Assembly: GCA_945875545.1 (NCBI GenBank)
Contig: CAMCKZ010000004.1
Location: 1 to 64,000 of the forward strand
Origin: Polyangium aurulentum
GTDB lineage: Bacteria; Myxococcota_A; Polyangia; Polyangiales; Polyangiaceae
Length of the DNA: 64,000 nucleotides
Reading direction: 5' to 3'
The notes under the pieces are model-generated. The model did not search any database and was not told the DNA's origin. It saw only the letters and a program-made list of their open reading frames with translations. Positions 1 to 64,000 of this stretch are shown one piece after another; within the stretch, counting starts at the first letter, position 1, and every line of letters starts with the position of its first letter. Both the position numbers and the translations under genes were made by a program.

Positions 1-638
1 CCTTGCCGAAAACACGCCGCCGCGCGTTCGAAAAGCGGAACAGCCGCTACGCCATCTTGCACCGCAAAAGGACTTCGTTCGCGCTTTCCGCGGGCCAGCG
101 TCAAGGAGTCGAAAGCGAGAGCGAGAGCCTCGTCTTTTTCTGACTGACGGCAGGTCGTGGCGGCGGCCTCGAATAGCCCGGGTGCTCCGTCCGGAATGCG
201 TTCGCGCTTCGTGCGAAGCTCGTCGCCGAAGAGCACATAGAGCGCGAGGGGCACCGCAGCCACGAGGGCAAGCCACGTCACGGGCGACAGCCCCTCGCCC
301 TTCGCCTTCACGACGCTGCGTTCGCCATCGAGGTCGCGAACGCTCACCATAATCTGCACGGCCCCGAGAGCGAGCAGCGATTCGGGCAGCATATTTGCTT
401 GGCGAAACGGATGGCCATCGAGGAGCGGCATGGGTTCGAGGTCGCGCACTTCGACGTGCACCGCATCTCCGATCATGGTGACGAGGAGCTGCTCGTGGGC
501 CGCCCCACCAAGACGAATTTCGCAGTGAGCACCGCTGCCCACGAGGGCCGCCTCCGCATCGACAACGAGTCTTTCGACCCGGCCGTCTGCCTGGCGAATG
601 GTGAAGCAAAGCCCCTTTGAAGCGTCGTGTGTCGCCAT
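1..638 (-). CDS. FHA-like membrane protein of Tad locus (partial, runs off window)
   Basis: The frame opens with ATG at 638 and stays open to base 1, giving 212 complete codons; the C-terminus is outside the window. Residues 8-105 look like a degenerate forkhead-associated fold: a GSGAHCEIRL stretch sits where FHA domains carry their GR..S..I motif, but the usual S..H and N-G-T phosphothreonine-binding residues are missing. A single hydrophobic segment lies at about 119-137, followed by a charged, helical, possibly TPR-like region. The start is one base after the tadC stop, so it is the next cistron of the pilus operon. I infer a cytoplasmic FHA-like domain tethered to the inner membrane, perhaps an adaptor for the secretion machine; the exact role is unknown. 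Confidence 0.7.
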   Translation of the reverse strand, partial: MATHDASKGLCFTIRQADGRVERLVVDAEAALVGSGAHCEIRLGGAAHEQLLVTMIGDAVHVEVRDLEPMPLLDGHPFRQANMLPESLLALGAVQIMVSVRDLDGERSVVKAKGEGLSPVTWLALVAAVPLALYVLFGDELRTKRERIPDGAPGLFEAAATTCRQSEKDEALALAFDSLTLARGKRERSPFAVQDGVAAVPLFERAAACFRQ

Positions 639-639
639 G

Positions 640-1539
640 TCATTCGGCCTTCATAAGCTGGAGAACCATTGGACCCATGACGAGGATCATGATGCACGCG
701 AAGAGGAGAAAAAGTGGCCCGATCATTTTAACGCCGGCCTTCGCCGCCCCTTCTTCTGCACGCACGGTGCGCCGCATGCGACTCACGCCCGCTTGTATGA
801 GCAGTACTTCTCCGACGGGATTTCCGCGCTCTTCGGCCAAAACGAGGGCGCTCACAAACTCAGTCACCGATTCAGTCGGGGCGCGTTCAGCGAGTTCGAG
901 CAGCGCTTGCTTTCGCGTGTAGCCCAATTGCAAACCTTGCTGAACCCTGGAAAATTCCTGAACAACAGCGTCGTCGGAATTGCTTGACTTTTCTACAACT
1001 TGCCGAAGGGCACCTGGAAAATCAAGACCCGCACTCATGGCCAGGGCGAGCAGGTCGATGGCGTAGGGCAGACCGCGGTTCATCTGCCGGGTGCGCTCAT
1101 CGATGGCACCTTGAAGCATGAGCGTGGGAACAATGGCCCCCACGGGTGCCAGAAGAAGAAGTGCAGCCATGCCCGCGCCCCCAACGTACCCGACGGCAGC
1201 ACCCACAAGAAGGCCGCCCACGAATCCGACCACGCCGAGGGCCACGTATTCGTCCGGCGTGATTCCGAGCCAGTCGCCGCCCAGTTGAAGCCGCTTGTCG
1301 ATGCTCACGCGCCGCTCGGGCGTCACGAAAGCGGAGAGACGGAGACCTAGCCAGCGCACGGAAGGTTCGATCGATCGCCACCCCTCGCTCTGCTCGATGG
1401 CGCGGCGTCGCTGAAGACCGCGAAGGCCCAAACGCGAGGCTTTTTGCGTGGGTTTCGTGCCGACCACGTAGCCGATAATGGCGAGCACGACGGCCACCGA
1501 GCAGACGAATCCGCCGCGAAAGATGACGTAGCCGGCCAT
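640..1539 (-). CDS. tadC: TadC, type II secretion F-domain inner-membrane platform protein
   Basis: This 299-residue protein is one of the paired polytopic platform proteins of the Tad pilus; with TadB it couples the TadA ATPase to pilin extrusion. An N-terminal hydrophobic segment (about 7-27), a central pair of membrane segments (about 110-150) and a C-terminal segment flank the T2SSF-type cytoplasmic helical domain, which includes GLPYAIDLLALAMSAGLDF and a region rich in LGYTRKQALLELAERAP. A longer reading to 1677 exists, but the ATG at 1539 overlaps the tadB stop (TAATG) and gives the normal family length, so I prefer it. The stop is one base from the next start. No SD was needed to decide the start; coupling is the argument. 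Confidence 0.9.
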   Translation of the reverse strand: MAGYVIFRGGFVCSVAVVLAIIGYVVGTKPTQKASRLGLRGLQRRRAIEQSEGWRSIEPSVRWLGLRLSAFVTPERRVSIDKRLQLGGDWLGITPDEYVALGVVGFVGGLLVGAAVGYVGGAGMAALLLLAPVGAIVPTLMLQGAIDERTRQMNRGLPYAIDLLALAMSAGLDFPGALRQVVEKSSNSDDAVVQEFSRVQQGLQLGYTRKQALLELAERAPTESVTEFVSALVLAEERGNPVGEVLLIQAGVSRMRRTVRAEEGAAKAGVKMIGPLFLLFACIMILVMGPMVLQLMKAE

Positions 1540-2411
1540 TAAATATCCACCGACAGAATTTTTCGCGCAACGACCAAACTCGCCGCCCAACAAACGCCCG
1601 CGACCAAGACGAGCACCGGACCGAGCGCTCCCTCGCGAAGGGGTTCGAAGTAGCCCGGGGAAATAAACTCCAGACAAAGCGCCAGCAGAAATGGGAACAG
1701 GGCGAGAACGATGAGCTGAAATCGACCTTCGGCGGTCTTCGCGCGCACCACGCCCTCGAGGCGTGCCATTTCGCGAAACGATGAAGCCGAGGCCTCAAGA
1801 ATGCGTGGCAGATTTCCGCCCACCTGACGGCCTATCAAGATCGTCGAGAGGGCCATGTCGAACTGACGACTCGCGACCCGTTGCGAAAGCACCAGCAGGG
1901 CCTGGTCCAGCGCGCTGCCCACGCGCATTTCTTTGAGCACCAAACCGAGATCTTGCCGAAGCGGCTCGCGGACCACGACATGCACCGATCGAAGGGCGTC
2001 TCCGATGCTGGCAGTTGTCTTCAACGCGTTCGCCAATGCCAGCAAAAATCCGTCTATTTGCTCTTCAATGGCCTCAACGCGCTCTTGGCGAAGTCGCTCC
2101 AACACGACGCCCGGGACGAATGGAATGGCGAGCATGACGCACGCCACGAGCGGACTTCCGAAGGCCAATGCGAAGGCCAAAAGCACGAAGGTCGAAGTGG
2201 CCTGGGCCTGAACGATTCGTGCCCCGCGGGCGGGCAAAAAAAGAGCCTTCAAACGCCCGTCCAAACGCGCGGTGTAACGCTCCACGGCCACGCGCAACGG
2301 AATGGTGCCATCGTTCGCGAGCACGAAGACAATCACCGCACACGCGGCGACCACGGTGAGCCCCGATGCCCAGGCCCAACGAAGGGCCGCGTGCGCGTCG
2401 CTTACGTCCAT
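1539..2411 (-). CDS. tadB: TadB, type II secretion F-domain inner-membrane platform protein
   Basis: The 290-residue protein has an N-terminal membrane segment (about 13-31), a hydrophobic pair at about 72-105, and two C-terminal segments (about 230-285). Between them lies the T2SSF-type helical domain, including EQIDGFLLALANALKTTASI and LILIGRQ/VGGNLPRIL-like sequence (ILIGRQVGGNLPRILEAS). This is the TadB arrangement. It partners TadC in the inner membrane and contacts TadA. Its start overlaps the end of the TadA gene by 10 bases and its stop overlaps the tadC start by one base, so translation of the three genes is probably coupled. Confidence 0.9.
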   Translation of the reverse strand: MDVSDAHAALRWAWASGLTVVAACAVIVFVLANDGTIPLRVAVERYTARLDGRLKALFLPARGARIVQAQATSTFVLLAFALAFGSPLVACVMLAIPFVPGVVLERLRQERVEAIEEQIDGFLLALANALKTTASIGDALRSVHVVVREPLRQDLGLVLKEMRVGSALDQALLVLSQRVASRQFDMALSTILIGRQVGGNLPRILEASASSFREMARLEGVVRAKTAEGRFQLIVLALFPFLLALCLEFISPGYFEPLREGALGPVLVLVAGVCWAASLVVARKILSVDI

Positions 2412-4228
2412 CGGCCACCTTCGGCCAAAAAGCCAAGCACCTGAAATTGATCAAGAAAACTAGGTAGATAGCCCGTCGCGTGGAACCGCCCGGAGATCTT
2501 ACCGGTCGGAGTCTCGCCTCCGCGCACAAACTCGAAAAGAGGGATCACGCGCACGGTGCCGTCGTCTTCGACGTCGCCCACTTCGGCGATGGAGGTCACG
2601 CGGCGCGAGCCGTCGGTGAAACGTGTTTGCTGAACGATGATGTGAATGGCACCGGCGAGCTGCTCGCGAATCGCGCGCACGGGGAGATCGAGGCCCGCCA
2701 TGAGGCACAAGGTTTCGATGCGCGCCACAGCCTCGGCGGGCGAGTTCGCGTGGGTCGTCGTGAGCGAGCCGTCGTGGCCCGTGTTCATCGCCTGGAGCAT
2801 GTCGAGAGCCTCGCCGCCCCGGCATTCTCCAACGATAATGCGATCAGGGCGCATGCGCAGCGCATTGCGAACGAGATCGCGAATGGTGTATTCGCCTCGG
2901 CCCTCCAGATTGGGCGGCCTCGTTTCAAGAGCCACCACGTGAGGCTGCGCAAGGCGAAGTTCCGCCGCGTCTTCGATAGTGACGATTCGCTCGTCGGACG
3001 GAATAGCTGCAGACAGCACGTTTAGAAGGGTGGTCTTGCCGCTGCCTGTGCCTCCGCTGATCACGATATTCTTTTTCGCCAGCACGCAGCGCACAAGGAA
3101 ACGGGCCATCTCTTCAGAGAGGCCGCCGAAGCCCACGATTTTGTCCAGAGTCAGTGGATTTGCTGAAAATTTCCTGATCGTGATGCAGCTCCCGCGGAGC
3201 GCGAGAGGGCGTATGACAGCGTTCACACGCGATCCATCTTTGAGTCGCGCGTCGACGAGCGGTGACGATTCGTCGATGCGTCGACCGAGGGGCGTCACGA
3301 TGCGCTCAATGCACGCACGCACGCGGTCGTCGTCGGTGAAGCGAGCATCGGTCCGGAGCAGTTTTCCGCCCTGCTCGACGTAAATGGTTTCCGGATCCAC
3401 CACCATGATTTCCGTGATCGTTGGGTCCGCGAGAAACCGTTCGAGGGGCCCGAGGCCCAAGGCCTCATCGGCCAAATCACCCACGAGGCGATCGCGCTCA
3501 ATCTGAGGAGGAATCCTGTCTTCGAACTGCTTGACGATGCGCCTCAGCGCCGCCAAAACCCGCGGTCGCATCGAGGGGTCGTCGAGTTTGTCGCCCTCGA
3601 GCACGGCGAGATCGAGGTTCTCGATCAGCGTCGCGTGAATCAGACGACGCAGCTCGCCCTCGCCCTCGAACCGCGCCGCGCGGGGAGCGGCCGGGAGGGG
3701 CTGCATCGGCACCCCGATCGGTACACTGGGTCTATCCGGCGGCAAGGGCGGCAAGGGCGGCAAGGTCGGCAAGGGCGGCAAGGGCGCATTGCGAGGCGGC
3801 ATCGACGCCAGGGGCGGCGCCGGCAGCGAAGGCCGCGCACGGGGCACTGGAGGCGCCGTAGGCCGCAGTTCGGGGCTCGCTGGGGGCGGAGGCGGCGGGG
3901 TTGGATGCGTTGGCGGCGGCCTCGTCGAGAGGAGCAGCCTATCGACGCGAATGTTCGACGCACCGATGCGAAAAGTTGTGCCGTACGCGAGGTCGGCGTG
4001 GGTTTGGCGCACAAGCGCATCGCCAATGAGCGTGCCGTTGCTCGAGGTGTCGGTGAGGCGAAATCCGCCGTCGAAGGCCTCGATGCGGAGGTGCTGCCGC
4101 GACACGAGATCTTCGTCAATTTGCAGGGCCGCAGACGAATGACGACCGACCACGAACGGCCCCGGTCCCCCAACTTCCACGTGACGCACCGAGCCGTCGG
4201 CGCTCTGAACGACGAAGCGTAGGCTCAT
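2402..4228 (-). CDS. tadA: FHA-TadA/CpaF fusion, Tad pilus secretion ATPase
   Basis: This 608-residue protein energises pilin assembly. Residues 190-570 are a CpaF/TadA-type hexameric ATPase: Walker A GGTGSGKT at 392-399, Asp box TIEDAAEL at 417-424, Walker B region RIIVGECRGGEALD at 463-476 and His box TTHANSPAEA at 491-500. Residues 1-100 form a canonical FHA domain with GRHS (28-31), SRQH (43-46) and TSSNGT (61-66), the residues that read phosphothreonine. A Pro-rich linker (about 104-185, with repeated PPLPPLPP) joins them. Standard TadA lacks the FHA domain. The start overlaps the cpaC stop by 4 bases (ATGA). I infer that pilus activity may respond to Ser/Thr kinases, which are abundant in Myxococcota. 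Confidence 0.93.
   Translation of the reverse strand: MSLRFVVQSADGSVRHVEVGGPGPFVVGRHSSAALQIDEDLVSRQHLRIEAFDGGFRLTDTSSNGTLIGDALVRQTHADLAYGTTFRIGASNIRVDRLLLSTRPPPTHPTPPPPPPASPELRPTAPPVPRARPSLPAPPLASMPPRNAPLPPLPTLPPLPPLPPDRPSVPIGVPMQPLPAAPRAARFEGEGELRRLIHATLIENLDLAVLEGDKLDDPSMRPRVLAALRRIVKQFEDRIPPQIERDRLVGDLADEALGLGPLERFLADPTITEIMVVDPETIYVEQGGKLLRTDARFTDDDRVRACIERIVTPLGRRIDESSPLVDARLKDGSRVNAVIRPLALRGSCITIRKFSANPLTLDKIVGFGGLSEEMARFLVRCVLAKKNIVISGGTGSGKTTLLNVLSAAIPSDERIVTIEDAAELRLAQPHVVALETRPPNLEGRGEYTIRDLVRNALRMRPDRIIVGECRGGEALDMLQAMNTGHDGSLTTTHANSPAEAVARIETLCLMAGLDLPVRAIREQLAGAIHIIVQQTRFTDGSRRVTSIAEVGDVEDDGTVRVIPLFEFVRGGETPTGKISGRFHATGYLPSFLDQFQVLGFLAEGGRWT
3718..3795 (-). repeat. Pro-rich linker microrepeat in tadA
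   Basis: A short tandem pattern of the type ggcaagggc/ggcaaggtc on the plus strand encodes Leu-Pro-Pro units of the linker between FHA and ATPase domains. Such a stretch is prone to slippage and length change. Confidence 0.6.
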
Positions 4229-5577
4229 GGAGCCGGCACCTTTGGCGCCTCGCTGGCGGGCTTTTCTGCGGGCACGGAACGATCAAACGACTCGACCTCG
4301 GCGACCCTTCCCTCGAAGTCGTCGTACTGCTGCCAGGCGCTGCGTACGAGTTCGACGGTGGTGCGCGACGGGGCCTCGACGATGCTCGGCACGATGAAGA
4401 TGGCTCCGTCGATCTCTTCTTCGTCTTTGCCATGGGTGCCGAAGAGGCCGCCCAAAATCGGTATCTCGCTGAGAAACGGAAGGCCCGCGGTGGACCGCCG
4501 ATCGCTCTTCGTGTGAATGCCCGAGAGCACCAGACTTTGGCCGAGTTTCATGCGGACGATGGTGACGAGGTGCGAAGTTTGCCTGCCGGGAAGTGGGGTA
4601 TTTCGCACGGGAGGAACGAGATCGCTGATATCTGCATCTACTTTTATTTCGAGATCTTTTGTGACCGGATCGAAGCGCGGGAGCACCGTGAGCGCCGTGC
4701 CGAACTTGATGCGCTGAATGGTGGCCGTGAGACCATTGGCCACGGAATAGTTCTGCTCACCGCCGCTTTCAAAAGTTGCCTCGGTGCCATTGGTGGTGAT
4801 GACGGCGGCTTGTTTCGCAACCTTCGCCCAGCCCGATCGACTTGCGATATCAAGGCCGGGCAGTGGCTGATTCACCACGTTCGTGGTGGCCGTGGCGGTC
4901 TCGGCGATGAAGTCGTAGCCGAGGGTTGACTGAATGACCTCGCCGCCGATGCGCGTGGGGTAACTCACGCCAACGTTGTAGCCAGACGACCTTGAGTACT
5001 GGACGAAGAAAAAATCCAGACGCACGTTGGTCTTGCGATCGGAGCCGCCGGACCCGAGGGCCACAAGGCTCTCCACCTGCCCAGGATAGAGCGCCGCGAC
5101 GTGCTTGATGCGCGCGACGTCGCCCTCCGTGTTCACACCTCCTTCGATGAAAAATCGCGGGCCGATGCGGCGTACGCGAATGCCCGTGTAGCCGTCGAGG
5201 AGCAGGTGCAGTTCCCCCTCGACAAGCTCCGGCGCCTTCGCGAAGACGTTGATATTCCACAAAGATTCGCTTCCGTTGCGGCGAATCAGCAAGAGCGAAG
5301 TGCTCCCGGGTTTGAGGCCCACCACGACGAACTGGGCCTGGTCGCTCGTGAGCTTGACGTCCACGATGCCCGGCGTGCCCTCGGAATAATTTTTGACATC
5401 GACGGCGCTCACGGTTCGGTTCTCGCCGACCGCCAACGCGAGTTCTTGCGTCGTCTTGGGAGGCGCTGGCGCGTCTGCCGCGGGGGACGTGCCCTTGCGC
5501 TGCGCCCGGGCCGGCAGGGTGCCCGCCGTGAGAGCGAGGGCCACCGCCCCTACCCGCGTCAAGTAAAATCGGTTCAT
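4225..5577 (-). CDS. cpaC: CpaC/RcpA-type secretin of the Tad pilus
   Basis: The 450-residue outer-membrane secretin forms the pore for the Flp pilus. It starts with a signal peptide (basic MNRFYLTR, hydrophobic core, ARA before QRKG). An N-terminal pilus/secretin domain (about 45-130, with BON-like sequence from about 115) is followed by the secretin domain ending in the typical LVTIVRMKLGQSLVLSGI and GLPFLSEIPILGGLFG block at about 345-395, a hallmark of secretins. The frame reads upstream to 6090, but the ATG at 5577 overlaps the cpaB stop (ATGA) and provides the signal peptide. The C-terminal tail of about 40 residues is charged and Pro-rich. The stop overlaps the tadA start by 4 bases. 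Confidence 0.92.
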   Translation of the reverse strand: MNRFYLTRVGAVALALTAGTLPARAQRKGTSPAADAPAPPKTTQELALAVGENRTVSAVDVKNYSEGTPGIVDVKLTSDQAQFVVVGLKPGSTSLLLIRRNGSESLWNINVFAKAPELVEGELHLLLDGYTGIRVRRIGPRFFIEGGVNTEGDVARIKHVAALYPGQVESLVALGSGGSDRKTNVRLDFFFVQYSRSSGYNVGVSYPTRIGGEVIQSTLGYDFIAETATATTNVVNQPLPGLDIASRSGWAKVAKQAAVITTNGTEATFESGGEQNYSVANGLTATIQRIKFGTALTVLPRFDPVTKDLEIKVDADISDLVPPVRNTPLPGRQTSHLVTIVRMKLGQSLVLSGIHTKSDRRSTAGLPFLSEIPILGGLFGTHGKDEEEIDGAIFIVPSIVEAPSRTTVELVRSAWQQYDDFEGRVAEVESFDRSVPAEKPASEAPKVPAP

Positions 5578-6401
5578 GGGCGCGCCTCCAGGCGAATAGG
5601 ACCGTCGGCGACGGCGCTTTGCCGAATATTTTGTATCGCCTTGCGCGACGTGCTCTCCACGAGCGCCGAGGTGGTGACGTCGGGCATGCCCTCGGTTACC
5701 CGCAAATCTCCTGGATTTCGCAATGCCACTGTCAGGCGCCCGCGGTCGAGGGCCAGCGACACCAACTGCGCCTCTTGCAAATTCAGCGAGAGCGACATGA
5801 CCTGTTGCCGCGCATCTCCGGCGCTGCGACCACCGGCCGCGGGGACGTCGTTGCCGGTCTCGAGCCCCACGGCGAGGACCAAAATATTTTGCAGCAAGAC
5901 GACGGACGTCTTCTCTCCATTGGGTGCCAAAGGCGCCAGCGTCGCCACCACATCGACGCGATCGCCGGGGCGAATAAGAGCGAAGGATTTGTCGTCGTTC
6001 GCGGCACGAATCGTCACCGCGCGCATGCCCGGTTGAACGAGCGAACTGAGGTCGCGGCGGTCGTCGGTGGCGATCGCGAGGTCGGTCCAAAAAATGGACT
6101 GATTGGCCTGAACCGGCGTTGAAATGCGCAGGCCCAACACTTTCGCGCGGTCGGTCTCGCGCACCGCCCGCGACTCCACGTACGCGACGGGAATCGAGCG
6201 AATCGCCACGGAATCCTCGGTCAGCACCGCCCCGGGTTCAAGAGCCTTGAGGGACATCAAGACCTTCACGGGCGCGCCGCCCGACGCCTCTTCTTCAAAG
6301 CGCCGCAGGTACAGCACCAGCAAGAGGGCACCGACTGCGGCAACGACGGACGCCACAAGGAGCGCAATTCGATTGGGTTGCAAGGTAGTTCTCGCGGTCA
6401 T
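5574..6401 (-). CDS. cpaB: CpaB/RcpC-type Tad pilus assembly protein
   Basis: This 275-residue protein has an N-terminal membrane anchor (about 11-30), then a SAF domain (about 42-110, VKVLMSLKALEPGAVLTEDS and PVQANQSIFW), then the RcpC/CpaB domain with RPGDRVDVVATL and VLLQNILVLAVG. This combination is diagnostic of CpaB, a periplasmic partner of the secretin. It precedes cpaC with a 4-base ATGA overlap and follows the unknown 310-residue gene after 24 bases. Confidence 0.92.
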   Translation of the reverse strand: MTARTTLQPNRIALLVASVVAAVGALLLVLYLRRFEEEASGGAPVKVLMSLKALEPGAVLTEDSVAIRSIPVAYVESRAVRETDRAKVLGLRISTPVQANQSIFWTDLAIATDDRRDLSSLVQPGMRAVTIRAANDDKSFALIRPGDRVDVVATLAPLAPNGEKTSVVLLQNILVLAVGLETGNDVPAAGGRSAGDARQQVMSLSLNLQEAQLVSLALDRGRLTVALRNPGDLRVTEGMPDVTTSALVESTSRKAIQNIRQSAVADGPIRLEARP

Positions 6402-6425
6402 TGGACGCCGCCGAGGGCCCGATGG

Positions 6426-7358
6426 TCAAGGGACCTGCGCAGAAGCGTGACCGATCGATACGACGGAAAGAAGGATGCCGCCCCGCGCGCCGGTTTCCGC
6501 ATGAACAATCAGGTCTTCGCCGCCTCGCCGGTACGCCCGCGGCCCCGGGTCTTTCGCGAGAATTTCGCGCTGAAATCCGCCCGCGACGAGCTGGCGATCG
6601 AACGCCGAGACCACGCGTGGAACATCCTGTTCGCGTGTATGATACACGCGAACTCCGTAGGGCGCCCCATCGATGGCGGCCGCAAGAACGCGCCGCGAAC
6701 CGCCGGGTTTGCCCACGCCTACGACGTCTGTGCCGGGCGCGTCTTCGCCGGGCGGAAAGGCGGCCCGCGGGAAAAATGCCCCCTCCGTCCACACCACGAC
6801 GAGATGCGTGCGACCACTGGCGGTGCGGCGCGCACTCGCAAATCGCACATGGCCAAGATGAGCCAAATTTCCGTCTTTTCCCAGGAGAGAGAGGCGCGAG
6901 GCGACCTCCGCAAAACCCAAACGATGGTCCTGCGATAGGCACGCAAGAAAGCCTCCGCGCGCGGACTCGTGGCGGATCACGCCGGGAATGGGCGAGGCCT
7001 CCGCGAGCGAGGGCGGGGCGAAACCATCGTGCTGCGCCGCGTCTGAAATCGCCGCGAGAAGGCCGCCATCGTGAGCGCCGCAGAGTCCGCCCATGCGATC
7101 GAGAGCGGTGCCGACGGATTCCTCGAGGGTCGCCGACGCGACAAACGCTTGCTGCCCATTGAAGCGTATGCTGTATGGTTTTGGCAATACCTCTGCCAGA
7201 CCCTCCAGCGAATCTCCCACCGCCATCGCGCCCTCCACTGCCTCGGCACGAACACGGCGCAGCCCCAAGAAGACGACGAGCGCCGATACGCACGCCGTAA
7301 AACACGCGAGCCTTAGCCAGGGCACAACGCGCCCGAGCGAATGGCGAAAGAGACCCAT
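6426..7358 (-). CDS. Unknown Tad-locus membrane-anchored protein
   Basis: I do not recognise a family. The preferred start is ATG at 7358, one base after the upstream stop, giving 310 residues; the frame is open further upstream to 7526 without a plausible start. A short basic N-terminus is followed by one membrane segment (about 13-33) and a large, probably periplasmic, soluble domain with alternating Gly/Ala-rich and beta-type sequence. There is no lipobox. Its fixed place between the pseudopilin genes and cpaB suggests an accessory role in pilus assembly, but that rests only on context. Confidence 0.7.
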   Translation of the reverse strand: MGLFRHSLGRVVPWLRLACFTACVSALVVFLGLRRVRAEAVEGAMAVGDSLEGLAEVLPKPYSIRFNGQQAFVASATLEESVGTALDRMGGLCGAHDGGLLAAISDAAQHDGFAPPSLAEASPIPGVIRHESARGGFLACLSQDHRLGFAEVASRLSLLGKDGNLAHLGHVRFASARRTASGRTHLVVVWTEGAFFPRAAFPPGEDAPGTDVVGVGKPGGSRRVLAAAIDGAPYGVRVYHTREQDVPRVVSAFDRQLVAGGFQREILAKDPGPRAYRRGGEDLIVHAETGARGGILLSVVSIGHASAQVP

Positions 7359-7359
7359 C

Positions 7360-7896
7360 TCAAAACCCCGTGAGTGTTGAAAACGCCCGGCGCATGACGT
7401 TCGATAGATTGGCGTCGTAGGGAGGCTCGTTGCACACGACGCGCTCCGTCGCGCGGGGCCGGACCTCATGGCCCCCGATCTGCCGGTCCGAGCGGGTGCT
7501 GTATTCCACCGTGGCAACCGCCGCATTCACGTCTTTTTGCAGGGAATTCGTACCCTGCGCGCCCTGGGTCGAGCCGGTTCCGTTCATGCTGACGCCGGAT
7601 GTTGGATTGCCGTCGTAGGCCGCGGTGGTGCCGCTCCAATTGCGGGCGTCGCCGATCGTTCCATTGCCCGCCTCGCCGCAGTTGCTCATGGCGTAAGCCC
7701 ACGCCCGACTCTTGGCCTCGCGCATGGCCTTGAGCTTTGTAGAATACACGGACCCCGCAAAAATAAGCGCTGCCAACGTGAGGATGAAAAACGGAATCAC
7801 GACGAGGGACTCGACGAGCACAGCGCCCCGCGTGGCACCTCGCGATCGGGATCGCGAAGGGCACGGCGTTTTTCCATCGGCGTTCAGTGGAGCCAT
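7360..7896 (-). CDS. TadE-like pseudopilin
   Basis: The 178-residue protein has a basic N-terminus, then the processing-type motif TRGAVLVES and a hydrophobic helix (about 22-45, LVVIPFFILTLAALIFAG). This is the TadE signature, with the conserved Glu at position 5 after the Gly. The remainder is a soluble domain with many small polar residues and two Cys. The frame extends upstream to 8058, but the ATG at 7896 gives the proper short leader; it overlaps the preceding gene by 13 bases. TadE-like proteins are cleaved by the locus-encoded prepilin peptidase and act as minor pilins. Confidence 0.8.
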   Translation of the reverse strand: MAPLNADGKTPCPSRSRSRGATRGAVLVESLVVIPFFILTLAALIFAGSVYSTKLKAMREAKSRAWAYAMSNCGEAGNGTIGDARNWSGTTAAYDGNPTSGVSMNGTGSTQGAQGTNSLQKDVNAAVATVEYSTRSDRQIGGHEVRPRATERVVCNEPPYDANLSNVMRRAFSTLTGF

Positions 7897-9062
7897 TCGA
7901 GCCTCGTGAGGAGGGCGGCGCGCTGGATGCCGCGGCCGCCGGTGAACGCGTTGGGATCGCTTGTCAGCCCCGCCACAATGCCCGCTGCCGCGCCGATGGC
8001 GAGGAGGCCCGTGGGGTCGTCGAAACGGCGCAGGCGGGCCCGCCAACGCATGTTCCACATGGTGTCTTCTTCGTACTCACTCCACGCGGGAAAACTTCCG
8101 CGCACGTCGAAGTAGAACTCGCTGCGGGCACCGCCGAAGCGGCTTGTTTCGCTTGGATCTCTCGGGGCGAGACGCCCGAAAGTGGCCACCGCAAGACCGC
8201 TTTTTGCGCTCGTATGCTTCTTTTGCTCGCCCCACACGAAGCCCCAAACCGCGAAGTGTTCGTTGCCGTTTCGGGCAGCGTCGACGAGGCGCTTCGACGG
8301 CTGCTGGGGGTCGGGACCGCCATCCATGCGGTACAAAAAATGGATGCCGCTGCTAAGCACGCTTCGAACGCGACCCGTGGGCACGCCGAACCAACTAAGC
8401 GGTGCCACGGCGATGCTCGCGACGTCGAGTTCCGCGTGCGACAACAGCACACTGGCGTCGTCGTCGCGCACCGGGAGGCCGAAGGTGGACCCGGATGGAA
8501 TGAGGGAGCGACTCGTCATCGCGCCGCCGTCGACAATCGGCGCGTAACTCCGCGCCGCTTCAATGGCCCGCAGCTCGGCGACGAGGGGGGTGATCGTGGC
8601 CACCGCAGTGCTTGCACTATGCAATCCTTGAATCGCCTGTTGCACACCGGGTTCCACCGCCTGAATCGTCGCGGTAAGAAATTGTTCGGCGGCCGTGGCC
8701 GCTGCACAGATGACCGCTCCCACTCCCGTCCACGCAAATGCGCAGCTGATGATTTGAATGATGAGCGCGATGACGTGCGCCACGTGGAGGGCCACGACGA
8801 CCGCGAAGATGGCGGCCATGATGACGTTGAGCATCACGACGGCGTTCATTCCGCGTGCGTGATAAACGGCCGATGAGAATGCGGTGGCGTCCGCGCCATC
8901 CTGCAAAAACTCACGGTAAACGAGCGCATCGCCGATTCCGATGAGGTACCAAATGGCACCCACGAGCAGGGTCGCCATGAAGACGCCGATGACGAGCACC
9001 GCGCCACGTTCGTCCCGCGCAAGGGCAGGAGAAACATCCGCGGCGCGGCTAATTGTAGCCAT
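7884..9062 (-). CDS. TadG-like Flp pilus accessory protein
   Basis: This 392-residue protein begins with a charged leader and DERGAVLVIGVFMATLLVG, the N-terminal TadE/TadG-like (putative Flp pilus assembly) motif without the conserved Glu. A second strongly hydrophobic region lies at about 80-125, then a mainly soluble part follows. ATG at 9062 was chosen because it puts the motif about 20 residues from the start; the frame continues to 9134. It overlaps the TadE gene upstream by 14 bases and the next TadE-like gene downstream by 13. TadG proteins typically span the envelope, but no von Willebrand domain is obvious here, so the assignment rests on N-terminus and context. Confidence 0.75.
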   Translation of the reverse strand: MATISRAADVSPALARDERGAVLVIGVFMATLLVGAIWYLIGIGDALVYREFLQDGADATAFSSAVYHARGMNAVVMLNVIMAAIFAVVVALHVAHVIALIIQIISCAFAWTGVGAVICAAATAAEQFLTATIQAVEPGVQQAIQGLHSASTAVATITPLVAELRAIEAARSYAPIVDGGAMTSRSLIPSGSTFGLPVRDDDASVLLSHAELDVASIAVAPLSWFGVPTGRVRSVLSSGIHFLYRMDGGPDPQQPSKRLVDAARNGNEHFAVWGFVWGEQKKHTSAKSGLAVATFGRLAPRDPSETSRFGGARSEFYFDVRGSFPAWSEYEEDTMWNMRWRARLRRFDDPTGLLAIGAAAGIVAGLTSDPNAFTGGRGIQRAALLTRLEWLH

Positions 9063-9582
9063 AGTCTGCCCCCTGATTTGGCAGCGAGGCTTCGGCGCGG
9101 AGTCGCTTGATTCCGATGATCGCGCCACACACAAGGGTGCGCGCCAATGGCACCCGGCAACGGTAGAAGGATGTAACCTGCACGCGAATCAAATCATCGC
9201 GGCCGAAGGCCACGCGGTCGTCGTCGCCGCCCTCGTTTGTGGGAAAGCGAACTTCTGGCAGTGGAAAATTTTCGAGGGTCGAAAGCGGAATGGTTGCAGC
9301 TTGCACAATCTTTTCGCGGCGCGCGCCCTCCGCGCGGTTGATGCCGACGCCTCCGTATTTTGCGGGGTCATCGGGCAGAATCACGACGGCGGCCCGGGTG
9401 GCAACAACGGCCGCGTGCTTCACAATGAGGTTCGCGGTCTGGAGCATTGCGAGCTGCACGATGCACAGAAAAAAGCTGAACAACGGAAGAAACGCGATGA
9501 GAAATTCGACGTAAATCGCTCCGCCTTCGGCGCGAGCAATCGACCGCGACGGCCCTGCGATGGGCGCGGTCGACCGCCTCAC
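9049..9582 (-). CDS. TadE-like pseudopilin (GTG start)
   Basis: The 177-residue reading starts at GTG 9582, which overlaps the cpaA stop in a GTGA. It has a basic leader, then EGGAIYVEFLIAFLPLF and a hydrophobic helix to about residue 48, the TadE-type motif with conserved Glu. A soluble domain with a Cys pair near the end follows. The open frame continues to 9909 inside cpaA, but that part is an antiparallel-frame shadow without family sequence. The product is likely a substrate of CpaA and a minor pilus component. Confidence 0.8.
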   Translation of the reverse strand: MRRSTAPIAGPSRSIARAEGGAIYVEFLIAFLPLFSFFLCIVQLAMLQTANLIVKHAAVVATRAAVVILPDDPAKYGGVGINRAEGARREKIVQAATIPLSTLENFPLPEVRFPTNEGGDDDRVAFGRDDLIRVQVTSFYRCRVPLARTLVCGAIIGIKRLRAEASLPNQGADYGYN

Positions 9583-10106
9583 GGGCCCCCTCCAAGAACG
9601 ACGACGACACCCACGCCGGCGAACACCGCGGGACCAAAACGCATAGACGTCATCAGCTCTTGGGGAACCTCGGGAACATCTGTGCGGACTGCACGCATCG
9701 CTAGCCGCGCGCTGCGGCCAAGGACGGCAAGAAGCTGCCCGTGAAATGCCATGCGGCCCAGAGCGAAAATGGCCGCGGCCACAAATGAATAAAGCTCGGC
9801 CTCCAGGCCATCGACGGGGCCGAGGAGCGCGCCCACGGCGGCGAGCAGTTTCACGTCGCCGCCGCACATGCCCCCGGCGCGAAAAAGCAGGTACGGAACG
9901 GCCGAACAAATGAGCACGCCGAGGAGGGAGACCCCGGCGGCCTGGAGCGCCGATGCCCCGCGTTTTTGCGCCTCAAACGCCGCGATGGCTGGCCCGACGA
10001 GCAAAAGCGGGAGGGTCAGCCAATTGGGAATATGGCCCGTTTTAAGGTCTGTACCTGCCGCCGCCGCCGATGCACCAAGGGCAAGAAGCGGTGGCAGGGA
10101 AAGCAT
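9579..10106 (-). CDS. cpaA: CpaA/TadV-type A24 prepilin peptidase
   Basis: The 175-residue, mostly hydrophobic protein carries both aspartates of the A24 aspartic peptidases: TDLKTGHIPN near residue 19 and GGDVKLLAAVGA near residue 84. It lacks the N-terminal methyltransferase domain of PilD, as is usual for the short CpaA/TadV type. It would cleave the Flp pilins and TadE-like proteins at the cytoplasmic membrane. It lies 34 bases after the flp gene and overlaps the next gene by 4 bases. Confidence 0.92.
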   Translation of the reverse strand: MLSLPPLLALGASAAAAGTDLKTGHIPNWLTLPLLLVGPAIAAFEAQKRGASALQAAGVSLLGVLICSAVPYLLFRAGGMCGGDVKLLAAVGALLGPVDGLEAELYSFVAAAIFALGRMAFHGQLLAVLGRSARLAMRAVRTDVPEVPQELMTSMRFGPAVFAGVGVVVVLGGGP

Positions 10107-10140
10107 GATTTTCGGTTCGATAAGACGTGAGGCGCGCGCC

Positions 10141-10323
10141 CTACTGGGCCGCCCCGTTGATGCCGCTGACGGAACCCGCTTGTTCGTTGACTTTGTCGTT
10201 CACGCGGTTGCCGAACGCCTTGAAGCCCGCGATGGCAATGAGCGCAATGACGCCCACCAAGATGATGTACTCGACGAGGTTTGCGCCGCGCGTGTCGTGA
10301 AGGAGGGAGAGTTTGCGGTTCAT
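10141..10323 (-). CDS. flp: Flp/Fap-type major pilin
   Basis: This 60-residue protein is a typical Flp pilin: short basic leader, cleavage-region motif DTRGANLVEYIILV with Glu at position 5 and Tyr next to it, one hydrophobic helix (about 18-38) and a short polar tail. Length and motif agree with the family. An AAAGG stretch lies about 8 bases before the ATG. It sits between the second pilin-like gene and cpaA. Confidence 0.92.
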   Translation of the reverse strand: MNRKLSLLHDTRGANLVEYIILVGVIALIAIAGFKAFGNRVNDKVNEQAGSVSGINGAAQ

Positions 10324-10383
10324 AGTGGGGCCTTTCGAAACGTGGAGACGAGGGTCGACAAAAGCGTTGGGGCGGTGCGGAAA

Positions 10384-10572
10384 CTAGGGAAATGGCAGGA
10401 GCAAAATGTCGCGCGTGTCTTCGAAGCCGCGCACGAGGGGCGGCCCGAGAGCCGCAACCGCGACCGCCACGGTGAGCGAGACGGTGCCCACAAGAACGAC
10501 GTATTCGCTCATCACTGCACCCCGCGTGTCGCGGAGAAGTGGCGAAGCGCCGTTCGTCGCGGGCGGGTTCAT
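10384..10572 (-). CDS. Second Flp-like pilin
   Basis: With the ATG at 10572 the product is 62 residues: leader with LLRDTRGAVMSEYVVLV, Glu-Tyr at the same place as in the neighbouring flp, then a hydrophobic helix rich in Val and Ala and a short tail. The leader is almost the same as in the next gene, so this is a diverged paralogue. A GTG at 10677 would add 35 residues that do not look like a leader. No strong SD is visible before either start, so the start is uncertain. Confidence 0.7.
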   Translation of the reverse strand: MNPPATNGASPLLRDTRGAVMSEYVVLVGTVSLTVAVAVAALGPPLVRGFEDTRDILLLPFP

Positions 10573-10584
10573 GCACAGCACTGT

Positions 10585-10599
10585 GCGAAGATTGTGCCA
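10585..10599 (-). promoter_or_regulatory. Sigma-54-like -24/-12 element before pilin genes
   Basis: On the minus strand the bases read TGGCAC-AATCT-TCGC. GG and GC have the spacing of a sigma-54 promoter, with one mismatch in the -12 element. It lies directly upstream of the first pilin-like gene. The predicted transcript start would be at about 10574, almost on the ATG at 10572, which argues for caution: either that mRNA is leaderless or the match is chance. Confidence 0.3.
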
Positions 10600-10751
10600 C
10601 GACGGAATCGTCTCGCGTACTGGGAATTTGGGAACGCGGACCTCGGCCCGTGGCGCGATGGGTGAATGAAGATCCACCTCCGCCGTCCATCAGCACACGC
10701 TGAGATACGTTAAGAAAACACGCGGACGAACGGCCGAATGTTCTCTCGTGG

Positions 10752-10783
10752 GACCTCGGCCACCACTGACCTCGGCCACCACT
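10752..10783. repeat. Tandem duplication of a 16-bp unit
   Basis: The unit gacctcggccaccact occurs twice head to tail with no mismatch. It precedes a T-run. No function is evident. Confidence 0.75.
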
Positions 10784-11144
10784 GAGGGACGGCTTTTTTT
10801 TCCGCGGCTCGCTAGCGAGACCCTCGCCGAAAAGGGTCTAACCTCTCCGGCTCTTGCAAATTTCCAACGCGAGAGCCCAACCCAACGTTCCTGTCTGCTT
10901 CGCATCCAAAGCTCACCATTGGTCTCATCTTCGAGCCGTTCCCATCTGGCGAGCGAGTTCGAATCCGTGGGTCGTGTGCAGCAGGCGATCGAGTCGCACG
11001 TCCCGCTCCCGCCGTACAAGAGCGGAGCCGCCCTCCGTCGCGAGCGCCCGAGAGCTAGGACGGTTACCGCAGCCGTACTTCCTGTACGGCGAGGACAGCC
11101 GGCCGACGATGTCGGGTGCGCAGCAGGAGGGCGGTGGAGCGGGT

Positions 11145-11840
11145 CTAGCGAAGGTGACGATCGAGCCGCATAGGGCCGACTTGCACGGGCCCAGGGTGCG
11201 GGACGGAGCGCTTAATCTTGGGGGCGTCGACGTCGAAATGCTTGGAAAATGCCTTGAGTTGGTCGTGTTCGAGACCAATAAAGCTTTCCGTCGGGTTCTG
11301 CGGCCGAAGGTGCGGCTGCGACGTGGTGTCGATCGTCAGCGACACGGAGTCTGCCGCCGCGAGACGAAACGATACGTGGGCTGCGCCCGAGCCATCGGTG
11401 CGCGCAACCTCGCGATTGAGGTACAGCACGGGCAGGTTTGGGCCGCCGTCGGCGCGTACCGCCACAACGAGCGTGCGTTCTTTCACGACGCACGGGATGC
11501 GAACTTTGACCTGCGGCGAGTCGTTGCCCATGCGGCGAAGCGTGACCGGAATCGCCTGCGCCGGCGACCGAAAGCCCCGCGGACACACCGCCTTAAATTC
11601 AAAAACCTCGCCCTCTTGCCCATTGATTTGGAGCGACGCGGTCCCATCGGCCCCCGTCGTCTTGACGACCTTTTCGTGATGAAATATGTCGACCCCGGGA
11701 AGCATTTTTCCCGGGTCGCCCACCGCCTCAAAGACGATGACCTGGCTCGGTTTTTTTGGCGGGTCCAAAACGCTGCAGCCTAGCGAAAACAAGGACATCG
11801 CGGCAGCCCACACGGCGTGTGAAGAAGCCCGTGGCACCAC
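11145..11840 (-). CDS. Putative lipoprotein with beta-sandwich-like repeats
   Basis: I do not recognise the family. Starting at GTG 11840 (or the adjacent GTG at 11837) the product of about 231 residues has a short signal peptide ending in the lipobox LFSLGC, so it is probably exported and lipidated. The mature part has beta-type sequence in repeated segments, such as LPGVDIFHHEKVVKTTGADG and LPVLYLNREVARTDGSG, which resemble carrier or PEGA-type beta modules. The frame is open to 12137, but the upstream part does not look coding and would bury the signal peptide. No clear SD is seen. It is transcribed away from the histidine kinase gene. Confidence 0.65.
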   Translation of the reverse strand: MVPRASSHAVWAAAMSLFSLGCSVLDPPKKPSQVIVFEAVGDPGKMLPGVDIFHHEKVVKTTGADGTASLQINGQEGEVFEFKAVCPRGFRSPAQAIPVTLRRMGNDSPQVKVRIPCVVKERTLVVAVRADGGPNLPVLYLNREVARTDGSGAAHVSFRLAAADSVSLTIDTTSQPHLRPQNPTESFIGLEHDQLKAFSKHFDVDAPKIKRSVPHPGPVQVGPMRLDRHLR

Positions 11841-12064
11841 CGATTGGGGCCAAAACTGCGGGCGCGTAGAAGGACACGGGCAGACGCCTCCGCTCCCTGC
11901 GCTAGGACACGCGGAGGTGGAAATACGCTCGCTATTTCGAGTAGTCCACGCCCTATACCGTCCCAGTCTGCTGCGCATACGTGGGGATGATTGCCGTACG
12001 ATTCGAGGCGGATCGCCGTTTCCCAGCATCCGCCTAAGGTGCACCGGCTCGCCCTCGTGGGTCA

Positions 12065-13795
12065 ATGAGAGAATCGGCGCTGTCTGTTCACCCGCAGGCC
12101 CCCGCGAACGATACGATGGCGCCCGTGACGGCTTCAATCGACAAACTTCTTGCCACCGTCGGCCTCAATGCCGAGGAAATTCCTTCGCGCGAGGGTTGGA
12201 AGCGCCTGCTCGCGCTGCTCTCGGAAAGGCTCGCCGGCGACGACGTTTTTTGGACTGCGATCGACGCCTCGGAAAGCGCGAATCGTCTGAAGACGGAGTT
12301 CTTGGGGGTGATGTCGCACGAGCTCCGAACGCCGCTCAACGGAATGCTCGGAATGGCCCAACTGCTGCGCGATACCGAGCTCGATGAAGAGCGCCGCGAC
12401 TGGGTCGAAACGATTCTCACCTCCGGCGACAGCCTCTTGACCGTCGTCAATGCGATCCTGGATTTTTCCAAACTTGAGGCCGGCAGCCTCGCCCTGGTCG
12501 ACGGCATCACGGGCCCCCGAACGCTGGCGTTCGACACCATGCAACTCTTTGCGGCCACCGCTCACCAGAAGGGCCTGCGCCTCTGCACCGTGGTGGAATC
12601 CGATGTCCCCGATACGGCCGGGGGCGATGATCGGCGCATTCGCCAAGTGCTCGCGAACATCGTCGACAACGCCATCAAGTTCACGGATGAAGGTCACATT
12701 GTTCTCCACGTTCGAACCGTGCACGCGGAGAACCAACATTCACTTTGGTTCGACATCACCGACACCGGCATCGGCATCGAGCCCGAGGTTCATGGGCATA
12801 TTTTTGACTCGTTTGTTCAAGTCGACGCTTCAGAGACGCGACGCTTTGGCGGCACGGGGCTTGGCCTCGCGATAGCAAAACGCCTCGCAAACCTGATGCA
12901 CGGAGAGATTTCGTTCGTCTCTACATTCGGCAGCGGTTCAACGTTTTCGTTTGAGGTCCCCTTGCGCTCCTACGACGAGGACGAAGCCCGTGCACCGGCC
13001 CACAGTTCCCTGCGCGTCCTGCTCATCGAGGGCGTTGAAACCGTTGCCGCGGCCCATCGCACGCTCCTGACGCAGCTCGGTCTTTCCGTGCACACTGCAC
13101 AGACTTTGGACGGGGCAAAAGCGGCTCTTGCCGCCACCCCCAACGCCTTCGATTTGCTGTTGCTCGACGGCTCTGGAAACATCGATGCAGCGGTCGAACT
13201 TTGCGAGGCCCTGGCGATGGTTCCTTCGAGTCCCCCCGCTTTCGTGCTTGCCCCGTCGGGGCACTGTGCGCCGGCCACGCGCACGGATCGCGCGAAAATC
13301 GCGGTGATCGTGCATGGCCCCCTCCGGCCCGAGCACCTGCCGCGCATCGAACTGGCAGCGGATGGTGTTCGCTCGACCCTCGGGCAAATGATCGCATCGA
13401 GCAAAGAGCCATTGGGTGCCCGAAAGCGCCGGGCCCTCGTCGTCGAAGACAACGCGATCAATCAACGCGTGGCAGTGCGCACCTTGGAGCGCCTGGGCCT
13501 CGAAGCGGAAGCCGTCGGCAATGGGCGCGATGCCCTCGTGCGTCTAAGTCAAGACTCGTTCGATGTAGTCTTCATGGATTGCCAACTGCCCATCATGAAC
13601 GGATTTGAGGCCACGCGGCGCTTTCGGCAAGCGGAGCCCGAGGGTCGCCACACCCCGGTCATCGCGATGACCGCGCAGGCAATGCCCGGCGACCGCGAAC
13701 GTTGCATCGGGGCCGGAATGGACGACTACGTGTCGAAGCCTTTGCGCCTGGGAGATCTCGAACAAAAGCTCGTGCAGTGGGTCTCGAACGCGTAG
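12065..13795 (+). CDS. Cytoplasmic hybrid histidine kinase with two receiver domains
   Basis: The 576-residue protein has no membrane segment. HisKA is at about 70-140 with phosphoacceptor His85 in MSHELRTPLNG. HATPase follows at about 185-300 with N box (NIVDNAIKF), DTGIGI and GGTGLGL, so the kinase appears intact. The first receiver (about 316-425) is degenerate: the acidic pair is reduced to Glu322 and the conserved Lys is not found, although Asp368 remains. The second receiver (about 456-572) is canonical with VVEDN, Asp505 in FMDCQLP and the Lys in SKPL. There is no HPt or output domain, so phosphotransfer to another protein is expected. ATG 12116 is an alternative start. Confidence 0.88.
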   Translation: MRESALSVHPQAPANDTMAPVTASIDKLLATVGLNAEEIPSREGWKRLLALLSERLAGDDVFWTAIDASESANRLKTEFLGVMSHELRTPLNGMLGMAQLLRDTELDEERRDWVETILTSGDSLLTVVNAILDFSKLEAGSLALVDGITGPRTLAFDTMQLFAATAHQKGLRLCTVVESDVPDTAGGDDRRIRQVLANIVDNAIKFTDEGHIVLHVRTVHAENQHSLWFDITDTGIGIEPEVHGHIFDSFVQVDASETRRFGGTGLGLAIAKRLANLMHGEISFVSTFGSGSTFSFEVPLRSYDEDEARAPAHSSLRVLLIEGVETVAAAHRTLLTQLGLSVHTAQTLDGAKAALAATPNAFDLLLLDGSGNIDAAVELCEALAMVPSSPPAFVLAPSGHCAPATRTDRAKIAVIVHGPLRPEHLPRIELAADGVRSTLGQMIASSKEPLGARKRRALVVEDNAINQRVAVRTLERLGLEAEAVGNGRDALVRLSQDSFDVVFMDCQLPIMNGFEATRRFRQAEPEGRHTPVIAMTAQAMPGDRERCIGAGMDDYVSKPLRLGDLEQKLVQWVSNA

Positions 13796-13817
13796 CCATG
13801 GGCTCCCGCAGGCGGCG

Positions 13818-14687
13818 CTAACGCATGGCGGTTTTCGCGCGTTTGGTGCGCTTCGTTCCGCCCGGTGGAGGATCGTTTTCGAGCGCGAGAAGCCATCGAA
13901 TCGGGTAGGTGTAGAGTGCACTCATGCGCTCAAGCGGCACCTCGTGGCCGAGGTCAGTCACGACCATCAGCTTCGATGAAACATGCTCTCGCTGGAGAAT
14001 GGCGAAGCTTCTCCGAGTCTCTTGAACGACTTCATCGTTCGCACCCGTGAGAAGAACCACTCGGCGAATCGCGGTCTTTTGTTCGTGCAACCGCTGCACT
14101 CCGTCACCGAGCCAGTAGCCGTCGTTGGCCGCCAAAACGAGCCACCGGCTCCACACCGCAGCCTCGTGCACGCCAAGTTGCATCGCGACAAACGCGCCTT
14201 CGCTGAATCCGATGAGCACGTGCCTGCCCGGCTCGATCGCGTTTTTGCTCTTACGGCGAAGGGCCGCGAGCGCCTTGTCGACGTTGTCGCGCCCTTGTTC
14301 GGCGTTGTTGGCCCACCCCCGCAGCCCCCCGCCGCGATCTTCGTCGCCCTGGGGGCAGAGCAGCCACCCATAACGCCGGGCCACAGGCGCCCATTTGGCG
14401 CAGTCTTCGGCCACAGAAGCCCCGCGACCATGGAGCCAGAGGAGCACGCGCTTGCTGGTGCCTTTGGCGGGCGGGTAATAGAAGGCCTTGGCGTGGCCCG
14501 GGACGAGGAGCTCGCGCGGGCCTTTGTCGTTGCGCGCGTCGTTGCGCACTTCTTTTCGCGCGTCTTTTCGCGCGGGCACGGCGGTCGCGGCGACCGCAGG
14601 CGCGTGGAGAAACGCACTCAAAACGACGCCCAGTGCGATACGACGAAGGCCGACAACGCGTAACCGAGTGATGAGTGCAGAATACAC
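13818..14687 (-). CDS. Exported alpha/beta hydrolase (esterase-like)
   Basis: The 289-residue product starts at GTG 14687 and has a signal peptide (hydrophobic about 15-31, AVAA before TAV). A charged spacer of imperfect repeats, KDARKEVRNDARNDK, follows. The hydrolase domain shows the oxyanion loop LWLHGRGA (84-90), nucleophile elbow GFSEGA with Ser162, an acid candidate Asp218 in TGANDEV and His248 in TDLGHEV: a complete catalytic triad. The order and size fit small esterases or dienelactone-hydrolase relatives. The substrate cannot be told. It ends convergent to the histidine kinase gene, 22 bases away, and starts 13 bases from the hemC stop. Confidence 0.78.
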   Translation of the reverse strand: MYSALITRLRVVGLRRIALGVVLSAFLHAPAVAATAVPARKDARKEVRNDARNDKGPRELLVPGHAKAFYYPPAKGTSKRVLLWLHGRGASVAEDCAKWAPVARRYGWLLCPQGDEDRGGGLRGWANNAEQGRDNVDKALAALRRKSKNAIEPGRHVLIGFSEGAFVAMQLGVHEAAVWSRWLVLAANDGYWLGDGVQRLHEQKTAIRRVVLLTGANDEVVQETRRSFAILQREHVSSKLMVVTDLGHEVPLERMSALYTYPIRWLLALENDPPPGGTKRTKRAKTAMR

Positions 14688-14700
14688 GGAGACCTTCGCG

Positions 14701-15609
14701 TCAAGGGCGCATTAGCGAGTGCGCAAGTTCGCGCCCCAAGGAGTCTGCCTCGTCATCGCTGCGCGGCCAGTGGGAATCGACCTCCGCGCGGCGCGGCCTC
14801 GAACCATCTTCTTCCGCGGCCCAACCAAGAAGTGTCAGACGGTCGCCGTCGGCTCGGCGTTCGCGGCAAGAGTGCGCACCGAGCGGTGTGCGGCAATCGC
14901 CGCCAAAAGCCGCCTGCACGGCCCGCTCGCAAAGCACGGCGCGGCGCGTACACGTGTCGTCGAGGCGCCCGAGCAGCGCGGCGATGGGCGAGCCTTCACG
15001 GGTTTCGATGGCGAGCGCGCCCTGCCCGATCGCTGGAACAAATCGGCGAGGGTCCAGGCGCTCCGATACGCGGTGCCCGAGGCCGAGTCTTCGGAGCCCG
15101 GCCTCCGCGAGAATGATGGCGTCGAGGTGGCCGTCGTCGACGCGACGCAAACGCGTGTCGACGTTTCCGCGAAGAGGCTCGATGCGCAAATCTGGACGAA
15201 TTCCAAGGACTTGGTGCGCCCGGCGTAGGCTCGAGGTGCCGAGCGACGCCCCACGCCGCAAGCTCTCGAGCGACGCGTATTTTTTTGAAACGAGGGCATC
15301 GGTGGGCGCCTCGCGAAGCGGAAAGCACGCCAATATCAGCCCCGGTGGAAGCGCCGCGGGCAGGTCTTTCAAGCTGTGAACGGCAAAATCGGCGCGCCCG
15401 TCGAGGAGCGCTTCTTCGATCTCTTTGACAAAGAGTCCCTTGCCTCCGACTTCGTAAAGAGGCCGGTCTTGAATGCGATCACCGGTCGTGACGACCTGCA
15501 ATTCAACCGGTTCAAAGCTCGCATCCAGCGCGGCGATCGCCCGCACAAACGCTCGGCTTTGCGCGAGCGCAAGCGGTGACTTTCGCGTTGCAAAGGTAAA
15601 GGACGCCAT
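14701..15609 (-). CDS. hemC: Porphobilinogen deaminase (hydroxymethylbilane synthase)
   Basis: HemC polymerises four porphobilinogens to hydroxymethylbilane in haem biosynthesis, in the cytoplasm. The 302-residue protein shows TRKSPLALAQ at the N-terminus, the catalytic Asp in HSLKDLP (near residue 82), TSSLRR (126-130), LRGNVDTRL (147-154) and Cys239 in FGGDC, which carries the dipyrromethane cofactor. The frame extends 17 codons upstream to 15660, but the ATG at 15609 matches the family N-terminus. No other haem gene is adjacent. Confidence 0.95.
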   Translation of the reverse strand: MASFTFATRKSPLALAQSRAFVRAIAALDASFEPVELQVVTTGDRIQDRPLYEVGGKGLFVKEIEEALLDGRADFAVHSLKDLPAALPPGLILACFPLREAPTDALVSKKYASLESLRRGASLGTSSLRRAHQVLGIRPDLRIEPLRGNVDTRLRRVDDGHLDAIILAEAGLRRLGLGHRVSERLDPRRFVPAIGQGALAIETREGSPIAALLGRLDDTCTRRAVLCERAVQAAFGGDCRTPLGAHSCRERRADGDRLTLLGWAAEEDGSRPRRAEVDSHWPRSDDEADSLGRELAHSLMRP

Positions 15610-15703
15610 GGCCCGCCGCCATAGCGCGAATTTTCCCAATGAATCCACCCATGCGTGCACAAAATACGCCCCGAGGCCGCGGCTGGACCACGGGGCGTTG
15701 CCA

Positions 15704-16729
15704 TCAATCGACGTCGCCGCGCTTGCCGGGGCGAATGGGCCCTGCTGCCGCCACCGCGTCGCGCAAAATCCGAATCATGTCGGGGTTCGAAGCGAGAGCT
15801 TCGCGTGCCCTCTCGCGCCCGTTGCCCAGCGTCGTGCCGCTAAAAGAGAGGTGGCTCCCACTGCGATCGACCAAGGCTCGCGCGATGCCCAGGTCGAGAA
15901 GTTCGGTGATGCGGTCCACGCCGCAGCCCCAACGAATATCGAACTCCGCCTCGGTGAAGGGCGGGGCGCACTTGTTCTTCACGACCTTGACGCGGGTTCG
16001 CCCTCCGACGAGCTCGTCGCCGACTTTTAGCTGGCCAATGCGCCGCACATCGAGGCGCATCGACGCATAAAACTTGAGGGCATTTCCTCCAGTAGTGGTC
16101 TCGGGCGAGCCGAAGACCACACCAATTTTTTGGCGCAACTGGTTGATGAAAATGATGAGCGTCCCGGTGCGATGCGCCACCGCCGTGAGTTTGCGCAGTG
16201 CTTGGCTCATGAGCCGCGCTTGCAGCCCCATGTGCGCGTCGCCCATGTCGCCCTCGAGTTCCGCCTTGGGCACGAGGGCCGCGACGGAGTCGATGACGAT
16301 AAGATCCACCGCGCCGGACCGCACCAAAGCCTCTGTAATATCAAGGGCTTGCTCACCAGTATCGGGCTGTGACACGAGGAGCTTGTCCACCTCGACGCCG
16401 ACCTTTTTTGCGTAGTTCACATCGAGCGCATGCTCCGCATCGATGAAGGCGCAGATGCCTCCAACTTTTTGCGCCTCAGCGATCGCGTGAAGCGCAAGGG
16501 TCGTCTTGCCACTCGACTCGGGGCCAAAAACTTCAATGATGCGGCCCCGCGGATAGCCTCCGATGCCCGTCGCCAGATCGATGGAGAGCGAACCGCTCGA
16601 GAGCGTGCTGACGGGCTCGATCGTTGAGTCGTCGCCGAGAGGCATGATCGAACCCCGACCAAATTGTTTTTCGATGGACTGGCAGACGATCTTGAGTTGG
16701 CGGAATTTGTCGTTCTGAGCTTCGAGCAT
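15704..16729 (-). CDS. recA: RecA recombinase
   Basis: This is a standard 341-residue RecA for homologous recombination and SOS induction. Walker A GPESSGKT is at 69-76. The Walker B region ([20 protein letters not shown]), DNA-binding loops ([32 protein letters not shown] with [13 protein letters not shown]) and the C-terminal domain are all present. The ATG at 16729 is preceded by an AGGAAA about ten bases upstream and starts the family N-terminus; an in-frame ATG at 16786 lies inside a strong hairpin. I see no LexA-type box in the 148 bases between it and the upstream ATPase gene. Confidence 0.97.
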
Positions 16730-16764
16730 GATGCGTTTCCTGGGTTGAAATGAGCCAATGTATT

Positions 16765-16794
16765 CGCGCCCCATGTGACTCTCCATGGGGCGCG
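16765..16794 (-). promoter_or_regulatory. Strong hairpin in recA leader
   Basis: An 11-bp perfect stem (cgcgccccatg paired with catggggcgcg) encloses an 8-base loop (16776-16783), 35 bases before the recA start. No T-run follows on the minus strand, so it is not a standard terminator of the upstream gene. It could stabilise or regulate the recA transcript, or bind a protein as DNA. Confidence 0.55.
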
Positions 16795-16877
16795 CTCGAC
16801 CCTTCTGAGGTCTGAGTTTTTGCTGCCCGAATCACCTTTTCGATGAGTCCGGCGCGATTGAATGGTGGACCGCGGCG

Positions 16878-18431
16878 TTAGCCCGCCGCGTCGCCGTCGC
16901 CGTCGCTCGGGCCGGGCCGTCGGTCGAAGACGCGGTACGCCATCGCTTCGAGGAAGTGGGGCATGGCGACGCCGTCGGTGGCGGCGAGATCCGCAATGGT
17001 TCTCGCGACACGCAATACTTTTCCGAAACCCCGCGCGCTGAGACCGTATTTCGTCGCGGCGCGTTCGAGTTCCTGCGCTGTCGCGTCGTCCATCGGAACC
17101 ACCTCCCCGACCTCGCGGGGCGTGAGGTGAGCATTGCATGCACTCTGCACAACACCCTGTTGGCGACGCTGGGTTTGCCGATCACGGGCCCGCAACACGC
17201 GCTCTCGAATGGCCGCGCTCCCCTCCCCTTCCGCTTTGCGTCGCAGTTCGTGGAGGCGCACCGGCGGAAGCGTCACGTGCACATCGAGCCTGTCGATGAT
17301 CGGACCGCTGACGCGGGCGCGGTAACTCCGAATGCGATCGCGGGTGCATCGGCAGCGCTCGGTACCGTCGCCCAAGTGACCGCAAGGGCATGGATTCATT
17401 GCGGCAATCACCATTGGGCGCGCCGGAAAAGTGGCCTTCGCGCTGGCCCGGCTCACGGACACAAACCCGTCTTCCATCGGCTGGCGAAGGGCTTCCAACG
17501 TTGACCTCCGAAACTCCGGAAGCTCGTCAAGAAAGAGGACGCCGTGATGGGCGAGCGTGAGTTCGCCGGGGCGAGGAGGGTCCGATCCACCCACGATCGC
17601 GACGTCGCTTGCGGTGTGGTGCGGGGCGCGAAATGGCCTCGCTCGAACGAGGCCGCTATGGGCCCCGAGGAGCCCCGAGACCGAGTGAATCGCCGTGACC
17701 TGCAAGGCTTCACCGCGGTCAAGTGGGGGTAAAATCCCGGGTAAACGACGGGCAAGCATGGTTTTTCCTGCGCCCGGCGGGCCAACGAAAAGAATATTGT
17801 GCCCACCGGCGGCGGCCACTTCCATCGCCCGACGCGCCGTCGGCTGCCCGCGTACATCGCAGAAATCCTCGATGCCAAGGAGCGGATCGGCCTGCACCGA
17901 GACCTCGTCGGGCGCCGCGATGCAACCTCGCAGGGCATCGCCGAGCTCACCCAAGTGACGTATCGCGGCCACCGTGCACGTCCGCGCAAGGGCGGCCTCC
18001 GCCCCATTTCCAGCAGGTACAACCGCCAGAGAACACAGGCCCACGGGGAGCGAGGCGAGGGCCGGGAGGACCCCGCGCAGGGGCTGAATGACGCCATCGA
18101 GCGACACCTCGCCGAGGAGCATCGCGCCGCGTAAAAGCTGGGGATCAAGATGACCGAGGGCCGCCATGATCGCCGCCGCAATGGCCAAGTCGAAACCCGC
18201 GCCGCCCTTGCGAAGATCAGCGGGTGCCAAGTTCACAACGATGCGGCTCTCCGACAAATCCACGCCGATGCCCGCGAGGGCCGAGCGCACGCGCACACGA
18301 CTTTCGCGCACCGCTACTTCCGCAAGACCCACAAGTTCAAAAGAGGGCACGGAATGAGTCGCATCCACCTCGACGCGAACGAGGCGAGCTTCAAGACCCG
18401 AGAGGGCCATCGATTGGGCTGTGGCGATCAT
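16878..18431 (-). CDS. YifB/ComM family Mg-chelatase-like AAA+ ATPase
   Basis: The 517-residue protein has the YifB layout: an N-terminal Lon-protease-like domain (about 1-170, with ESRIVVNLAPADLRKGGAGFD), the Mg-chelatase-type AAA+ core with Walker A GPPGAGKT (217-224), FRAPHHTAS, Walker B VLFLDELPEF (298-307) and a Cys cluster CPCG...CRC (348-362), and a C-terminal helical domain with RGFGKVLRVARTIADLA. In other bacteria ComM is a helicase that helps branch migration in natural transformation. ATG 18431 starts the family N-terminus; the frame is open to 18557. Its neighbour recA acts in the same process, which fits. Confidence 0.93.
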   Translation of the reverse strand: MIATAQSMALSGLEARLVRVEVDATHSVPSFELVGLAEVAVRESRVRVRSALAGIGVDLSESRIVVNLAPADLRKGGAGFDLAIAAAIMAALGHLDPQLLRGAMLLGEVSLDGVIQPLRGVLPALASLPVGLCSLAVVPAGNGAEAALARTCTVAAIRHLGELGDALRGCIAAPDEVSVQADPLLGIEDFCDVRGQPTARRAMEVAAAGGHNILFVGPPGAGKTMLARRLPGILPPLDRGEALQVTAIHSVSGLLGAHSGLVRARPFRAPHHTASDVAIVGGSDPPRPGELTLAHHGVLFLDELPEFRRSTLEALRQPMEDGFVSVSRASAKATFPARPMVIAAMNPCPCGHLGDGTERCRCTRDRIRSYRARVSGPIIDRLDVHVTLPPVRLHELRRKAEGEGSAAIRERVLRARDRQTQRRQQGVVQSACNAHLTPREVGEVVPMDDATAQELERAATKYGLSARGFGKVLRVARTIADLAATDGVAMPHFLEAMAYRVFDRRPGPSDGDGDAAG

Positions 18432-18588
18432 GGCGAACCCTGTGCGAACTCTGTGCCAGCCATATTTGCAGGATATTTGCGCATTTATTGGCAGTTCCAG
18501 GCGGCCACGGCCGGCCGCGGTCGGCCACGAACCGTTCGTATGTCGTTCGTCGCCCACGCGAGGGCGCAGTCGCGTAGGATTTCGCGCG

Positions 18589-18774
18589 ATGGTTGAGGCT
18601 CAGAGTCCCCACAAACAAACCCCGTCCGCGTCCGCCGCCCAATTCTCGGTGGGGTTGGCGGGTTTGGTGATGGCAACTTTTGTGGCGAGCGGGTCTTTTG
18701 TTGCGCTCTCGATGGCGACTGCCCGCCACGCCGCACCCGCGGCTAGCCCGGCGTTTGTCAGGCCGATTCCTTGA
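18589..18774 (+). CDS. Small single-span membrane protein
   Basis: This 61-residue product has a polar N-terminus, one hydrophobic segment (about 19-44, Val/Ala/Gly-rich) and a short Pro/Ala-rich tail. I recognise no family. The ATG at 18589 was chosen because the upstream extension to 18421 runs into the yifB start region. The stop overlaps the TTG start of the next gene by 4 bases (TTGA), suggesting a co-translated first cistron of the sensor operon. It might be a small partner of the membrane sensor that follows. Confidence 0.55.
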   Translation: MVEAQSPHKQTPSASAAQFSVGLAGLVMATFVASGSFVALSMATARHAAPAASPAFVRPIP

Positions 18775-21700
18775 TCCCGGCCCTGGCCCTCGGGCTCTCG
18801 CGGCGACTGCTCGCGGTCGGCATTCTCATGACCGCGTTCGCACTCTTGGGCTGCGTGGTTGAGGGCCGCGATCTCGTGCCGGCGACCGATGGAGAAATGG
18901 ACCTGCGCGCCTGGGACGCTGAGCACCACGGGCCCGTCGAGCTCCGCGGCCTGTGGCGCTTTCGCGAAAATACCCTCAACGTCGACGACCTCGAAACCGG
19001 TCCCTTTGGCCATCTCGCGGTGCCTTTTAGCGCCCAACCCTCCCGCACGTCCGCGAACGAGGCGGTGCCCGTGGCAGGCTTCGGCGTAGCCCACATGCGT
19101 GTGCTCTTGCCGCCAGTGCCCCCGCCCGAGGGTGACATTACCATATATTTACCATACGTATACACTTCAGCCGAGTGGCATGTACGCATCGATCACGGCG
19201 ACGAACGCGGTCTCGAGGTCGTTCGCAACGTCGGCCGCGTTTCGACGTCCGCGGTCGGTGCGATTTTTCAGTGGAGACCCGTCTTTGTGAGTCTGCCCGT
19301 GCCTCGCGGCGGTGGCACGTTGCATGTGCGCGTAGCCCTCAGCAACTACGCCCACGCGCGCTTCGGAATGTGGTCGACGCCGGTCATCGGAACCGCGAAC
19401 GACGTCACCTCCATGCGGGTGGCCGAGGCGGGCGGCGAGTTCATTCTCATCGGTCTTTTGCTCATCACCGCCATTCATCACTTTATGATTTTTGCCCTTC
19501 GGCGAACAGAAATGGAACCCCTCTGGTTCGGCCTCTTCTGCGGCGTTGTTGCCCTGCGAACGATCTCATTGCGGTATGCCATACAAGATATTGCACCCAC
19601 CATTGACACATACAACGTATTGATGCGCATCGAGTACGGGGCTGTGGCTTTTGCGCCCATCTTTTGTACCCTGCTGGTCGATAGCCTCGTCGGTGGCCTC
19701 CCGCGCTTTCCGCGCAACATGCTGTTGGGTGGCCAGCTCACGCTCAGCATTTGCTCGGCTGTCTTGCCCGCCGCGATTGTGACCGGGCCCGTGCTCAACG
19801 CCTCCCAACTGCTCATTCTTCCAGGCGGCGTGCTCGTGGTCTTGGGCCTTGCGCGCGCCTGGTCCCAGCGGCGTTCGCGCGAATCGATCATCGTCCTCGG
19901 GGGCTACCTCCTGATGGTGCTGTGCGGCGTCAGCGATATCCTCTCCAGCCTGCATATTTTGCACGCGCCGCTGCTAACGAGCTGGGGTCTCGCGGGCGTC
20001 GTTCTCTCGCAAACCTTCGTTCTCGCGCGGCGAAATGAGCAGGCCCGCGACCGATCCGAAGACTTGCTCGAAGCCCTCACCGCCCAGTCGATGGAGCTTG
20101 AGCGAAAGAACGCCGACCTCGCCCGGGTCGACGCGCAAAAAGACGAGTTTCTTGCCAATACTTCGCACGAACTTCGCACCCCCCTCAACGGCATCATCGG
20201 CCTCACCGAAGCCATGCTCGATGGCAGTGCGGGGCCCATTCCGCCGCAAGCCTCCCAGCAACTGCAGCTCGTCGTTGGTGCCGGACGGCGCCTCGCGGCC
20301 CTCGTCGACGACGTTTTGGACTTTGCCAAACTGCGGCACCACGCCTTGGAGCTACGCCGCGAACCGACCAATGTTCATCTGCACATCGACCTCACGCTGC
20401 AACTCACGCGCCCGCTCTTGAAGACCGATCGGGTGATCTTGCGGAGCGAAGTGACTGGCAATCTGCCCCCCGTGGACGCCGATCCCAATCGTCTCCAGCA
20501 GGTTCTTTTGAACCTCGTCGGCAATGCTGCAAAATACACGCATGATGGCGAGATCGTCGTTCGCACGCGGCACGATGGCGACATGGTGGTGGTGACCATC
20601 GACGACACGGGGATCGGCATCGACGACGACAAACTCGAGCATATTTTCGAGTCTTTTCGCCAAGGAGACGGAGGCATCGCCCGGCGCTACGGGGGCACGG
20701 GGCTCGGCCTCACCATCGCTCGAGAGCTCGTGCAGCTTCACGGCGGAACCATAACGGTGACGTCGAACGCCGGGCGCGGCAGTCGCTTTTCCTTTTCGAT
20801 GCCCGTATCGACGGGAGCTGTCGATGTCAACGCGGCGGAGGCCCTACGAAGGCTCCTCGACGACCCATCGGGCAACGACGATGCGCCCGTTCCGAGCAGC
20901 ACCATGGAGGTTCCAAGTCTACGCAAGGCGCGCATTCTAGCGGTCGACGACGACGAGACAAACCTCACCGTGCTGGTCGGTCAGCTCGAGCCCGACGGCT
21001 ACGAAATTGTGACCGCGCGCGATGCCGCCGAGGCCCTCGAAAAGGTGCGCGACGGGGGCAATTTCGACCTCGCCATCATCGACGTGATGATGCCCACCAC
21101 CAGCGGTTACGAGCTGTGCAGGGCGCTTCGCGAACGCTTCGACGCCGCGGAGCTACCCATCGTTCTTTTGACCGCACGCACGCAAATGCAAGACCTCCTC
21201 GAAGGCTTCAGCGCGGGTGCCAGCGACTACCTTCACAAGCCGTTTTCGAAGCGCGAACTTCGAGCCCGCGTGGAGGCCCATCTGCACGTCGTCCGGGCCA
21301 GCGCAGCTTACGGAAAGTTCGTTCCGCGCCAAGTCCTGGAACTGCTCGGGCGCACCCCTCAAGACCTTCGCCTCGGCGATTCGGTCAGTCGCACGGCCAC
21401 GATTGTGGTCTTCGATTTCGCGAGTCTCACGGGCTTCGGCGACGACGAGGCGTCCGAAGAAACGATCGCAAAACTCAATCAATTTTTTGCAACGTCCAGT
21501 CATCGCATTCGGGCCGCCGGCGGCGTTCTTCACGGCCGAACGAGCCACGCGATGACCGTAATTTTTCCGTCCGATCCCCTCGCTGCTGTCACAAGCGCCG
21601 CACGAATTGTTCGCGATCACGGTTCGGCCCAGCCCATATTTGCTGGCATTCACCACGGCGAAGCGATCGTCGCGGCGGTCGGCGCCGACGGCCACATCGA

Positions 21701-22130
21701 GACCTCACTCCTCGGCGAAACGGAGCGAATCGCATCGCGCCTTTTGGGTCTCACGCGCGTATTCGGGTCGAGTGTGCTGATCAGCGATGCGCTGTTCGTC
21801 GCGCTCCCCGGCGACAACGGGCTCGCTCTGCGCAAGCTTGGTCGCGTCCAAACAAAAGTCCGCCCCGAGGCCACGGTGTTTCACGAAGTGCTCGACGCGG
21901 ATGACGTGGCCCATCGCTTCCCGAAAATGCAAATGGGCGACGCATTTGCCCAAGCACTGGGAGCGTATTCCCTCGCCGAATTTGAGCGCGCAGCCTCGCT
22001 CTTTGGTGCGATTGTCGACCGAAATCCGAACGATGCCGCCGCTGAATTCTACCGCGATCTTTCGGCGGCTTACCTCAAAGAGGGACCCCATTCGGGCTTT
22101 GAGGGTGAGGTCGTGTTCGATGTTCTTTGA
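18771..22130 (+). CDS. 7TM hybrid sensor kinase with receiver and degenerate cyclase domain
   Basis: The 1119-residue protein starts at TTG (4-base overlap). A signal peptide with lipobox FALLGC (Cys28) is followed by a periplasmic 7TMR-DISM-type beta domain (about 45-215), seven membrane segments (about 222-420) and a coiled coil (about 423-455). HisKA has His466 in TSHELRTPLNG; HATPase (about 565-680) has all boxes (LVGNAAKY, DDTGIGI, GGTGLGL). The receiver (about 720-840) has Asp771. The class III cyclase-like domain (about 875-1035) keeps Asp882, but the second metal Asp is His926, the substrate-binding Lys is Gly922 and the transition-state Asn is Arg986. It is therefore probably inactive as a cyclase. 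A TPR-like tail closes the protein. Confidence 0.9.
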   Translation: MIPALALGLSRRLLAVGILMTAFALLGCVVEGRDLVPATDGEMDLRAWDAEHHGPVELRGLWRFRENTLNVDDLETGPFGHLAVPFSAQPSRTSANEAVPVAGFGVAHMRVLLPPVPPPEGDITIYLPYVYTSAEWHVRIDHGDERGLEVVRNVGRVSTSAVGAIFQWRPVFVSLPVPRGGGTLHVRVALSNYAHARFGMWSTPVIGTANDVTSMRVAEAGGEFILIGLLLITAIHHFMIFALRRTEMEPLWFGLFCGVVALRTISLRYAIQDIAPTIDTYNVLMRIEYGAVAFAPIFCTLLVDSLVGGLPRFPRNMLLGGQLTLSICSAVLPAAIVTGPVLNASQLLILPGGVLVVLGLARAWSQRRSRESIIVLGGYLLMVLCGVSDILSSLHILHAPLLTSWGLAGVVLSQTFVLARRNEQARDRSEDLLEALTAQSMELERKNADLARVDAQKDEFLANTSHELRTPLNGIIGLTEAMLDGSAGPIPPQASQQLQLVVGAGRRLAALVDDVLDFAKLRHHALELRREPTNVHLHIDLTLQLTRPLLKTDRVILRSEVTGNLPPVDADPNRLQQVLLNLVGNAAKYTHDGEIVVRTRHDGDMVVVTIDDTGIGIDDDKLEHIFESFRQGDGGIARRYGGTGLGLTIARELVQLHGGTITVTSNAGRGSRFSFSMPVSTGAVDVNAAEALRRLLDDPSGNDDAPVPSSTMEVPSLRKARILAVDDDETNLTVLVGQLEPDGYEIVTARDAAEALEKVRDGGNFDLAIIDVMMPTTSGYELCRALRERFDAAELPIVLLTARTQMQDLLEGFSAGASDYLHKPFSKRELRARVEAHLHVVRASAAYGKFVPRQVLELLGRTPQDLRLGDSVSRTATIVVFDFASLTGFGDDEASEETIAKLNQFFATSSHRIRAAGGVLHGRTSHAMTVIFPSDPLAAVTSAARIVRDHGSAQPIFAGIHHGEAIVAAVGADGHIETSLLGETERIASRLLGLTRVFGSSVLISDALFVALPGDNGLALRKLGRVQTKVRPEATVFHEVLDADDVAHRFPKMQMGDAFAQALGAYSLAEFERAASLFGAIVDRNPNDAAAEFYRDLSAAYLKEGPHSGFEGEVVFDVL

Positions 22131-22160
22131 CAAAGCCCCGTGCACGTTATTTGGTGAGGA

Positions 22161-24746
22161 ATGCTCACATGGGTTGTGCCAACGGCACTGGCCTTGGCCG
22201 TGGTTTTCGCAGCGACGGCGGTGATCGCCGCATGGCGATGGAGAGGCATCGCCCTCGACAACACACGCAACGACCCTGCGGTCCGCGAGGCCAACGATCG
22301 GTGCGCCGCGCTCGAACAACTGCATGCGGCAAGCGCAGCTCGGGCGACCGAGGTGCTTGCAGAGCGCAGTTACCTGGAGCGGCAGTGCGCAGAACTCGCG
22401 GAGCGCGTGAGCCAGAACCTCGTCACCCTCAAGCAACAAGACGACTTCTATCGGCACACGTCTGACGAGCTGCACGTGCCGGTCGCCGCGATGGTGGGTA
22501 TCGCCGAGGGGCTCGCTGAGAAATCGCGTGCCAAGTACGATCGAAGGTTCACCCACGATTTGCTCCTCGTGGCCAGCACCGGCAAGAGGCTGATGGCCAT
22601 GCTCGCGAACGTCGTCGATTTCGCTGCCTTGCGTCTGGGCACCATCGCCCTCGAGAGGCGCGCCATCGATCTGCATTCGCTTGTGAACGTCGTCCTCACC
22701 ATGCTGGGCCCGGCGATCAGTGAAAAACGGGTCACCGTATCGAACGACGTCCCGCCAGATTTGTACGCCCTCTTCGCCGACGAACTTCGGGTCCAGCAAG
22801 TCCTCGTGAGCTTGCTCGGCAATGCCATTCGCGTGAGCGCCTCGGGAACGGTCGTCGTTCGCGCAACGATCGCCGCGAGCGACATCGATCTCTTGATCGC
22901 CGACAGCGGTGCCGGCCTGCGTCCGCGAGCCCTCCGCGCGCTTTTGGATCCGCACGTGGAGCTCTCCGCCGAACCCGATTTGGAGGTCCGCACGAGCGGC
23001 CTCGGCGTGCGCGTTTGCAAGCAACTCATCGAGCTTCACGGCGGCCTATTTCTGGCCTCGTCCACCGTTGGCGAGGGGAGTGTTTTTGGGTTCCGTTTGC
23101 CGTGGACGGCAGATGCCGCGAGCGGCTCCGTTTCGTCGTCGTCGCGCACGCATTCCGATGGCGGCGAAGGCGACGTCAGCAGCCGTGCCGCAACCCTGGC
23201 AGCCATGCTCGCCGCGAACAGCATGCCGCTCGAATCCTCGCCGGACAGCAGCCCCACCCAGGTGTTCGTGGGAGTCCCAAGACCCGGGGCCGCCGTGACC
23301 TTTCGGCTAAATTCTCCAATGGTTCCGAGTATTTCGCTGACCGCCGATCCCGAACCCGATTCGATCGCGGCACCGCCTCAACGCCCGACGGCCCCACCGA
23401 GCGGCGGTTTTATCGCGGCCAAACCGCTCTACCCCCCCGAGTCACCCATCCCCGCGTCGCCGCGCATGCCGTCGAGCATTCGGGTGCCTCCGTCGGGCCG
23501 GGGTTTGCGCCGCTACAGCGCGCTCATCGCCGACGACGAAGCCATCAACCTTTCTCTCCTTACGCAGCAACTTGAGGGCATGAATCTCCGGGTCACCCAG
23601 GCGAGCGACGGCGCGACGGCGTGGGATTTGTTCCAAAAAGAGGGCCCGTTTGATGTCGTGCTTCTCGACGTCGTGATGCCCAAAATGAACGGCTACGAGG
23701 TTTGCCGCCTCATTCGTACCCGCTTTACCGCGGCCGCCGTGCCCGTCGTCATGCTGACGGGCAAACACGATGCGCGGGAGTTTGTGCAGGGGTTTGAGGC
23801 GGGTGCCAACGATTTTGTGACGAAGCCCTTCGCGAAAAAAGAACTCACGATGCGCGTCGGCATGCATCTCGGCATCGCCAAAACCAACGAAGCCCTCGGG
23901 CGGTTTGTGCCCCGTCACTTCTTGGAACTCCTCGGGCGCGAAGCCATCATCGACGTGCAGCTCGGCGATCAGGTGGAGCGCACGATTCCAGTGCTTTTCG
24001 GCGATGTGCGGGGCTTCACCCCGATAGCGGAGGCCATCGGAAGCGCCGAGACTTTCGCGTTTCTCAACTCACTTCTGTCGCGCATTGGGCCTGCGATTCG
24101 CCACCAAGGAGGCTTCATCGACAAGTACATCGGTGACGCATTCATGGCTCTTTTTCCGTCCTCGATCGACGGAGCAGTACGCGCCTGTGTCGCCATTCAG
24201 CGCGAGATCGACGGCTTCAACGCAGCGGGCCTCGCGCCCCTCGGCAAGCCTGTATCGCTGGGTCTCGGTCTCCACGTGGGCCCCATGCGCCTCGGCACCA
24301 TCGGCGAGCATGAGCGCTTTGAAGCCACCGTGATCAGCGACGCTGTGAACCTCGCGTCGCGACTGGAGTCCCTCACAAAAGTTTTTGGCGTGCGCGCGAT
24401 CGTCACCGAGAACGTCATTTCTGCGGCCGCCGGCACCTACGAAGTCCGTCACCTCGGCGCGGTGCGGGTTCGAGGCAAGCTTCACTCCGTGGGAGTCTTC
24501 GACCTTGTCGCCTGCGACGACGAGGAGGCCCGTGAACTCAAATGCATGACGCGCGGGCGTTTCGAAGAGGGCGTTTTTGCCTTTGCCGGGGGCAAGTTTG
24601 CCGCCTCGACAGAAGCCTTCGAAAGCGTCTTGATCGAAGACCCCAGCGACGTCGCCGCGCGGTATTATCTTCGACTGCTCGCCGATTTCCATCTCAACGG
24701 CCCGCCCGCCGATTTTGACGGCACCCTCGTTTTTTTGGCCAAGTGA
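22161..24746 (+). CDS. Pseudo-histidine-kinase with receiver and intact class III cyclase
   Basis: The 861-residue protein has one N-terminal membrane segment (about 5-26) and a coiled coil (about 45-95). The HisKA-like region has Asp102 instead of the phosphoacceptor His (TSDELHVPV where the neighbour has TSHELRTPL). A weak HATPase-like domain follows (about 205-315; ADSGAGL, SGLGVRV). After a Ser/Pro-rich linker (about 320-450) comes a receiver (about 452-570, Asp503 in LLDVVMP). The class III nucleotidyl cyclase domain (about 605-770) has Asp615, Lys655, Asp659, Asn730 and Arg734 all in place. The receiver, cyclase and TPR-like tail are homologous to those of the preceding protein. I expect a cAMP- or cGMP-forming enzyme regulated through its receiver. 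Confidence 0.9.
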   Translation: MLTWVVPTALALAVVFAATAVIAAWRWRGIALDNTRNDPAVREANDRCAALEQLHAASAARATEVLAERSYLERQCAELAERVSQNLVTLKQQDDFYRHTSDELHVPVAAMVGIAEGLAEKSRAKYDRRFTHDLLLVASTGKRLMAMLANVVDFAALRLGTIALERRAIDLHSLVNVVLTMLGPAISEKRVTVSNDVPPDLYALFADELRVQQVLVSLLGNAIRVSASGTVVVRATIAASDIDLLIADSGAGLRPRALRALLDPHVELSAEPDLEVRTSGLGVRVCKQLIELHGGLFLASSTVGEGSVFGFRLPWTADAASGSVSSSSRTHSDGGEGDVSSRAATLAAMLAANSMPLESSPDSSPTQVFVGVPRPGAAVTFRLNSPMVPSISLTADPEPDSIAAPPQRPTAPPSGGFIAAKPLYPPESPIPASPRMPSSIRVPPSGRGLRRYSALIADDEAINLSLLTQQLEGMNLRVTQASDGATAWDLFQKEGPFDVVLLDVVMPKMNGYEVCRLIRTRFTAAAVPVVMLTGKHDAREFVQGFEAGANDFVTKPFAKKELTMRVGMHLGIAKTNEALGRFVPRHFLELLGREAIIDVQLGDQVERTIPVLFGDVRGFTPIAEAIGSAETFAFLNSLLSRIGPAIRHQGGFIDKYIGDAFMALFPSSIDGAVRACVAIQREIDGFNAAGLAPLGKPVSLGLGLHVGPMRLGTIGEHERFEATVISDAVNLASRLESLTKVFGVRAIVTENVISAAAGTYEVRHLGAVRVRGKLHSVGVFDLVACDDEEARELKCMTRGRFEEGVFAFAGGKFAASTEAFESVLIEDPSDVAARYYLRLLADFHLNGPPADFDGTLVFLAK

Positions 24747-27700
24747 GACGCCCATTGCCTCCACGCGGATTGACCCTTCGCCTGATCTTGCTCCTTGCGT
24801 TGCTTGTGAGCGGCTGCGCGTCCAGCGCCCCCGCAGACGCAACGATTGAACAGGATCGGGTTAACGCGAATGCTCTCACGTTGACGTCTGCTGGCCTCCA
24901 GGTCGTGGGGCCGCTCCCATGGTGGCCGACACTCCTAAAGCCCCGTGAAGCCGCAGCCGAGGCCCCGGGAACGATAACCTTTGCGCCGTCGGCCTCGGTC
25001 ATCGCGCCGAACCTTGTGGCACCCGATTATCCCTACGGCGCGGGCACCACGCGTTTCAGTATGGAGATTCCATGTTCCGTGGCAAACGCGCCCGCGGCCC
25101 TCTCGCTTGCCGTCGTCGACTCGGCGATGCACTTGGTGATTCGCGAGCGGTCGAGCGGTGCGGCCGTCGAGGCGTCGTCCGGGTGGCTGGCAACGGTCGT
25201 TGGCGAGGGACGAGCGGAGCGCCGGCGCGAGGTCATCGCCCTGCCCGCCCCGGCGCGCTGCGAGGGCAGTGCGGTCTACGATGTGCACTGGAACATCAGC
25301 AACCAGCACGTGTCGAGTTTTGGGCCATGGATCGCGCCGAAGGTGTCGTCCCTCGCCGTTGCCCAGGCAAGCTTTGCCGCTGAATTCGGCACGTCGCTTT
25401 TCTTGATTGGCGGCCTGTTGATGGTGGCCGCCTACCACCTAGGACTTTGGTTTGTGCGCCGCCGCGAGCGAGCACCCCTCACCATGGCCGTCTTCGCGAT
25501 CTTGCTGGCCTCGCGCGTGGCAACGGTGCGCCACGTGACCGGGATCCTCGTGCCTTTTTTTGACAATTTTCGGTTCTTGGGGCCCATCGAAATCGCCACG
25601 ATTCCGCTGCTGTCCATGGTCTTCGAGCAACTGCTCCATGAGGTCGTGGCCCCGGGAATTCCCGAACCCGTTCGTCGTTTTTTTAAGGTGACGCAGGCTC
25701 TGCTTTTTCTCGCGGTGCTGCCCTCCGGAATCGTCTTCATCTGGGCCGTGCTCCTGCCCCTGGTGCAGCTTGTCGCCGTGGTTTCAGTCTTCGTCACCAC
25801 GGGCTACCTCGCGCGAAAAGTCGCCCGCAACGCCGACGCCGACACCCTGATTGTGGCGTCGGGCTTTGTCGTTCTGACAGGGGCATTTGTGGCCGAGGTC
25901 CTCGATCAGCGGAGGATCATCGTCGCCCCAGGCGTTGCCAGCTACGCGCAGCTTTTCTTGGTATTTTCCCAGGCATTTGTCATTGCCAAGCAGAACGCCG
26001 AAGCGCGCCGCTCCGCCGAAATACTTTCGTCTGAACTGCGGGTCATGAACCTGGAACTCTCGGAAGCCGCACGACTCCGCGACGATTTTGTTTCCAACGT
26101 CTCGCACGAACTTCGCACGCCGGTGCACGGCATTGTTGGCCTCGCCGAGGGCATGAGCGAAGACCCCCAAATGCCCGAGGTGTTTGCGCACCGCATGCAG
26201 CAGGTGATGGCGAGCGGGGTTCGGCTCCGCACGCTCGTCGATGCCCTGCTCGACTTCGCCAAGCGCGGGGCCGATGAGCTTCGGTTCGAAAAGGTACCCG
26301 TCGACCTCGCGGCAGTGGTTGCAGAGTGCATTCAAGAGTTCCCGGGCCGCCAGCTGCGCGCGTCCGTGCCGGTGCACTGGAAGCTTGAGGCCGTGCCCTC
26401 CATCGATGCGGACCAAACGCGCATCAAGCGGCTCGTGCATGCACTTCTTGGCAATGCTGTCAAGTTTGTGGAGAATGGCAGTATTACGCTAACGCTCACG
26501 CGCACCGCTCAGGGTGCGGAACTCCGGATCACCGACACGGGCCCGGGCTTGCCCGCGGTGGTCCGCAAGCATCTCTTTGAGCCATTTATTCAGGGCGAGC
26601 GTTCAGACGCGCGCACCCATGGCGGGGCAGGCCTCGGCCTTGCTTTGGCCAAGAAAGTTGTCGCCATCCACGGCGGTTCCATCGAACTCACCGACGGCCC
26701 ACAGGGCGGCACGAGAGTCACGATCCTGCTCCCATTCGCCGCGGCCAAGAGCTCGGTGTGTGCGGAGAGCGAAGGTACCCGCGTCGGGGCGTTGGCACTT
26801 TCGGACGCCGAACCCTCAGCGACGCTTTCCCCGCCTTCTTTCGGGGAAATCTCCCTGGCCTCGCCCCTCTCCGATGCCCTGACTGCCCTGTCCAGCGCAC
26901 CCAGCGGCGGCCGCATTCTTGTGGTCGACGACGAGCCCATCAACCGCGAGGTTCTGCGCCAACAGCTCTCGACGATTGGCTACGAGGTCGCTGAGGCCGC
27001 CGGGGGTCGGCAAGCCCTCGATGCCTTGGTCAACGGCCTTGCGCCGGACTTGATTCTCCTCGACGTGATGATGCCGGAGATGAGCGGCTACGACGTGCTC
27101 GAAGAGATCCGGAAGACGAGCGCCGAATCGGCCCTTCCCGTCGTGCTTCTGACCGCCAAGAACCGCGAACAAGATGTGGTTCGAGGCTTTTCGCTGGGCG
27201 CCAGCGACTACATCACGAAGCCATTTTCTAAAGCCGAGCTGCTGGCGCGGGTGGGTCACCATTTGCGACTCGTGCTGATGCTGCGCCACTTGGGCGAACA
27301 ACTCCTCGCTCACGAAAAGCTCGTCGGCACGATCGAGAATTTGCGGGCGTTGCGCGTTCGCGAAACGGGCGAATTGCGGCAACTTCGCTTGGAAGTCGCG
27401 CGGGTCAGAGAAGACGTCAAGACCCTGCGAGGCCATCTTTTGCAAGGTGAAAAGCTTGCAGCCCTCGGGCAATTGGTGGCGGGCGTGGCCCACGAACTTA
27501 ACAACCCCATTAGCTACATTGGCCAAGCCCAAGAGTCGCTCCACGAGTTTTTTGAGACGCTCTCGCGCCGCCTCGAACGGGGCGACGATGCGAAGGCTCT
27601 CGCCGGCGTCAAACAAGATGCGACTGGCATGCTCGAACTGGCGGGCTACGTGGGAACGGGCGCCACACGCATCCGCGACATCTGCTCGGCGCTTCGCAAT

Positions 27701-28234
27701 TTTGCCCGCACCGACATGGAGCTCACCGACGACGTGGATCTCGCCGACCTCGCCGGCGAGGCCATGGTGATGCTCAAAAAGCGGCTCACGCGCCACACCG
27801 TTCGCGTGGCAACCGAGGGGGCACCGCGCATTCGCTGCCACCGCTCGCACGTGGGGCAGGTCATCGTGAATTTTCTTTCGAATGCGGGAGACGAACTCGA
27901 CGTGTGCGTCGCCGAACGCGGTCACAGTTTCGATGGTCAAATTCTGTTGAGCGCGACTCTCGTCCATCGAGGTCGCGACGGCGTTCTGATCGCCATCGAA
28001 GACTCGGGTCGCGGCGTTCCTGTGGAGCTTCGCGAGAAGATATTCGAGAGCTTTTTTACGACAAAACCCGCAGGAAAGGGCACGGGCCTTGGCCTTGCAA
28101 TCTGCACGGAAATCGCGCGGGACCACGAGGGGACCGTGCATGTCGGCGTGAGCACGCTTCTTGGGGGCGCATCGTTTGAGCTGTGGATTCCCCTCGACGG
28201 ACCGGCCCAGATCGGCCCCCCAAGTGCTAGCTGA
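24743..28234 (+). CDS. 7TM lipoprotein sensor with two kinase modules around a receiver
   Basis: The 1163-residue protein starts at GTG, overlapping the previous stop (GTGA). Signal peptide with lipobox LLVSGC (Cys25), periplasmic domain (about 30-210), seven membrane segments (about 216-415) and a coiled coil precede the first transmitter: His455 in VSHELRTPVHG, then HATPase (about 555-665) with LLGNAVKF, DTGPGL and GGAGLGLAL. The receiver (about 724-840) has Asp774. A coiled coil (about 855-905) leads to a second, NtrB/ZraS-type transmitter with His917 in VAHELNNP and HATPase (about 1015-1155; FLSNAGDEL, DSGRGV, GTGLGLAI). Both kinases look intact. It lacks a cyclase domain, unlike its two neighbours, and no DNA-binding output is present. 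Confidence 0.9.
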   Translation: MRRPLPPRGLTLRLILLLALLVSGCASSAPADATIEQDRVNANALTLTSAGLQVVGPLPWWPTLLKPREAAAEAPGTITFAPSASVIAPNLVAPDYPYGAGTTRFSMEIPCSVANAPAALSLAVVDSAMHLVIRERSSGAAVEASSGWLATVVGEGRAERRREVIALPAPARCEGSAVYDVHWNISNQHVSSFGPWIAPKVSSLAVAQASFAAEFGTSLFLIGGLLMVAAYHLGLWFVRRRERAPLTMAVFAILLASRVATVRHVTGILVPFFDNFRFLGPIEIATIPLLSMVFEQLLHEVVAPGIPEPVRRFFKVTQALLFLAVLPSGIVFIWAVLLPLVQLVAVVSVFVTTGYLARKVARNADADTLIVASGFVVLTGAFVAEVLDQRRIIVAPGVASYAQLFLVFSQAFVIAKQNAEARRSAEILSSELRVMNLELSEAARLRDDFVSNVSHELRTPVHGIVGLAEGMSEDPQMPEVFAHRMQQVMASGVRLRTLVDALLDFAKRGADELRFEKVPVDLAAVVAECIQEFPGRQLRASVPVHWKLEAVPSIDADQTRIKRLVHALLGNAVKFVENGSITLTLTRTAQGAELRITDTGPGLPAVVRKHLFEPFIQGERSDARTHGGAGLGLALAKKVVAIHGGSIELTDGPQGGTRVTILLPFAAAKSSVCAESEGTRVGALALSDAEPSATLSPPSFGEISLASPLSDALTALSSAPSGGRILVVDDEPINREVLRQQLSTIGYEVAEAAGGRQALDALVNGLAPDLILLDVMMPEMSGYDVLEEIRKTSAESALPVVLLTAKNREQDVVRGFSLGASDYITKPFSKAELLARVGHHLRLVLMLRHLGEQLLAHEKLVGTIENLRALRVRETGELRQLRLEVARVREDVKTLRGHLLQGEKLAALGQLVAGVAHELNNPISYIGQAQESLHEFFETLSRRLERGDDAKALAGVKQDATGMLELAGYVGTGATRIRDICSALRNFARTDMELTDDVDLADLAGEAMVMLKKRLTRHTVRVATEGAPRIRCHRSHVGQVIVNFLSNAGDELDVCVAERGHSFDGQILLSATLVHRGRDGVLIAIEDSGRGVPVELREKIFESFFTTKPAGKGTGLGLAICTEIARDHEGTVHVGVSTLLGGASFELWIPLDGPAQIGPPSAS

Positions 28235-28240
28235 CACGCC

Positions 28241-28903
28241 GTGACAGCGACCCTCTTCGATTTCAACGGCGTCCTCGTCGACGACGAACTCGTGCATCTT
28301 GCAGCCTTCGCCGACGTGTTGGCGCCGATGGGCATCGTGCTAACGCGCGAACGATACGACGAGCGGTATCTTGCCTACGACGACCGCGGTTGCTTTCGCG
28401 AGGTGCTCAAAGACCACGGGCGCGCCCACAACGAGGCCGCGGTGGCAGCACTTGTCGCCGCAAAGAAGCCCTTCTACAAGGCCCGCATTGAGACGGGACT
28501 GCGCATCTTTCCCGGGGCCGCGGAGCTCGTGGCGCGGCGCGCGAAGGTCGGACCCGTGGGCATTGTTTCCGGCGCCCTCGAATGCGAGATTCGTTTCGCA
28601 CTCGCGGCGATGGGCGTGGCTGAACTCGTGCAATTTATCGTACCAGCGGAGGCAACCACGGCGTGCAAGCCCGATCCCGAGGGCTATTTTTTGGGCATCG
28701 AAGAGGCGCGCAAGCGAGGTGCGCGAGGGCCCATCGTGGTCATCGAAGATGCCACCAACGGCGTCATCGCGGCCAAAGCGGCGGGCCTTCGCTGCGTTGC
28801 GGTCACGCACACTTACGGGCGCGAGGCGCTGGTGGGTGCGGGCGCCGATGCAGTCGTCGACACCCTCGATGCCATGACGGACGTCCTCCTTCAGGGCCCG
28901 TGA
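28241..28903 (+). CDS. HAD-superfamily, beta-phosphoglucomutase-like protein with altered motif I
   Basis: The 220-residue protein has the class-C1-cap HAD layout of beta-phosphoglucomutases and small sugar-phosphate phosphatases. Motif I is FDFNGVLVDDE: the nucleophile Asp7 is present, but the second Asp of D-x-D (the general acid/base) is Asn9. Motif II is GIVSG (Ser), motif III includes Lys in ACKPDPEGY, and motif IV is VIEDATNG. The altered residue could slow phosphoenzyme hydrolysis or change the reaction. It starts at GTG, 6 bases after the third sensor gene, and its stop overlaps the next ATG (TGATG). Confidence 0.85.
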   Translation: MTATLFDFNGVLVDDELVHLAAFADVLAPMGIVLTRERYDERYLAYDDRGCFREVLKDHGRAHNEAAVAALVAAKKPFYKARIETGLRIFPGAAELVARRAKVGPVGIVSGALECEIRFALAAMGVAELVQFIVPAEATTACKPDPEGYFLGIEEARKRGARGPIVVIEDATNGVIAAKAAGLRCVAVTHTYGREALVGAGADAVVDTLDAMTDVLLQGP

Positions 28904-30054
28904 TGAGGGTTCGCGGGCGCGTCCGGCTCGCGACTTTCGGCGCGACTTTCGGGGCGATGCTTGGCGCGCCCGAGGCGACGGCCCAGCTTGAAAAAATGCG
29001 GCCGCCCGTGATCGTTCCGAGGTTTCGCCGCGACGTGCCGGCGATGCGCGGAATGACCATCGGCCCCATCGAGAGCGCGTGCCACCCAGGAGTTGGCTAC
29101 GGCTCGAAGGCCTACGAAGCCACGTTGGACGAGCTCGTGTCCTGGGGCGTCAACTGGGTATCGCTCACCCCGTTTGGCCGCGTCGGCAACACCGAGGGCC
29201 GCGGCGTCGACCCCACCTTCGAGGCGTCACCGACGGCGAATCGCAAGAACATCGGCCTCGCCATCGACCAGGCCCATGCGCGTGGCCTTCGCGTGTTGCT
29301 CGTTCCCCATCTTTGGATCGAATCCGGCGATTGGCGCGCAACTATCCATCCGCAGGGCGAGCTTGCGTGGAAACAGTGGGCAGAATCGTACACACGATTT
29401 GCGACTGCATGGGCACAGGTTGCTGAAAAACACCACGCGGATGCATTTGCCGCCGGGGTGGAGCTGCGCTCCTGGGTGACAACCCGTCATGCGCACTCCT
29501 TTTCGGATGTTATTCGATCCATACGAAGCATTTACAGCGGTATTCTTACGTATTCCGCCAACTGGGACGACGCCGAACACACCCTTGTCTGGGGCGATCT
29601 GGACCTCATCGGAATCAACGCTTTTTACCCCCTCGCCGACGGCCCGAACGCAACCCCCGACGCCATGCGAAAGCGCGCGGTAGGCATCGCTGGCGAGGTC
29701 CGCGCCTTGAGCGAGCGGTGGCGCAAGCCCGTCTTCTTTTCCGAAATGGGCTACACGACGCGGCCCGATCCCGCATGGAAACCCTGGGAATGGCCTGAAG
29801 ATCTTGGGCGCCCGGTGGTCGATGAGGCAGCCCAGGCGCTCGCCACCGCTTCGCTGCTCGGGCCCTTCATCGACGACGAATCGTTTCCAGGATTTTTCGT
29901 GTGGCGCACCTACGCCGACCCCAACGACGTCTCACAAGAGCCCGCGTGGGGCTTTTCGCCGCGGGGCAAACAGGCGGAAGGTGTGTTGAAAAATTTTTGG
30001 CGCAGACCCTGGCCCGGCGAAGCCTCGCGGTGGCCAACGATTCGCCGTGACTAG
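28903..30054 (+). CDS. Secreted glycoside-hydrolase-like TIM barrel (GH113-like)
   Basis: The 383-residue protein starts with a basic, hydrophobic signal peptide (ATAQ near residue 28 as cleavage region). The rest resembles GH113-type TIM-barrel mannanases and related glycosidases: strand patterns WVSLTPFG, LRVLLVPHLW, AFAAGVELRS and LIGINAFYPL. Acid/base candidate Glu187 (GVELRSW) and nucleophile candidate Glu281 (VFFSEMGYTT) lie at the ends of strands as expected. The substrate is unknown. The one-base overlap with the HAD gene suggests co-expression, perhaps linking sugar release with sugar-phosphate handling. Confidence 0.8.
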   Translation: MRVRGRVRLATFGATFGAMLGAPEATAQLEKMRPPVIVPRFRRDVPAMRGMTIGPIESACHPGVGYGSKAYEATLDELVSWGVNWVSLTPFGRVGNTEGRGVDPTFEASPTANRKNIGLAIDQAHARGLRVLLVPHLWIESGDWRATIHPQGELAWKQWAESYTRFATAWAQVAEKHHADAFAAGVELRSWVTTRHAHSFSDVIRSIRSIYSGILTYSANWDDAEHTLVWGDLDLIGINAFYPLADGPNATPDAMRKRAVGIAGEVRALSERWRKPVFFSEMGYTTRPDPAWKPWEWPEDLGRPVVDEAAQALATASLLGPFIDDESFPGFFVWRTYADPNDVSQEPAWGFSPRGKQAEGVLKNFWRRPWPGEASRWPTIRRD

Positions 30055-30214
30055 CGCCAGCGGTCAGCGCAATTGGTATTTTTCTTATGTCCCCGAGGTC
30101 ATGGCCCCGCGTCATTCCCGTGGGCCGAGCCTCTTGCGCAGTGCGGCATTGTTCCACTAGTTTGGAAAGTTGGTAGACTGCCGGGGCGTTGTTTCACGCC
30201 TCAAGGAGATTCCG

Positions 30215-32962
<2,748 letters not shown>

Positions 32963-33058
32963 AGGCCCGTGGCGCAGCCTTCCAGCCCCGGCGTCGCGCC
33001 ATTTTGGCTTCGCGCCGCCGGAGCCTTTTGCCGCGCGGGCGAATCACGTATGTACTCT

Positions 33059-33118
33059 AACTGGGTCGCGAACTCCGTTAGGTATACGGCGTATTCCCTC
33101 TCTAGCGACCCAGTTTTT
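33059..33118 (+). terminator. Possible terminator after ppdK
   Basis: An inverted repeat (aactgggtcgc with gcgacccagtt, 11 bp) encloses a 35-base loop and runs into five T on the plus strand. The large loop makes it weak. Its right arm overlaps the end of the minus-strand lipoprotein gene. Confidence 0.35.
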
Positions 33119-33752
33119 CGAAGTACCAGACGCCCTTCCAGTTGATCATATCGCCCACGGGAATTTTCATCGTGCGCGAGCCTTTCATGACCACGAGGGT
33201 GCAATTTTTGGACTTCCAGACGGCGCGCTTCCAGCCCTTTCGCGTCGGCGAAATCTGCACCATCGTCTTGCCCGGTTCGAGGGCCACAAACTTTGATTCG
33301 CCAAGTTCGGGGTGCCGTTTTCCGAGGCGTTCCACCGCGCGCAAGTACGGCTGGTGAATCTGTTTTTCCCATTGACGAAGCGGATCGGGCATGTCGCGCC
33401 CGAGCAAAAAGGCCTCTTTCGGCAGCGCCAAATCAAGGGCCAGATCGCCGTTGCCCATGCGTGCCGCGTCGAGGAGATTCATGCCGCGCTTGGCAAGGCT
33501 GTCGGCCGATTCGGCGGGCAAACTAAGCCCGGGAATGGAGGCGCCCGCATCGAGGATCATCACGACGGACACACCCGCGTCGCCCAGCGTTTTTCCTGCG
33601 TCTCTGCCCGCATCCGACCCGGGCGGATGCATCTTGGGGCCGCACGCCGCGAACACCGGCAGCAGCAAAATCACTGCCGTCACCCGCGCCCGCTGCGCGA
33701 ACTTTTCACCGTCGAATACGCGAGCCACGCAGCGAAAAAAGACCACCATCAT
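33102..33752 (-). CDS. Putative lipoprotein of unknown function
   Basis: The 216-residue product has a signal peptide with lipobox VFAAC (Cys37), then a short Asp/Gly/Ala-rich spacer (about 40-72) and a globular domain with ALDLALPKEAFLLGR and a basic C-terminal beta region ending near GVWYFEKLG. I recognise no family. The start overlaps the serA stop (ATGA), so it may be co-transcribed with serA. Nothing ties it to serine synthesis; it may be an envelope protein that shares the transcript. Confidence 0.65.
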   Translation of the reverse strand: MMVVFFRCVARVFDGEKFAQRARVTAVILLLPVFAACGPKMHPPGSDAGRDAGKTLGDAGVSVVMILDAGASIPGLSLPAESADSLAKRGMNLLDAARMGNGDLALDLALPKEAFLLGRDMPDPLRQWEKQIHQPYLRAVERLGKRHPELGESKFVALEPGKTMVQISPTRKGWKRAVWKSKNCTLVVMKGSRTMKIPVGDMINWKGVWYFEKLGR

Positions 33753-34966
33753 GCGAAGTTCGGCAGCGGCACCGCATCGACCTGAAGAACTTCTTCGAAC
33801 ATGCGAATCTCGGACAGGCAGGCCTCAGACGGCCGCGATGCGAGCTTGAACTTGGCACACGAGGCAAGGCCCCCCTCGAAGAGTTCGTTTGTCACGTGAA
33901 GCACGTTGAGCCCGTGGCGTTTCAAGACCCCGAGCACGTTGGCCAGCGTTCCTACGCGGTCGACCATGCGGAGTACGATCTGAAACTGGGCCGGCGTGCC
34001 CGTCGCGACGTTGACCGCGTGGGGAACCTCGCCATGCAGCAAAAACGCTCGAATAATGCGCACGGTTTCGCCGGCGATGGCGAGCTGCGCCTGGTCCGTC
34101 GAGGCCGCTATATGCGGTGTTCCGTAAATCAGACCTCGCCCATTCGTAGGAATACGCAGCGGTTCCACGCGACCTGTTTTCGTACGCGGCTCGTCTGCGC
34201 GAACGTCGAAGGCCAAGCGAAGGCCTCGGGTGTCGACGGCCTGGTCGACCGCGGCGTGGTCGAGGAGGCCCGCCCGCGCCGTGTTCACGAGCATCGCGCG
34301 CTCGGGCAAAGCCTTCAAGACTTGCTCGTTTACAATTCCCCGCGTGCGATCGTTCAACGGCAGGTGGAGGGTGAGCGCGTGGCACTTGGCGGCGAGTTCT
34401 TCAAGACTCTTGGCGTAGCCAATGTTCGCCTCCCGCGCTTTGGCCGGGTTGAGGCTGCGGCTCCACGCGACGACGTCCATGCCGAAGGCCTTCGCCCGGT
34501 GCGCCACCTCGCGGCCGACACTTCCGAACCCCGCAATACCCAGGGTTTTTCCTAGCAAACCCTCGGCCTTGGAAAACTCTTGTCGCTCCCAAGACCCGGC
34601 GCGAAGACTCGCCACCGCATCGGGAATTCGGCGATCAAGCGACACCAAATGCCCAAAGACAAGCTCCGCCACCGCCGCTGCGTTTTTGCCTGGCGTATAG
34701 GCAACGTATATACCACGTGCACTCGCAACCTTTACATCAATGTTGTCGTAGGCAGCGCCGGCCCTCACGATGATGTGAAGCTGCTTGGCTCTTCCGAGCG
34801 CTTCGGCGGTGACCTCGGTGGAGCGCACGACGAGAATACCGACATTTTCGATGCGCTCGACGAGAGCATCGCGGGTCAGATCGGGCGCGTACTCCACGTC
34901 GACGGGCAACGAAGCGAGTTCGTCGAGGGCAGATGAATGGAGGCGGTCGGCAATCAAGACGCGCAT
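33749..34966 (-). CDS. serA: D-3-phosphoglycerate dehydrogenase
   Basis: SerA oxidises 3-phosphoglycerate to 3-phosphohydroxypyruvate, the first step of serine synthesis. In the 405-residue reading, the NAD-binding loop is GFGSVG (147-152) and the catalytic residues are Arg231 (VNTARAG), Glu259 (RADEP) and His285 (GTPHIAAS). A C-terminal ACT-like domain (about 327-398, VGTLANVLGVLKRHGLNV) suggests serine feedback. The start is ATG 34966; a TTG two codons upstream is possible. Being a 2-hydroxyacid dehydrogenase family member with ACT domain and this length, the assignment is fairly firm. Confidence 0.88.
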   Translation of the reverse strand: MRVLIADRLHSSALDELASLPVDVEYAPDLTRDALVERIENVGILVVRSTEVTAEALGRAKQLHIIVRAGAAYDNIDVKVASARGIYVAYTPGKNAAAVAELVFGHLVSLDRRIPDAVASLRAGSWERQEFSKAEGLLGKTLGIAGFGSVGREVAHRAKAFGMDVVAWSRSLNPAKAREANIGYAKSLEELAAKCHALTLHLPLNDRTRGIVNEQVLKALPERAMLVNTARAGLLDHAAVDQAVDTRGLRLAFDVRADEPRTKTGRVEPLRIPTNGRGLIYGTPHIAASTDQAQLAIAGETVRIIRAFLLHGEVPHAVNVATGTPAQFQIVLRMVDRVGTLANVLGVLKRHGLNVLHVTNELFEGGLASCAKFKLASRPSEACLSEIRMFEEVLQVDAVPLPNFA

Positions 34967-34975
34967 GGTCAAATG

Positions 34976-35536
34976 TTATCCAGTGTTTCCGGTGTGCGCA
35001 GGCGAATGTGGGCGGGGCAGCCCTTGAAGTGCGGCGCGGGGTGCAACGGTCAGAACCTTACCGCGAAACACCACGGTTGCCGCACCGTCTCTTTCTTCGA
35101 CCCATGGCTCAAGGCCCAGCTGGGCTGCGGCTCGAAACTTGGCAAGGTACGGACCACCGTCTTTTTCGTGTTTCACCCACGTGTAAAGTGCATCCATTTC
35201 GCCCGCATACAGACCATCGCCGATCCACAATTCTTGAGACCCGTCGCTGAGGTGAAGCACCGCGTCGCCGCCGGTTTCGGCGATTCCTTCAATAAAGTAG
35301 GGCACATCGTCGACCTGAAAATACGTCCAGTCGTAGCCATTGACGAGAACCATTCGGCCGTCGATCGGGTGTTTTCCGATCCACGCATGCATCGCGCGCG
35401 CGAGCCCCTCGTGCTCCACCGCCTCGTCTGCGTGAAAAAATCGCCCCTGGGCGCCGAGGCGAATGGAGCTCTCGCGCGAACGGCCAGGGGGCGGAGGCCA
35501 ATGAAAAAACTGGGGGTCGTCGCTGGGCTTCGCCAC
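34976..35536 (-). CDS. DUF1285-like protein
   Basis: The preferred reading starts at GTG 35536 and gives 186 residues. Its pattern (GRFFHADEAVEHEGLARAM, then WTYFQVDDVPYFIEGI and GPYLAKFRAAAQLGLEPWVE) resembles DUF1285 proteins, whose function is not established. There is no signal peptide or membrane segment, so it is likely cytoplasmic. The frame runs to 35773, but the Arg/Pro-rich upstream part does not look coding. The stop lies 9 bases before the serA ATG, so the two are probably one operon. Confidence 0.65.
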   Translation of the reverse strand: MAKPSDDPQFFHWPPPPGRSRESSIRLGAQGRFFHADEAVEHEGLARAMHAWIGKHPIDGRMVLVNGYDWTYFQVDDVPYFIEGIAETGGDAVLHLSDGSQELWIGDGLYAGEMDALYTWVKHEKDGGPYLAKFRAAAQLGLEPWVEERDGAATVVFRGKVLTVAPRAALQGLPRPHSPAHTGNTG

Positions 35537-35752
35537 GGTATTTCGATGGTGGGCAGGCCGGTCCCACGGGGCACCGGCGGTTCTTGAACGTGCCAAGCCT
35601 AGGCTAGTCTCGGGGCACGCGCACGAGCGAAGAGCGCCCCCGCGTGGCCGACCGCAGAGCCGCGGATGCCCCATTTTCTCAGCAGAATCGCAGCGTTCCA
35701 CGCACGCGTGATCGCCGTAGCTGCGCACGGGGCGAGGGGCTAGGAACACCCC

Positions 35753-37312
35753 ATGAACATCGAATCGCTTCAATCGTTCGTCGAACTATTGGAATCGCGC
35801 GGCGAACTCGTGCGCATCACGGAGAAGGTCAGTGCGCACCTTGAAGCGTCGGCCATCGCAAACCGCGTGATGAAGGCCGGCGGCCCAGCTCTCCTCTTCG
35901 AGAACATTGAAGGTTCACAGTTTCCGCTGCTCATGAATCAGTACGGCTCGCGCAAACGCATGTCTCTCGCGCTGTCGTGCGAAGACCTCGAAGAGCAGGC
36001 CGCGGCCATCTCGAATCTCGTGCATATGGTGTCTAAAAATGCCCGCTCGCTCGCGGCTCTTGCGGGGAAAATTCCTGAACTTGCGAACGCCCTGCCGCGC
36101 GCCGTGAAAAAGGCGCGCTGCCACGATGTGGTCTTGACCGGCGACCAAATCGACCTCGAGATACTGCCCGTTTTGACGAGCTGGCCTGACGATGGCGGGC
36201 CCTTTTTTACGCTGCCCAATGTCATCACGAAAGACCCCGACACGGGCGTGCGCAACATCGGCATGTACCGCATGCAGCGCATCGACAAACGCACCACGGC
36301 CATGCACTGGCAGATTCATAAAACGGGTGCGCGGCACTTTCGCCGGGCCAAAGAACTCGGCCAGCGCCTCGAGGTTGCGGTCGCTTTCGGTGGCCATCCC
36401 GCGCTTACCTACGCGGCCACAGCTCCCCTTCCAGACGGCATCGATGAGTGGATGTTCGCTGGCTTTCTGGCGAAGCGCTCCGTGAGAACCGTCACGGGAA
36501 AGACAGTGAGTCTGGAGGTTCCAGCCGATGCGGACTTCGTCTTGGAAGGCTACGTGGACCCCTCGGAAGCACTCTTTGATGAGGGGCCATTTGGCGACCA
36601 TACGGGGTATTACACACCCGTAGATAAGTTCCCGCGGTTTCATGTCACCGCCATCACCCATCGCTCGGACGCGGTCTTTCCCGCCACCCTCGTGGGGCCC
36701 CCGCCGATGGAAGACGCGTGGATCGGAAAGGCGACGGAACGTCTTTTTCTTCCGCTGCTGCGCACGATGTTTCCCGAGGTTATCGACATGAATCTGCCCG
36801 TCGAAGGCGCGTTTCACAACCTCGTCCTCGTGAAGATCAAAAAGCAGTACCCGTTCCACGCGCCGCGGGTCGCCCATGGTCTGTGGGGCGCCGGGCAAAT
36901 GATGTTCTCCAAAGTCATCGCCGTTTTCGACGAAGATGTTGACGTGCAGAATACAGCCAATGTCGTCTGGCGAATGCTCGCGAACATTGATCCCAAGCGC
37001 GACATCAGTTTCGTCGACGGCCCGATCGACCAGCTTGATCACGGTGCCAATCAGGCCCTCTTCGGCTCCAAGATGTGCATCGATGCCACGCGCAAATGGC
37101 CTGAAGAGGGCTACACGCGCGCTTGGCCCGAGGTGTGCGCGATGTCGCCCGCGGTGGAACGCCGCATCGACGATTTGTGGCCGCGCCTCGGCCTCGGCGA
37201 CGGCCCGACGGCATCACCCCTTGAGGCCTCGCCGCCCCCGTGGCAAGTGCGGGTATTCGACGACCTCGCGTCCAAGGCGCGCGCGTTTCTCGAACCGAAA
37301 GACTCCCGATGA
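35753..37312 (+). CDS. ubiD: UbiD-family decarboxylase, probable menaquinone (futalosine) pathway
   Basis: The 519-residue protein is a full-length UbiD-type prenylated-FMN decarboxylase. The Mn/prFMN and active-site region shows NIGMYRMQ, and the catalytic Glu-bearing stretch EGPFGDHTGYYTP; the C-terminal domain has FHNLVLVKIKKQYP. The start is an ATG preceded by AGGA about ten bases upstream. It is the first gene of an operon with UbiE, UbiX, MqnE and MqnA-MqnC homologues. I therefore infer that it decarboxylates the prenylated dihydroxynaphthoate intermediate (the role assigned to MqnL) rather than acting in ubiquinone synthesis. Confidence 0.9.
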   Translation: MNIESLQSFVELLESRGELVRITEKVSAHLEASAIANRVMKAGGPALLFENIEGSQFPLLMNQYGSRKRMSLALSCEDLEEQAAAISNLVHMVSKNARSLAALAGKIPELANALPRAVKKARCHDVVLTGDQIDLEILPVLTSWPDDGGPFFTLPNVITKDPDTGVRNIGMYRMQRIDKRTTAMHWQIHKTGARHFRRAKELGQRLEVAVAFGGHPALTYAATAPLPDGIDEWMFAGFLAKRSVRTVTGKTVSLEVPADADFVLEGYVDPSEALFDEGPFGDHTGYYTPVDKFPRFHVTAITHRSDAVFPATLVGPPPMEDAWIGKATERLFLPLLRTMFPEVIDMNLPVEGAFHNLVLVKIKKQYPFHAPRVAHGLWGAGQMMFSKVIAVFDEDVDVQNTANVVWRMLANIDPKRDISFVDGPIDQLDHGANQALFGSKMCIDATRKWPEEGYTRAWPEVCAMSPAVERRIDDLWPRLGLGDGPTASPLEASPPPWQVRVFDDLASKARAFLEPKDSR

Positions 37313-38079
37313 CCGTCGCCGAAAAGACGCATTCCTCTCCCGCTGTTCCCGTTCGCGACGTGCCCGTTCCCGACGTCAAGAGGCGCGCGGATCGCGTAGC
37401 CAGTCACGCCGCCGGTGTTCGCGAGATGTTCGACCGCATCGCACCAACCTACGACACCCTCAATCACCTGCTGTCGGCGGGCATCGACGTAGCCTGGCGA
37501 AAACTCGCGGTCGAGAGCCTCGCCTCGCGGCCCCCGGGTCCCATCCTCGACTCCTGCGCGGGCACGATGGACTTGACCGCAATGGTCGCCAAGCGATGGC
37601 CTGATTGTCAGGTAATTGCCTCGGATTTCGCCGCCAAGATGCTCGACGCCGGCAAGCACAAGGCACCCCAGGCCGAGCGCGTCGTGGCCGATGCGATGGC
37701 CATGCCCTTCGCCGACGCTTTTTTCTCGGCGGTGGTTTGCGGCTTTGGCATGCGCAACCTGGCCGATACAGCTCTCGGCATTCGCGAGGCGCGGCGTGTT
37801 CTCAAAACCGGCGGCGTCTTCACAACCCTCGAATTTTTCAGACCCACGAGCCTTGCAACCAAGGCCTTCCACGGGGTCTACGGGCGGGTAGTTCTTCCGG
37901 CTGTTGGCGGTATGGTTTCGGGAGATCGTTCCGCATACGCGTACTTGCAAGAGAGCATGAAGCAGTTTGTTTCTCGCTCGGAGTACGAAGCGCTGTGCGC
38001 CCAAGAAGGCTTTCTTGTTCGCCGTTCTGAGGATTTAACTATGGGAATTGCCTCACTTATCGTCGCCGAGGCTGTGTAG
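37309..38079 (+). CDS. ubiE: UbiE/MenG-type menaquinone C-methyltransferase
   Basis: The 256-residue class I methyltransferase overlaps the UbiD stop (ATGA). A polar N-terminal extension (about 1-35) precedes the UbiE signature MFDRIAPTYDTLNHLLS. SAM motif I is LDSCAGTMDLT, where UbiE proteins usually have a Gly-Thr-Gly; the last Gly is Met here. Family sequence continues with GFGMRNLAD, ARRVLKTGG and SYxYLxxS-like AYAYLQESMKQF. In this operon it would methylate demethylmenaquinone in the last step. Confidence 0.9.
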   Translation: MTVAEKTHSSPAVPVRDVPVPDVKRRADRVASHAAGVREMFDRIAPTYDTLNHLLSAGIDVAWRKLAVESLASRPPGPILDSCAGTMDLTAMVAKRWPDCQVIASDFAAKMLDAGKHKAPQAERVVADAMAMPFADAFFSAVVCGFGMRNLADTALGIREARRVLKTGGVFTTLEFFRPTSLATKAFHGVYGRVVLPAVGGMVSGDRSAYAYLQESMKQFVSRSEYEALCAQEGFLVRRSEDLTMGIASLIVAEAV

Positions 38080-38669
38080 TGCGCTGCCCACCCGAGCGGC
38101 TCGTCGTCGCCATCACGGGCGCCAGCGGGGCACCGTATGCGCGTCGTATGCTCAACGTGTTGCGTAGTATGCGTGACGCTGGAACGGCACCTCAAGTCGC
38201 CGTCGTGGTCTCGTCGACAGCTCCGCAAGTGTGGGCTCTCGAGTGCGGCGGCGACCTCCACGCGGGCGTTGCGCCGTTCCCCGTTTGGGGGGGCCGAGAC
38301 TACAACGCGCCCTTCGCCAGCGGCAGCGCGGGCTGGGACGCGATGGTTATTGTTCCCTGCTCCATGAGCACCGTCTCGCGCATCGCCCACGGCCTGAGCG
38401 ATTCGCTCCTCACGCGGGCCGCCGACGTGATGATCAAAGAAAAGCGCACCCTCGTGGTCGTTCCCCGGGAGACGCCGATGTCAGCGATTCACCTCGCCAA
38501 TCTTCTCCGCCTCGCGGAACTCGGAGTGACCGTCGCCCCCGCGATGCCGTCGTTTTACTCGCAGCCCACGTGCGTCGAGGCCCTCATCGATACGGTCGTG
38601 GCCCGCGTCTTTGACCACCTCGGGCTGGGCCGCGACCTCGTTGTGCCCTGGGGCACGGGCCCCACGTGA
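38079..38669 (+). CDS. ubiX: UbiX-type flavin prenyltransferase
   Basis: The 196-residue protein starts at GTG, overlapping the previous stop (TAGTG). It shows the UbiX landmarks AITGASGAPYARRML, IVPCSMSTVSRIAHGLSDSLLTRAADV and RETPMSAIHLANL. UbiX makes the prenylated FMN cofactor that UbiD needs, which fits the co-transcription with ubiD. In the futalosine scheme the homologue is called MqnM. Confidence 0.93.
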   Translation: MRCPPERLVVAITGASGAPYARRMLNVLRSMRDAGTAPQVAVVVSSTAPQVWALECGGDLHAGVAPFPVWGGRDYNAPFASGSAGWDAMVIVPCSMSTVSRIAHGLSDSLLTRAADVMIKEKRTLVVVPRETPMSAIHLANLLRLAELGVTVAPAMPSFYSQPTCVEALIDTVVARVFDHLGLGRDLVVPWGTGPT

Positions 38670-38673
38670 ACCC

Positions 38674-39273
38674 ATGACGCCCTTCGTTCAACGCGCCCTT
38701 TCGCAAGCGGGATTGCTGCCCATCCTCGACGCCCGCGCCGCCGGCGAGCCGGGGCACCTACGCGAGTTTCAGTCGCGCGCGCAGACGGCCGACTGGCTTC
38801 TTCTCGGCGCGCTCGCAGACGAAATTCGTTCGCGCGAAGTGGGGCGCGACGTTCTCGTTTTCGCCAATGCCCCGCTGCCCGCAGACCCACGCGCGGTGGA
38901 CCTCACGGGCACGGCCGCGGACGGGGGCATCGCGTTTCTGCGCGACACGGCACTCACGCGCATTTTCTCCGAACCTTGCGCGCGCATTCGCGTCGGCTGG
39001 GACGGCCTCGGCATGGAGTTCGCGCAAGTCGCGTTGGCTTTTGGAGCGAGCGAACTCTTCGGAGACGTGCGCTTCAAAGACGGCGAACTCGTCACCGTCG
39101 ACGCTCTTTTGGGCCACGGCAAGCGCTCCAATATGGCCCCGGCACAACTCGTGAAACGCCGTGAAATCGCTCGTTTTCTGTCGCGCGCCGGTCGCACGGC
39201 CCTCTTCGCCAATGCCGACGGAACGTTTGCACAATACACTGATGATGCCAACCCCGCGGACGCCCTCGCCTGA
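38674..39273 (+). CDS. Unknown protein with MqnC/MqnE-tail-like motif
   Basis: The 199-residue product starts at ATG 38674, 4 bases after the ubiX stop. I do not recognise a family. It has no signal peptide or membrane segment. Its middle carries MEFAQVALAFGASELFG, which resembles the tail signatures IAQIALRFGADDLDG of MqnE and VGQVALRFGADDFGS of the MqnC part in the same operon, but it lacks the CxxxCxxC iron-sulphur motif and the radical-SAM barrel. The N-terminal half (LPILDARAAGEPGHL, LLLGALADEIRSREVG) resembles the segment that precedes the radical-SAM core in those enzymes. It may be a non-catalytic partner or a cofactor-free remnant; function is unknown. Confidence 0.75.
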   Translation: MTPFVQRALSQAGLLPILDARAAGEPGHLREFQSRAQTADWLLLGALADEIRSREVGRDVLVFANAPLPADPRAVDLTGTAADGGIAFLRDTALTRIFSEPCARIRVGWDGLGMEFAQVALAFGASELFGDVRFKDGELVTVDALLGHGKRSNMAPAQLVKRREIARFLSRAGRTALFANADGTFAQYTDDANPADALA

Positions 39274-39311
39274 CGTTGCCGCGCCTTGTCTAGACCCTCG
39301 AACTCCCGCCC

Positions 39312-40484
39312 GTGAGCCATCTTATGACCGCACCAACCCTTGCCACCGTCTCCGAAAAAGTTCGTGCCGGCGAACGCCTAAACGCCGCCGACGCCCTCGC
39401 TCTTTTTCTCGAGGCCGACATTCTATCCATCGGGCAACTCGCCAACGGTGTTCGCGAAAAGCGCCACGGCAACGCCGCGTTCTTCAACAAGAACATGCGC
39501 CTTGAGGTCACGAACGTCTGCGTGGCCTCGTGCCTCTTTTGTTCTTTCGCAAAACTCGAAGCGCACATGCCCGGCGCACACACGATGTCCCTCGCCGAGG
39601 CGTGGCACGAGCTCGAAGTCCGCATGGACGATCCGCCAGGAGAAATCCACGTGGTTAACGGACTGCACCCGGGGCTTCCGTTCTCGTACTACGAAGATTT
39701 GCTCTCCGGTTTCAAGCGCATCAAGAGCGACGTTCACCTCAAGTGTTTCACCGCCGTCGAGATTCATTTCTTCGCGCAGCATTACAAGATGACCGTGCGC
39801 GAGGTTCTCGAACGCCTCGTGGCCGCGGGCCTCGGCAGCCTGCCCGGCGGCGGCGCTGAAATTTTTGCCCCGGAGGTGCGCACGCGCATCAGCGACGACA
39901 AAGCCACCGGCGCCGAGTGGCTTGAGGTGCACCGCGTTGCCCACGCCATGGGGCTCAAGACGAATGCCACAATGCTCTATGGGCACATCGAGACGTTTGA
40001 GCACCGCATCGATCATCTCCTGCAATTGCGCGCACTTCAAGACGAGACCGGCGGTTTTCAAGCGTTCATTCCATTGGCGTTTCACCCCGACGGCAACGGC
40101 ATGAAAAACCTCCCGGCACCGACCGCCATAGACGACCTACGTACGCTGTCTATTTCGCGGCTAGTCCTCGATAATTTCGATCACATCAAGGCCTACTGGG
40201 TGTCATCGACGCCCAAGATTGCGCAGATTGCCCTTCGCTTTGGTGCCGACGACCTCGACGGAACGATCGTGCACGAGACCATTTACCACGCCGCTGGCAG
40301 CACCTCACCGCAGGGCCTTGCGTATGGCGAACTCGTGCGCCTCATTCGCGAGGCGGGCCGTACGCCCATCGAGCGCGACACGCTCTACAATATTGTGAGG
40401 GAATTTGCACCCAATGAGGTGCCTGAGGCCGCCATGAAAGTTCGCGATCGCAAAGCCAATAGGCACCTCGCGGTGGTCTCATGA
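39312..40484 (+). CDS. mqnE: Aminofutalosine synthase (radical SAM)
   Basis: MqnE joins the chorismate-derived enolpyruvylbenzoate to SAM-derived adenosyl radical to give aminofutalosine. The 390-residue reading starts at GTG 39312 (ATG 39324 is also possible). The 4Fe-4S motif is CVASCLFC (Cys70, 74, 77), followed by the radical-SAM barrel (EIHVVNGLHPGLPFSYYEDL, LPGGGAEIF) and the tail KIAQIALRFGADDLDGT. It overlaps the next gene by 4 bases (ATGA). Confidence 0.93.
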   Translation: MSHLMTAPTLATVSEKVRAGERLNAADALALFLEADILSIGQLANGVREKRHGNAAFFNKNMRLEVTNVCVASCLFCSFAKLEAHMPGAHTMSLAEAWHELEVRMDDPPGEIHVVNGLHPGLPFSYYEDLLSGFKRIKSDVHLKCFTAVEIHFFAQHYKMTVREVLERLVAAGLGSLPGGGAEIFAPEVRTRISDDKATGAEWLEVHRVAHAMGLKTNATMLYGHIETFEHRIDHLLQLRALQDETGGFQAFIPLAFHPDGNGMKNLPAPTAIDDLRTLSISRLVLDNFDHIKAYWVSSTPKIAQIALRFGADDLDGTIVHETIYHAAGSTSPQGLAYGELVRLIREAGRTPIERDTLYNIVREFAPNEVPEAAMKVRDRKANRHLAVVS

Positions 40485-42364
40485 TGGCGCCGCTGCGTGT
40501 GGCGGCGGTCTCGTACCTCAATGCCCTTCCTCTCACCGCGGGGCTCGCGCAGAAGAGCGGCGTCGTCCTCACCGAGGCGCTGCCTTCCGAAGTGGCGCGC
40601 CGCCTTGCGGAGGGCGAGGCAGACGTCGCGCTCCTTCCCGTGGTGGCGGCGGCGGTGCTCGGCGACGTGGCCTTTCTGCGGGGAGCAGCCATCGGCTGCA
40701 TGGGGGCTGTGGAGAGCGTTTTATTGCTTGCAGAGTGCAACCCCGGTGAGATCACCGAACTGGCACTTGACCTCGCCTCGCGCACGTCGGTTATCCTTGC
40801 AAGATTGCTGCTAAAAGTGCGCTACGGCGTCGAGCCAAAGCTTGTGGGACTCGAGTCCGCCGAGGCGATTGCTTTCGTCCGGGGCACGCGCGCAGCGGTC
40901 GTCATTGGAGACCTTGCGCTCGAAGTATCGGAGCGATTTCCGCGCCGCCTTGACCTCGGCGCCGAGTGGTTTTCGTGGACGGGCCTCCCCTTTGTATTTG
41001 CTGCATGGTGCACGTATCCTCAACGCGTCACCGCCGCACAGGAGGCCCTGTTTCATGATGCGCGCATCGAGGGTCTCGGGGCACGCAGCGCGCTTGCCGA
41101 GCGTTTTTCTGCCGCGAGCGGCCTTGTGCGGGAGCGCGTCGATACCTATTTGCACACGTCCATTCGTTACGAATTTGGGGTCGCCGAACAGGCTGGTCTC
41201 CAGCGTTTCTTCGACGAATCGGCGCTCCACGGTTTTCTCCCCCAGGCCCAGGTTCGCCTGCTGGACGTCGAGAGGCACCGTCCCTCGACGCCCCCGAATC
41301 TCGACGGAATTCTCTCGCGGGCCGCCGAGGGTGCGCGACTTTCCGTGTCCGATGGTGAACGCCTTTTTCACGAGGCGTCGCTCTTCGATCTGGGGCTTGC
41401 CGCGGACATGGTGCGCCGGCGCAAACACCCCCAAGATGTGGTCACGTTCATCGTCGACCGCAATGTAAACTACACGAATGTGTGCACGACGAGTTGCCGC
41501 TTCTGCGCCTTCTACAGGCCCGTCGGCCACCCGGAGGGTTACGTGCTTTCGCGGGAGGTTCTTGGCCAAAAACTCCAAGAGGTCGTAGATGCGGGCGGCG
41601 TGCAAATTCTCTTGCAAGGTGGCCTCAACCCCGAGCTACCGCTCACCTGGTACGAAGACCTTTTTCGGTGGATGAAAAGCACGTTCAGGCTTGGCCTCCA
41701 TGCCCTTTCCCCCGAAGAGATTCTTCACCTCGCGGCGCTTGAACATTTGAGCGTGCGCGTGGTTCTTGAGCGCCTTCGCGCGGCCGGCCTCGACAGCGTG
41801 CCCGGGGGCGGCGCAGAGATTCTCGTGGACCGGGTGCGCCGACATATTGCCAAAACGAAGTGCCGCTCCGACGACTGGCTCGGCGTCATGCGCACTGCGC
41901 ACCAAATGGGCCTGCGCTCCTCGTGCACCATGATGTACGGCACCGTCGATACGCCGCGCGAACGCGTGCTGCACCTCGCTAAACTGCGCGAATTGCAAGA
42001 CGAGACCGGCGGCTTTACCGCCTTCTTTTGCTGGGATTACCAGTACGAAAAGGGCGTTCGACTGGCGCCCGGCGAGAACGGCACGCTCACGTATTTGCGC
42101 ACGCAGGCCCTCGCTCGCCTCATGCTCGACAACATCGATCACGTGGGTGCGAGCTGGGTGACGCAAGGGCCCGGAGTGGGCCAGGTGGCGCTGCGCTTCG
42201 GTGCCGACGACTTCGGCTCGGTGATGTTCGAAGAGAACGTCGTGTCGTCCGCAGGCACCTCGTTCCGCATGAACGCCGCCACCATGGAGGAGCGGATTCA
42301 TGCGGCGGGCTTCAAGGCCGTAAGGAGAAATGTTCGCTACGATTGGCTAACGGAGCCCGTATAG
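40481..42364 (+). CDS. MqnA-MqnC fusion: chorismate dehydratase / cyclic dehypoxanthine futalosine synthase
   Basis: The 627-residue protein fuses two futalosine-pathway enzymes. Residues about 3-260 are MqnA (VAAVSYLNALPLTAGL, EGEADVALLPVVA, VGLESAEAI, GLPFVFAAWC), which dehydrates chorismate to 3-enolpyruvylbenzoate. Residues about 272-627 are the radical-SAM MqnC with CTTSCRFC (Cys335, 339, 342), QILLQGGLNPELPLTWYEDL, PGGGAEILVDRVR and the tail GQVALRFGADDFGS, which makes cyclic DHFL. The two act at different steps (first and fourth), so the fusion is not simple channelling of a direct product. Both halves appear complete. Confidence 0.92.
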   Translation: MMAPLRVAAVSYLNALPLTAGLAQKSGVVLTEALPSEVARRLAEGEADVALLPVVAAAVLGDVAFLRGAAIGCMGAVESVLLLAECNPGEITELALDLASRTSVILARLLLKVRYGVEPKLVGLESAEAIAFVRGTRAAVVIGDLALEVSERFPRRLDLGAEWFSWTGLPFVFAAWCTYPQRVTAAQEALFHDARIEGLGARSALAERFSAASGLVRERVDTYLHTSIRYEFGVAEQAGLQRFFDESALHGFLPQAQVRLLDVERHRPSTPPNLDGILSRAAEGARLSVSDGERLFHEASLFDLGLAADMVRRRKHPQDVVTFIVDRNVNYTNVCTTSCRFCAFYRPVGHPEGYVLSREVLGQKLQEVVDAGGVQILLQGGLNPELPLTWYEDLFRWMKSTFRLGLHALSPEEILHLAALEHLSVRVVLERLRAAGLDSVPGGGAEILVDRVRRHIAKTKCRSDDWLGVMRTAHQMGLRSSCTMMYGTVDTPRERVLHLAKLRELQDETGGFTAFFCWDYQYEKGVRLAPGENGTLTYLRTQALARLMLDNIDHVGASWVTQGPGVGQVALRFGADDFGSVMFEENVVSSAGTSFRMNAATMEERIHAAGFKAVRRNVRYDWLTEPV

Positions 42365-42442
42365 TTTTGTCGCGTACATAGGTCATACTTGGTACGTGCA
42401 GTAACTATCACACAGCGATACCTAGGGCGTACGGTACATTTA

Positions 42443-43276
42443 CTAAAACCCGATACGTAGTGCAAACCGGGTGAACGGGCCGCTTAGGCCCAGATTTCCG
42501 AAGTCCATCGGCTGACGAACGACGTCTCCGACATCGGGCAAAGTGACGGAAAGACTGTGTTTTCCCGCGGCTGCGTAGCCACCCTCGAACCGGGCACCGA
42601 TGAGCACCGGGCCCAAACGCACGTGCGCATCGGCGCCGAGCGCGGCCTCGCCGAGGGCCTTCCACGATTTCGACGAGCCCCGTTCCTTGCCATTGTCGTA
42701 CTCGAAGGCCATCACTTCGCCGCCGGCTCCGATGGCTGCGACCGCGGAGATGTACTTCGAAAAATCGTAACCGGCCTCTCCTCGGACGACGACGCGGGTC
42801 ACGTCGATGTCGAGTTTTGCAGCGCGCGCGAGGCCGTGGGGTTTGTCGCTGCCCTCCGCGCCGAGGCTGAGCGACGCCGTCCACGGGCCGTCGTGGTAGA
42901 CCCGCGCGCGGAGGGTCAATCCGCCCATGGGCAGGTTGTTGGTCGCGGAGACGAGGCCGAAATTCGCGTCGCGGACAAACTGCGATCGCGAGGAGAATTC
43001 CAGGCTAACGCGCTCAGAGCCTGGAACCGCGGGTGGGGCGGCGGCCCGCACTTCGGGCGTGACGGCGGGGGTCGCCGCGAGAGGCGCCGCGGGGGTTGCT
43101 GCGGGGGTCACTGCCGGGGTTTCGACGGGCGTGGCAGCGGGGGTCACTGCGGGGGTCACTGCGGGGGTTTCGACGGGCGTGGCAGCGGGTGTGGCTGCGG
43201 GCGTTGCGGGCCCTTCATCGGCCCATACGGGGGCGGCAACAGCGAAAAGCGCGAGGGAGATAAGTTGGGGTTTCAT
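42443..43276 (-). CDS. Outer-membrane-barrel-like protein with Thr-Pro-Ala linker
   Basis: The 277-residue product has a signal peptide (MKPQLISLALFAVAAPVWA before DEG), a low-complexity linker of repeated A-T-P-A/V and E-T-P-A units (about 22-85) and a C-terminal beta-rich domain with alternating hydrophobic residues, ending in Phe (FALRIGF), as in outer-membrane barrels. No enzyme motif is seen. It is the last gene of an operon with two lipoproteins, with a TGATG overlap at its start. The rigid linker could hold a periplasmic N-terminus away from the barrel. Confidence 0.75.
   Translation of the reverse strand: MKPQLISLALFAVAAPVWADEGPATPAATPAATPVETPAVTPAVTPAATPVETPAVTPAATPAAPLAATPAVTPEVRAAAPPAVPGSERVSLEFSSRSQFVRDANFGLVSATNNLPMGGLTLRARVYHDGPWTASLSLGAEGSDKPHGLARAAKLDIDVTRVVVRGEAGYDFSKYISAVAAIGAGGEVMAFEYDNGKERGSSKSWKALGEAALGADAHVRLGPVLIGARFEGGYAAAGKHSLSVTLPDVGDVVRQPMDFGNLGLSGPFTRFALRIGF
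43040..43210 (-). repeat. Thr-Pro-Ala coding microrepeat
   Basis: Degenerate tandem copies of about 12-30 bases (plus strand gcgggggtcactgcgggggt and gggtttcgacgggcgtggca types) encode the linker of the barrel protein. Repeat number is likely variable between strains. Confidence 0.75.
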
Positions 43277-44928
43277 CAGCGAATGCCTTCGACAAGGAGG
43301 TCGTCCCAGCGCTTGCCGAGGCGCTCAGGATGGAGGGGATCAAACAGTGACAGACCTTGCGCCGGCGTTCCGTTGATGACCGCGATGACGGGGCTTCCGT
43401 CCGCACGATGCATTTCCCGTAGCGAGGCCAAGTCTGCGCCGGCGTTGAAAGAAGCGGACGTCAGATTCGTGAGGTTCATACTCGCAAACGTGCCGTCGCC
43501 GTCGCGCGGAACGATGAAAGCGCGCTGGCCATCGTTCGAGAGCGAAATGCCAGCTCTTCGGTTCGTGAGAACCGATGAAACCGCGCGGGTCGTCGTGTCA
43601 AAAAGCACCAGCTCCGCGCCGCCCGCCGAGACCGCCATGAACTTCGATGCGGTGCCTGGCACGGGCATCACCTGCTCCAGCGAACGAACGTCGACGAGGG
43701 AGGCCACCGCGCGATAGGGTTGATCCTCGGTTTTTGGGACGTCCCAAAGGGCAACAGCCGACGTATTCCCTTGTATGTGTGAAAGCATGACGGTGGATGT
43801 GCTCGCGCCCGCCAAGATTTTCAACTCGTTGTAGGGCCGCGCCAAGGGCACCGGAGTCGTCAGACTGGTGGCCGGATCTGCGAGGACGGCACGCCAAAGC
43901 GTGGGCGTTAGCGCGGCAATGCGCCGACCCTCGACGGTGGACAGGAAGGCGAAATCCGAGACGGGCGCGCCCATCGCCGTGAGGTTCACGACGGCACGAA
44001 GGTCGCTTTCGCCAGGCAGAGGAAACTCGTTCTTCGCGAGGGTCGCGGTCAACAGCGACGATTCTCCCGTGAGCGAGAACGCGACGCGCGCGTCTTTGTC
44101 GCTCAGCGGATCGCCGTCGTCGAAGCGTAGAAGTTTGGGAACGAGCGTGGATGTCGCACCGGCGGACGTCAGCGGTATTTTGAAATCTGGATGCGCGGCA
44201 TCGGCGAAAGCTGCCACCAGATCGATGAGGGTGACGTCTCGGGGACCAATGCCCACGGCGAACCGCTTGAGGCCACTTGGTGTGAGAAGTTCCGGGGAAA
44301 AAGTGATGCCGCGTGCCGCCGACGCGTTCCGCTCCAAGCTGCGAAGGAGGGGATTTTGCGCTGACGCGGGGGCCTTCAAGTTCACGAGCGCGATGGCACT
44401 CGGATTGACGACGATCGACGACGATGCACTTCCGAACTTGGTCGTGACCGCAACGTAAACACCCTCTGAATCAAGAGAGAGTTCCGTCAAGCCCGATGGA
44501 AGCGTGTAGTGTGCATCTTTTGCCGTGGCACCTTCCACGGTGACGACGATCAGTTCGGCCGGAATCGCCCCGGTCGTGCGCGTTTTTTCGACCCCCGACG
44601 TGAGGACGAAAATCGTTGACCTGTCCGCGGAAACCTCGAGGGCCACAAGGTCGCCGTTGAGAGGCAGGTACGTGCGGACGATTCCGCCGTCGACGGTGGG
44701 CAGTATCACCGCAAGGCGATTGGCCGCATCGTCCACCACGGCCAAGGCGCGATCGCCGAAAATGGCAACGCCCGTCGCGGCGACATCGCGCGCATTCGAT
44801 AGGGCTTTTTCACATCCGGCGAGAGAAACGGACAACGCGGCGAACGCAAAAGGGAGAAGGGCGCGGTTCATGGCGAGGGCCTTGGGCGAGGAAGAATGGG
44901 AACGCGGGGATGCGTGTGGGCGGCTCAT
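43276..44928 (-). CDS. Lipoprotein with propeller-like repeats (gene 2 of operon)
   Basis: The 550-residue frame starts at ATG 44928, which overlaps the upstream stop (ATGA). A second ATG at 44871 starts a textbook lipoprotein signal (hydrophobic core, lipobox LAGC, Cys at 39 of the long form), so translation may begin there instead. The mature protein is rich in beta strands in repeats of about 40-60 residues (VAIFGDRALAVVDDAANRLAVI, FVLTSGVEK, IALVNL, ISLSNDGQRAFIV), which look like blades of a beta-propeller. No catalytic motif is present. It is similar in style to the next upstream lipoprotein. Confidence 0.75.
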   Translation of the reverse strand: MSRPHASPRSHSSSPKALAMNRALLPFAFAALSVSLAGCEKALSNARDVAATGVAIFGDRALAVVDDAANRLAVILPTVDGGIVRTYLPLNGDLVALEVSADRSTIFVLTSGVEKTRTTGAIPAELIVVTVEGATAKDAHYTLPSGLTELSLDSEGVYVAVTTKFGSASSSIVVNPSAIALVNLKAPASAQNPLLRSLERNASAARGITFSPELLTPSGLKRFAVGIGPRDVTLIDLVAAFADAAHPDFKIPLTSAGATSTLVPKLLRFDDGDPLSDKDARVAFSLTGESSLLTATLAKNEFPLPGESDLRAVVNLTAMGAPVSDFAFLSTVEGRRIAALTPTLWRAVLADPATSLTTPVPLARPYNELKILAGASTSTVMLSHIQGNTSAVALWDVPKTEDQPYRAVASLVDVRSLEQVMPVPGTASKFMAVSAGGAELVLFDTTTRAVSSVLTNRRAGISLSNDGQRAFIVPRDGDGTFASMNLTNLTSASFNAGADLASLREMHRADGSPVIAVINGTPAQGLSLFDPLHPERLGKRWDDLLVEGIR

Positions 44929-46658
44929 CGGGCCCCCAATTCAAAACCGGTGAGGGTGTGGAGGAGCCCGGTTCCGAAGTCCACAAGGCTCATACGCCCC
45001 TGGGGATGCACTTGCGAAGCGAAGGCGCGTTGCACCGAGGGCACAAGACCCACGGACGTTGGCGGACTTGCGAGCTCGTAACGGCGCGCGGTGAGGGCCG
45101 GAACTTCGGCCACGTGCATGGCAAATGCGGAGCGTTCGTCGCTTCTTTCGAGCACCACAAATCTGTCGCTCGTCGGGCTCGTTGCCACCGCAGACACCTT
45201 GCCGGGCGTGGCCACGATGCGCGAAGGAAGCTCCGTTTTCAGCGGCACGAGACTAAAGGCCCCGATGGGATCGGACACCGTCAACGCGCGGGTTGGCTTG
45301 TGCAGAGCGAGGGCGTACTCGCCATTTGGCGTGGGAAATACCGCCAAAACAGGCGCGTAGGTGTCCACCACGCGGAACGTCGTGGGGGCTTGGAGGCTCA
45401 TGATCACAACGCGCCCCATGTCGATGCCATTGGTGTAGAATACAGCCATTGTTCCGTCCGCCGACACGGACGTCGAGGCCATGTCGGCCAGCGGCAAGTC
45501 TGTTCTCGTGGCCAAAGTTCCGTCGGGCGCGCTCACGGGAAACGTGTAGAATGCAGATACACGAAGAGTCCCCGCATCGATGGCGCCATCGACTGCTGCA
45601 TCCGCGCCGGCGTCTGGCGACGACGCAGCGACCGTAGGGCGACCGACCACCGCGTACACGGTGGTGCCGTCCGCAGACAGATCAAGGTCGCTGATGACGC
45701 CGCCGACGGTCACGGTGCGCTTCGACGAATCGGTGAGATTCACGATGTCGAAGCTTGCGGCGCCGCTGACGCGCAGCACGGCAAAGAGGCCATCTGGCGT
45801 GAGCGTGAACTCATATGGGACGGCAATTCCCGAGGGATCAATGCGCGTAATGGGCACGTGACGAATCACGCGAGGCACAATGCCGGCGACGCACTCGATC
45901 ATGGTGAGGCCGTCGCGCGAGGCCACGACTGCGCGCGTTCCGACCGAATTGAAGAGCACGCTAAACGGGCGATACCCGACCGCCAGGCGCGTGCCTCGGG
46001 CCGGCGACGCCACGCTCACCACGTCGAGCTCCTGAAATCCTTGGGTCAAAACGGCGCCCGGGCGCTTCGCGGCGTCCGTCCAGGCAATCGCAAAAACGCC
46101 CGTTCGAGACACGGCCCAGGCGTTCGCGGTCTCCGCCGTTTTCACGGTCTCGGTGGTGATGCGGCCATTGAGGTACCGAAGAATCGTCGCGTCGTTGGAG
46201 AGATCGTTGAGCACCGCGACCGTGTCGCCCGCGCCCGGAATGGCCACCATGTTGCCCGGGCCGTTGCCCGCACTCACCGAGACGCGTTCGAGCGTGGCTG
46301 CCCCAATCGCGGTCACCCGGCCCGACACGGCATTCGCCGACCAGATGACCGTTCCGGTGGCCGCCGGGGTATCGTAAACGCCCTCGACCTCGACTTCCGG
46401 TGGTGGTGCCGCTGCCCCCGAGCGACCGGCGTCGGAACTCCCCGCGAAATCCCCGTTTGCTCCACCGCTCGGGGGTGCCGGCGACTGCGCCGCATCGGAC
46501 CCCGCCGGGGACTCGGAGGCGCCCGCGCCGGAGGTTGATTCGGCCTCGGACGCACCACACCCGCCGGTAGCAAAGACCGCGCACGGCAGCGCCAGCGCGA
46601 CGGACAAAGGCAGACGCAAGTGAACAGGGAGGAGAAATGACCACATAGAAAACCTCAT
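44925..46658 (-). CDS. Lipoprotein with propeller-like repeats (gene 1 of operon)
   Basis: The 577-residue product has a signal peptide with lipobox ATGGC (Cys34), then a Ser/Ala/Gly/Pro-rich spacer (about 35-92) and a long region of beta-type repeats (WSANAVSGRVTAIG, VAVLNDLSNDATILRY, TRAVVASRDGLTMIE, ISDLDLSADGTTVYAVVG, SVSADGTMAVFYTNG), consistent with a beta-propeller of the kind found in surface lipoproteins. A second Asp/Ala-rich insert lies near 350-365. No enzyme motif is seen. It is the first gene of a three-gene operon that ends with the barrel protein, and its start faces glyQ across a 220-base divergent region. Confidence 0.75.
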   Translation of the reverse strand: MRFSMWSFLLPVHLRLPLSVALALPCAVFATGGCGASEAESTSGAGASESPAGSDAAQSPAPPSGGANGDFAGSSDAGRSGAAAPPPEVEVEGVYDTPAATGTVIWSANAVSGRVTAIGAATLERVSVSAGNGPGNMVAIPGAGDTVAVLNDLSNDATILRYLNGRITTETVKTAETANAWAVSRTGVFAIAWTDAAKRPGAVLTQGFQELDVVSVASPARGTRLAVGYRPFSVLFNSVGTRAVVASRDGLTMIECVAGIVPRVIRHVPITRIDPSGIAVPYEFTLTPDGLFAVLRVSGAASFDIVNLTDSSKRTVTVGGVISDLDLSADGTTVYAVVGRPTVAASSPDAGADAAVDGAIDAGTLRVSAFYTFPVSAPDGTLATRTDLPLADMASTSVSADGTMAVFYTNGIDMGRVVIMSLQAPTTFRVVDTYAPVLAVFPTPNGEYALALHKPTRALTVSDPIGAFSLVPLKTELPSRIVATPGKVSAVATSPTSDRFVVLERSDERSAFAMHVAEVPALTARRYELASPPTSVGLVPSVQRAFASQVHPQGRMSLVDFGTGLLHTLTGFELGAR

Positions 46659-46776
46659 GGTTGGGAGACGCCACGCTACCTCAATATTCGTGCCAAAGAA
46701 GAATTTGGCCTGTTCCCTGGAATATTGCGAGGAAAAGCCCCGTGCCGTATCGAATCAACCGGGACACGCGCAGCAG

Positions 46777-46806
46777 TTGGTGCGCCACATTGTGCCATTT
46801 TATGAC
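46777..46806 (+). promoter_or_regulatory. Sigma-70-like promoter of glyQ
   Basis: TTGGTG (46777-46782) and TATGAC (46801-46806) are spaced by 18 bases, 72 bases before the glyQ ATG. The match is moderate. The -10 lies inside a palindrome. Confidence 0.4.
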
Positions 46807-46810
46807 ACAA
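46790..46810. promoter_or_regulatory. Palindromic operator-like sequence over glyQ -10
   Basis: TTGTGCCA-TTTTA-TGACACAA is an inverted repeat with 7 of 8 pairs matching. Size and symmetry fit a site for a dimeric repressor or CRP/FNR-type regulator, and its overlap with the putative -10 would suit a repressor. Confidence 0.4.
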
Positions 46811-46837
46811 CGCCTTCTTTTTTTTGTGGACGGCGCG

Positions 46838-46903
46838 ATGAACGGCGGCGGCGCGTGGTTTTGTGGTAAGTGGAACCCATGCATTTCCAAGACATCATCC
46901 TGA
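46838..46903 (+). CDS. Possible Gly-rich leader peptide before glyQ
   Basis: A 21-codon frame starts at ATG 46838, in the glyQ leader, with three consecutive GGC glycine codons, then one more Gly ([14 protein letters not shown]...), and ends at TGA 46901-46903, overlapping the start of glyQ in another frame. Glycine codons before a glycyl-tRNA synthetase gene suggest a translation-coupled sensor of glycyl-tRNA. In a GC-rich genome such a run can be chance, and there is no clear SD. Confidence 0.25.
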
Positions 46904-47790
46904 CTCTTCAGGATTTTTGGGCGAAACGTGGCTGCCTCATTGTTCAGCCGTACAACTCGGAGGTGGGCGCGGGAACGTACAACCCCGCAACTTTTCTTCG
47001 CGCCCTCGGCCCCGAGCCCTGGAATGTGGCCTTCGTTGAGCCCTCGCGCCGCCCCTCCGACGGCCGCTACGGCGACAACCCAAATCGATTGCAACAGTTT
47101 CATCAATTTCAGGTTATTCTCAAGCCTTCACCGCCAGATATTCAAGAACTCTACCTCGAATCCCTGCGCGCAATTGGTACGAAACCTATCGAACACGACG
47201 TTCGTTTTCTCGAAGATGACTGGGAATCGCCGACCCTCGGTGCCTGGGGCCTCGGCTGGCAGGTTTGGATCGATGGGCTCGAAATCAGCCAGTTTACCTA
47301 TTTTCAACAAGTCGGAGGCATCGATTGCCGGCCCGTGTCGGGCGAGCTCACCTACGGCCTTGAGCGCATCGCGATGTACCTTCAAGACGTGGACTCTGTG
47401 TACGATGTCACCTGGGCTAAAGGCGTACGATACGGCGAACTCGCCCAGCGAGCGGAGTGGGAGTGGAGCACGTACAACTTCGAGGAGGCCGACGTGAAAG
47501 CCTTCTTCGCCCAGTTCGATCACCATGAACTCGAGGTAAAACGCCTGCTTGCCCGCAGTCAAGACCCCCTCAAGAAGCTTGTGCTTCCGGCGTACGACCA
47601 CGTCGCCAAAGCGGCGCATGCCTTTAACGTGCTGGACGCTCGCGGGGCCATCGGCGTTACAGAGCGTGCGCGCTTTATTGGCCGCGTTCGGGGTCTTTCG
47701 AAGGCCGTCGCCGAGGCCTACGTCGCGCAGCGCGAGGCCATGGGTTACCCTCTTTTGGCTTTGGCGAAACCCGACGTGGCAGCCCAGTAA
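46879..47790 (+). CDS. glyQ: Glycyl-tRNA synthetase alpha subunit
   Basis: GlyQ forms an alpha2beta2 enzyme with GlyS to charge tRNA-Gly. The 303-residue protein shows the class II synthetase core with [17 protein letters not shown] at the start, [38 protein letters not shown] and [17 protein letters not shown] 46879 fits the family N-terminus; a GTG three codons upstream is possible. The beta-subunit gene glyS is not downstream: the next gene is convergent and begins 49 bases away. glyS must lie elsewhere. Confidence 0.95.
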
Positions 47791-47839
47791 AACGCCGTCG
47801 CGGGGTGCCAACCGGCCGCGGGCACGCCGTAAGCGCGGC

Positions 47840-50800
47840 CTATTTGGAAGTGCGACGTTTCTCCGCATTGATGGCAATATCGACGCGTCGGTCAATTTCG
47901 CCGGCGCGCGCGCGATCCGCACCAAACCCGACGGCCATAAAGCGAAACTCGTCGAACCCTCTTCTGCCGAGCCATTTCACGACGGCTCGCGCGCGCTTCA
48001 TGCTCAACTCGCGCCGTAGCAAGCGCGTACCCGCTTCGTCCGCGTGGCCCTCAACACGGTACCGAAATCGACTCGGGAGCCGCTCCAGCACGAGCGCAAT
48101 TCGCTCCAATGCCACCGCCGCGCCGCCAAGAATCTCAGCGTTTCCGCTGGCAAACATCACAGGTTCGAGGGCAATGGCGGCCCCTTGCACGGCCCCAATC
48201 CGGCAGCCATTTCGATTGGGATCAAGACTCCGCACACCCGGTTCGTCCGGGCACGCGTCTACCGTGTCGTCGATTCCGTCGCCATCCGGGTCCCGCGCTG
48301 GTTCGGGGCAGCCGTTCCGGTCGTCGTCGGTGGCCACGCCGGACTCCAGCGGGCATCGGTCCGTGTCGTCGGAAACGCCGTCCGCGTCCGCATCGGGTGC
48401 CGGTGGCGGGCAGCCGTTTTTCATCGGGTCCTCGCTGGGGACACCGGCCTCCGCGGGACACGCATCGCGCGTGTCGTCGACGCCGTCAATGTCCGTGTCG
48501 ACGGTGACCACGGTGAAGGGACAGCCGTTTTTCTCCGGCTCCTGGCTCGGAACGCCGCCTACGTCGGGGCACGCGTCGAACTCGTCGGGAACATTGTCCC
48601 CGTCGCCGTCCGGCGGCGGCGGGAGAGGCGCCCAGCGGAGATTCACCAGGCCGCGGAAGGCGGGCACGCCGTAGGCAGGCAGCAACCCTCGCCCAGCACC
48701 CACCGAAATCCGGGCTCTTCCCAAAGAATACGTCAATGCGCCAATAACCTCTAAACCCGTCAGCGGCTCGCTTTTCGTATCTATGTCGAATTTAGAGGTT
48801 TGACCTCCGACGCTGCCCTCGAGCCCAAAGCCATTGCCCGTGCCAAACCGGTACGCCGCGGCCGCGCGGTAGACGACGACATCGTCTTTGGGAATTCGCG
48901 AGGAAGAGGTACCGAGGCGCCAACGGATCGCGAGGTTTGCCGCCAATCGAACGGGCCCGAGCGTCGACGAAGCGAGGACCTCCGACTCCAACACCGGAAC
49001 ACCCTCGCCGTTGAACGCCAGGGTATTGCCAGTCGGCAGGGTAAAAGAGGCGATCGCACCAAACCCGATGGGACACTCGTCGTCGCGGCAGGCAACATAC
49101 TTGGCAGCCATTCGTATGTCGCCCAAACCGGTCGGATTCGTCGGCTCCGCTGCAAATCCACCGAAATCGGGCAGCGATCCATTGCTCCGGGTGAGACCCG
49201 TAATAACCGGCGCGCTCAGGCCGACCTCGAGCAGCCAGATCGGCATCGACATGCTCAACGTGGCGGTCTGGCGCTGGTCGACGAGAACCATGTACCCCCG
49301 AAGCTGGCCGTCGATCAGCTTTTCAAGCTGCATCGCACCCTGGGTCTGCATCATGTGGAGGGAAAAGTCGAACCACTTTGAAGTCCGTGCGGTCTCAACA
49401 TCGAGAATGCCCTCCGCATCGAGGGGAACACGGTAGGTTTCCGCATCAAATCCGCCTTCTTCCTCGCGCGGAATCGCCTGCGTGCCCGCCGCCACGGCCC
49501 GGGCCGTCAGTGCCGCGGCCAAGCCCAATCGCCGCACGCGCGAACGCCGCAGCAGCAGGCCCAGGGCGAAAACGGCCCCCAGCGCCCCACCTTGCGCCGG
49601 CGCAGGACGCCCGGCAATCGTGGAACACGTCAGCCCATCGGTGCGAACGCGGTAGCCGTCGTTAAGGCCCTCGCCCGTCGAGTCGACCTGCAAATAGTCA
49701 GGAATCCCGTCTCCGTTGGTGTCCACGAGAACACCGTTTGGAGCTTCTACCGCGTCGGGGATTTCATCGTTATCTGAATCGCGGTCTTGAAAGTTTGGAA
49801 TGCCGTCGCCGTCGGTGTCTCGAATTCCATAATTGGTGTTCGGTTGATCAACGCTGGATTCGAGGCCATTGCAAAACCCATTAGCACCGAATGCGTTCGC
49901 CGCCGCATCACCCTGCACCCTTAGACCCGTGCCGTTTTCGCCATCTCGTGCGTAATCGTGGCCCGCTTCCAGGACATCTGGCAAGCCATCTTGGTCGGAA
50001 TCATAGTCACGAAAGTCGCGGAACCCGTCGTCATCGCTGTCGGCGACCTCGCCCTGCGGCGAGCGCTCGTCCGTGTCTCGAATTCCGTCGTTATCGCTGT
50101 CGTAGTCGAGAATGTCGGGAATACCGTCTCCGTCAAAGTCCGTGCAGTCGAGCAGCCCGTCGCCGTCGAAGTCCAGCAGCGGATGGGCTGTGTCGCCCGT
50201 CTCGGGATCCCGCTCGTCGTCGTCGAGCACGCCGTCGTCGTCCGAGTCTTCATCCACGAAATCGGGGCTTCCGTCGCCGTCCGTGTCGCGGGGTGACACG
50301 CCATTCGAGCCGACCCGTTTGAACGCCGGTCCCTCAAACGCATCGGGCATTCCGTCGCTGTCGCAGTCCACGTTGCGGAAACAAGGCTCTTGCGAGCGAT
50401 CCCCAAACGCCGCCACGCTCGCCGGCAGACCCTGTTTTCGGGGATCGTGTTCTACTTTATCTCCGAGCCCATCTTGGTCCGAGTCGAGATCGCGGTAATC
50501 CGGGGAATGGTCGCAATCGAAGTCTTCTGGCTCTGAATCCAGCGTACTCGCCGTGCAACCGGGTTTACGCTCGCTGTGATCGGCCCTAACCGCAACCTTG
50601 ATGCCCTCGAGTTTATCGCCAATCCCGTCAGCGTCGGAGTCCGTGTCACGGAAATCCCGAACCTTGTCGCCGTCGAAGTCCTCGAGCCGCGCTGCCTGCG
50701 TGCCGAGAACGTCTGGAGTCGTCGGATCGAGAGCCTGAACGAGGCCGCGCGCCCCGATGACTCCAGAAATTCGCCCGGTTGCGGCGTCAATGGCCGGAGG

Positions 50801-53800
50801 GTCCTTGAACGCCTCGCGGGCGTCCAAAATGCCGTCGTTGTCGCTGTCCACGTCGCGGTAGTCCGGAAGCCCTTCCGAATCGCCGTCCGTGTCCTGGGGC
50901 GGATCGGACAAGCGCCCAGCAACGACGGTTCCCTCGGGCCGGCGTTCGATAATATCTAGAATTCCGTCGTTATCGCTATCGATATCCACGAAGTCCGGAT
51001 GGCTGTCCCCATCGCTGTCCACGGGGTCATCGTAGGTCGACTGATCCGAGCCGAGCAGGCTGAGCGTCCGCTCCACCGAGTCCAAGATCTCGTCGCCGTC
51101 CGAGTCATTGTCTCTAAAATTCGCGATTCCATCCTTATCAAAGTCCGAGGGCGGCTGGTGTGCGGCGACCCGCGCTTCCAGCGCATCCAATATTCCGTCG
51201 TTATCTGAGTCCTTTTCGAGGTAATCCGGCGTCGTGTCCGTGTCCGTATCGACAAGGGTATTCGCGGCGATCCCGCTCTCGGCGGCCGTTTCAAGCCCAT
51301 CCACGAACCCATTCAGGCCCCCGTCGGCGGTCAGTTTCCCATCGACCGCAGCGCCCGTTTTCTCCAATGGGTACGCTTCGTAAACGTCGTCGATCGTGTC
51401 GCCGTCGCTGTCCGTATCCCGGAAGTCCGGGCCCCCGTCGCCGTCCGTGTCGACGCCCGTGGCCACGCCCCCGCGTTCCGTCGCATCGCGAATTCCGTCG
51501 TTATCCGAATCCAAATCGCGGAAATCGTAGACCAAATCGCCGTCCGTGTCGGCGGGTACACCCGCCACGGCGGGGAGACCTTCGTACGCATCCACTATGC
51601 CGTCGTTATCGCTATCCAGGTCGCGGTAATCCGGGGTCAAGTCCTTGTCTGCGTCCCGCGGCACGGGCTGCCCGAGCAGCAGCCCCGCCTCGTAAAAGTC
51701 GCTAATTCCGTCGTTATCCGAATCCGAGTCTCGGTAGTCGGGAACGCTGTCCGCGTCCGAGTCAAACGGCGCCGTGACGATGACCTGTGGGCCTACATTT
51801 TCAATTGAATCCAAAATACCATCGTCATCGCTGTCGGTATCGCGGTAATCCGGGAGACCAGTGCCGTCCGTATTCACGGGTATCGCGTGTAGAACCGCGA
51901 CGGTTCCAATGTGCGACTCCACCGAGTCAGGAATACCGTCATTGTCTGCGTCGTCGTCACGGAAGTCCATGACCCCGTCCGCATCCGAGTCGCCCGGCCA
52001 GCCATCCGCGGCCGGCAGGTTTTCCACGATGTCGTCAATCCCGTCATTGTCACTGTCCAGGTCCAGGACGTCCGGGCCACCCGTACCGTCCGTATTGGCG
52101 AGGGTGTACGTAACAGTCCCGGGCCGTGATGGGTTCTCCAGGATGTCGGCCAAGCCATTCGTCCCGCCTGGCGCCACAAGAATGCCGCCCACAACCAGTG
52201 CATGGTCTACGAGGAAGCCCGCTTCGTACGCGTCGCCGATGCCGTCACCATCCGAGTCCAAATCGAGGTAGTCCGCTTCCCCATCGCCGTCCGTGTTGAC
52301 CGGCGCTCCATAGGATGCCGCGCCGCCACGCTCCTGATCGTCGGGAATTCCGTCGCTATCGCTGTCGAGATCGTTGTAATTGGCCAACCCGTCACCGTCG
52401 CGGTCGTCGGGAATACCCGTGACAGACACGCCCGCCATGACACCGAACGCGCCAAGAGTGGCGACGACTTTTCCGTCGGTTACGTTGCTCCGGGGAACGT
52501 TTTTCGCCTCAATGGCATCGTAAATCCCATCCGCGTCCGAGTCCAAATCACGGTAGTCCGCAACGCCGTCCGCATCCCAATCGAACGGCAGAACAAAGGC
52601 AGTCGGCGGGTTCGCCCGGTCCGCCGGAATGACCCGTTCCACCCCGTCACCAATTCCGTCGTTATCGCTGTCACGGTCAAGAAAGTCGAGGATGCCGTCT
52701 GCGTCCGTGTCGGCCTTGATGTAGTTGAGAACCGCGGAATCATCAATTGTTTCAAGGGCATTGGTGAGTCCGTTGGCGCCCACAGCCCCGACCATACGCC
52801 CGTTTGCGTCGACCGGCACCAATCGAGTCACCTGCGCTTCGTAGGCATCGGCGATGCCGTCGTCGTCGGAATCCAAGTCTCTAACGTCCGGAACGCCCGC
52901 GGCATCTCCGTCGGTATTGACAGGTATAACCGGAATGCCTCGTTCGTCTTTATCGAGGAGGCCGTCGCCGTCCGAATCCAGGTCGCGGTAGTCTCGAATG
53001 CCGTCGCCGTCCGTGTCAAGAACCGCCGCCTTCTGCACGCCGGAATCTACCGAGGTTTCCAGCGCGTCGGCGTAGCCGTTCCAGCCACTCGTCCCGGTGA
53101 TAACGCCGGCCGTCACGGTCGTTGAATACGGCGCGCCGGACTCGTAAATATCGAATATCCCGTCGCCATCTGAATCCGTATCGATGTAATCAGCGGCCTT
53201 GTCACCGTCGGTATCCGGAAACTTGCCGTCGACAATTCCTTTAATTTCTTCTCTATCCAGAATACCATCGTTGTCCGAGTCGATATCCAGAAAGTCCTCG
53301 ACGACGTCTTGGGGAGCGTCGCTATTTCGCAGAGTGTACTTGGCGGCCGCGTCAAATGCGTCCGCGTCTTCCAGCGAATCGAGCATGCCGTCGCGGCCAA
53401 CCCCCGCCGTAGCCGACACTTTCACGCGGCCATCGGCCTCGATGGGTGCGGCGTGGCCGGCTTCCTGGCTGTCAAACGCGCCATCGTCGTCGCTGTCGAG
53501 GTCCCGGTAGTCAGGCTTTCCCTCGACGTCATTCCTATCGGTATTGGTCGGGGCGGTTTCAATAGAAAGGCCCGCGAGCGCCTTTCCGCGTTCAACGGCA
53601 TCCAGGATACCATCGTTATCGCTGTCCCGGTCGCGGAAGTCCGGGATTCCGTCGTAATCCGTATCGACCTTCTGCCCATCCGCGGAAATATATTCAATTT
53701 TATCGGCAATGGCGTCATTGTCTGAATCCGTGTCCCTTAGGTCAGGAATGCCGTCGCCGTCGGTGTCAACCAGCGCCGCGTAGATGTCCGTCGTGGCGGT

Positions 53801-56800
53801 ACCGGTCGAGCGCTCTTGGATGTCTTCGGCACCGTCGCCATCGCTGTCTCTGTCGACGTAATCCGGAAGGAGGTCGCCGTCTGTATCGCCAACACCGTTC
53901 GTCAACGCCAATTCGCGGCGCTCGAGGGAGTCGGCGACCGCATCGCCGTCCGAGTTCGTGTCGCGAAAGTCAAAAATCAGGTCGCTGTCCTGGTCTCTTA
54001 GGGGCACGCGAGGGAGCCGCGAATACAGCGCAGGGCCAGTGGTTCCGGTGGCGGCGGCCTTTAGTTCGTTCACAAAGCCGTCTTCGCCGACCGTTCCCAC
54101 CGCTTGCCCGGCCGACTGCGGCACGCCGTCGGAGCTACCCACACGATTAGCGAGACCGCGGGTGTACCCGGCCTCAATTGCATCGAAAATGCCATCGCCG
54201 TCCGAGTCAAGGTCGAGGTAATCGGGGCCGGCGGCGCCGCCCGAGTCCACCGGTGACGCAACCGCAAGACCGACCTCGGTCGAATCCAGTATCCCGTCGC
54301 CGTCACTGTCGCGGTCTAGGTAGTTCGGGTAGCTGTCCCCATCCGTATCGACGAAGCGCCCGAGGGGCGCCTCGATTTCGTCCGGTATCGTATCGTTGTC
54401 GGAATCAGTGTCCAGAAAGTTCGGCAAGTCGTCGTGATCATTGTTTTTCTTTGGACTAAAAACCATGGGGCCGAAGAGAGTCGAGTTGTTCTCGTCGAGA
54501 TCGGAAATGGTATCGCCGTCGCTATCGAGGTCCAAGTAGTTGGGCACGCGATCCAAATCGGGATCACCGCCGCCCTCATCGAGATCAGATATTCCGTCGT
54601 TATCGCTATCAGGGTCGAGATAATTCTTAATCGTGTCGCTGTCGTTGTCCAGATAGCCCTCGAGTTTATCCGAAATTCCGTCGCCGTCCGAGTCCTGGTC
54701 CAGGTAGTTGGGCGTCCCGTCGCCGTCCGAATCGAGAGGCGCGCCGTTGGCGGCATTGCCCTTTTCTACCTCATCCGGTATCAGGTCATCGTCCGCATCG
54801 AGGTCAAGGTAGTCAGAAAGCCCGGTGCCGTCGGTGTTTGCAATGGTGTAGTTCGAATCGCCCGAGTCAACGGGGGTTTCCAGAGCATTGGCAAAACCAT
54901 TGGTTCCGTTAACCGCGCCGGCCAGCATTCCTGTCGCGAGGCATGTGGCTGCGCACTGGCCGTGGCCCGCCTCGATTGCATCAAAAATGCCGTCGCCATC
55001 GCTGTCCATGTCAACATAGTTCGCCTGGCCGTCCGCATTCCAATCTTGTGCTGTTTCGTCGATATCGCGAATTCCGTCGTTATCGGAGTCGAAATCCCTG
55101 GCGTTGATAATCCCGTCGAGATCGGAATCGGCCGGCGATCCGGCGGACCCGAACTCCGTGTAGTCGCTAATGCCGTCGCGGTCGCTGTCCGTGTCTCGGC
55201 AATCGGGAAGGAGGTCGCCGTCGGTGTTTCGAAGGATTGTGTGGGTGACGTCGTTGTCGGGCCAGGCCTCGAAGCTGTCGAGCATCCGGTCATTGTCCGA
55301 GTCCGTATCGAGGTAATCCGGCACGCCGTCATCTGCCCCGCCGGCGATAAAATCGGTGTTCGTTTGCGCGGAAGACGTTCCCAGTTCCATGCGCGTGGGA
55401 ATCGTATCCCCGTCATCGTCGTCGTCTCGGTAGTTGGCAAACCCATCGCGGTCCGAATCGAGCGGGGTATTGGGATCGAATGCCTCGATGCGGTCGCTAA
55501 GCGAGTCCGCGTCGCTGTCGAGATCGCGGTAATCGGGAACCGTGTCGCCATCGCTGTCACGCGGCGTGGCGACGCCAGCACCCGTGACGCGGCCGTCAGC
55601 ACCGACAGCACCAATCGTGCGACCGCTGCTCTGGCCCAAGGTTTGCCCTGATTCGACCGCATCCCAAATGGTGTCGCCGTCGCTGTCGACGTCCATGTAG
55701 TCCGGGTCCGCCGTCCCGCCGGAATTCAGCGGCTGGTTCACGTCCAGACCGACCTCTTGGCTATCGAGAATCCCGTCGTTGTCCGAATCGCGGTCCAAAT
55801 AGTTCGGGTATTGGTCCGAATCGCTGTCGATTACGCTCGCAGCGGCACCCTGCTCGACCGCATCGGGAATCGTATCGCCGTCGCTATCCGTATCCAAATA
55901 ATTTGGAATGGTATCCGCATCCGCGTCTTGCGGCAGCACGGTCGCACCGCGTTCCCGGCTGTCCAGAACTCCGTCGGCGTCCGAGTCCGTGTCGCGAACG
56001 TCGGCGGCTCCGTCGTTATCGCTGTCATTTACATTGTAAGTAGGCGCGGACGTGTAGGTGTCGCCGGATTCGAGATTGTTGCAATACCCATTAATTCCGA
56101 ACCCGCCACACAAAGCCAGCGTGCAGATGCCCGATACTTTACCTAGCGCGTGCCCCGCTTCAATGGCGTCGAGGATTCCATCGTTGTCTGAGTCGGTGTC
56201 ACGGTAATCCGGAACATCCAGCCCGTCGGTATTAAGAATCAAACCCGGCGTCGTCAGGAGGCTAGCGAGGGTTGCGGCGCCCTTCTCCGTGGCGTCGAGT
56301 ATGCCGTCATTGTCCGAGTCACGGTCCAATACGTCTTTAATCCCGTCCGCGTCCGTATCGACCAGCTGACTGCCGGTCCCGCGCTCAATGCTATCGGGAA
56401 TTCCGTCGCCATCGCTGTCGAGGGAGCGAAACGTGGTGACGCCGTTAACGCCGACGAAAACCGTGTAGTTCGTGCTGCCGGGGCCTGTGGTGCCTTGGAC
56501 CGAGCTGCCGAGTCCGGAGGAGTTGACCCCGGAACTGAGCTGCCCGCGGCTGTCGAACGCCTGGCCGTGGCCGGCCTCCGCCGCGTCGAATGCGCCGTCG
56601 CCATCCGAGTCCAAATCCAGGTAATCCGGGAGCCCGTCCCCGTCGAGGTCTGCCACCTCGCCGCCGCCGCCGAGTTCGACCGCGGTCAAAAGGCCATCGT
56701 TGTCGTCGTCGATGTCCCTAAAGTCCGTGATGCCGTCGCCGTCCGTATCGCGAACCTGGAAACCGGGGCCGCCGCCATCGAGCGCGCCGACCTCGACCGC

Positions 56801-59800
56801 ATCCGGCAGGCCGTTCGCACCAACAGCACCGGAAACGCGGCCCGAGACAGACGTCTTGCCGTGACCGGCTTCTATGGCATCAAGAACGCCGTCACCATCC
56901 GTATCGAGGTCACGAAAGTCGGGGGTGCCGTCGAGGTCGGAGTCGGCCGGCGCGTATTTAGCCAGCCCGGAATCCGCGATCGTTTCGATGGAATCTGCCG
57001 CGCCATTCGCGCCGCGCGCGCCCGAGACCACTCCTCCAACCACCCCCACGACGGAAGGAAATCCGGCCTCGACGGCATCCACGATCCCGTCGTTGTCCGA
57101 GTCCAAGTCCCGCAGGTCGGGAATGAGGTCCGCGTCCGTATCGACCGGTGCGGAAAGAGCGCCGGTCAGACTCGCTTCGACCGAATCCAAGAGTCCGTCG
57201 TTGTCCGAGTCCCGGTCCAAGTAATCGGCCAATGTGTCGCCGTCCGAGTTGACCACAATCGCCGTGCCCACTCCGGATTCGGCCGCGGTCTCGACCCCAT
57301 CGACCAGGCCGTTGGCGCCACGGGCACCGTCAACTTTGCCCGCAACGACCATTCCGTTATGAATACTTTCGTATGCATCTGCCACGGTGTCGTTATCGCT
57401 GTCGGCGTCCAAATAGTTCGGAATCCCGTCGGCGTCCGCGTCGTCCGGCGTAGAAAACGCTGCGTTTACGCGCTCAATATCGTCGGTGATGGCGTCGTCG
57501 TCCGAGTCCCTGTCTCGGTAATTCTTAACCCCGTCGCCGTCCGTATCGACGAGCGTATAGACCTCAATCGCCGAATAGCTATCGCCCCCGCCGACCGTAA
57601 GGGAATTCAGAAACCCATCGGCACCGAATGAATCCGCTCCGGCCGCGGTAACCCCGCCCGACGCGATCCCAAGGGCAGGAAAGACGGTTCGTGCGCCCGA
57701 TTCAAGCGCGTCGTAGATGCCGTCGGCGTCGCTGTCCCTGTCCTTGTAGTCGGCCAGACCGTCCGAGTCGCTGTCCACGGGCGTGCCCCAAGGCCCGGTG
57801 ATTCGCGCTTCCGTCGCGTCGAGAATCCCGTCTTGGTCCGAATCTCGGTCATACGCATCGGCCAGGTTGTCGCTGTCGGTGTCCGCGGCAAGCGTCTTTT
57901 GGATGCGTGAATCCGGGCTACTTTCCAGCGAATCCACAAAGCCGTTGGTACCCCGAGCCGCAGATGCGACGATGCGGCCCGACGACAACGCGGCCCCATG
58001 GCCTGCCTCGATGGCGTCCGCAATCAAATCGGCGTCGCTGTCCAGGTCGCGGTAGTCGGGAGTTCCGTCCGAATCCGTATCTTTTGGTGCAGTGAGCGCC
58101 ACCGATTGCCGGTATTCGGTGGCATCGGACAATCCGTCGTCGTCCGAGTCCGCGTCGAGGTAATCTGCGGCCCCGTCGCCGTCGGTGTTCTTTAGTACGA
58201 AATCAACGGTGGTGGGGTCACCCGGAACGACCACACTCGCGGGAATACCCGTCAATGCGACGGCGCCCGTTAGAACGCCCGCCGACACCGCGGCCAGATG
58301 GCCTGCCTCGTACGTGTCACCGATGCCGTCGCCGTCGCTGTCGAGGTCGAGGTAGTCCGGCGCTGCGTCACCGTCGCTGTCGACAGGTGCAATACGTACC
58401 AAACCCGAGTCCGTGACGGTTTCGACCGAATCTGGCACGCCATTGGCACCAACGGCCCCATCGACCCGTCCGCCGCGCAAAACGGCCCCATGCCCAGCCT
58501 CTAGGGCATCGGGAATACCGTCGTTATCGCTGTCAAGGTCGCGCTGGTTCGAGACGCCGTCGTTGTCCGTATCGAGGAGGGAAAACGTTGCGGTGCGCTC
58601 GCTGGAGTCCAGGATTCCGTCGTTATCGCTGTCAAGATCCCGGTAGTCCGGAAGGCTGTCCGCGTCGGTATTCGCGAGCGTGAAGGCGTTAGCCGCGAGG
58701 ATTTTGACGCCATTCCCGTTGACGCCGCCGTTAACGATGCCGCTTGTCGCCGCTGCCCCGTGGCCGGCTTCCGCCGCGTCATAGAGTCCGTCGGCGTCGC
58801 TGTCGAGATCCAGAAAGTCCGGCAGCGAATCGCCGTCGGTATTGCGAAAGTTTGCGCCGTTGGAGGTCTCGATGGCGTCGGTGATTCCATCATTGTCGGA
58901 ATCCAAATCGCCAAAATCGGGAACCCCATCGAGGTCAATATCGCTCAGCGCGTACCCACCCAGCGCCGAAATGGCGACTGGAATTCCCCTGCCGTCCACC
59001 AACCCGGTCACCCGCCCGCGGCTATCGACGGTTCGTGTGTGTCCCGCTTCAATCGCATCAAAAATCCCGTCTTCATCGCTGTCCGAGTCCACGTAATTTG
59101 GCGCATCGTCGCCATCGGGATTCGCGCTGCCCTCAACGAGGTCCGAAATGCCATCGTTGTCCGAATCTGAATCGAGATAATTGGCAATCCCATCGCCATC
59201 CGTGTCGGCGATGCCCTCGGTCAGCGTCGTCAGCAGGTCGCCGTCGTCGTCCGAATCGATGTAGTTCGCCCGGCCGTCGAGGTCCGTGTCTCGGGGCGTG
59301 TAGGTGGACGCTGCGCGATAGCCGTCACCGCCAACTTCCAAACTATCCAAATAGCCGTCTAGGCTTACGGCACCACTCACAACACCCAACGAGTTGGTCG
59401 TCTCCCCGTGCCCGGCCTCTACGCCGTCCGGCACCCCGTCTTGGTCGGAATCCAGATCCCTGCAATTCGGCTTACCATCCACGTCGGTGTCCACGAGCGT
59501 TTCGACGCTATCCAAAATACCATCGTTATCGCTATCCCGATCCAGGTAATCCGCGATGCCATCGCCGTCCGTCTGGACGAGCACCACGGTGCCGATTGCC
59601 GCGTAAGTATCGCCACTTTCAGCGCTATTGAGGAGGCCGTTGAGGCCGACCTCGCCTGTAACCGCGCCCGTCGTGCTGCTGATCGCAAAACGGTGGCCCG
59701 CCTCTGTTGCATCAAAAATGCCGTCTTCGTCACTGTCGGTGTCAAGAAAATTGGGGCGTCCGTCCCCATCGGCATCCGCGGGAGTCGCGCCGCCGCCAGA

Positions 59801-62800
59801 TTCAACCGAATCGGAGATTCCGTCATTATCCGAATCGAGGTCGCGGCAATTTGCAAACGTATCACTGTCTGCGTCCGCAGCGCCCTCTAGGAGCGTGGCA
59901 ATTCCGTCGTTATCGTCGTCCGGGTCGAGGTAATCGAGTAGCGCGTCGCTATCAGTATTACGTAGCGCATATGATATAACCGTGGCGTAGGTGTCCGCGC
60001 CGGCACCGGCGGCCTCAAGGGCGTTCACAAGCCCATTGGTGCCCACGTCTCCGGCGACGCGGCCAGCGCTCAAGACGAGGCCTGTTAGAGCGAAACCAGC
60101 CTCTTCGGCATCATAAATGCCGTCGGCATCCGAATCGAGATCCAGGTAATTCGCTTTGGTGTCGTTGTCCTGGTCGTCGGTGCCCTCTCTCTCATCAAGG
60201 ATACCATCGTTATCGGAATCGAGGTCTCGGTTGTTGTTAATGCCGTCGCCGTCCTGATCCGCAGCCGTCTCCGAGGACGAGGCAATCGTATCGTTGTCGT
60301 CGTCCGGGTCCGCGTAGTCCGCAGCCGCATCGCCGTCGGTGTTACGAGGTGTGTAGTTCGAGGCCGCCGCGTACGTATCCTGGGTCTCGAGGGAATCAAG
60401 GTAGCCGTCTTGGCCGACCGATTCGGTCACGCGCCCGGCGGCGTTGATGACCTTGCGGTGGTTGGCCTCGGTCGCGTCAAAGATGCCGTCTTGGTCCGAG
60501 TCCAGGTCCAAGAAGTCCGGGGTTTGGTCGCCGTCGGTGTCGATGTTGCGTTCGACGCTGTCGAGGATTCCGTCGTTGTCTGAATCCCGGTCGCGGCTGT
60601 TTGGAATCCCGTCGCCGTCGGGATCGCCCGCTCCGTCCGCGCCATCGGCGATTCCGTCCGCGTCCGCGTCGCCAACTTCGTAGGCTGGGATGCCACTCGC
60701 TGCGAGCACAAGCACGTAACCATTGGGCAAATTGATGACCGCAAGAGGCTGACCCTTGGCGTCAACGTCGCCGACCACGCGCCCGGCGCTTGTTACGCTC
60801 TGTCCGTGACCCGACTCAGTCGCGTCCCACAGCGAATCGGCGTCCGAGTCGAGGTCGAGGTAGTTGAAACGGCCGTCGCCGTCCGGGTCCCTCTTGCCCT
60901 CGACCAAGTCCCCGATTCCATCGTTATCGCTATCGAAATCAATGTAGTTCGGAACACCATCGAGATCGCTATCCGTCGCCGTCTCTTCGACAGACGGAAT
61001 GAGGTCCGCATCGTCGTCCGTATCGAGAAAGTTCTTAACCGAATCGGAGTCTGTGTCGCGAAGGGTCAGCGTACTCGGCGACGCGAACCCATCGACGTTG
61101 CCTTGCAACGAGTTGAGGTAGCCGTCGATCCCCATGCTGCCGGTGGTGCGTCCGAGCGAATCGATTGTCGCCGAATGACCGGCCTCCATTGCGTCAAAAA
61201 CGCCGTCCGCGTCCGAGTCAAGATCCCGGTAATTTGGCACGGAGTCGCTGTCGCGATCCGCGGCGGTTTCGAGTATATCGAGAATGCCGTCGCCGTCCGA
61301 GTCCCGGTCCAGGTAATCGGGAATGCCGTCCGCGTCCGAGCTCAGCAGCTGGCCCGCGTCCACGGCCGAATAGCCGTCTCCGCCACTCTCGGCCGCGTTC
61401 AAGAAGCCATTGCTACCGACGGCGCCCGTAACACGACCCGTACTCACGCTGTACGCGTAGCCAAGGCCTGCCTCGTACACATCGTACAGCCCATCGCCGT
61501 CACTGTCCGTATCCACGAAGTCCGGGTCACCGTCGATATCCGAGTCGCGCGGGGAGGCGCCGGTGCCGCCCTCAGCAGCGTCGCTGATTCCGTCGTTATC
61601 CGAATCCAGGTCGCGGTAATTGGGCAATGCGTCCGCGTCGAGATTGCCGTCGCCCTCCGCGAGGGTCGTGATTCCGTCGTTATCGTCGTCCGCGTCCAGG
61701 TAGTCGGCGGCGGCGTCGCCGTCGGTATTGAGGAGCGGGAGGCTGTTGGCGGCGGGGTAGCCGTCTCCCGTTTCGATCGCGTTTAGAAAGCCGTTGACTC
61801 CCACGGAGCCCGAGAGCCGTCCGCTATTTTGTGTGAGGCCGGCCAGGGGAAACCCGGCCTCGACCATGTCATACCGGCCATCGCCGTCCGAATCGAGGTC
61901 CAAGTAGTTCGGAATTCCGTCGCTATCGGTCGAAAGATTTCCCTCGGCGAGGTCACCAACGCCGTCGTTGTCCGCGTCGAGGTCGAGGTAGTTTGCGACC
62001 CCGTCACCGTCCGCGTCGGCACCGGTTTCGGTTACGGTCGTAATACCGTCGCCGTCGTCGTCGTCGTCCACGAAATTGAACTTGGCGTCGCCGTCTGTAT
62101 CTCGGGGCGTGGCCGCCGGGAGCGCCGCCGCAGAATACGAATCGCTGACCTCAAGCGCATCAAGAAACCCGTCAATACCCACGTATCCCGTGACGCGGCC
62201 AAGGGCCGAAATCGCGTAGCCGTGCCCAGCCTCCACGGCATCCAGAACGCCGTCGCCGTCCGAGTCAAGGTCAAGGAAATCCGCCGTGCCGTTTCGATTC
62301 GTATCGGTCGTTCCCTCAACCGAGTCGAGAATTCCGTCGTTATCCGAGTCACGGTCGCGGCTGTTGCCCAGTCCGTCTCCGTCCGGATCTCCGGTGCCCT
62401 CCACGCCGTCGGTGATCGAGTCGCCGTCGGAGTCGTTGCTCTCGTACGCGGGGCTGCCGCCCGTCGCAAGCAGCAGCGTATACCCATTGAGCGCGGCCAC
62501 GGCCGTCGGTCGCCCGTTGACGTCAACCCCACCAGAAACGCGGCCGCCGGACTGGGACTGACCGTGCCCAGCCTCCAATGCGTCGAAAACCGTGTCGCCG
62601 TCGGAATCGAGGTCGAGGTAATTGGGGATACCATCGGCATCAATATCCCTGGCCGCCTCCACTTGGTCGTCAATGCCGTCGTTGTCGGAATCGAGGTCGA
62701 GGTAATTGGCAATTTGATCGCTATCGGAATCGCTGCCTGTCTCCGTCAACGACAGAAGGCCATCGCCGTCGTCGTCCGAGTCAATGCAGTTAGGAAACGC

Positions 62801-64000
62801 GTCGCCGTCCGTGTTGCGCAGAAGGTAACTGGTCGCCGATACGTACGTGTCGACCCCGCCCTGAAGCACGGTGAGGTAGCCGTCGATCCCAACGACGCCC
62901 GTGACCCGCCCACCGGAGGAGGGCTGACCGTGGCCCGCTTCAATGGCGTCAAAAACTCCATCGCCGTCGCTATCCAGATCCAAGTAGTTCGGAAGATCCG
63001 TACCATCCGTATTCGTTACACCCTCGATGCTATCGAGAATGCCGTCGTTGTCCGAGTCTCGGTCCAGGTAGTTGGCCAGCGCATCCGAATCGCTGTTGAG
63101 CACCGTGGTGCTCGCCGCCGATGCGTAAGAATCGACGCCGCCTTGGAGGGAGTCGAGATAACCGTCAATGCCAACGATGCCAGAAACTTGGTTGCCGACC
63201 AGGGTCGCGCCGTGGCCCGCCTCGACGGCATCGGCAATTGTATCACTATCTGAGTCGGCGTCGAGGTAATCGGGCTCCGCGTCGCCGTCGGTGTTCGCGG
63301 AGGTTTCAACGCTATCGAGAATGCCGTCGTTGTCCGAGTCGCGATCCAGGTAGTTCGGCACAGGGTCGCTGTCGCCGTTCGCGAGGCTCAGGGTTGTGGG
63401 GGCGGCGTACGTGTCGACGTATGCCTGCAGCGCGTTCAAATAGCCGTCGATACCGACCGTGCCGGTTACGCGGCCGCCCACCGATGGAACGATGTGGCCT
63501 GCTTCGTCGACGTCGTTGATGCCGTCGGCGTCGCTGTCGCTGTCGCGGTAATTTCCTGCGCCGTCGCCGTCCGCGTCCGCGGCGGTCTCGACGCTGTCGA
63601 GGATTCCGTCGTTGTCCGAATCGCGGTCCAGGAAACTGGCCAGGGCGTCGCCGTCGACGTTGTCTACAAGGAAAGTGGACGCGGACGAATAGGCATCTAC
63701 ATTACTTTGCAGCGAATCCAAAAAGCCGTCAACACCGACAGTGCCGGTGACGCGGCCACTCGCCGACGCCGCGCCGTGACCCGCCTCGATAACGTCGTAA
63801 ATACCGTCGGCGTCACTGTCCGAATCCAGGTAATTGGGAACCAAATCCAAATCGGGATCAGCGGTTGCTTCGACGCTGTCGAGGATGCCGTCGTTGTCCG
63901 AATCGCGGTCCAAGAAGTTGGCAACCGCGTCGCCGTCCGTATCGCCGGTGCCCTCGACGCTGTCCAAGATTCCATCGCCGTCCGCGTCGGTGCTTCGGTA
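47840..64000 (-). CDS. Giant thrombospondin-type-3 repeat protein ending in beta-barrel and OmpA domain (N-terminus outside window)
   Basis: One frame is open from base 64000 to the stop at 47840, giving at least 5386 codons; the start is beyond the window. From the edge to about 49650 it consists of Asp-rich, TSP3/calcium-binding-type units (DSDNDGILDSVE, DTDGDGIPDYLD) grouped in longer blocks with EAGHG and GRVTGAVGANG motifs. A Cys plus hydrophobic helix plus Arg cluster follows (49529-49627), then a signal-peptide-like segment, a barrel-like domain (about 49440-48640), four Cys-bearing TSP3 units (DACPD...NGCP type, about 48640-48230) and an OmpA-type peptidoglycan-binding domain (EGHADEAGT, ELSMKRARAVVKWL, DRRVDIAI; to the end). 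A role in a cell-surface adhesive or structural fibre is an inference. The C-terminal 565 residues could be a separate gene starting at GTG 49537. Confidence 0.85.
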   Translation of the reverse strand, partial: YRSTDADGDGILDSVEGTGDTDGDAVANFLDRDSDNDGILDSVEATADPDLDLVPNYLDSDSDADGIYDVIEAGHGAASASGRVTGTVGVDGFLDSLQSNVDAYSSASTFLVDNVDGDALASFLDRDSDNDGILDSVETAADADGDGAGNYRDSDSDADGINDVDEAGHIVPSVGGRVTGTVGIDGYLNALQAYVDTYAAPTTLSLANGDSDPVPNYLDRDSDNDGILDSVETSANTDGDAEPDYLDADSDSDTIADAVEAGHGATLVGNQVSGIVGIDGYLDSLQGGVDSYASAASTTVLNSDSDALANYLDRDSDNDGILDSIEGVTNTDGTDLPNYLDLDSDGDGVFDAIEAGHGQPSSGGRVTGVVGIDGYLTVLQGGVDTYVSATSYLLRNTDGDAFPNCIDSDDDGDGLLSLTETGSDSDSDQIANYLDLDSDNDGIDDQVEAARDIDADGIPNYLDLDSDGDTVFDALEAGHGQSQSGGRVSGGVDVNGRPTAVAALNGYTLLLATGGSPAYESNDSDGDSITDGVEGTGDPDGDGLGNSRDRDSDNDGILDSVEGTTDTNRNGTADFLDLDSDGDGVLDAVEAGHGYAISALGRVTGYVGIDGFLDALEVSDSYSAAALPAATPRDTDGDAKFNFVDDDDDGDGITTVTETGADADGDGVANYLDLDADNDGVGDLAEGNLSTDSDGIPNYLDLDSDGDGRYDMVEAGFPLAGLTQNSGRLSGSVGVNGFLNAIETGDGYPAANSLPLLNTDGDAAADYLDADDDNDGITTLAEGDGNLDADALPNYRDLDSDNDGISDAAEGGTGASPRDSDIDGDPDFVDTDSDGDGLYDVYEAGLGYAYSVSTGRVTGAVGSNGFLNAAESGGDGYSAVDAGQLLSSDADGIPDYLDRDSDGDGILDILETAADRDSDSVPNYRDLDSDADGVFDAMEAGHSATIDSLGRTTGSMGIDGYLNSLQGNVDGFASPSTLTLRDTDSDSVKNFLDTDDDADLIPSVEETATDSDLDGVPNYIDFDSDNDGIGDLVEGKRDPDGDGRFNYLDLDSDADSLWDATESGHGQSVTSAGRVVGDVDAKGQPLAVINLPNGYVLVLAASGIPAYEVGDADADGIADGADGAGDPDGDGIPNSRDRDSDNDGILDSVERNIDTDGDQTPDFLDLDSDQDGIFDATEANHRKVINAAGRVTESVGQDGYLDSLETQDTYAAASNYTPRNTDGDAAADYADPDDDNDTIASSSETAADQDGDGINNNRDLDSDNDGILDEREGTDDQDNDTKANYLDLDSDADGIYDAEEAGFALTGLVLSAGRVAGDVGTNGLVNALEAAGAGADTYATVISYALRNTDSDALLDYLDPDDDNDGIATLLEGAADADSDTFANCRDLDSDNDGISDSVESGGGATPADADGDGRPNFLDTDSDEDGIFDATEAGHRFAISSTTGAVTGEVGLNGLLNSAESGDTYAAIGTVVLVQTDGDGIADYLDRDSDNDGILDSVETLVDTDVDGKPNCRDLDSDQDGVPDGVEAGHGETTNSLGVVSGAVSLDGYLDSLEVGGDGYRAASTYTPRDTDLDGRANYIDSDDDGDLLTTLTEGIADTDGDGIANYLDSDSDNDGISDLVEGSANPDGDDAPNYVDSDSDEDGIFDAIEAGHTRTVDSRGRVTGLVDGRGIPVAISALGGYALSDIDLDGVPDFGDLDSDNDGITDAIETSNGANFRNTDGDSLPDFLDLDSDADGLYDAAEAGHGAAATSGIVNGGVNGNGVKILAANAFTLANTDADSLPDYRDLDSDNDGILDSSERTATFSLLDTDNDGVSNQRDLDSDNDGIPDALEAGHGAVLRGGRVDGAVGANGVPDSVETVTDSGLVRIAPVDSDGDAAPDYLDLDSDGDGIGDTYEAGHLAAVSAGVLTGAVALTGIPASVVVPGDPTTVDFVLKNTDGDGAADYLDADSDDDGLSDATEYRQSVALTAPKDTDSDGTPDYRDLDSDADLIADAIEAGHGAALSSGRIVASAARGTNGFVDSLESSPDSRIQKTLAADTDSDNLADAYDRDSDQDGILDATEARITGPWGTPVDSDSDGLADYKDRDSDADGIYDALESGARTVFPALGIASGGVTAAGADSFGADGFLNSLTVGGGDSYSAIEVYTLVDTDGDGVKNYRDRDSDDDAITDDIERVNAAFSTPDDADADGIPNYLDADSDNDTVADAYESIHNGMVVAGKVDGARGANGLVDGVETAAESGVGTAIVVNSDGDTLADYLDRDSDNDGLLDSVEASLTGALSAPVDTDADLIPDLRDLDSDNDGIVDAVEAGFPSVVGVVGGVVSGARGANGAADSIETIADSGLAKYAPADSDLDGTPDFRDLDTDGDGVLDAIEAGHGKTSVSGRVSGAVGANGLPDAVEVGALDGGGPGFQVRDTDGDGITDFRDIDDDNDGLLTAVELGGGGEVADLDGDGLPDYLDLDSDGDGAFDAAEAGHGQAFDSRGQLSSGVNSSGLGSSVQGTTGPGSTNYTVFVGVNGVTTFRSLDSDGDGIPDSIERGTGSQLVDTDADGIKDVLDRDSDNDGILDATEKGAATLASLLTTPGLILNTDGLDVPDYRDTDSDNDGILDAIEAGHALGKVSGICTLALCGGFGINGYCNNLESGDTYTSAPTYNVNDSDNDGAADVRDTDSDADGVLDSRERGATVLPQDADADTIPNYLDTDSDGDTIPDAVEQGAAASVIDSDSDQYPNYLDRDSDNDGILDSQEVGLDVNQPLNSGGTADPDYMDVDSDGDTIWDAVESGQTLGQSSGRTIGAVGADGRVTGAGVATPRDSDGDTVPDYRDLDSDADSLSDRIEAFDPNTPLDSDRDGFANYRDDDDDGDTIPTRMELGTSSAQTNTDFIAGGADDGVPDYLDTDSDNDRMLDSFEAWPDNDVTHTILRNTDGDLLPDCRDTDSDRDGISDYTEFGSAGSPADSDLDGIINARDFDSDNDGIRDIDETAQDWNADGQANYVDMDSDGDGIFDAIEAGHGQCAATCLATGMLAGAVNGTNGFANALETPVDSGDSNYTIANTDGTGLSDYLDLDADDDLIPDEVEKGNAANGAPLDSDGDGTPNYLDQDSDGDGISDKLEGYLDNDSDTIKNYLDPDSDNDGISDLDEGGGDPDLDRVPNYLDLDSDGDTISDLDENNSTLFGPMVFSPKKNNDHDDLPNFLDTDSDNDTIPDEIEAPLGRFVDTDGDSYPNYLDRDSDGDGILDSTEVGLAVASPVDSGGAAGPDYLDLDSDGDGIFDAIEAGYTRGLANRVGSSDGVPQSAGQAVGTVGEDGFVNELKAAATGTTGPALYSRLPRVPLRDQDSDLIFDFRDTNSDGDAVADSLERRELALTNGVGDTDGDLLPDYVDRDSDGDGAEDIQERSTGTATTDIYAALVDTDGDGIPDLRDTDSDNDAIADKIEYISADGQKVDTDYDGIPDFRDRDSDNDGILDAVERGKALAGLSIETAPTNTDRNDVEGKPDYRDLDSDDDGAFDSQEAGHAAPIEADGRVKVSATAGVGRDGMLDSLEDADAFDAAAKYTLRNSDAPQDVVEDFLDIDSDNDGILDREEIKGIVDGKFPDTDGDKAADYIDTDSDGDGIFDIYESGAPYSTTVTAGVITGTSGWNGYADALETSVDSGVQKAAVLDTDGDGIRDYRDLDSDGDGLLDKDERGIPVIPVNTDGDAAGVPDVRDLDSDDDGIADAYEAQVTRLVPVDANGRMVGAVGANGLTNALETIDDSAVLNYIKADTDADGILDFLDRDSDNDGIGDGVERVIPADRANPPTAFVLPFDWDADGVADYRDLDSDADGIYDAIEAKNVPRSNVTDGKVVATLGAFGVMAGVSVTGIPDDRDGDGLANYNDLDSDSDGIPDDQERGGAASYGAPVNTDGDGEADYLDLDSDGDGIGDAYEAGFLVDHALVVGGILVAPGGTNGLADILENPSRPGTVTYTLANTDGTGGPDVLDLDSDNDGIDDIVENLPAADGWPGDSDADGVMDFRDDDADNDGIPDSVESHIGTVAVLHAIPVNTDGTGLPDYRDTDSDDDGILDSIENVGPQVIVTAPFDSDADSVPDYRDSDSDNDGISDFYEAGLLLGQPVPRDADKDLTPDYRDLDSDNDGIVDAYEGLPAVAGVPADTDGDLVYDFRDLDSDNDGIRDATERGGVATGVDTDGDGGPDFRDTDSDGDTIDDVYEAYPLEKTGAAVDGKLTADGGLNGFVDGLETAAESGIAANTLVDTDTDTTPDYLEKDSDNDGILDALEARVAAHQPPSDFDKDGIANFRDNDSDGDEILDSVERTLSLLGSDQSTYDDPVDSDGDSHPDFVDIDSDNDGILDIIERRPEGTVVAGRLSDPPQDTDGDSEGLPDYRDVDSDNDGILDAREAFKDPPAIDAATGRISGVIGARGLVQALDPTTPDVLGTQAARLEDFDGDKVRDFRDTDSDADGIGDKLEGIKVAVRADHSERKPGCTASTLDSEPEDFDCDHSPDYRDLDSDQDGLGDKVEHDPRKQGLPASVAAFGDRSQEPCFRNVDCDSDGMPDAFEGPAFKRVGSNGVSPRDTDGDGSPDFVDEDSDDDGVLDDDERDPETGDTAHPLLDFDGDGLLDCTDFDGDGIPDILDYDSDNDGIRDTDERSPQGEVADSDDDGFRDFRDYDSDQDGLPDVLEAGHDYARDGENGTGLRVQGDAAANAFGANGFCNGLESSVDQPNTNYGIRDTDGDGIPNFQDRDSDNDEIPDAVEAPNGVLVDTNGDGIPDYLQVDSTGEGLNDGYRVRTDGLTCSTIAGRPAPAQGGALGAVFALGLLLRRSRVRRLGLAAALTARAVAAGTQAIPREEEGGFDAETYRVPLDAEGILDVETARTSKWFDFSLHMMQTQGAMQLEKLIDGQLRGYMVLVDQRQTATLSMSMPIWLLEVGLSAPVITGLTRSNGSLPDFGGFAAEPTNPTGLGDIRMAAKYVACRDDECPIGFGAIASFTLPTGNTLAFNGEGVPVLESEVLASSTLGPVRLAANLAIRWRLGTSSSRIPKDDVVVYRAAAAYRFGTGNGFGLEGSVGGQTSKFDIDTKSEPLTGLEVIGALTYSLGRARISVGAGRGLLPAYGVPAFRGLVNLRWAPLPPPPDGDGDNVPDEFDACPDVGGVPSQEPEKNGCPFTVVTVDTDIDGVDDTRDACPAEAGVPSEDPMKNGCPPPAPDADADGVSDDTDRCPLESGVATDDDRNGCPEPARDPDGDGIDDTVDACPDEPGVRSLDPNRNGCRIGAVQGAAIALEPVMFASGNAEILGGAAVALERIALVLERLPSRFRYRVEGHADEAGTRLLRRELSMKRARAVVKWLGRRGFDEFRFMAVGFGADRARAGEIDRRVDIAINAEKRRTSK
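49529..49627 (-). other. Internal MYXO-CTERM-like sorting segment
   Basis: Inside the giant frame a Cys (codon 49625-49627, in LTCSTIAG) is followed by a Pro/Gly-Ala stretch, a hydrophobic helix (GALGAVFALGLLL) and RRSRVRR. This is the Cys, membrane helix, Arg-cluster order of MYXO-CTERM surface-sorting tails, which normally end a protein. Here it is followed directly by a second hydrophobic signal-like stretch. Confidence 0.6.
49650..64000 (-). repeat. Long array of Asp-rich TSP3-type coding repeats
   Basis: The DNA is a mosaic of degenerate repeats of about 36-39 bases, recognisable by plus-strand words such as tcgtcgttatcgctgtc and ccgtcgccgtccg. Units combine into longer blocks of several hundred bases, with drift in third positions. 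The pattern is continuous across the window edge. The antisense strand gives long open frames rich in Val, Ile and Arg that are shadows. Confidence 0.9.

Follow-up and report, generated by a model that had tools for sequence, protein, structure and literature searches.

Does a pair of neighbouring genes, each having lost a different half of the same signalling protein, act as one unit, or have two paralogues eroded independently? The question is raised by two adjacent genes in the window (the whole 64,000-nucleotide stretch of DNA analysed here, from a lake bacterium, Polyangium aurulentum), both encoding proteins with a kinase, a receiver and a cyclase domain. An earlier note had described the first protein, P1, as having a live-looking kinase and a degenerate cyclase, and the second, P2, as having Asp102 in place of the phosphoacceptor His and a complete set of cyclase residues. 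A motif check bore out this description, together with the ORF coordinates and every residue number named for the two proteins.

Gene order and residue states

P1 (18771..22130, + strand, 1119 aa, TTG start) and P2 (22161..24746, + strand, 861 aa) are separated by 30 nt, and the stop of P2 overlaps by 4 nt the start of a third gene, P3 (24743..28234, + strand, 1163 aa), which the earlier note had not mentioned. The P1-P2-P3 trio is present in the same order and with close spacing in both congeners, which are lake metagenome genomes assigned to an uncultured delta proteobacterium (Kiruna3_bin-1548 and ErkenSummer_bin-0132); identity to the congener orthologues was 72–74% for P1 and 69–70% for P2. 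Tight linkage in three genomes was counted in favour of a joint signalling unit. A further hybrid kinase (window 12065-13795) precedes the cluster and is kept on the cluster's contig in both congeners. On the minus strand, window 47840-63967 is open for 5375 codons, apparently a giant gene.

P1 begins with a signal/lipobox-like segment, followed by a 7TMR-DISM membrane sensor (aa 224-420), an intact kinase core from HisKA to HATPase (20136..20807, + strand, aa 456-679, assigned by Pfam and motifs), an intact receiver (20934..21275, + strand, aa 722-835; Asp771, Thr801, Lys823), a coupling helix with a pseudocyclase (21282..21965, + strand, assigned by residues, profile and fold) and a TPR-like tail. 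The phosphoacceptor His and the N, G1, F and G2 boxes that define a HisKA histidine kinase are all present: His466, the N box NAAKY at 585, Asp612 of G1 (DTGIG), the F box IFESF and the G2 box GGTGLG at 641. The catalytic class III residue set is incomplete, since the Lys has become G922, the second metal Asp H926 and the Asn R986, and the position of the adenine Asp is E983 (E, E and D across the three species). To judge by these residues the cyclase is probably dead; two catalytic residues survive, D882 (first metal Asp) and R990 (transition-state Arg). Pfam returned 7TMR-DISM, HisKA, HATPase and Response_reg on P1 and no cyclase match; despite this, the C-terminal domain is a class III cyclase by profile and predicted fold. 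Its AF2 model (pLDDT 65, moderate confidence; pTM 0.62) aligned to class III cyclases in a Foldseek search of the PDB with a probability of 1.00 and TM scores by target of up to 0.82.

P2 consists of a single N-terminal TM helix, a pseudokinase (22422..23114, + strand, approximately aa 88-318, recognised by motifs), a variable linker of 130 aa, an intact receiver (23523..23858, + strand; Asp503, Thr533, Lys555; Pfam), a coupling helix with a complete class III cyclase (23868..24560, + strand, by residues and Pfam) and a tail. In its H box, HTSDEL, Asp102 replaces the phospho-His. The earlier note was right on this residue and understated the extent of the damage: the Thr of HExxT is V106, NAxK has become NAIR, the F box is gone, and G2 reads RTSGLG for GGTGLG. 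P2 thus falls short of a HisKA histidine kinase in both the His and the ATP boxes, with a HATPase domain still detected. All residues of a class III adenylyl cyclase are there, namely the metal Asps, the Lys and Asp pair, the Asn and the Arg (D615, K655, D659, D727, N730, R734), and the K/D pair predicts ATP as the substrate. Pfam assigned Response_reg, Guanylate_cyc (8e-15) and a weaker HATPase to P2, and neither a HisKA nor a sensor domain was matched. The cyclase is homologous to the cyanobacterial CyaC adenylyl cyclases (PDB 1wc0 series). An AF2 model of the P2 kinase domain was poor (pLDDT 50) and was left out of our readings.

P3, the third gene of the cluster and conserved in both congeners, combines a 7TMR-DISM sensor and HisKA/HATPase kinase (His455), a receiver (Asp774) and a second kinase (HELNNP, His917). 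Two kinase modules thus flank the receiver, and similar double kinases adjoin kinase-receiver-cyclase genes elsewhere (for instance, G059:C1).

Conservation, recurrence and ancestry

The key losses and retentions in P1 and P2, including the replacement of His by Asp102, are invariant in all three species (the window and the two congeners), and such invariance argues for more than chance. The earlier note had named, as evidence against its reading, genomes in which both domains are intact in each protein; the congeners show the same losses and give no such refutation. Values of dN/dS, calculated by the Nei-Gojobori method and approximate at dS of about 0.6–1.7, were 0.09–0.13 for the dead cyclase of P1 against 0.09–0.11 for the live cyclase of P2, 0.13–0.21 for the P1 kinase and 0.17–0.21 for the dead P2 kinase. 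The P2 receiver is likewise under purifying selection. The dead domains of P1 and P2 are, then, maintained by purifying selection.

Besides P1 and P2, the same genome encodes about 14 proteins of kinase-receiver-cyclase type or with receiver and cyclase only. Expansion of receiver-cyclase proteins is specific to the genus, with 20 to 33 matches per genome (G000, G001, G002) versus 0–10 in other family members at E 1e-30.

Motifs were read in all kinase-receiver-cyclase proteins of the three congeneric genomes, and 28 proteins were readable in both domains. Seventeen were intact in both, six had a live kinase and dead cyclase, five a dead or eroded kinase and live cyclase, and none was dead in both. 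Ten of the 11 degenerate proteins sort into five complementary pairs of neighbours. Three of these are P1-P2, one per species; the other two are copies of a second pair, absent from the earlier note, in two of the genomes (G000:C45:6372-11632, L033; G002:C212:613-5623, L065). All five readable proteins with a dead or eroded kinase in the genus therefore have a dead-cyclase protein as neighbour, and the pairs so formed are of two unrelated kinds; when labels were assigned at random to 16 families (counted by hand), both pairs came out complementary with p of about 0.001.

The second pair has the live cyclase first, followed by the live kinase with the dead cyclase. Its pseudocyclase has lost nearly all catalytic positions (ASHEYA, AADELA) and is less constrained, with a dN/dS of 0.33. 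The kinase of the live-cyclase member in C45 is merely eroded, keeping its His with altered N, F and G2 boxes, and the receiver of that member is intact; in C212 (G002:C212:3275-5623) the His has become Arg, G2 is missing, and the damage extends to the receiver, where Thr, Lys and part of the acid pocket are gone. The eleventh degenerate protein, G002:C108:1956-5153 (L071), has a live kinase and a dead cyclase (ATEELA) and stands alone. It stops 188 bases short of the contig end, on the side expected to carry a partner, so that the gene upstream falls beyond the contig; that gene is predicted to encode a live cyclase with an eroded kinase. Collectively, the census suggests that the genus repeatedly divides the work of one sensor between two proteins.

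The two pairs differ in ancestry. P1 and P2 are 30% identical in the kinase, 43% in the receiver and 30% in the cyclase, and approximately unbiased tests neither rejected nor supported a sister relationship between them (AU p = 0.51 for kinase plus receiver, 0.74 for the receiver). An intact single-gene protein, G049:C779, is among the nearest relatives of the P1 kinase (51%) and is 48% identical to the P2 cyclase, a double similarity that is suggestive of the split ancestor supposed in the earlier note, but the backbone of the trees is poorly supported. Members of the second pair sit in different subfamilies in both the kinase plus receiver tree and the cyclase tree, and their origin as tandem duplicates of one ancestor (C45) was rejected (AU p = 2e-5, delta lnL 88.6). 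This pair was consequently assembled rather than split from one gene, and is convergent with P1-P2. The pseudocyclases of the two pairs did not match each other's profiles and lie apart in the cyclase tree, and their kinases have intact relatives among them, so the two losses look independent.

When genomes of about 85,000 species were scanned with a P1 profile, the P1 pseudocyclase was found in this genus only (in the two congeners). Profile searches of 60 family and 331 phylum genomes, together with a full reading of 40 phylum loci, yielded no other complementary pair at an E-value that distant pseudocyclases may escape. An intact kinase joined to a partly degenerate cyclase is also seen in single proteins with no partner nearby (G130:C81, first metal Asp to Asn; G219:C444, Asn to Gly), which means that degeneracy by itself is no proof of pairing.

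Coupling between the proteins

The best explanation of these data, to which we give an even chance, is that P1, P2 and P3 form one unit with divided work. P1, with P3, would sense a stimulus via 7TMR-DISM, and P1 would autophosphorylate on His466; phosphate from P1 (with P3) would pass in trans to Asp503 of the P2 receiver, which would switch the P2 cyclase through the conserved coupling helix, and the cAMP-making form would be a P2:P2 homodimer. The cyclase-like domain of P1, presumably non-catalytic and kept by selection, would probably serve in dimerisation, docking or inhibition, and the dead kinase domain of P2 would probably be a scaffold for dimerisation. Five proteins with cNMP-binding domains are encoded in the genome and could be the readers of cAMP.

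The direction of control we infer from residues: with its kinase lost, P2 has no means of phosphorylating its intact receiver, nor does it have a recognised sensor, and both sensors and intact kinases are found in P1 and P3. This makes trans-phosphorylation the simplest model and phosphotransfer from P1 to the P2 receiver plausible. As to the catalytic form, one chain of a class III dimer contributes the two metal Asps of each interface site and the other chain its Lys, Asp, Asn and Arg. Division of the site residues between chains is documented for C1/C2 (PMC6027212). In a P1:P2 dimer, site A would have the metal Asps of P2 but G, E and R at the Lys, Asp and Asn positions, and site B the Lys, Asp, Asn and Arg of P2 but D882 and H926 at the metal positions. 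With P1 deficient in each half-site, neither P1:P2 site is complete and P2:P2 alone is, making the P2 homodimer the probable enzyme.

Phosphotransfer of this kind has precedents. In algal 2c-Cyclops, phosphotransfer from the fused kinase to the receiver keeps the cyclase active (PMC6284317), and the His of the hybrid kinase GacS phosphorylates the receiver of its kinase-dead partner RetS (PMC5992135). Against the best explanation, P1 has an intact receiver of its own, which may be the sole target of its phosphate, and P3 alone could be the kinase of P2. Furthermore, the broken receiver of the C212 live-cyclase member means that phosphotransfer is not the general reason for pairing and argues, at least for that pair, for coupling through contact instead.

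Contact is central to a doubtful but serious alternative, a regulatory hetero-oligomer in which the P1 pseudocyclase and the P2 cyclase would form a dead dimer, P1 would inhibit P2 under signal control or be an allosteric scaffold in a larger complex, and phosphorylation of the P1 receiver would free P2 to homodimerise. No stretch shared by P1 and P2 is better conserved than the coupling helix (FVPR..LEL.GR...LGD), the P1 pseudocyclase retains the class III fold under strong purifying selection, and in the second pair a live cyclase with eroded kinase and receiver still adjoins a dead-cyclase kinase. In trypanosomes, cyclases carrying mutations in one metal Asp and in the transition-state Arg behave as dominant negatives (ESAG4, PMC6027212). 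Such an oligomer would, however, join cyclase domains that are just 30% identical and needs no intact P2 receiver, yet that receiver is intact and under purifying selection; the weaker constraint on the pseudocyclase of the second pair also counts against it.

Ordinary erosion, in which the neighbours lost domains independently and are uncoupled, with P1 serving another partner and P2 an orphan cyclase, we consider unlikely. The large family of kinase-receiver-cyclase paralogues in the genus and the lone degenerate cyclases of G130:C81 and G219:C444 are what it would lead one to expect; it fits poorly with the adjacency of every dead- or eroded-kinase protein to a dead-cyclase protein, with residue states fixed in three species and with a dN/dS of about 0.1 in the dead cyclase of P1. 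A productive heterodimer sharing an active site in the manner of mammalian C1/C2 is highly improbable: the two genes are linked, their products have the domain in common and obligate heterodimeric cyclases are known (NeoR/RGC, PMC7655827), but P1 fails both half-sites (K to G and N to R on one side, metal D to H on the other), the dead cyclase of the second pair has hardly a catalytic position left, and P2 by itself has every residue needed, so that a C1/C2-type enzyme was rejected on residues. Of what the earlier note proposed, the division of labour between a signal-receiving kinase and a cAMP-producing partner is supported, by three species, purifying selection and the second pair, and a catalytically productive heterodimer is not.

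Known systems and biological meaning

Kinase, receiver and class III cyclase in this order, with His-to-Asp transfer controlling the cyclase, are also found in algal 2c-Cyclop1. 2c-Cyclop1 is one polypeptide with all domains active, an opsin input and guanylyl cyclase activity (PMC6284317), whereas the losses in P1 and P2 are complementary, spread over two proteins, and the cyclase is predicted to be an adenylyl cyclase. CyaC is a receiver-coupled sensor cyclase, a single protein in which kinase and cyclase are both active; its cyclase resembles that of P2 by homology and that of P1 in fold. Cop5/HKR1 and Vop5 resemble P1 in having a kinase, a receiver and a cyclase without metal Asp, substrate and transition-state residues, and differ in their rhodopsin input; the parts of the source available to us describe no adjacent partner with a dead kinase and a live cyclase (PMC7693036). 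GacS, RetS and LadS show hybrid kinases acting on each other, with the receiver of a kinase-dead hybrid being given phosphate (PMC5992135, PMC4866733), but RetS keeps its His and an HExxT phosphatase motif, a cyclase is absent and the genes are not a complementary adjacent pair. In NeoR/RGC two paralogous sensor cyclases make one unit whose light-activated function requires heterodimerisation (PMC7655827), while P1 cannot complete either site. In the open-access literature, to which our search was largely confined (most subscription papers lay outside it), we found no description of a complementary kinase/cyclase pair.

The arrangement is real, conserved and recurrent, and it is built from components, and points to a general mechanism, of known kinds. 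Tentatively, and with more doubt than confidence, we propose that the genus has built a two-protein sensor cyclase from kinase-receiver-cyclase genes at least twice, convergently, with kinase and conserved pseudocyclase in one subunit and cyclase and pseudokinase in the other. The dead domains, far from being relics, would be the interface that ties the two into an obligate pair, and the pseudocyclase would inhibit or scaffold the live cyclase under control of the signal. Pseudoenzymes of bacterial signalling are usually found singly and are hard to match with a partner; here the dead and live halves lie side by side, mirror each other, do not vary between the species and occur more than once, which offers a direct test of how dead kinases and cyclases gain regulatory roles. 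Pairs of the P1-P2 type also bear on how a one-protein sensor becomes a two-protein sensor.
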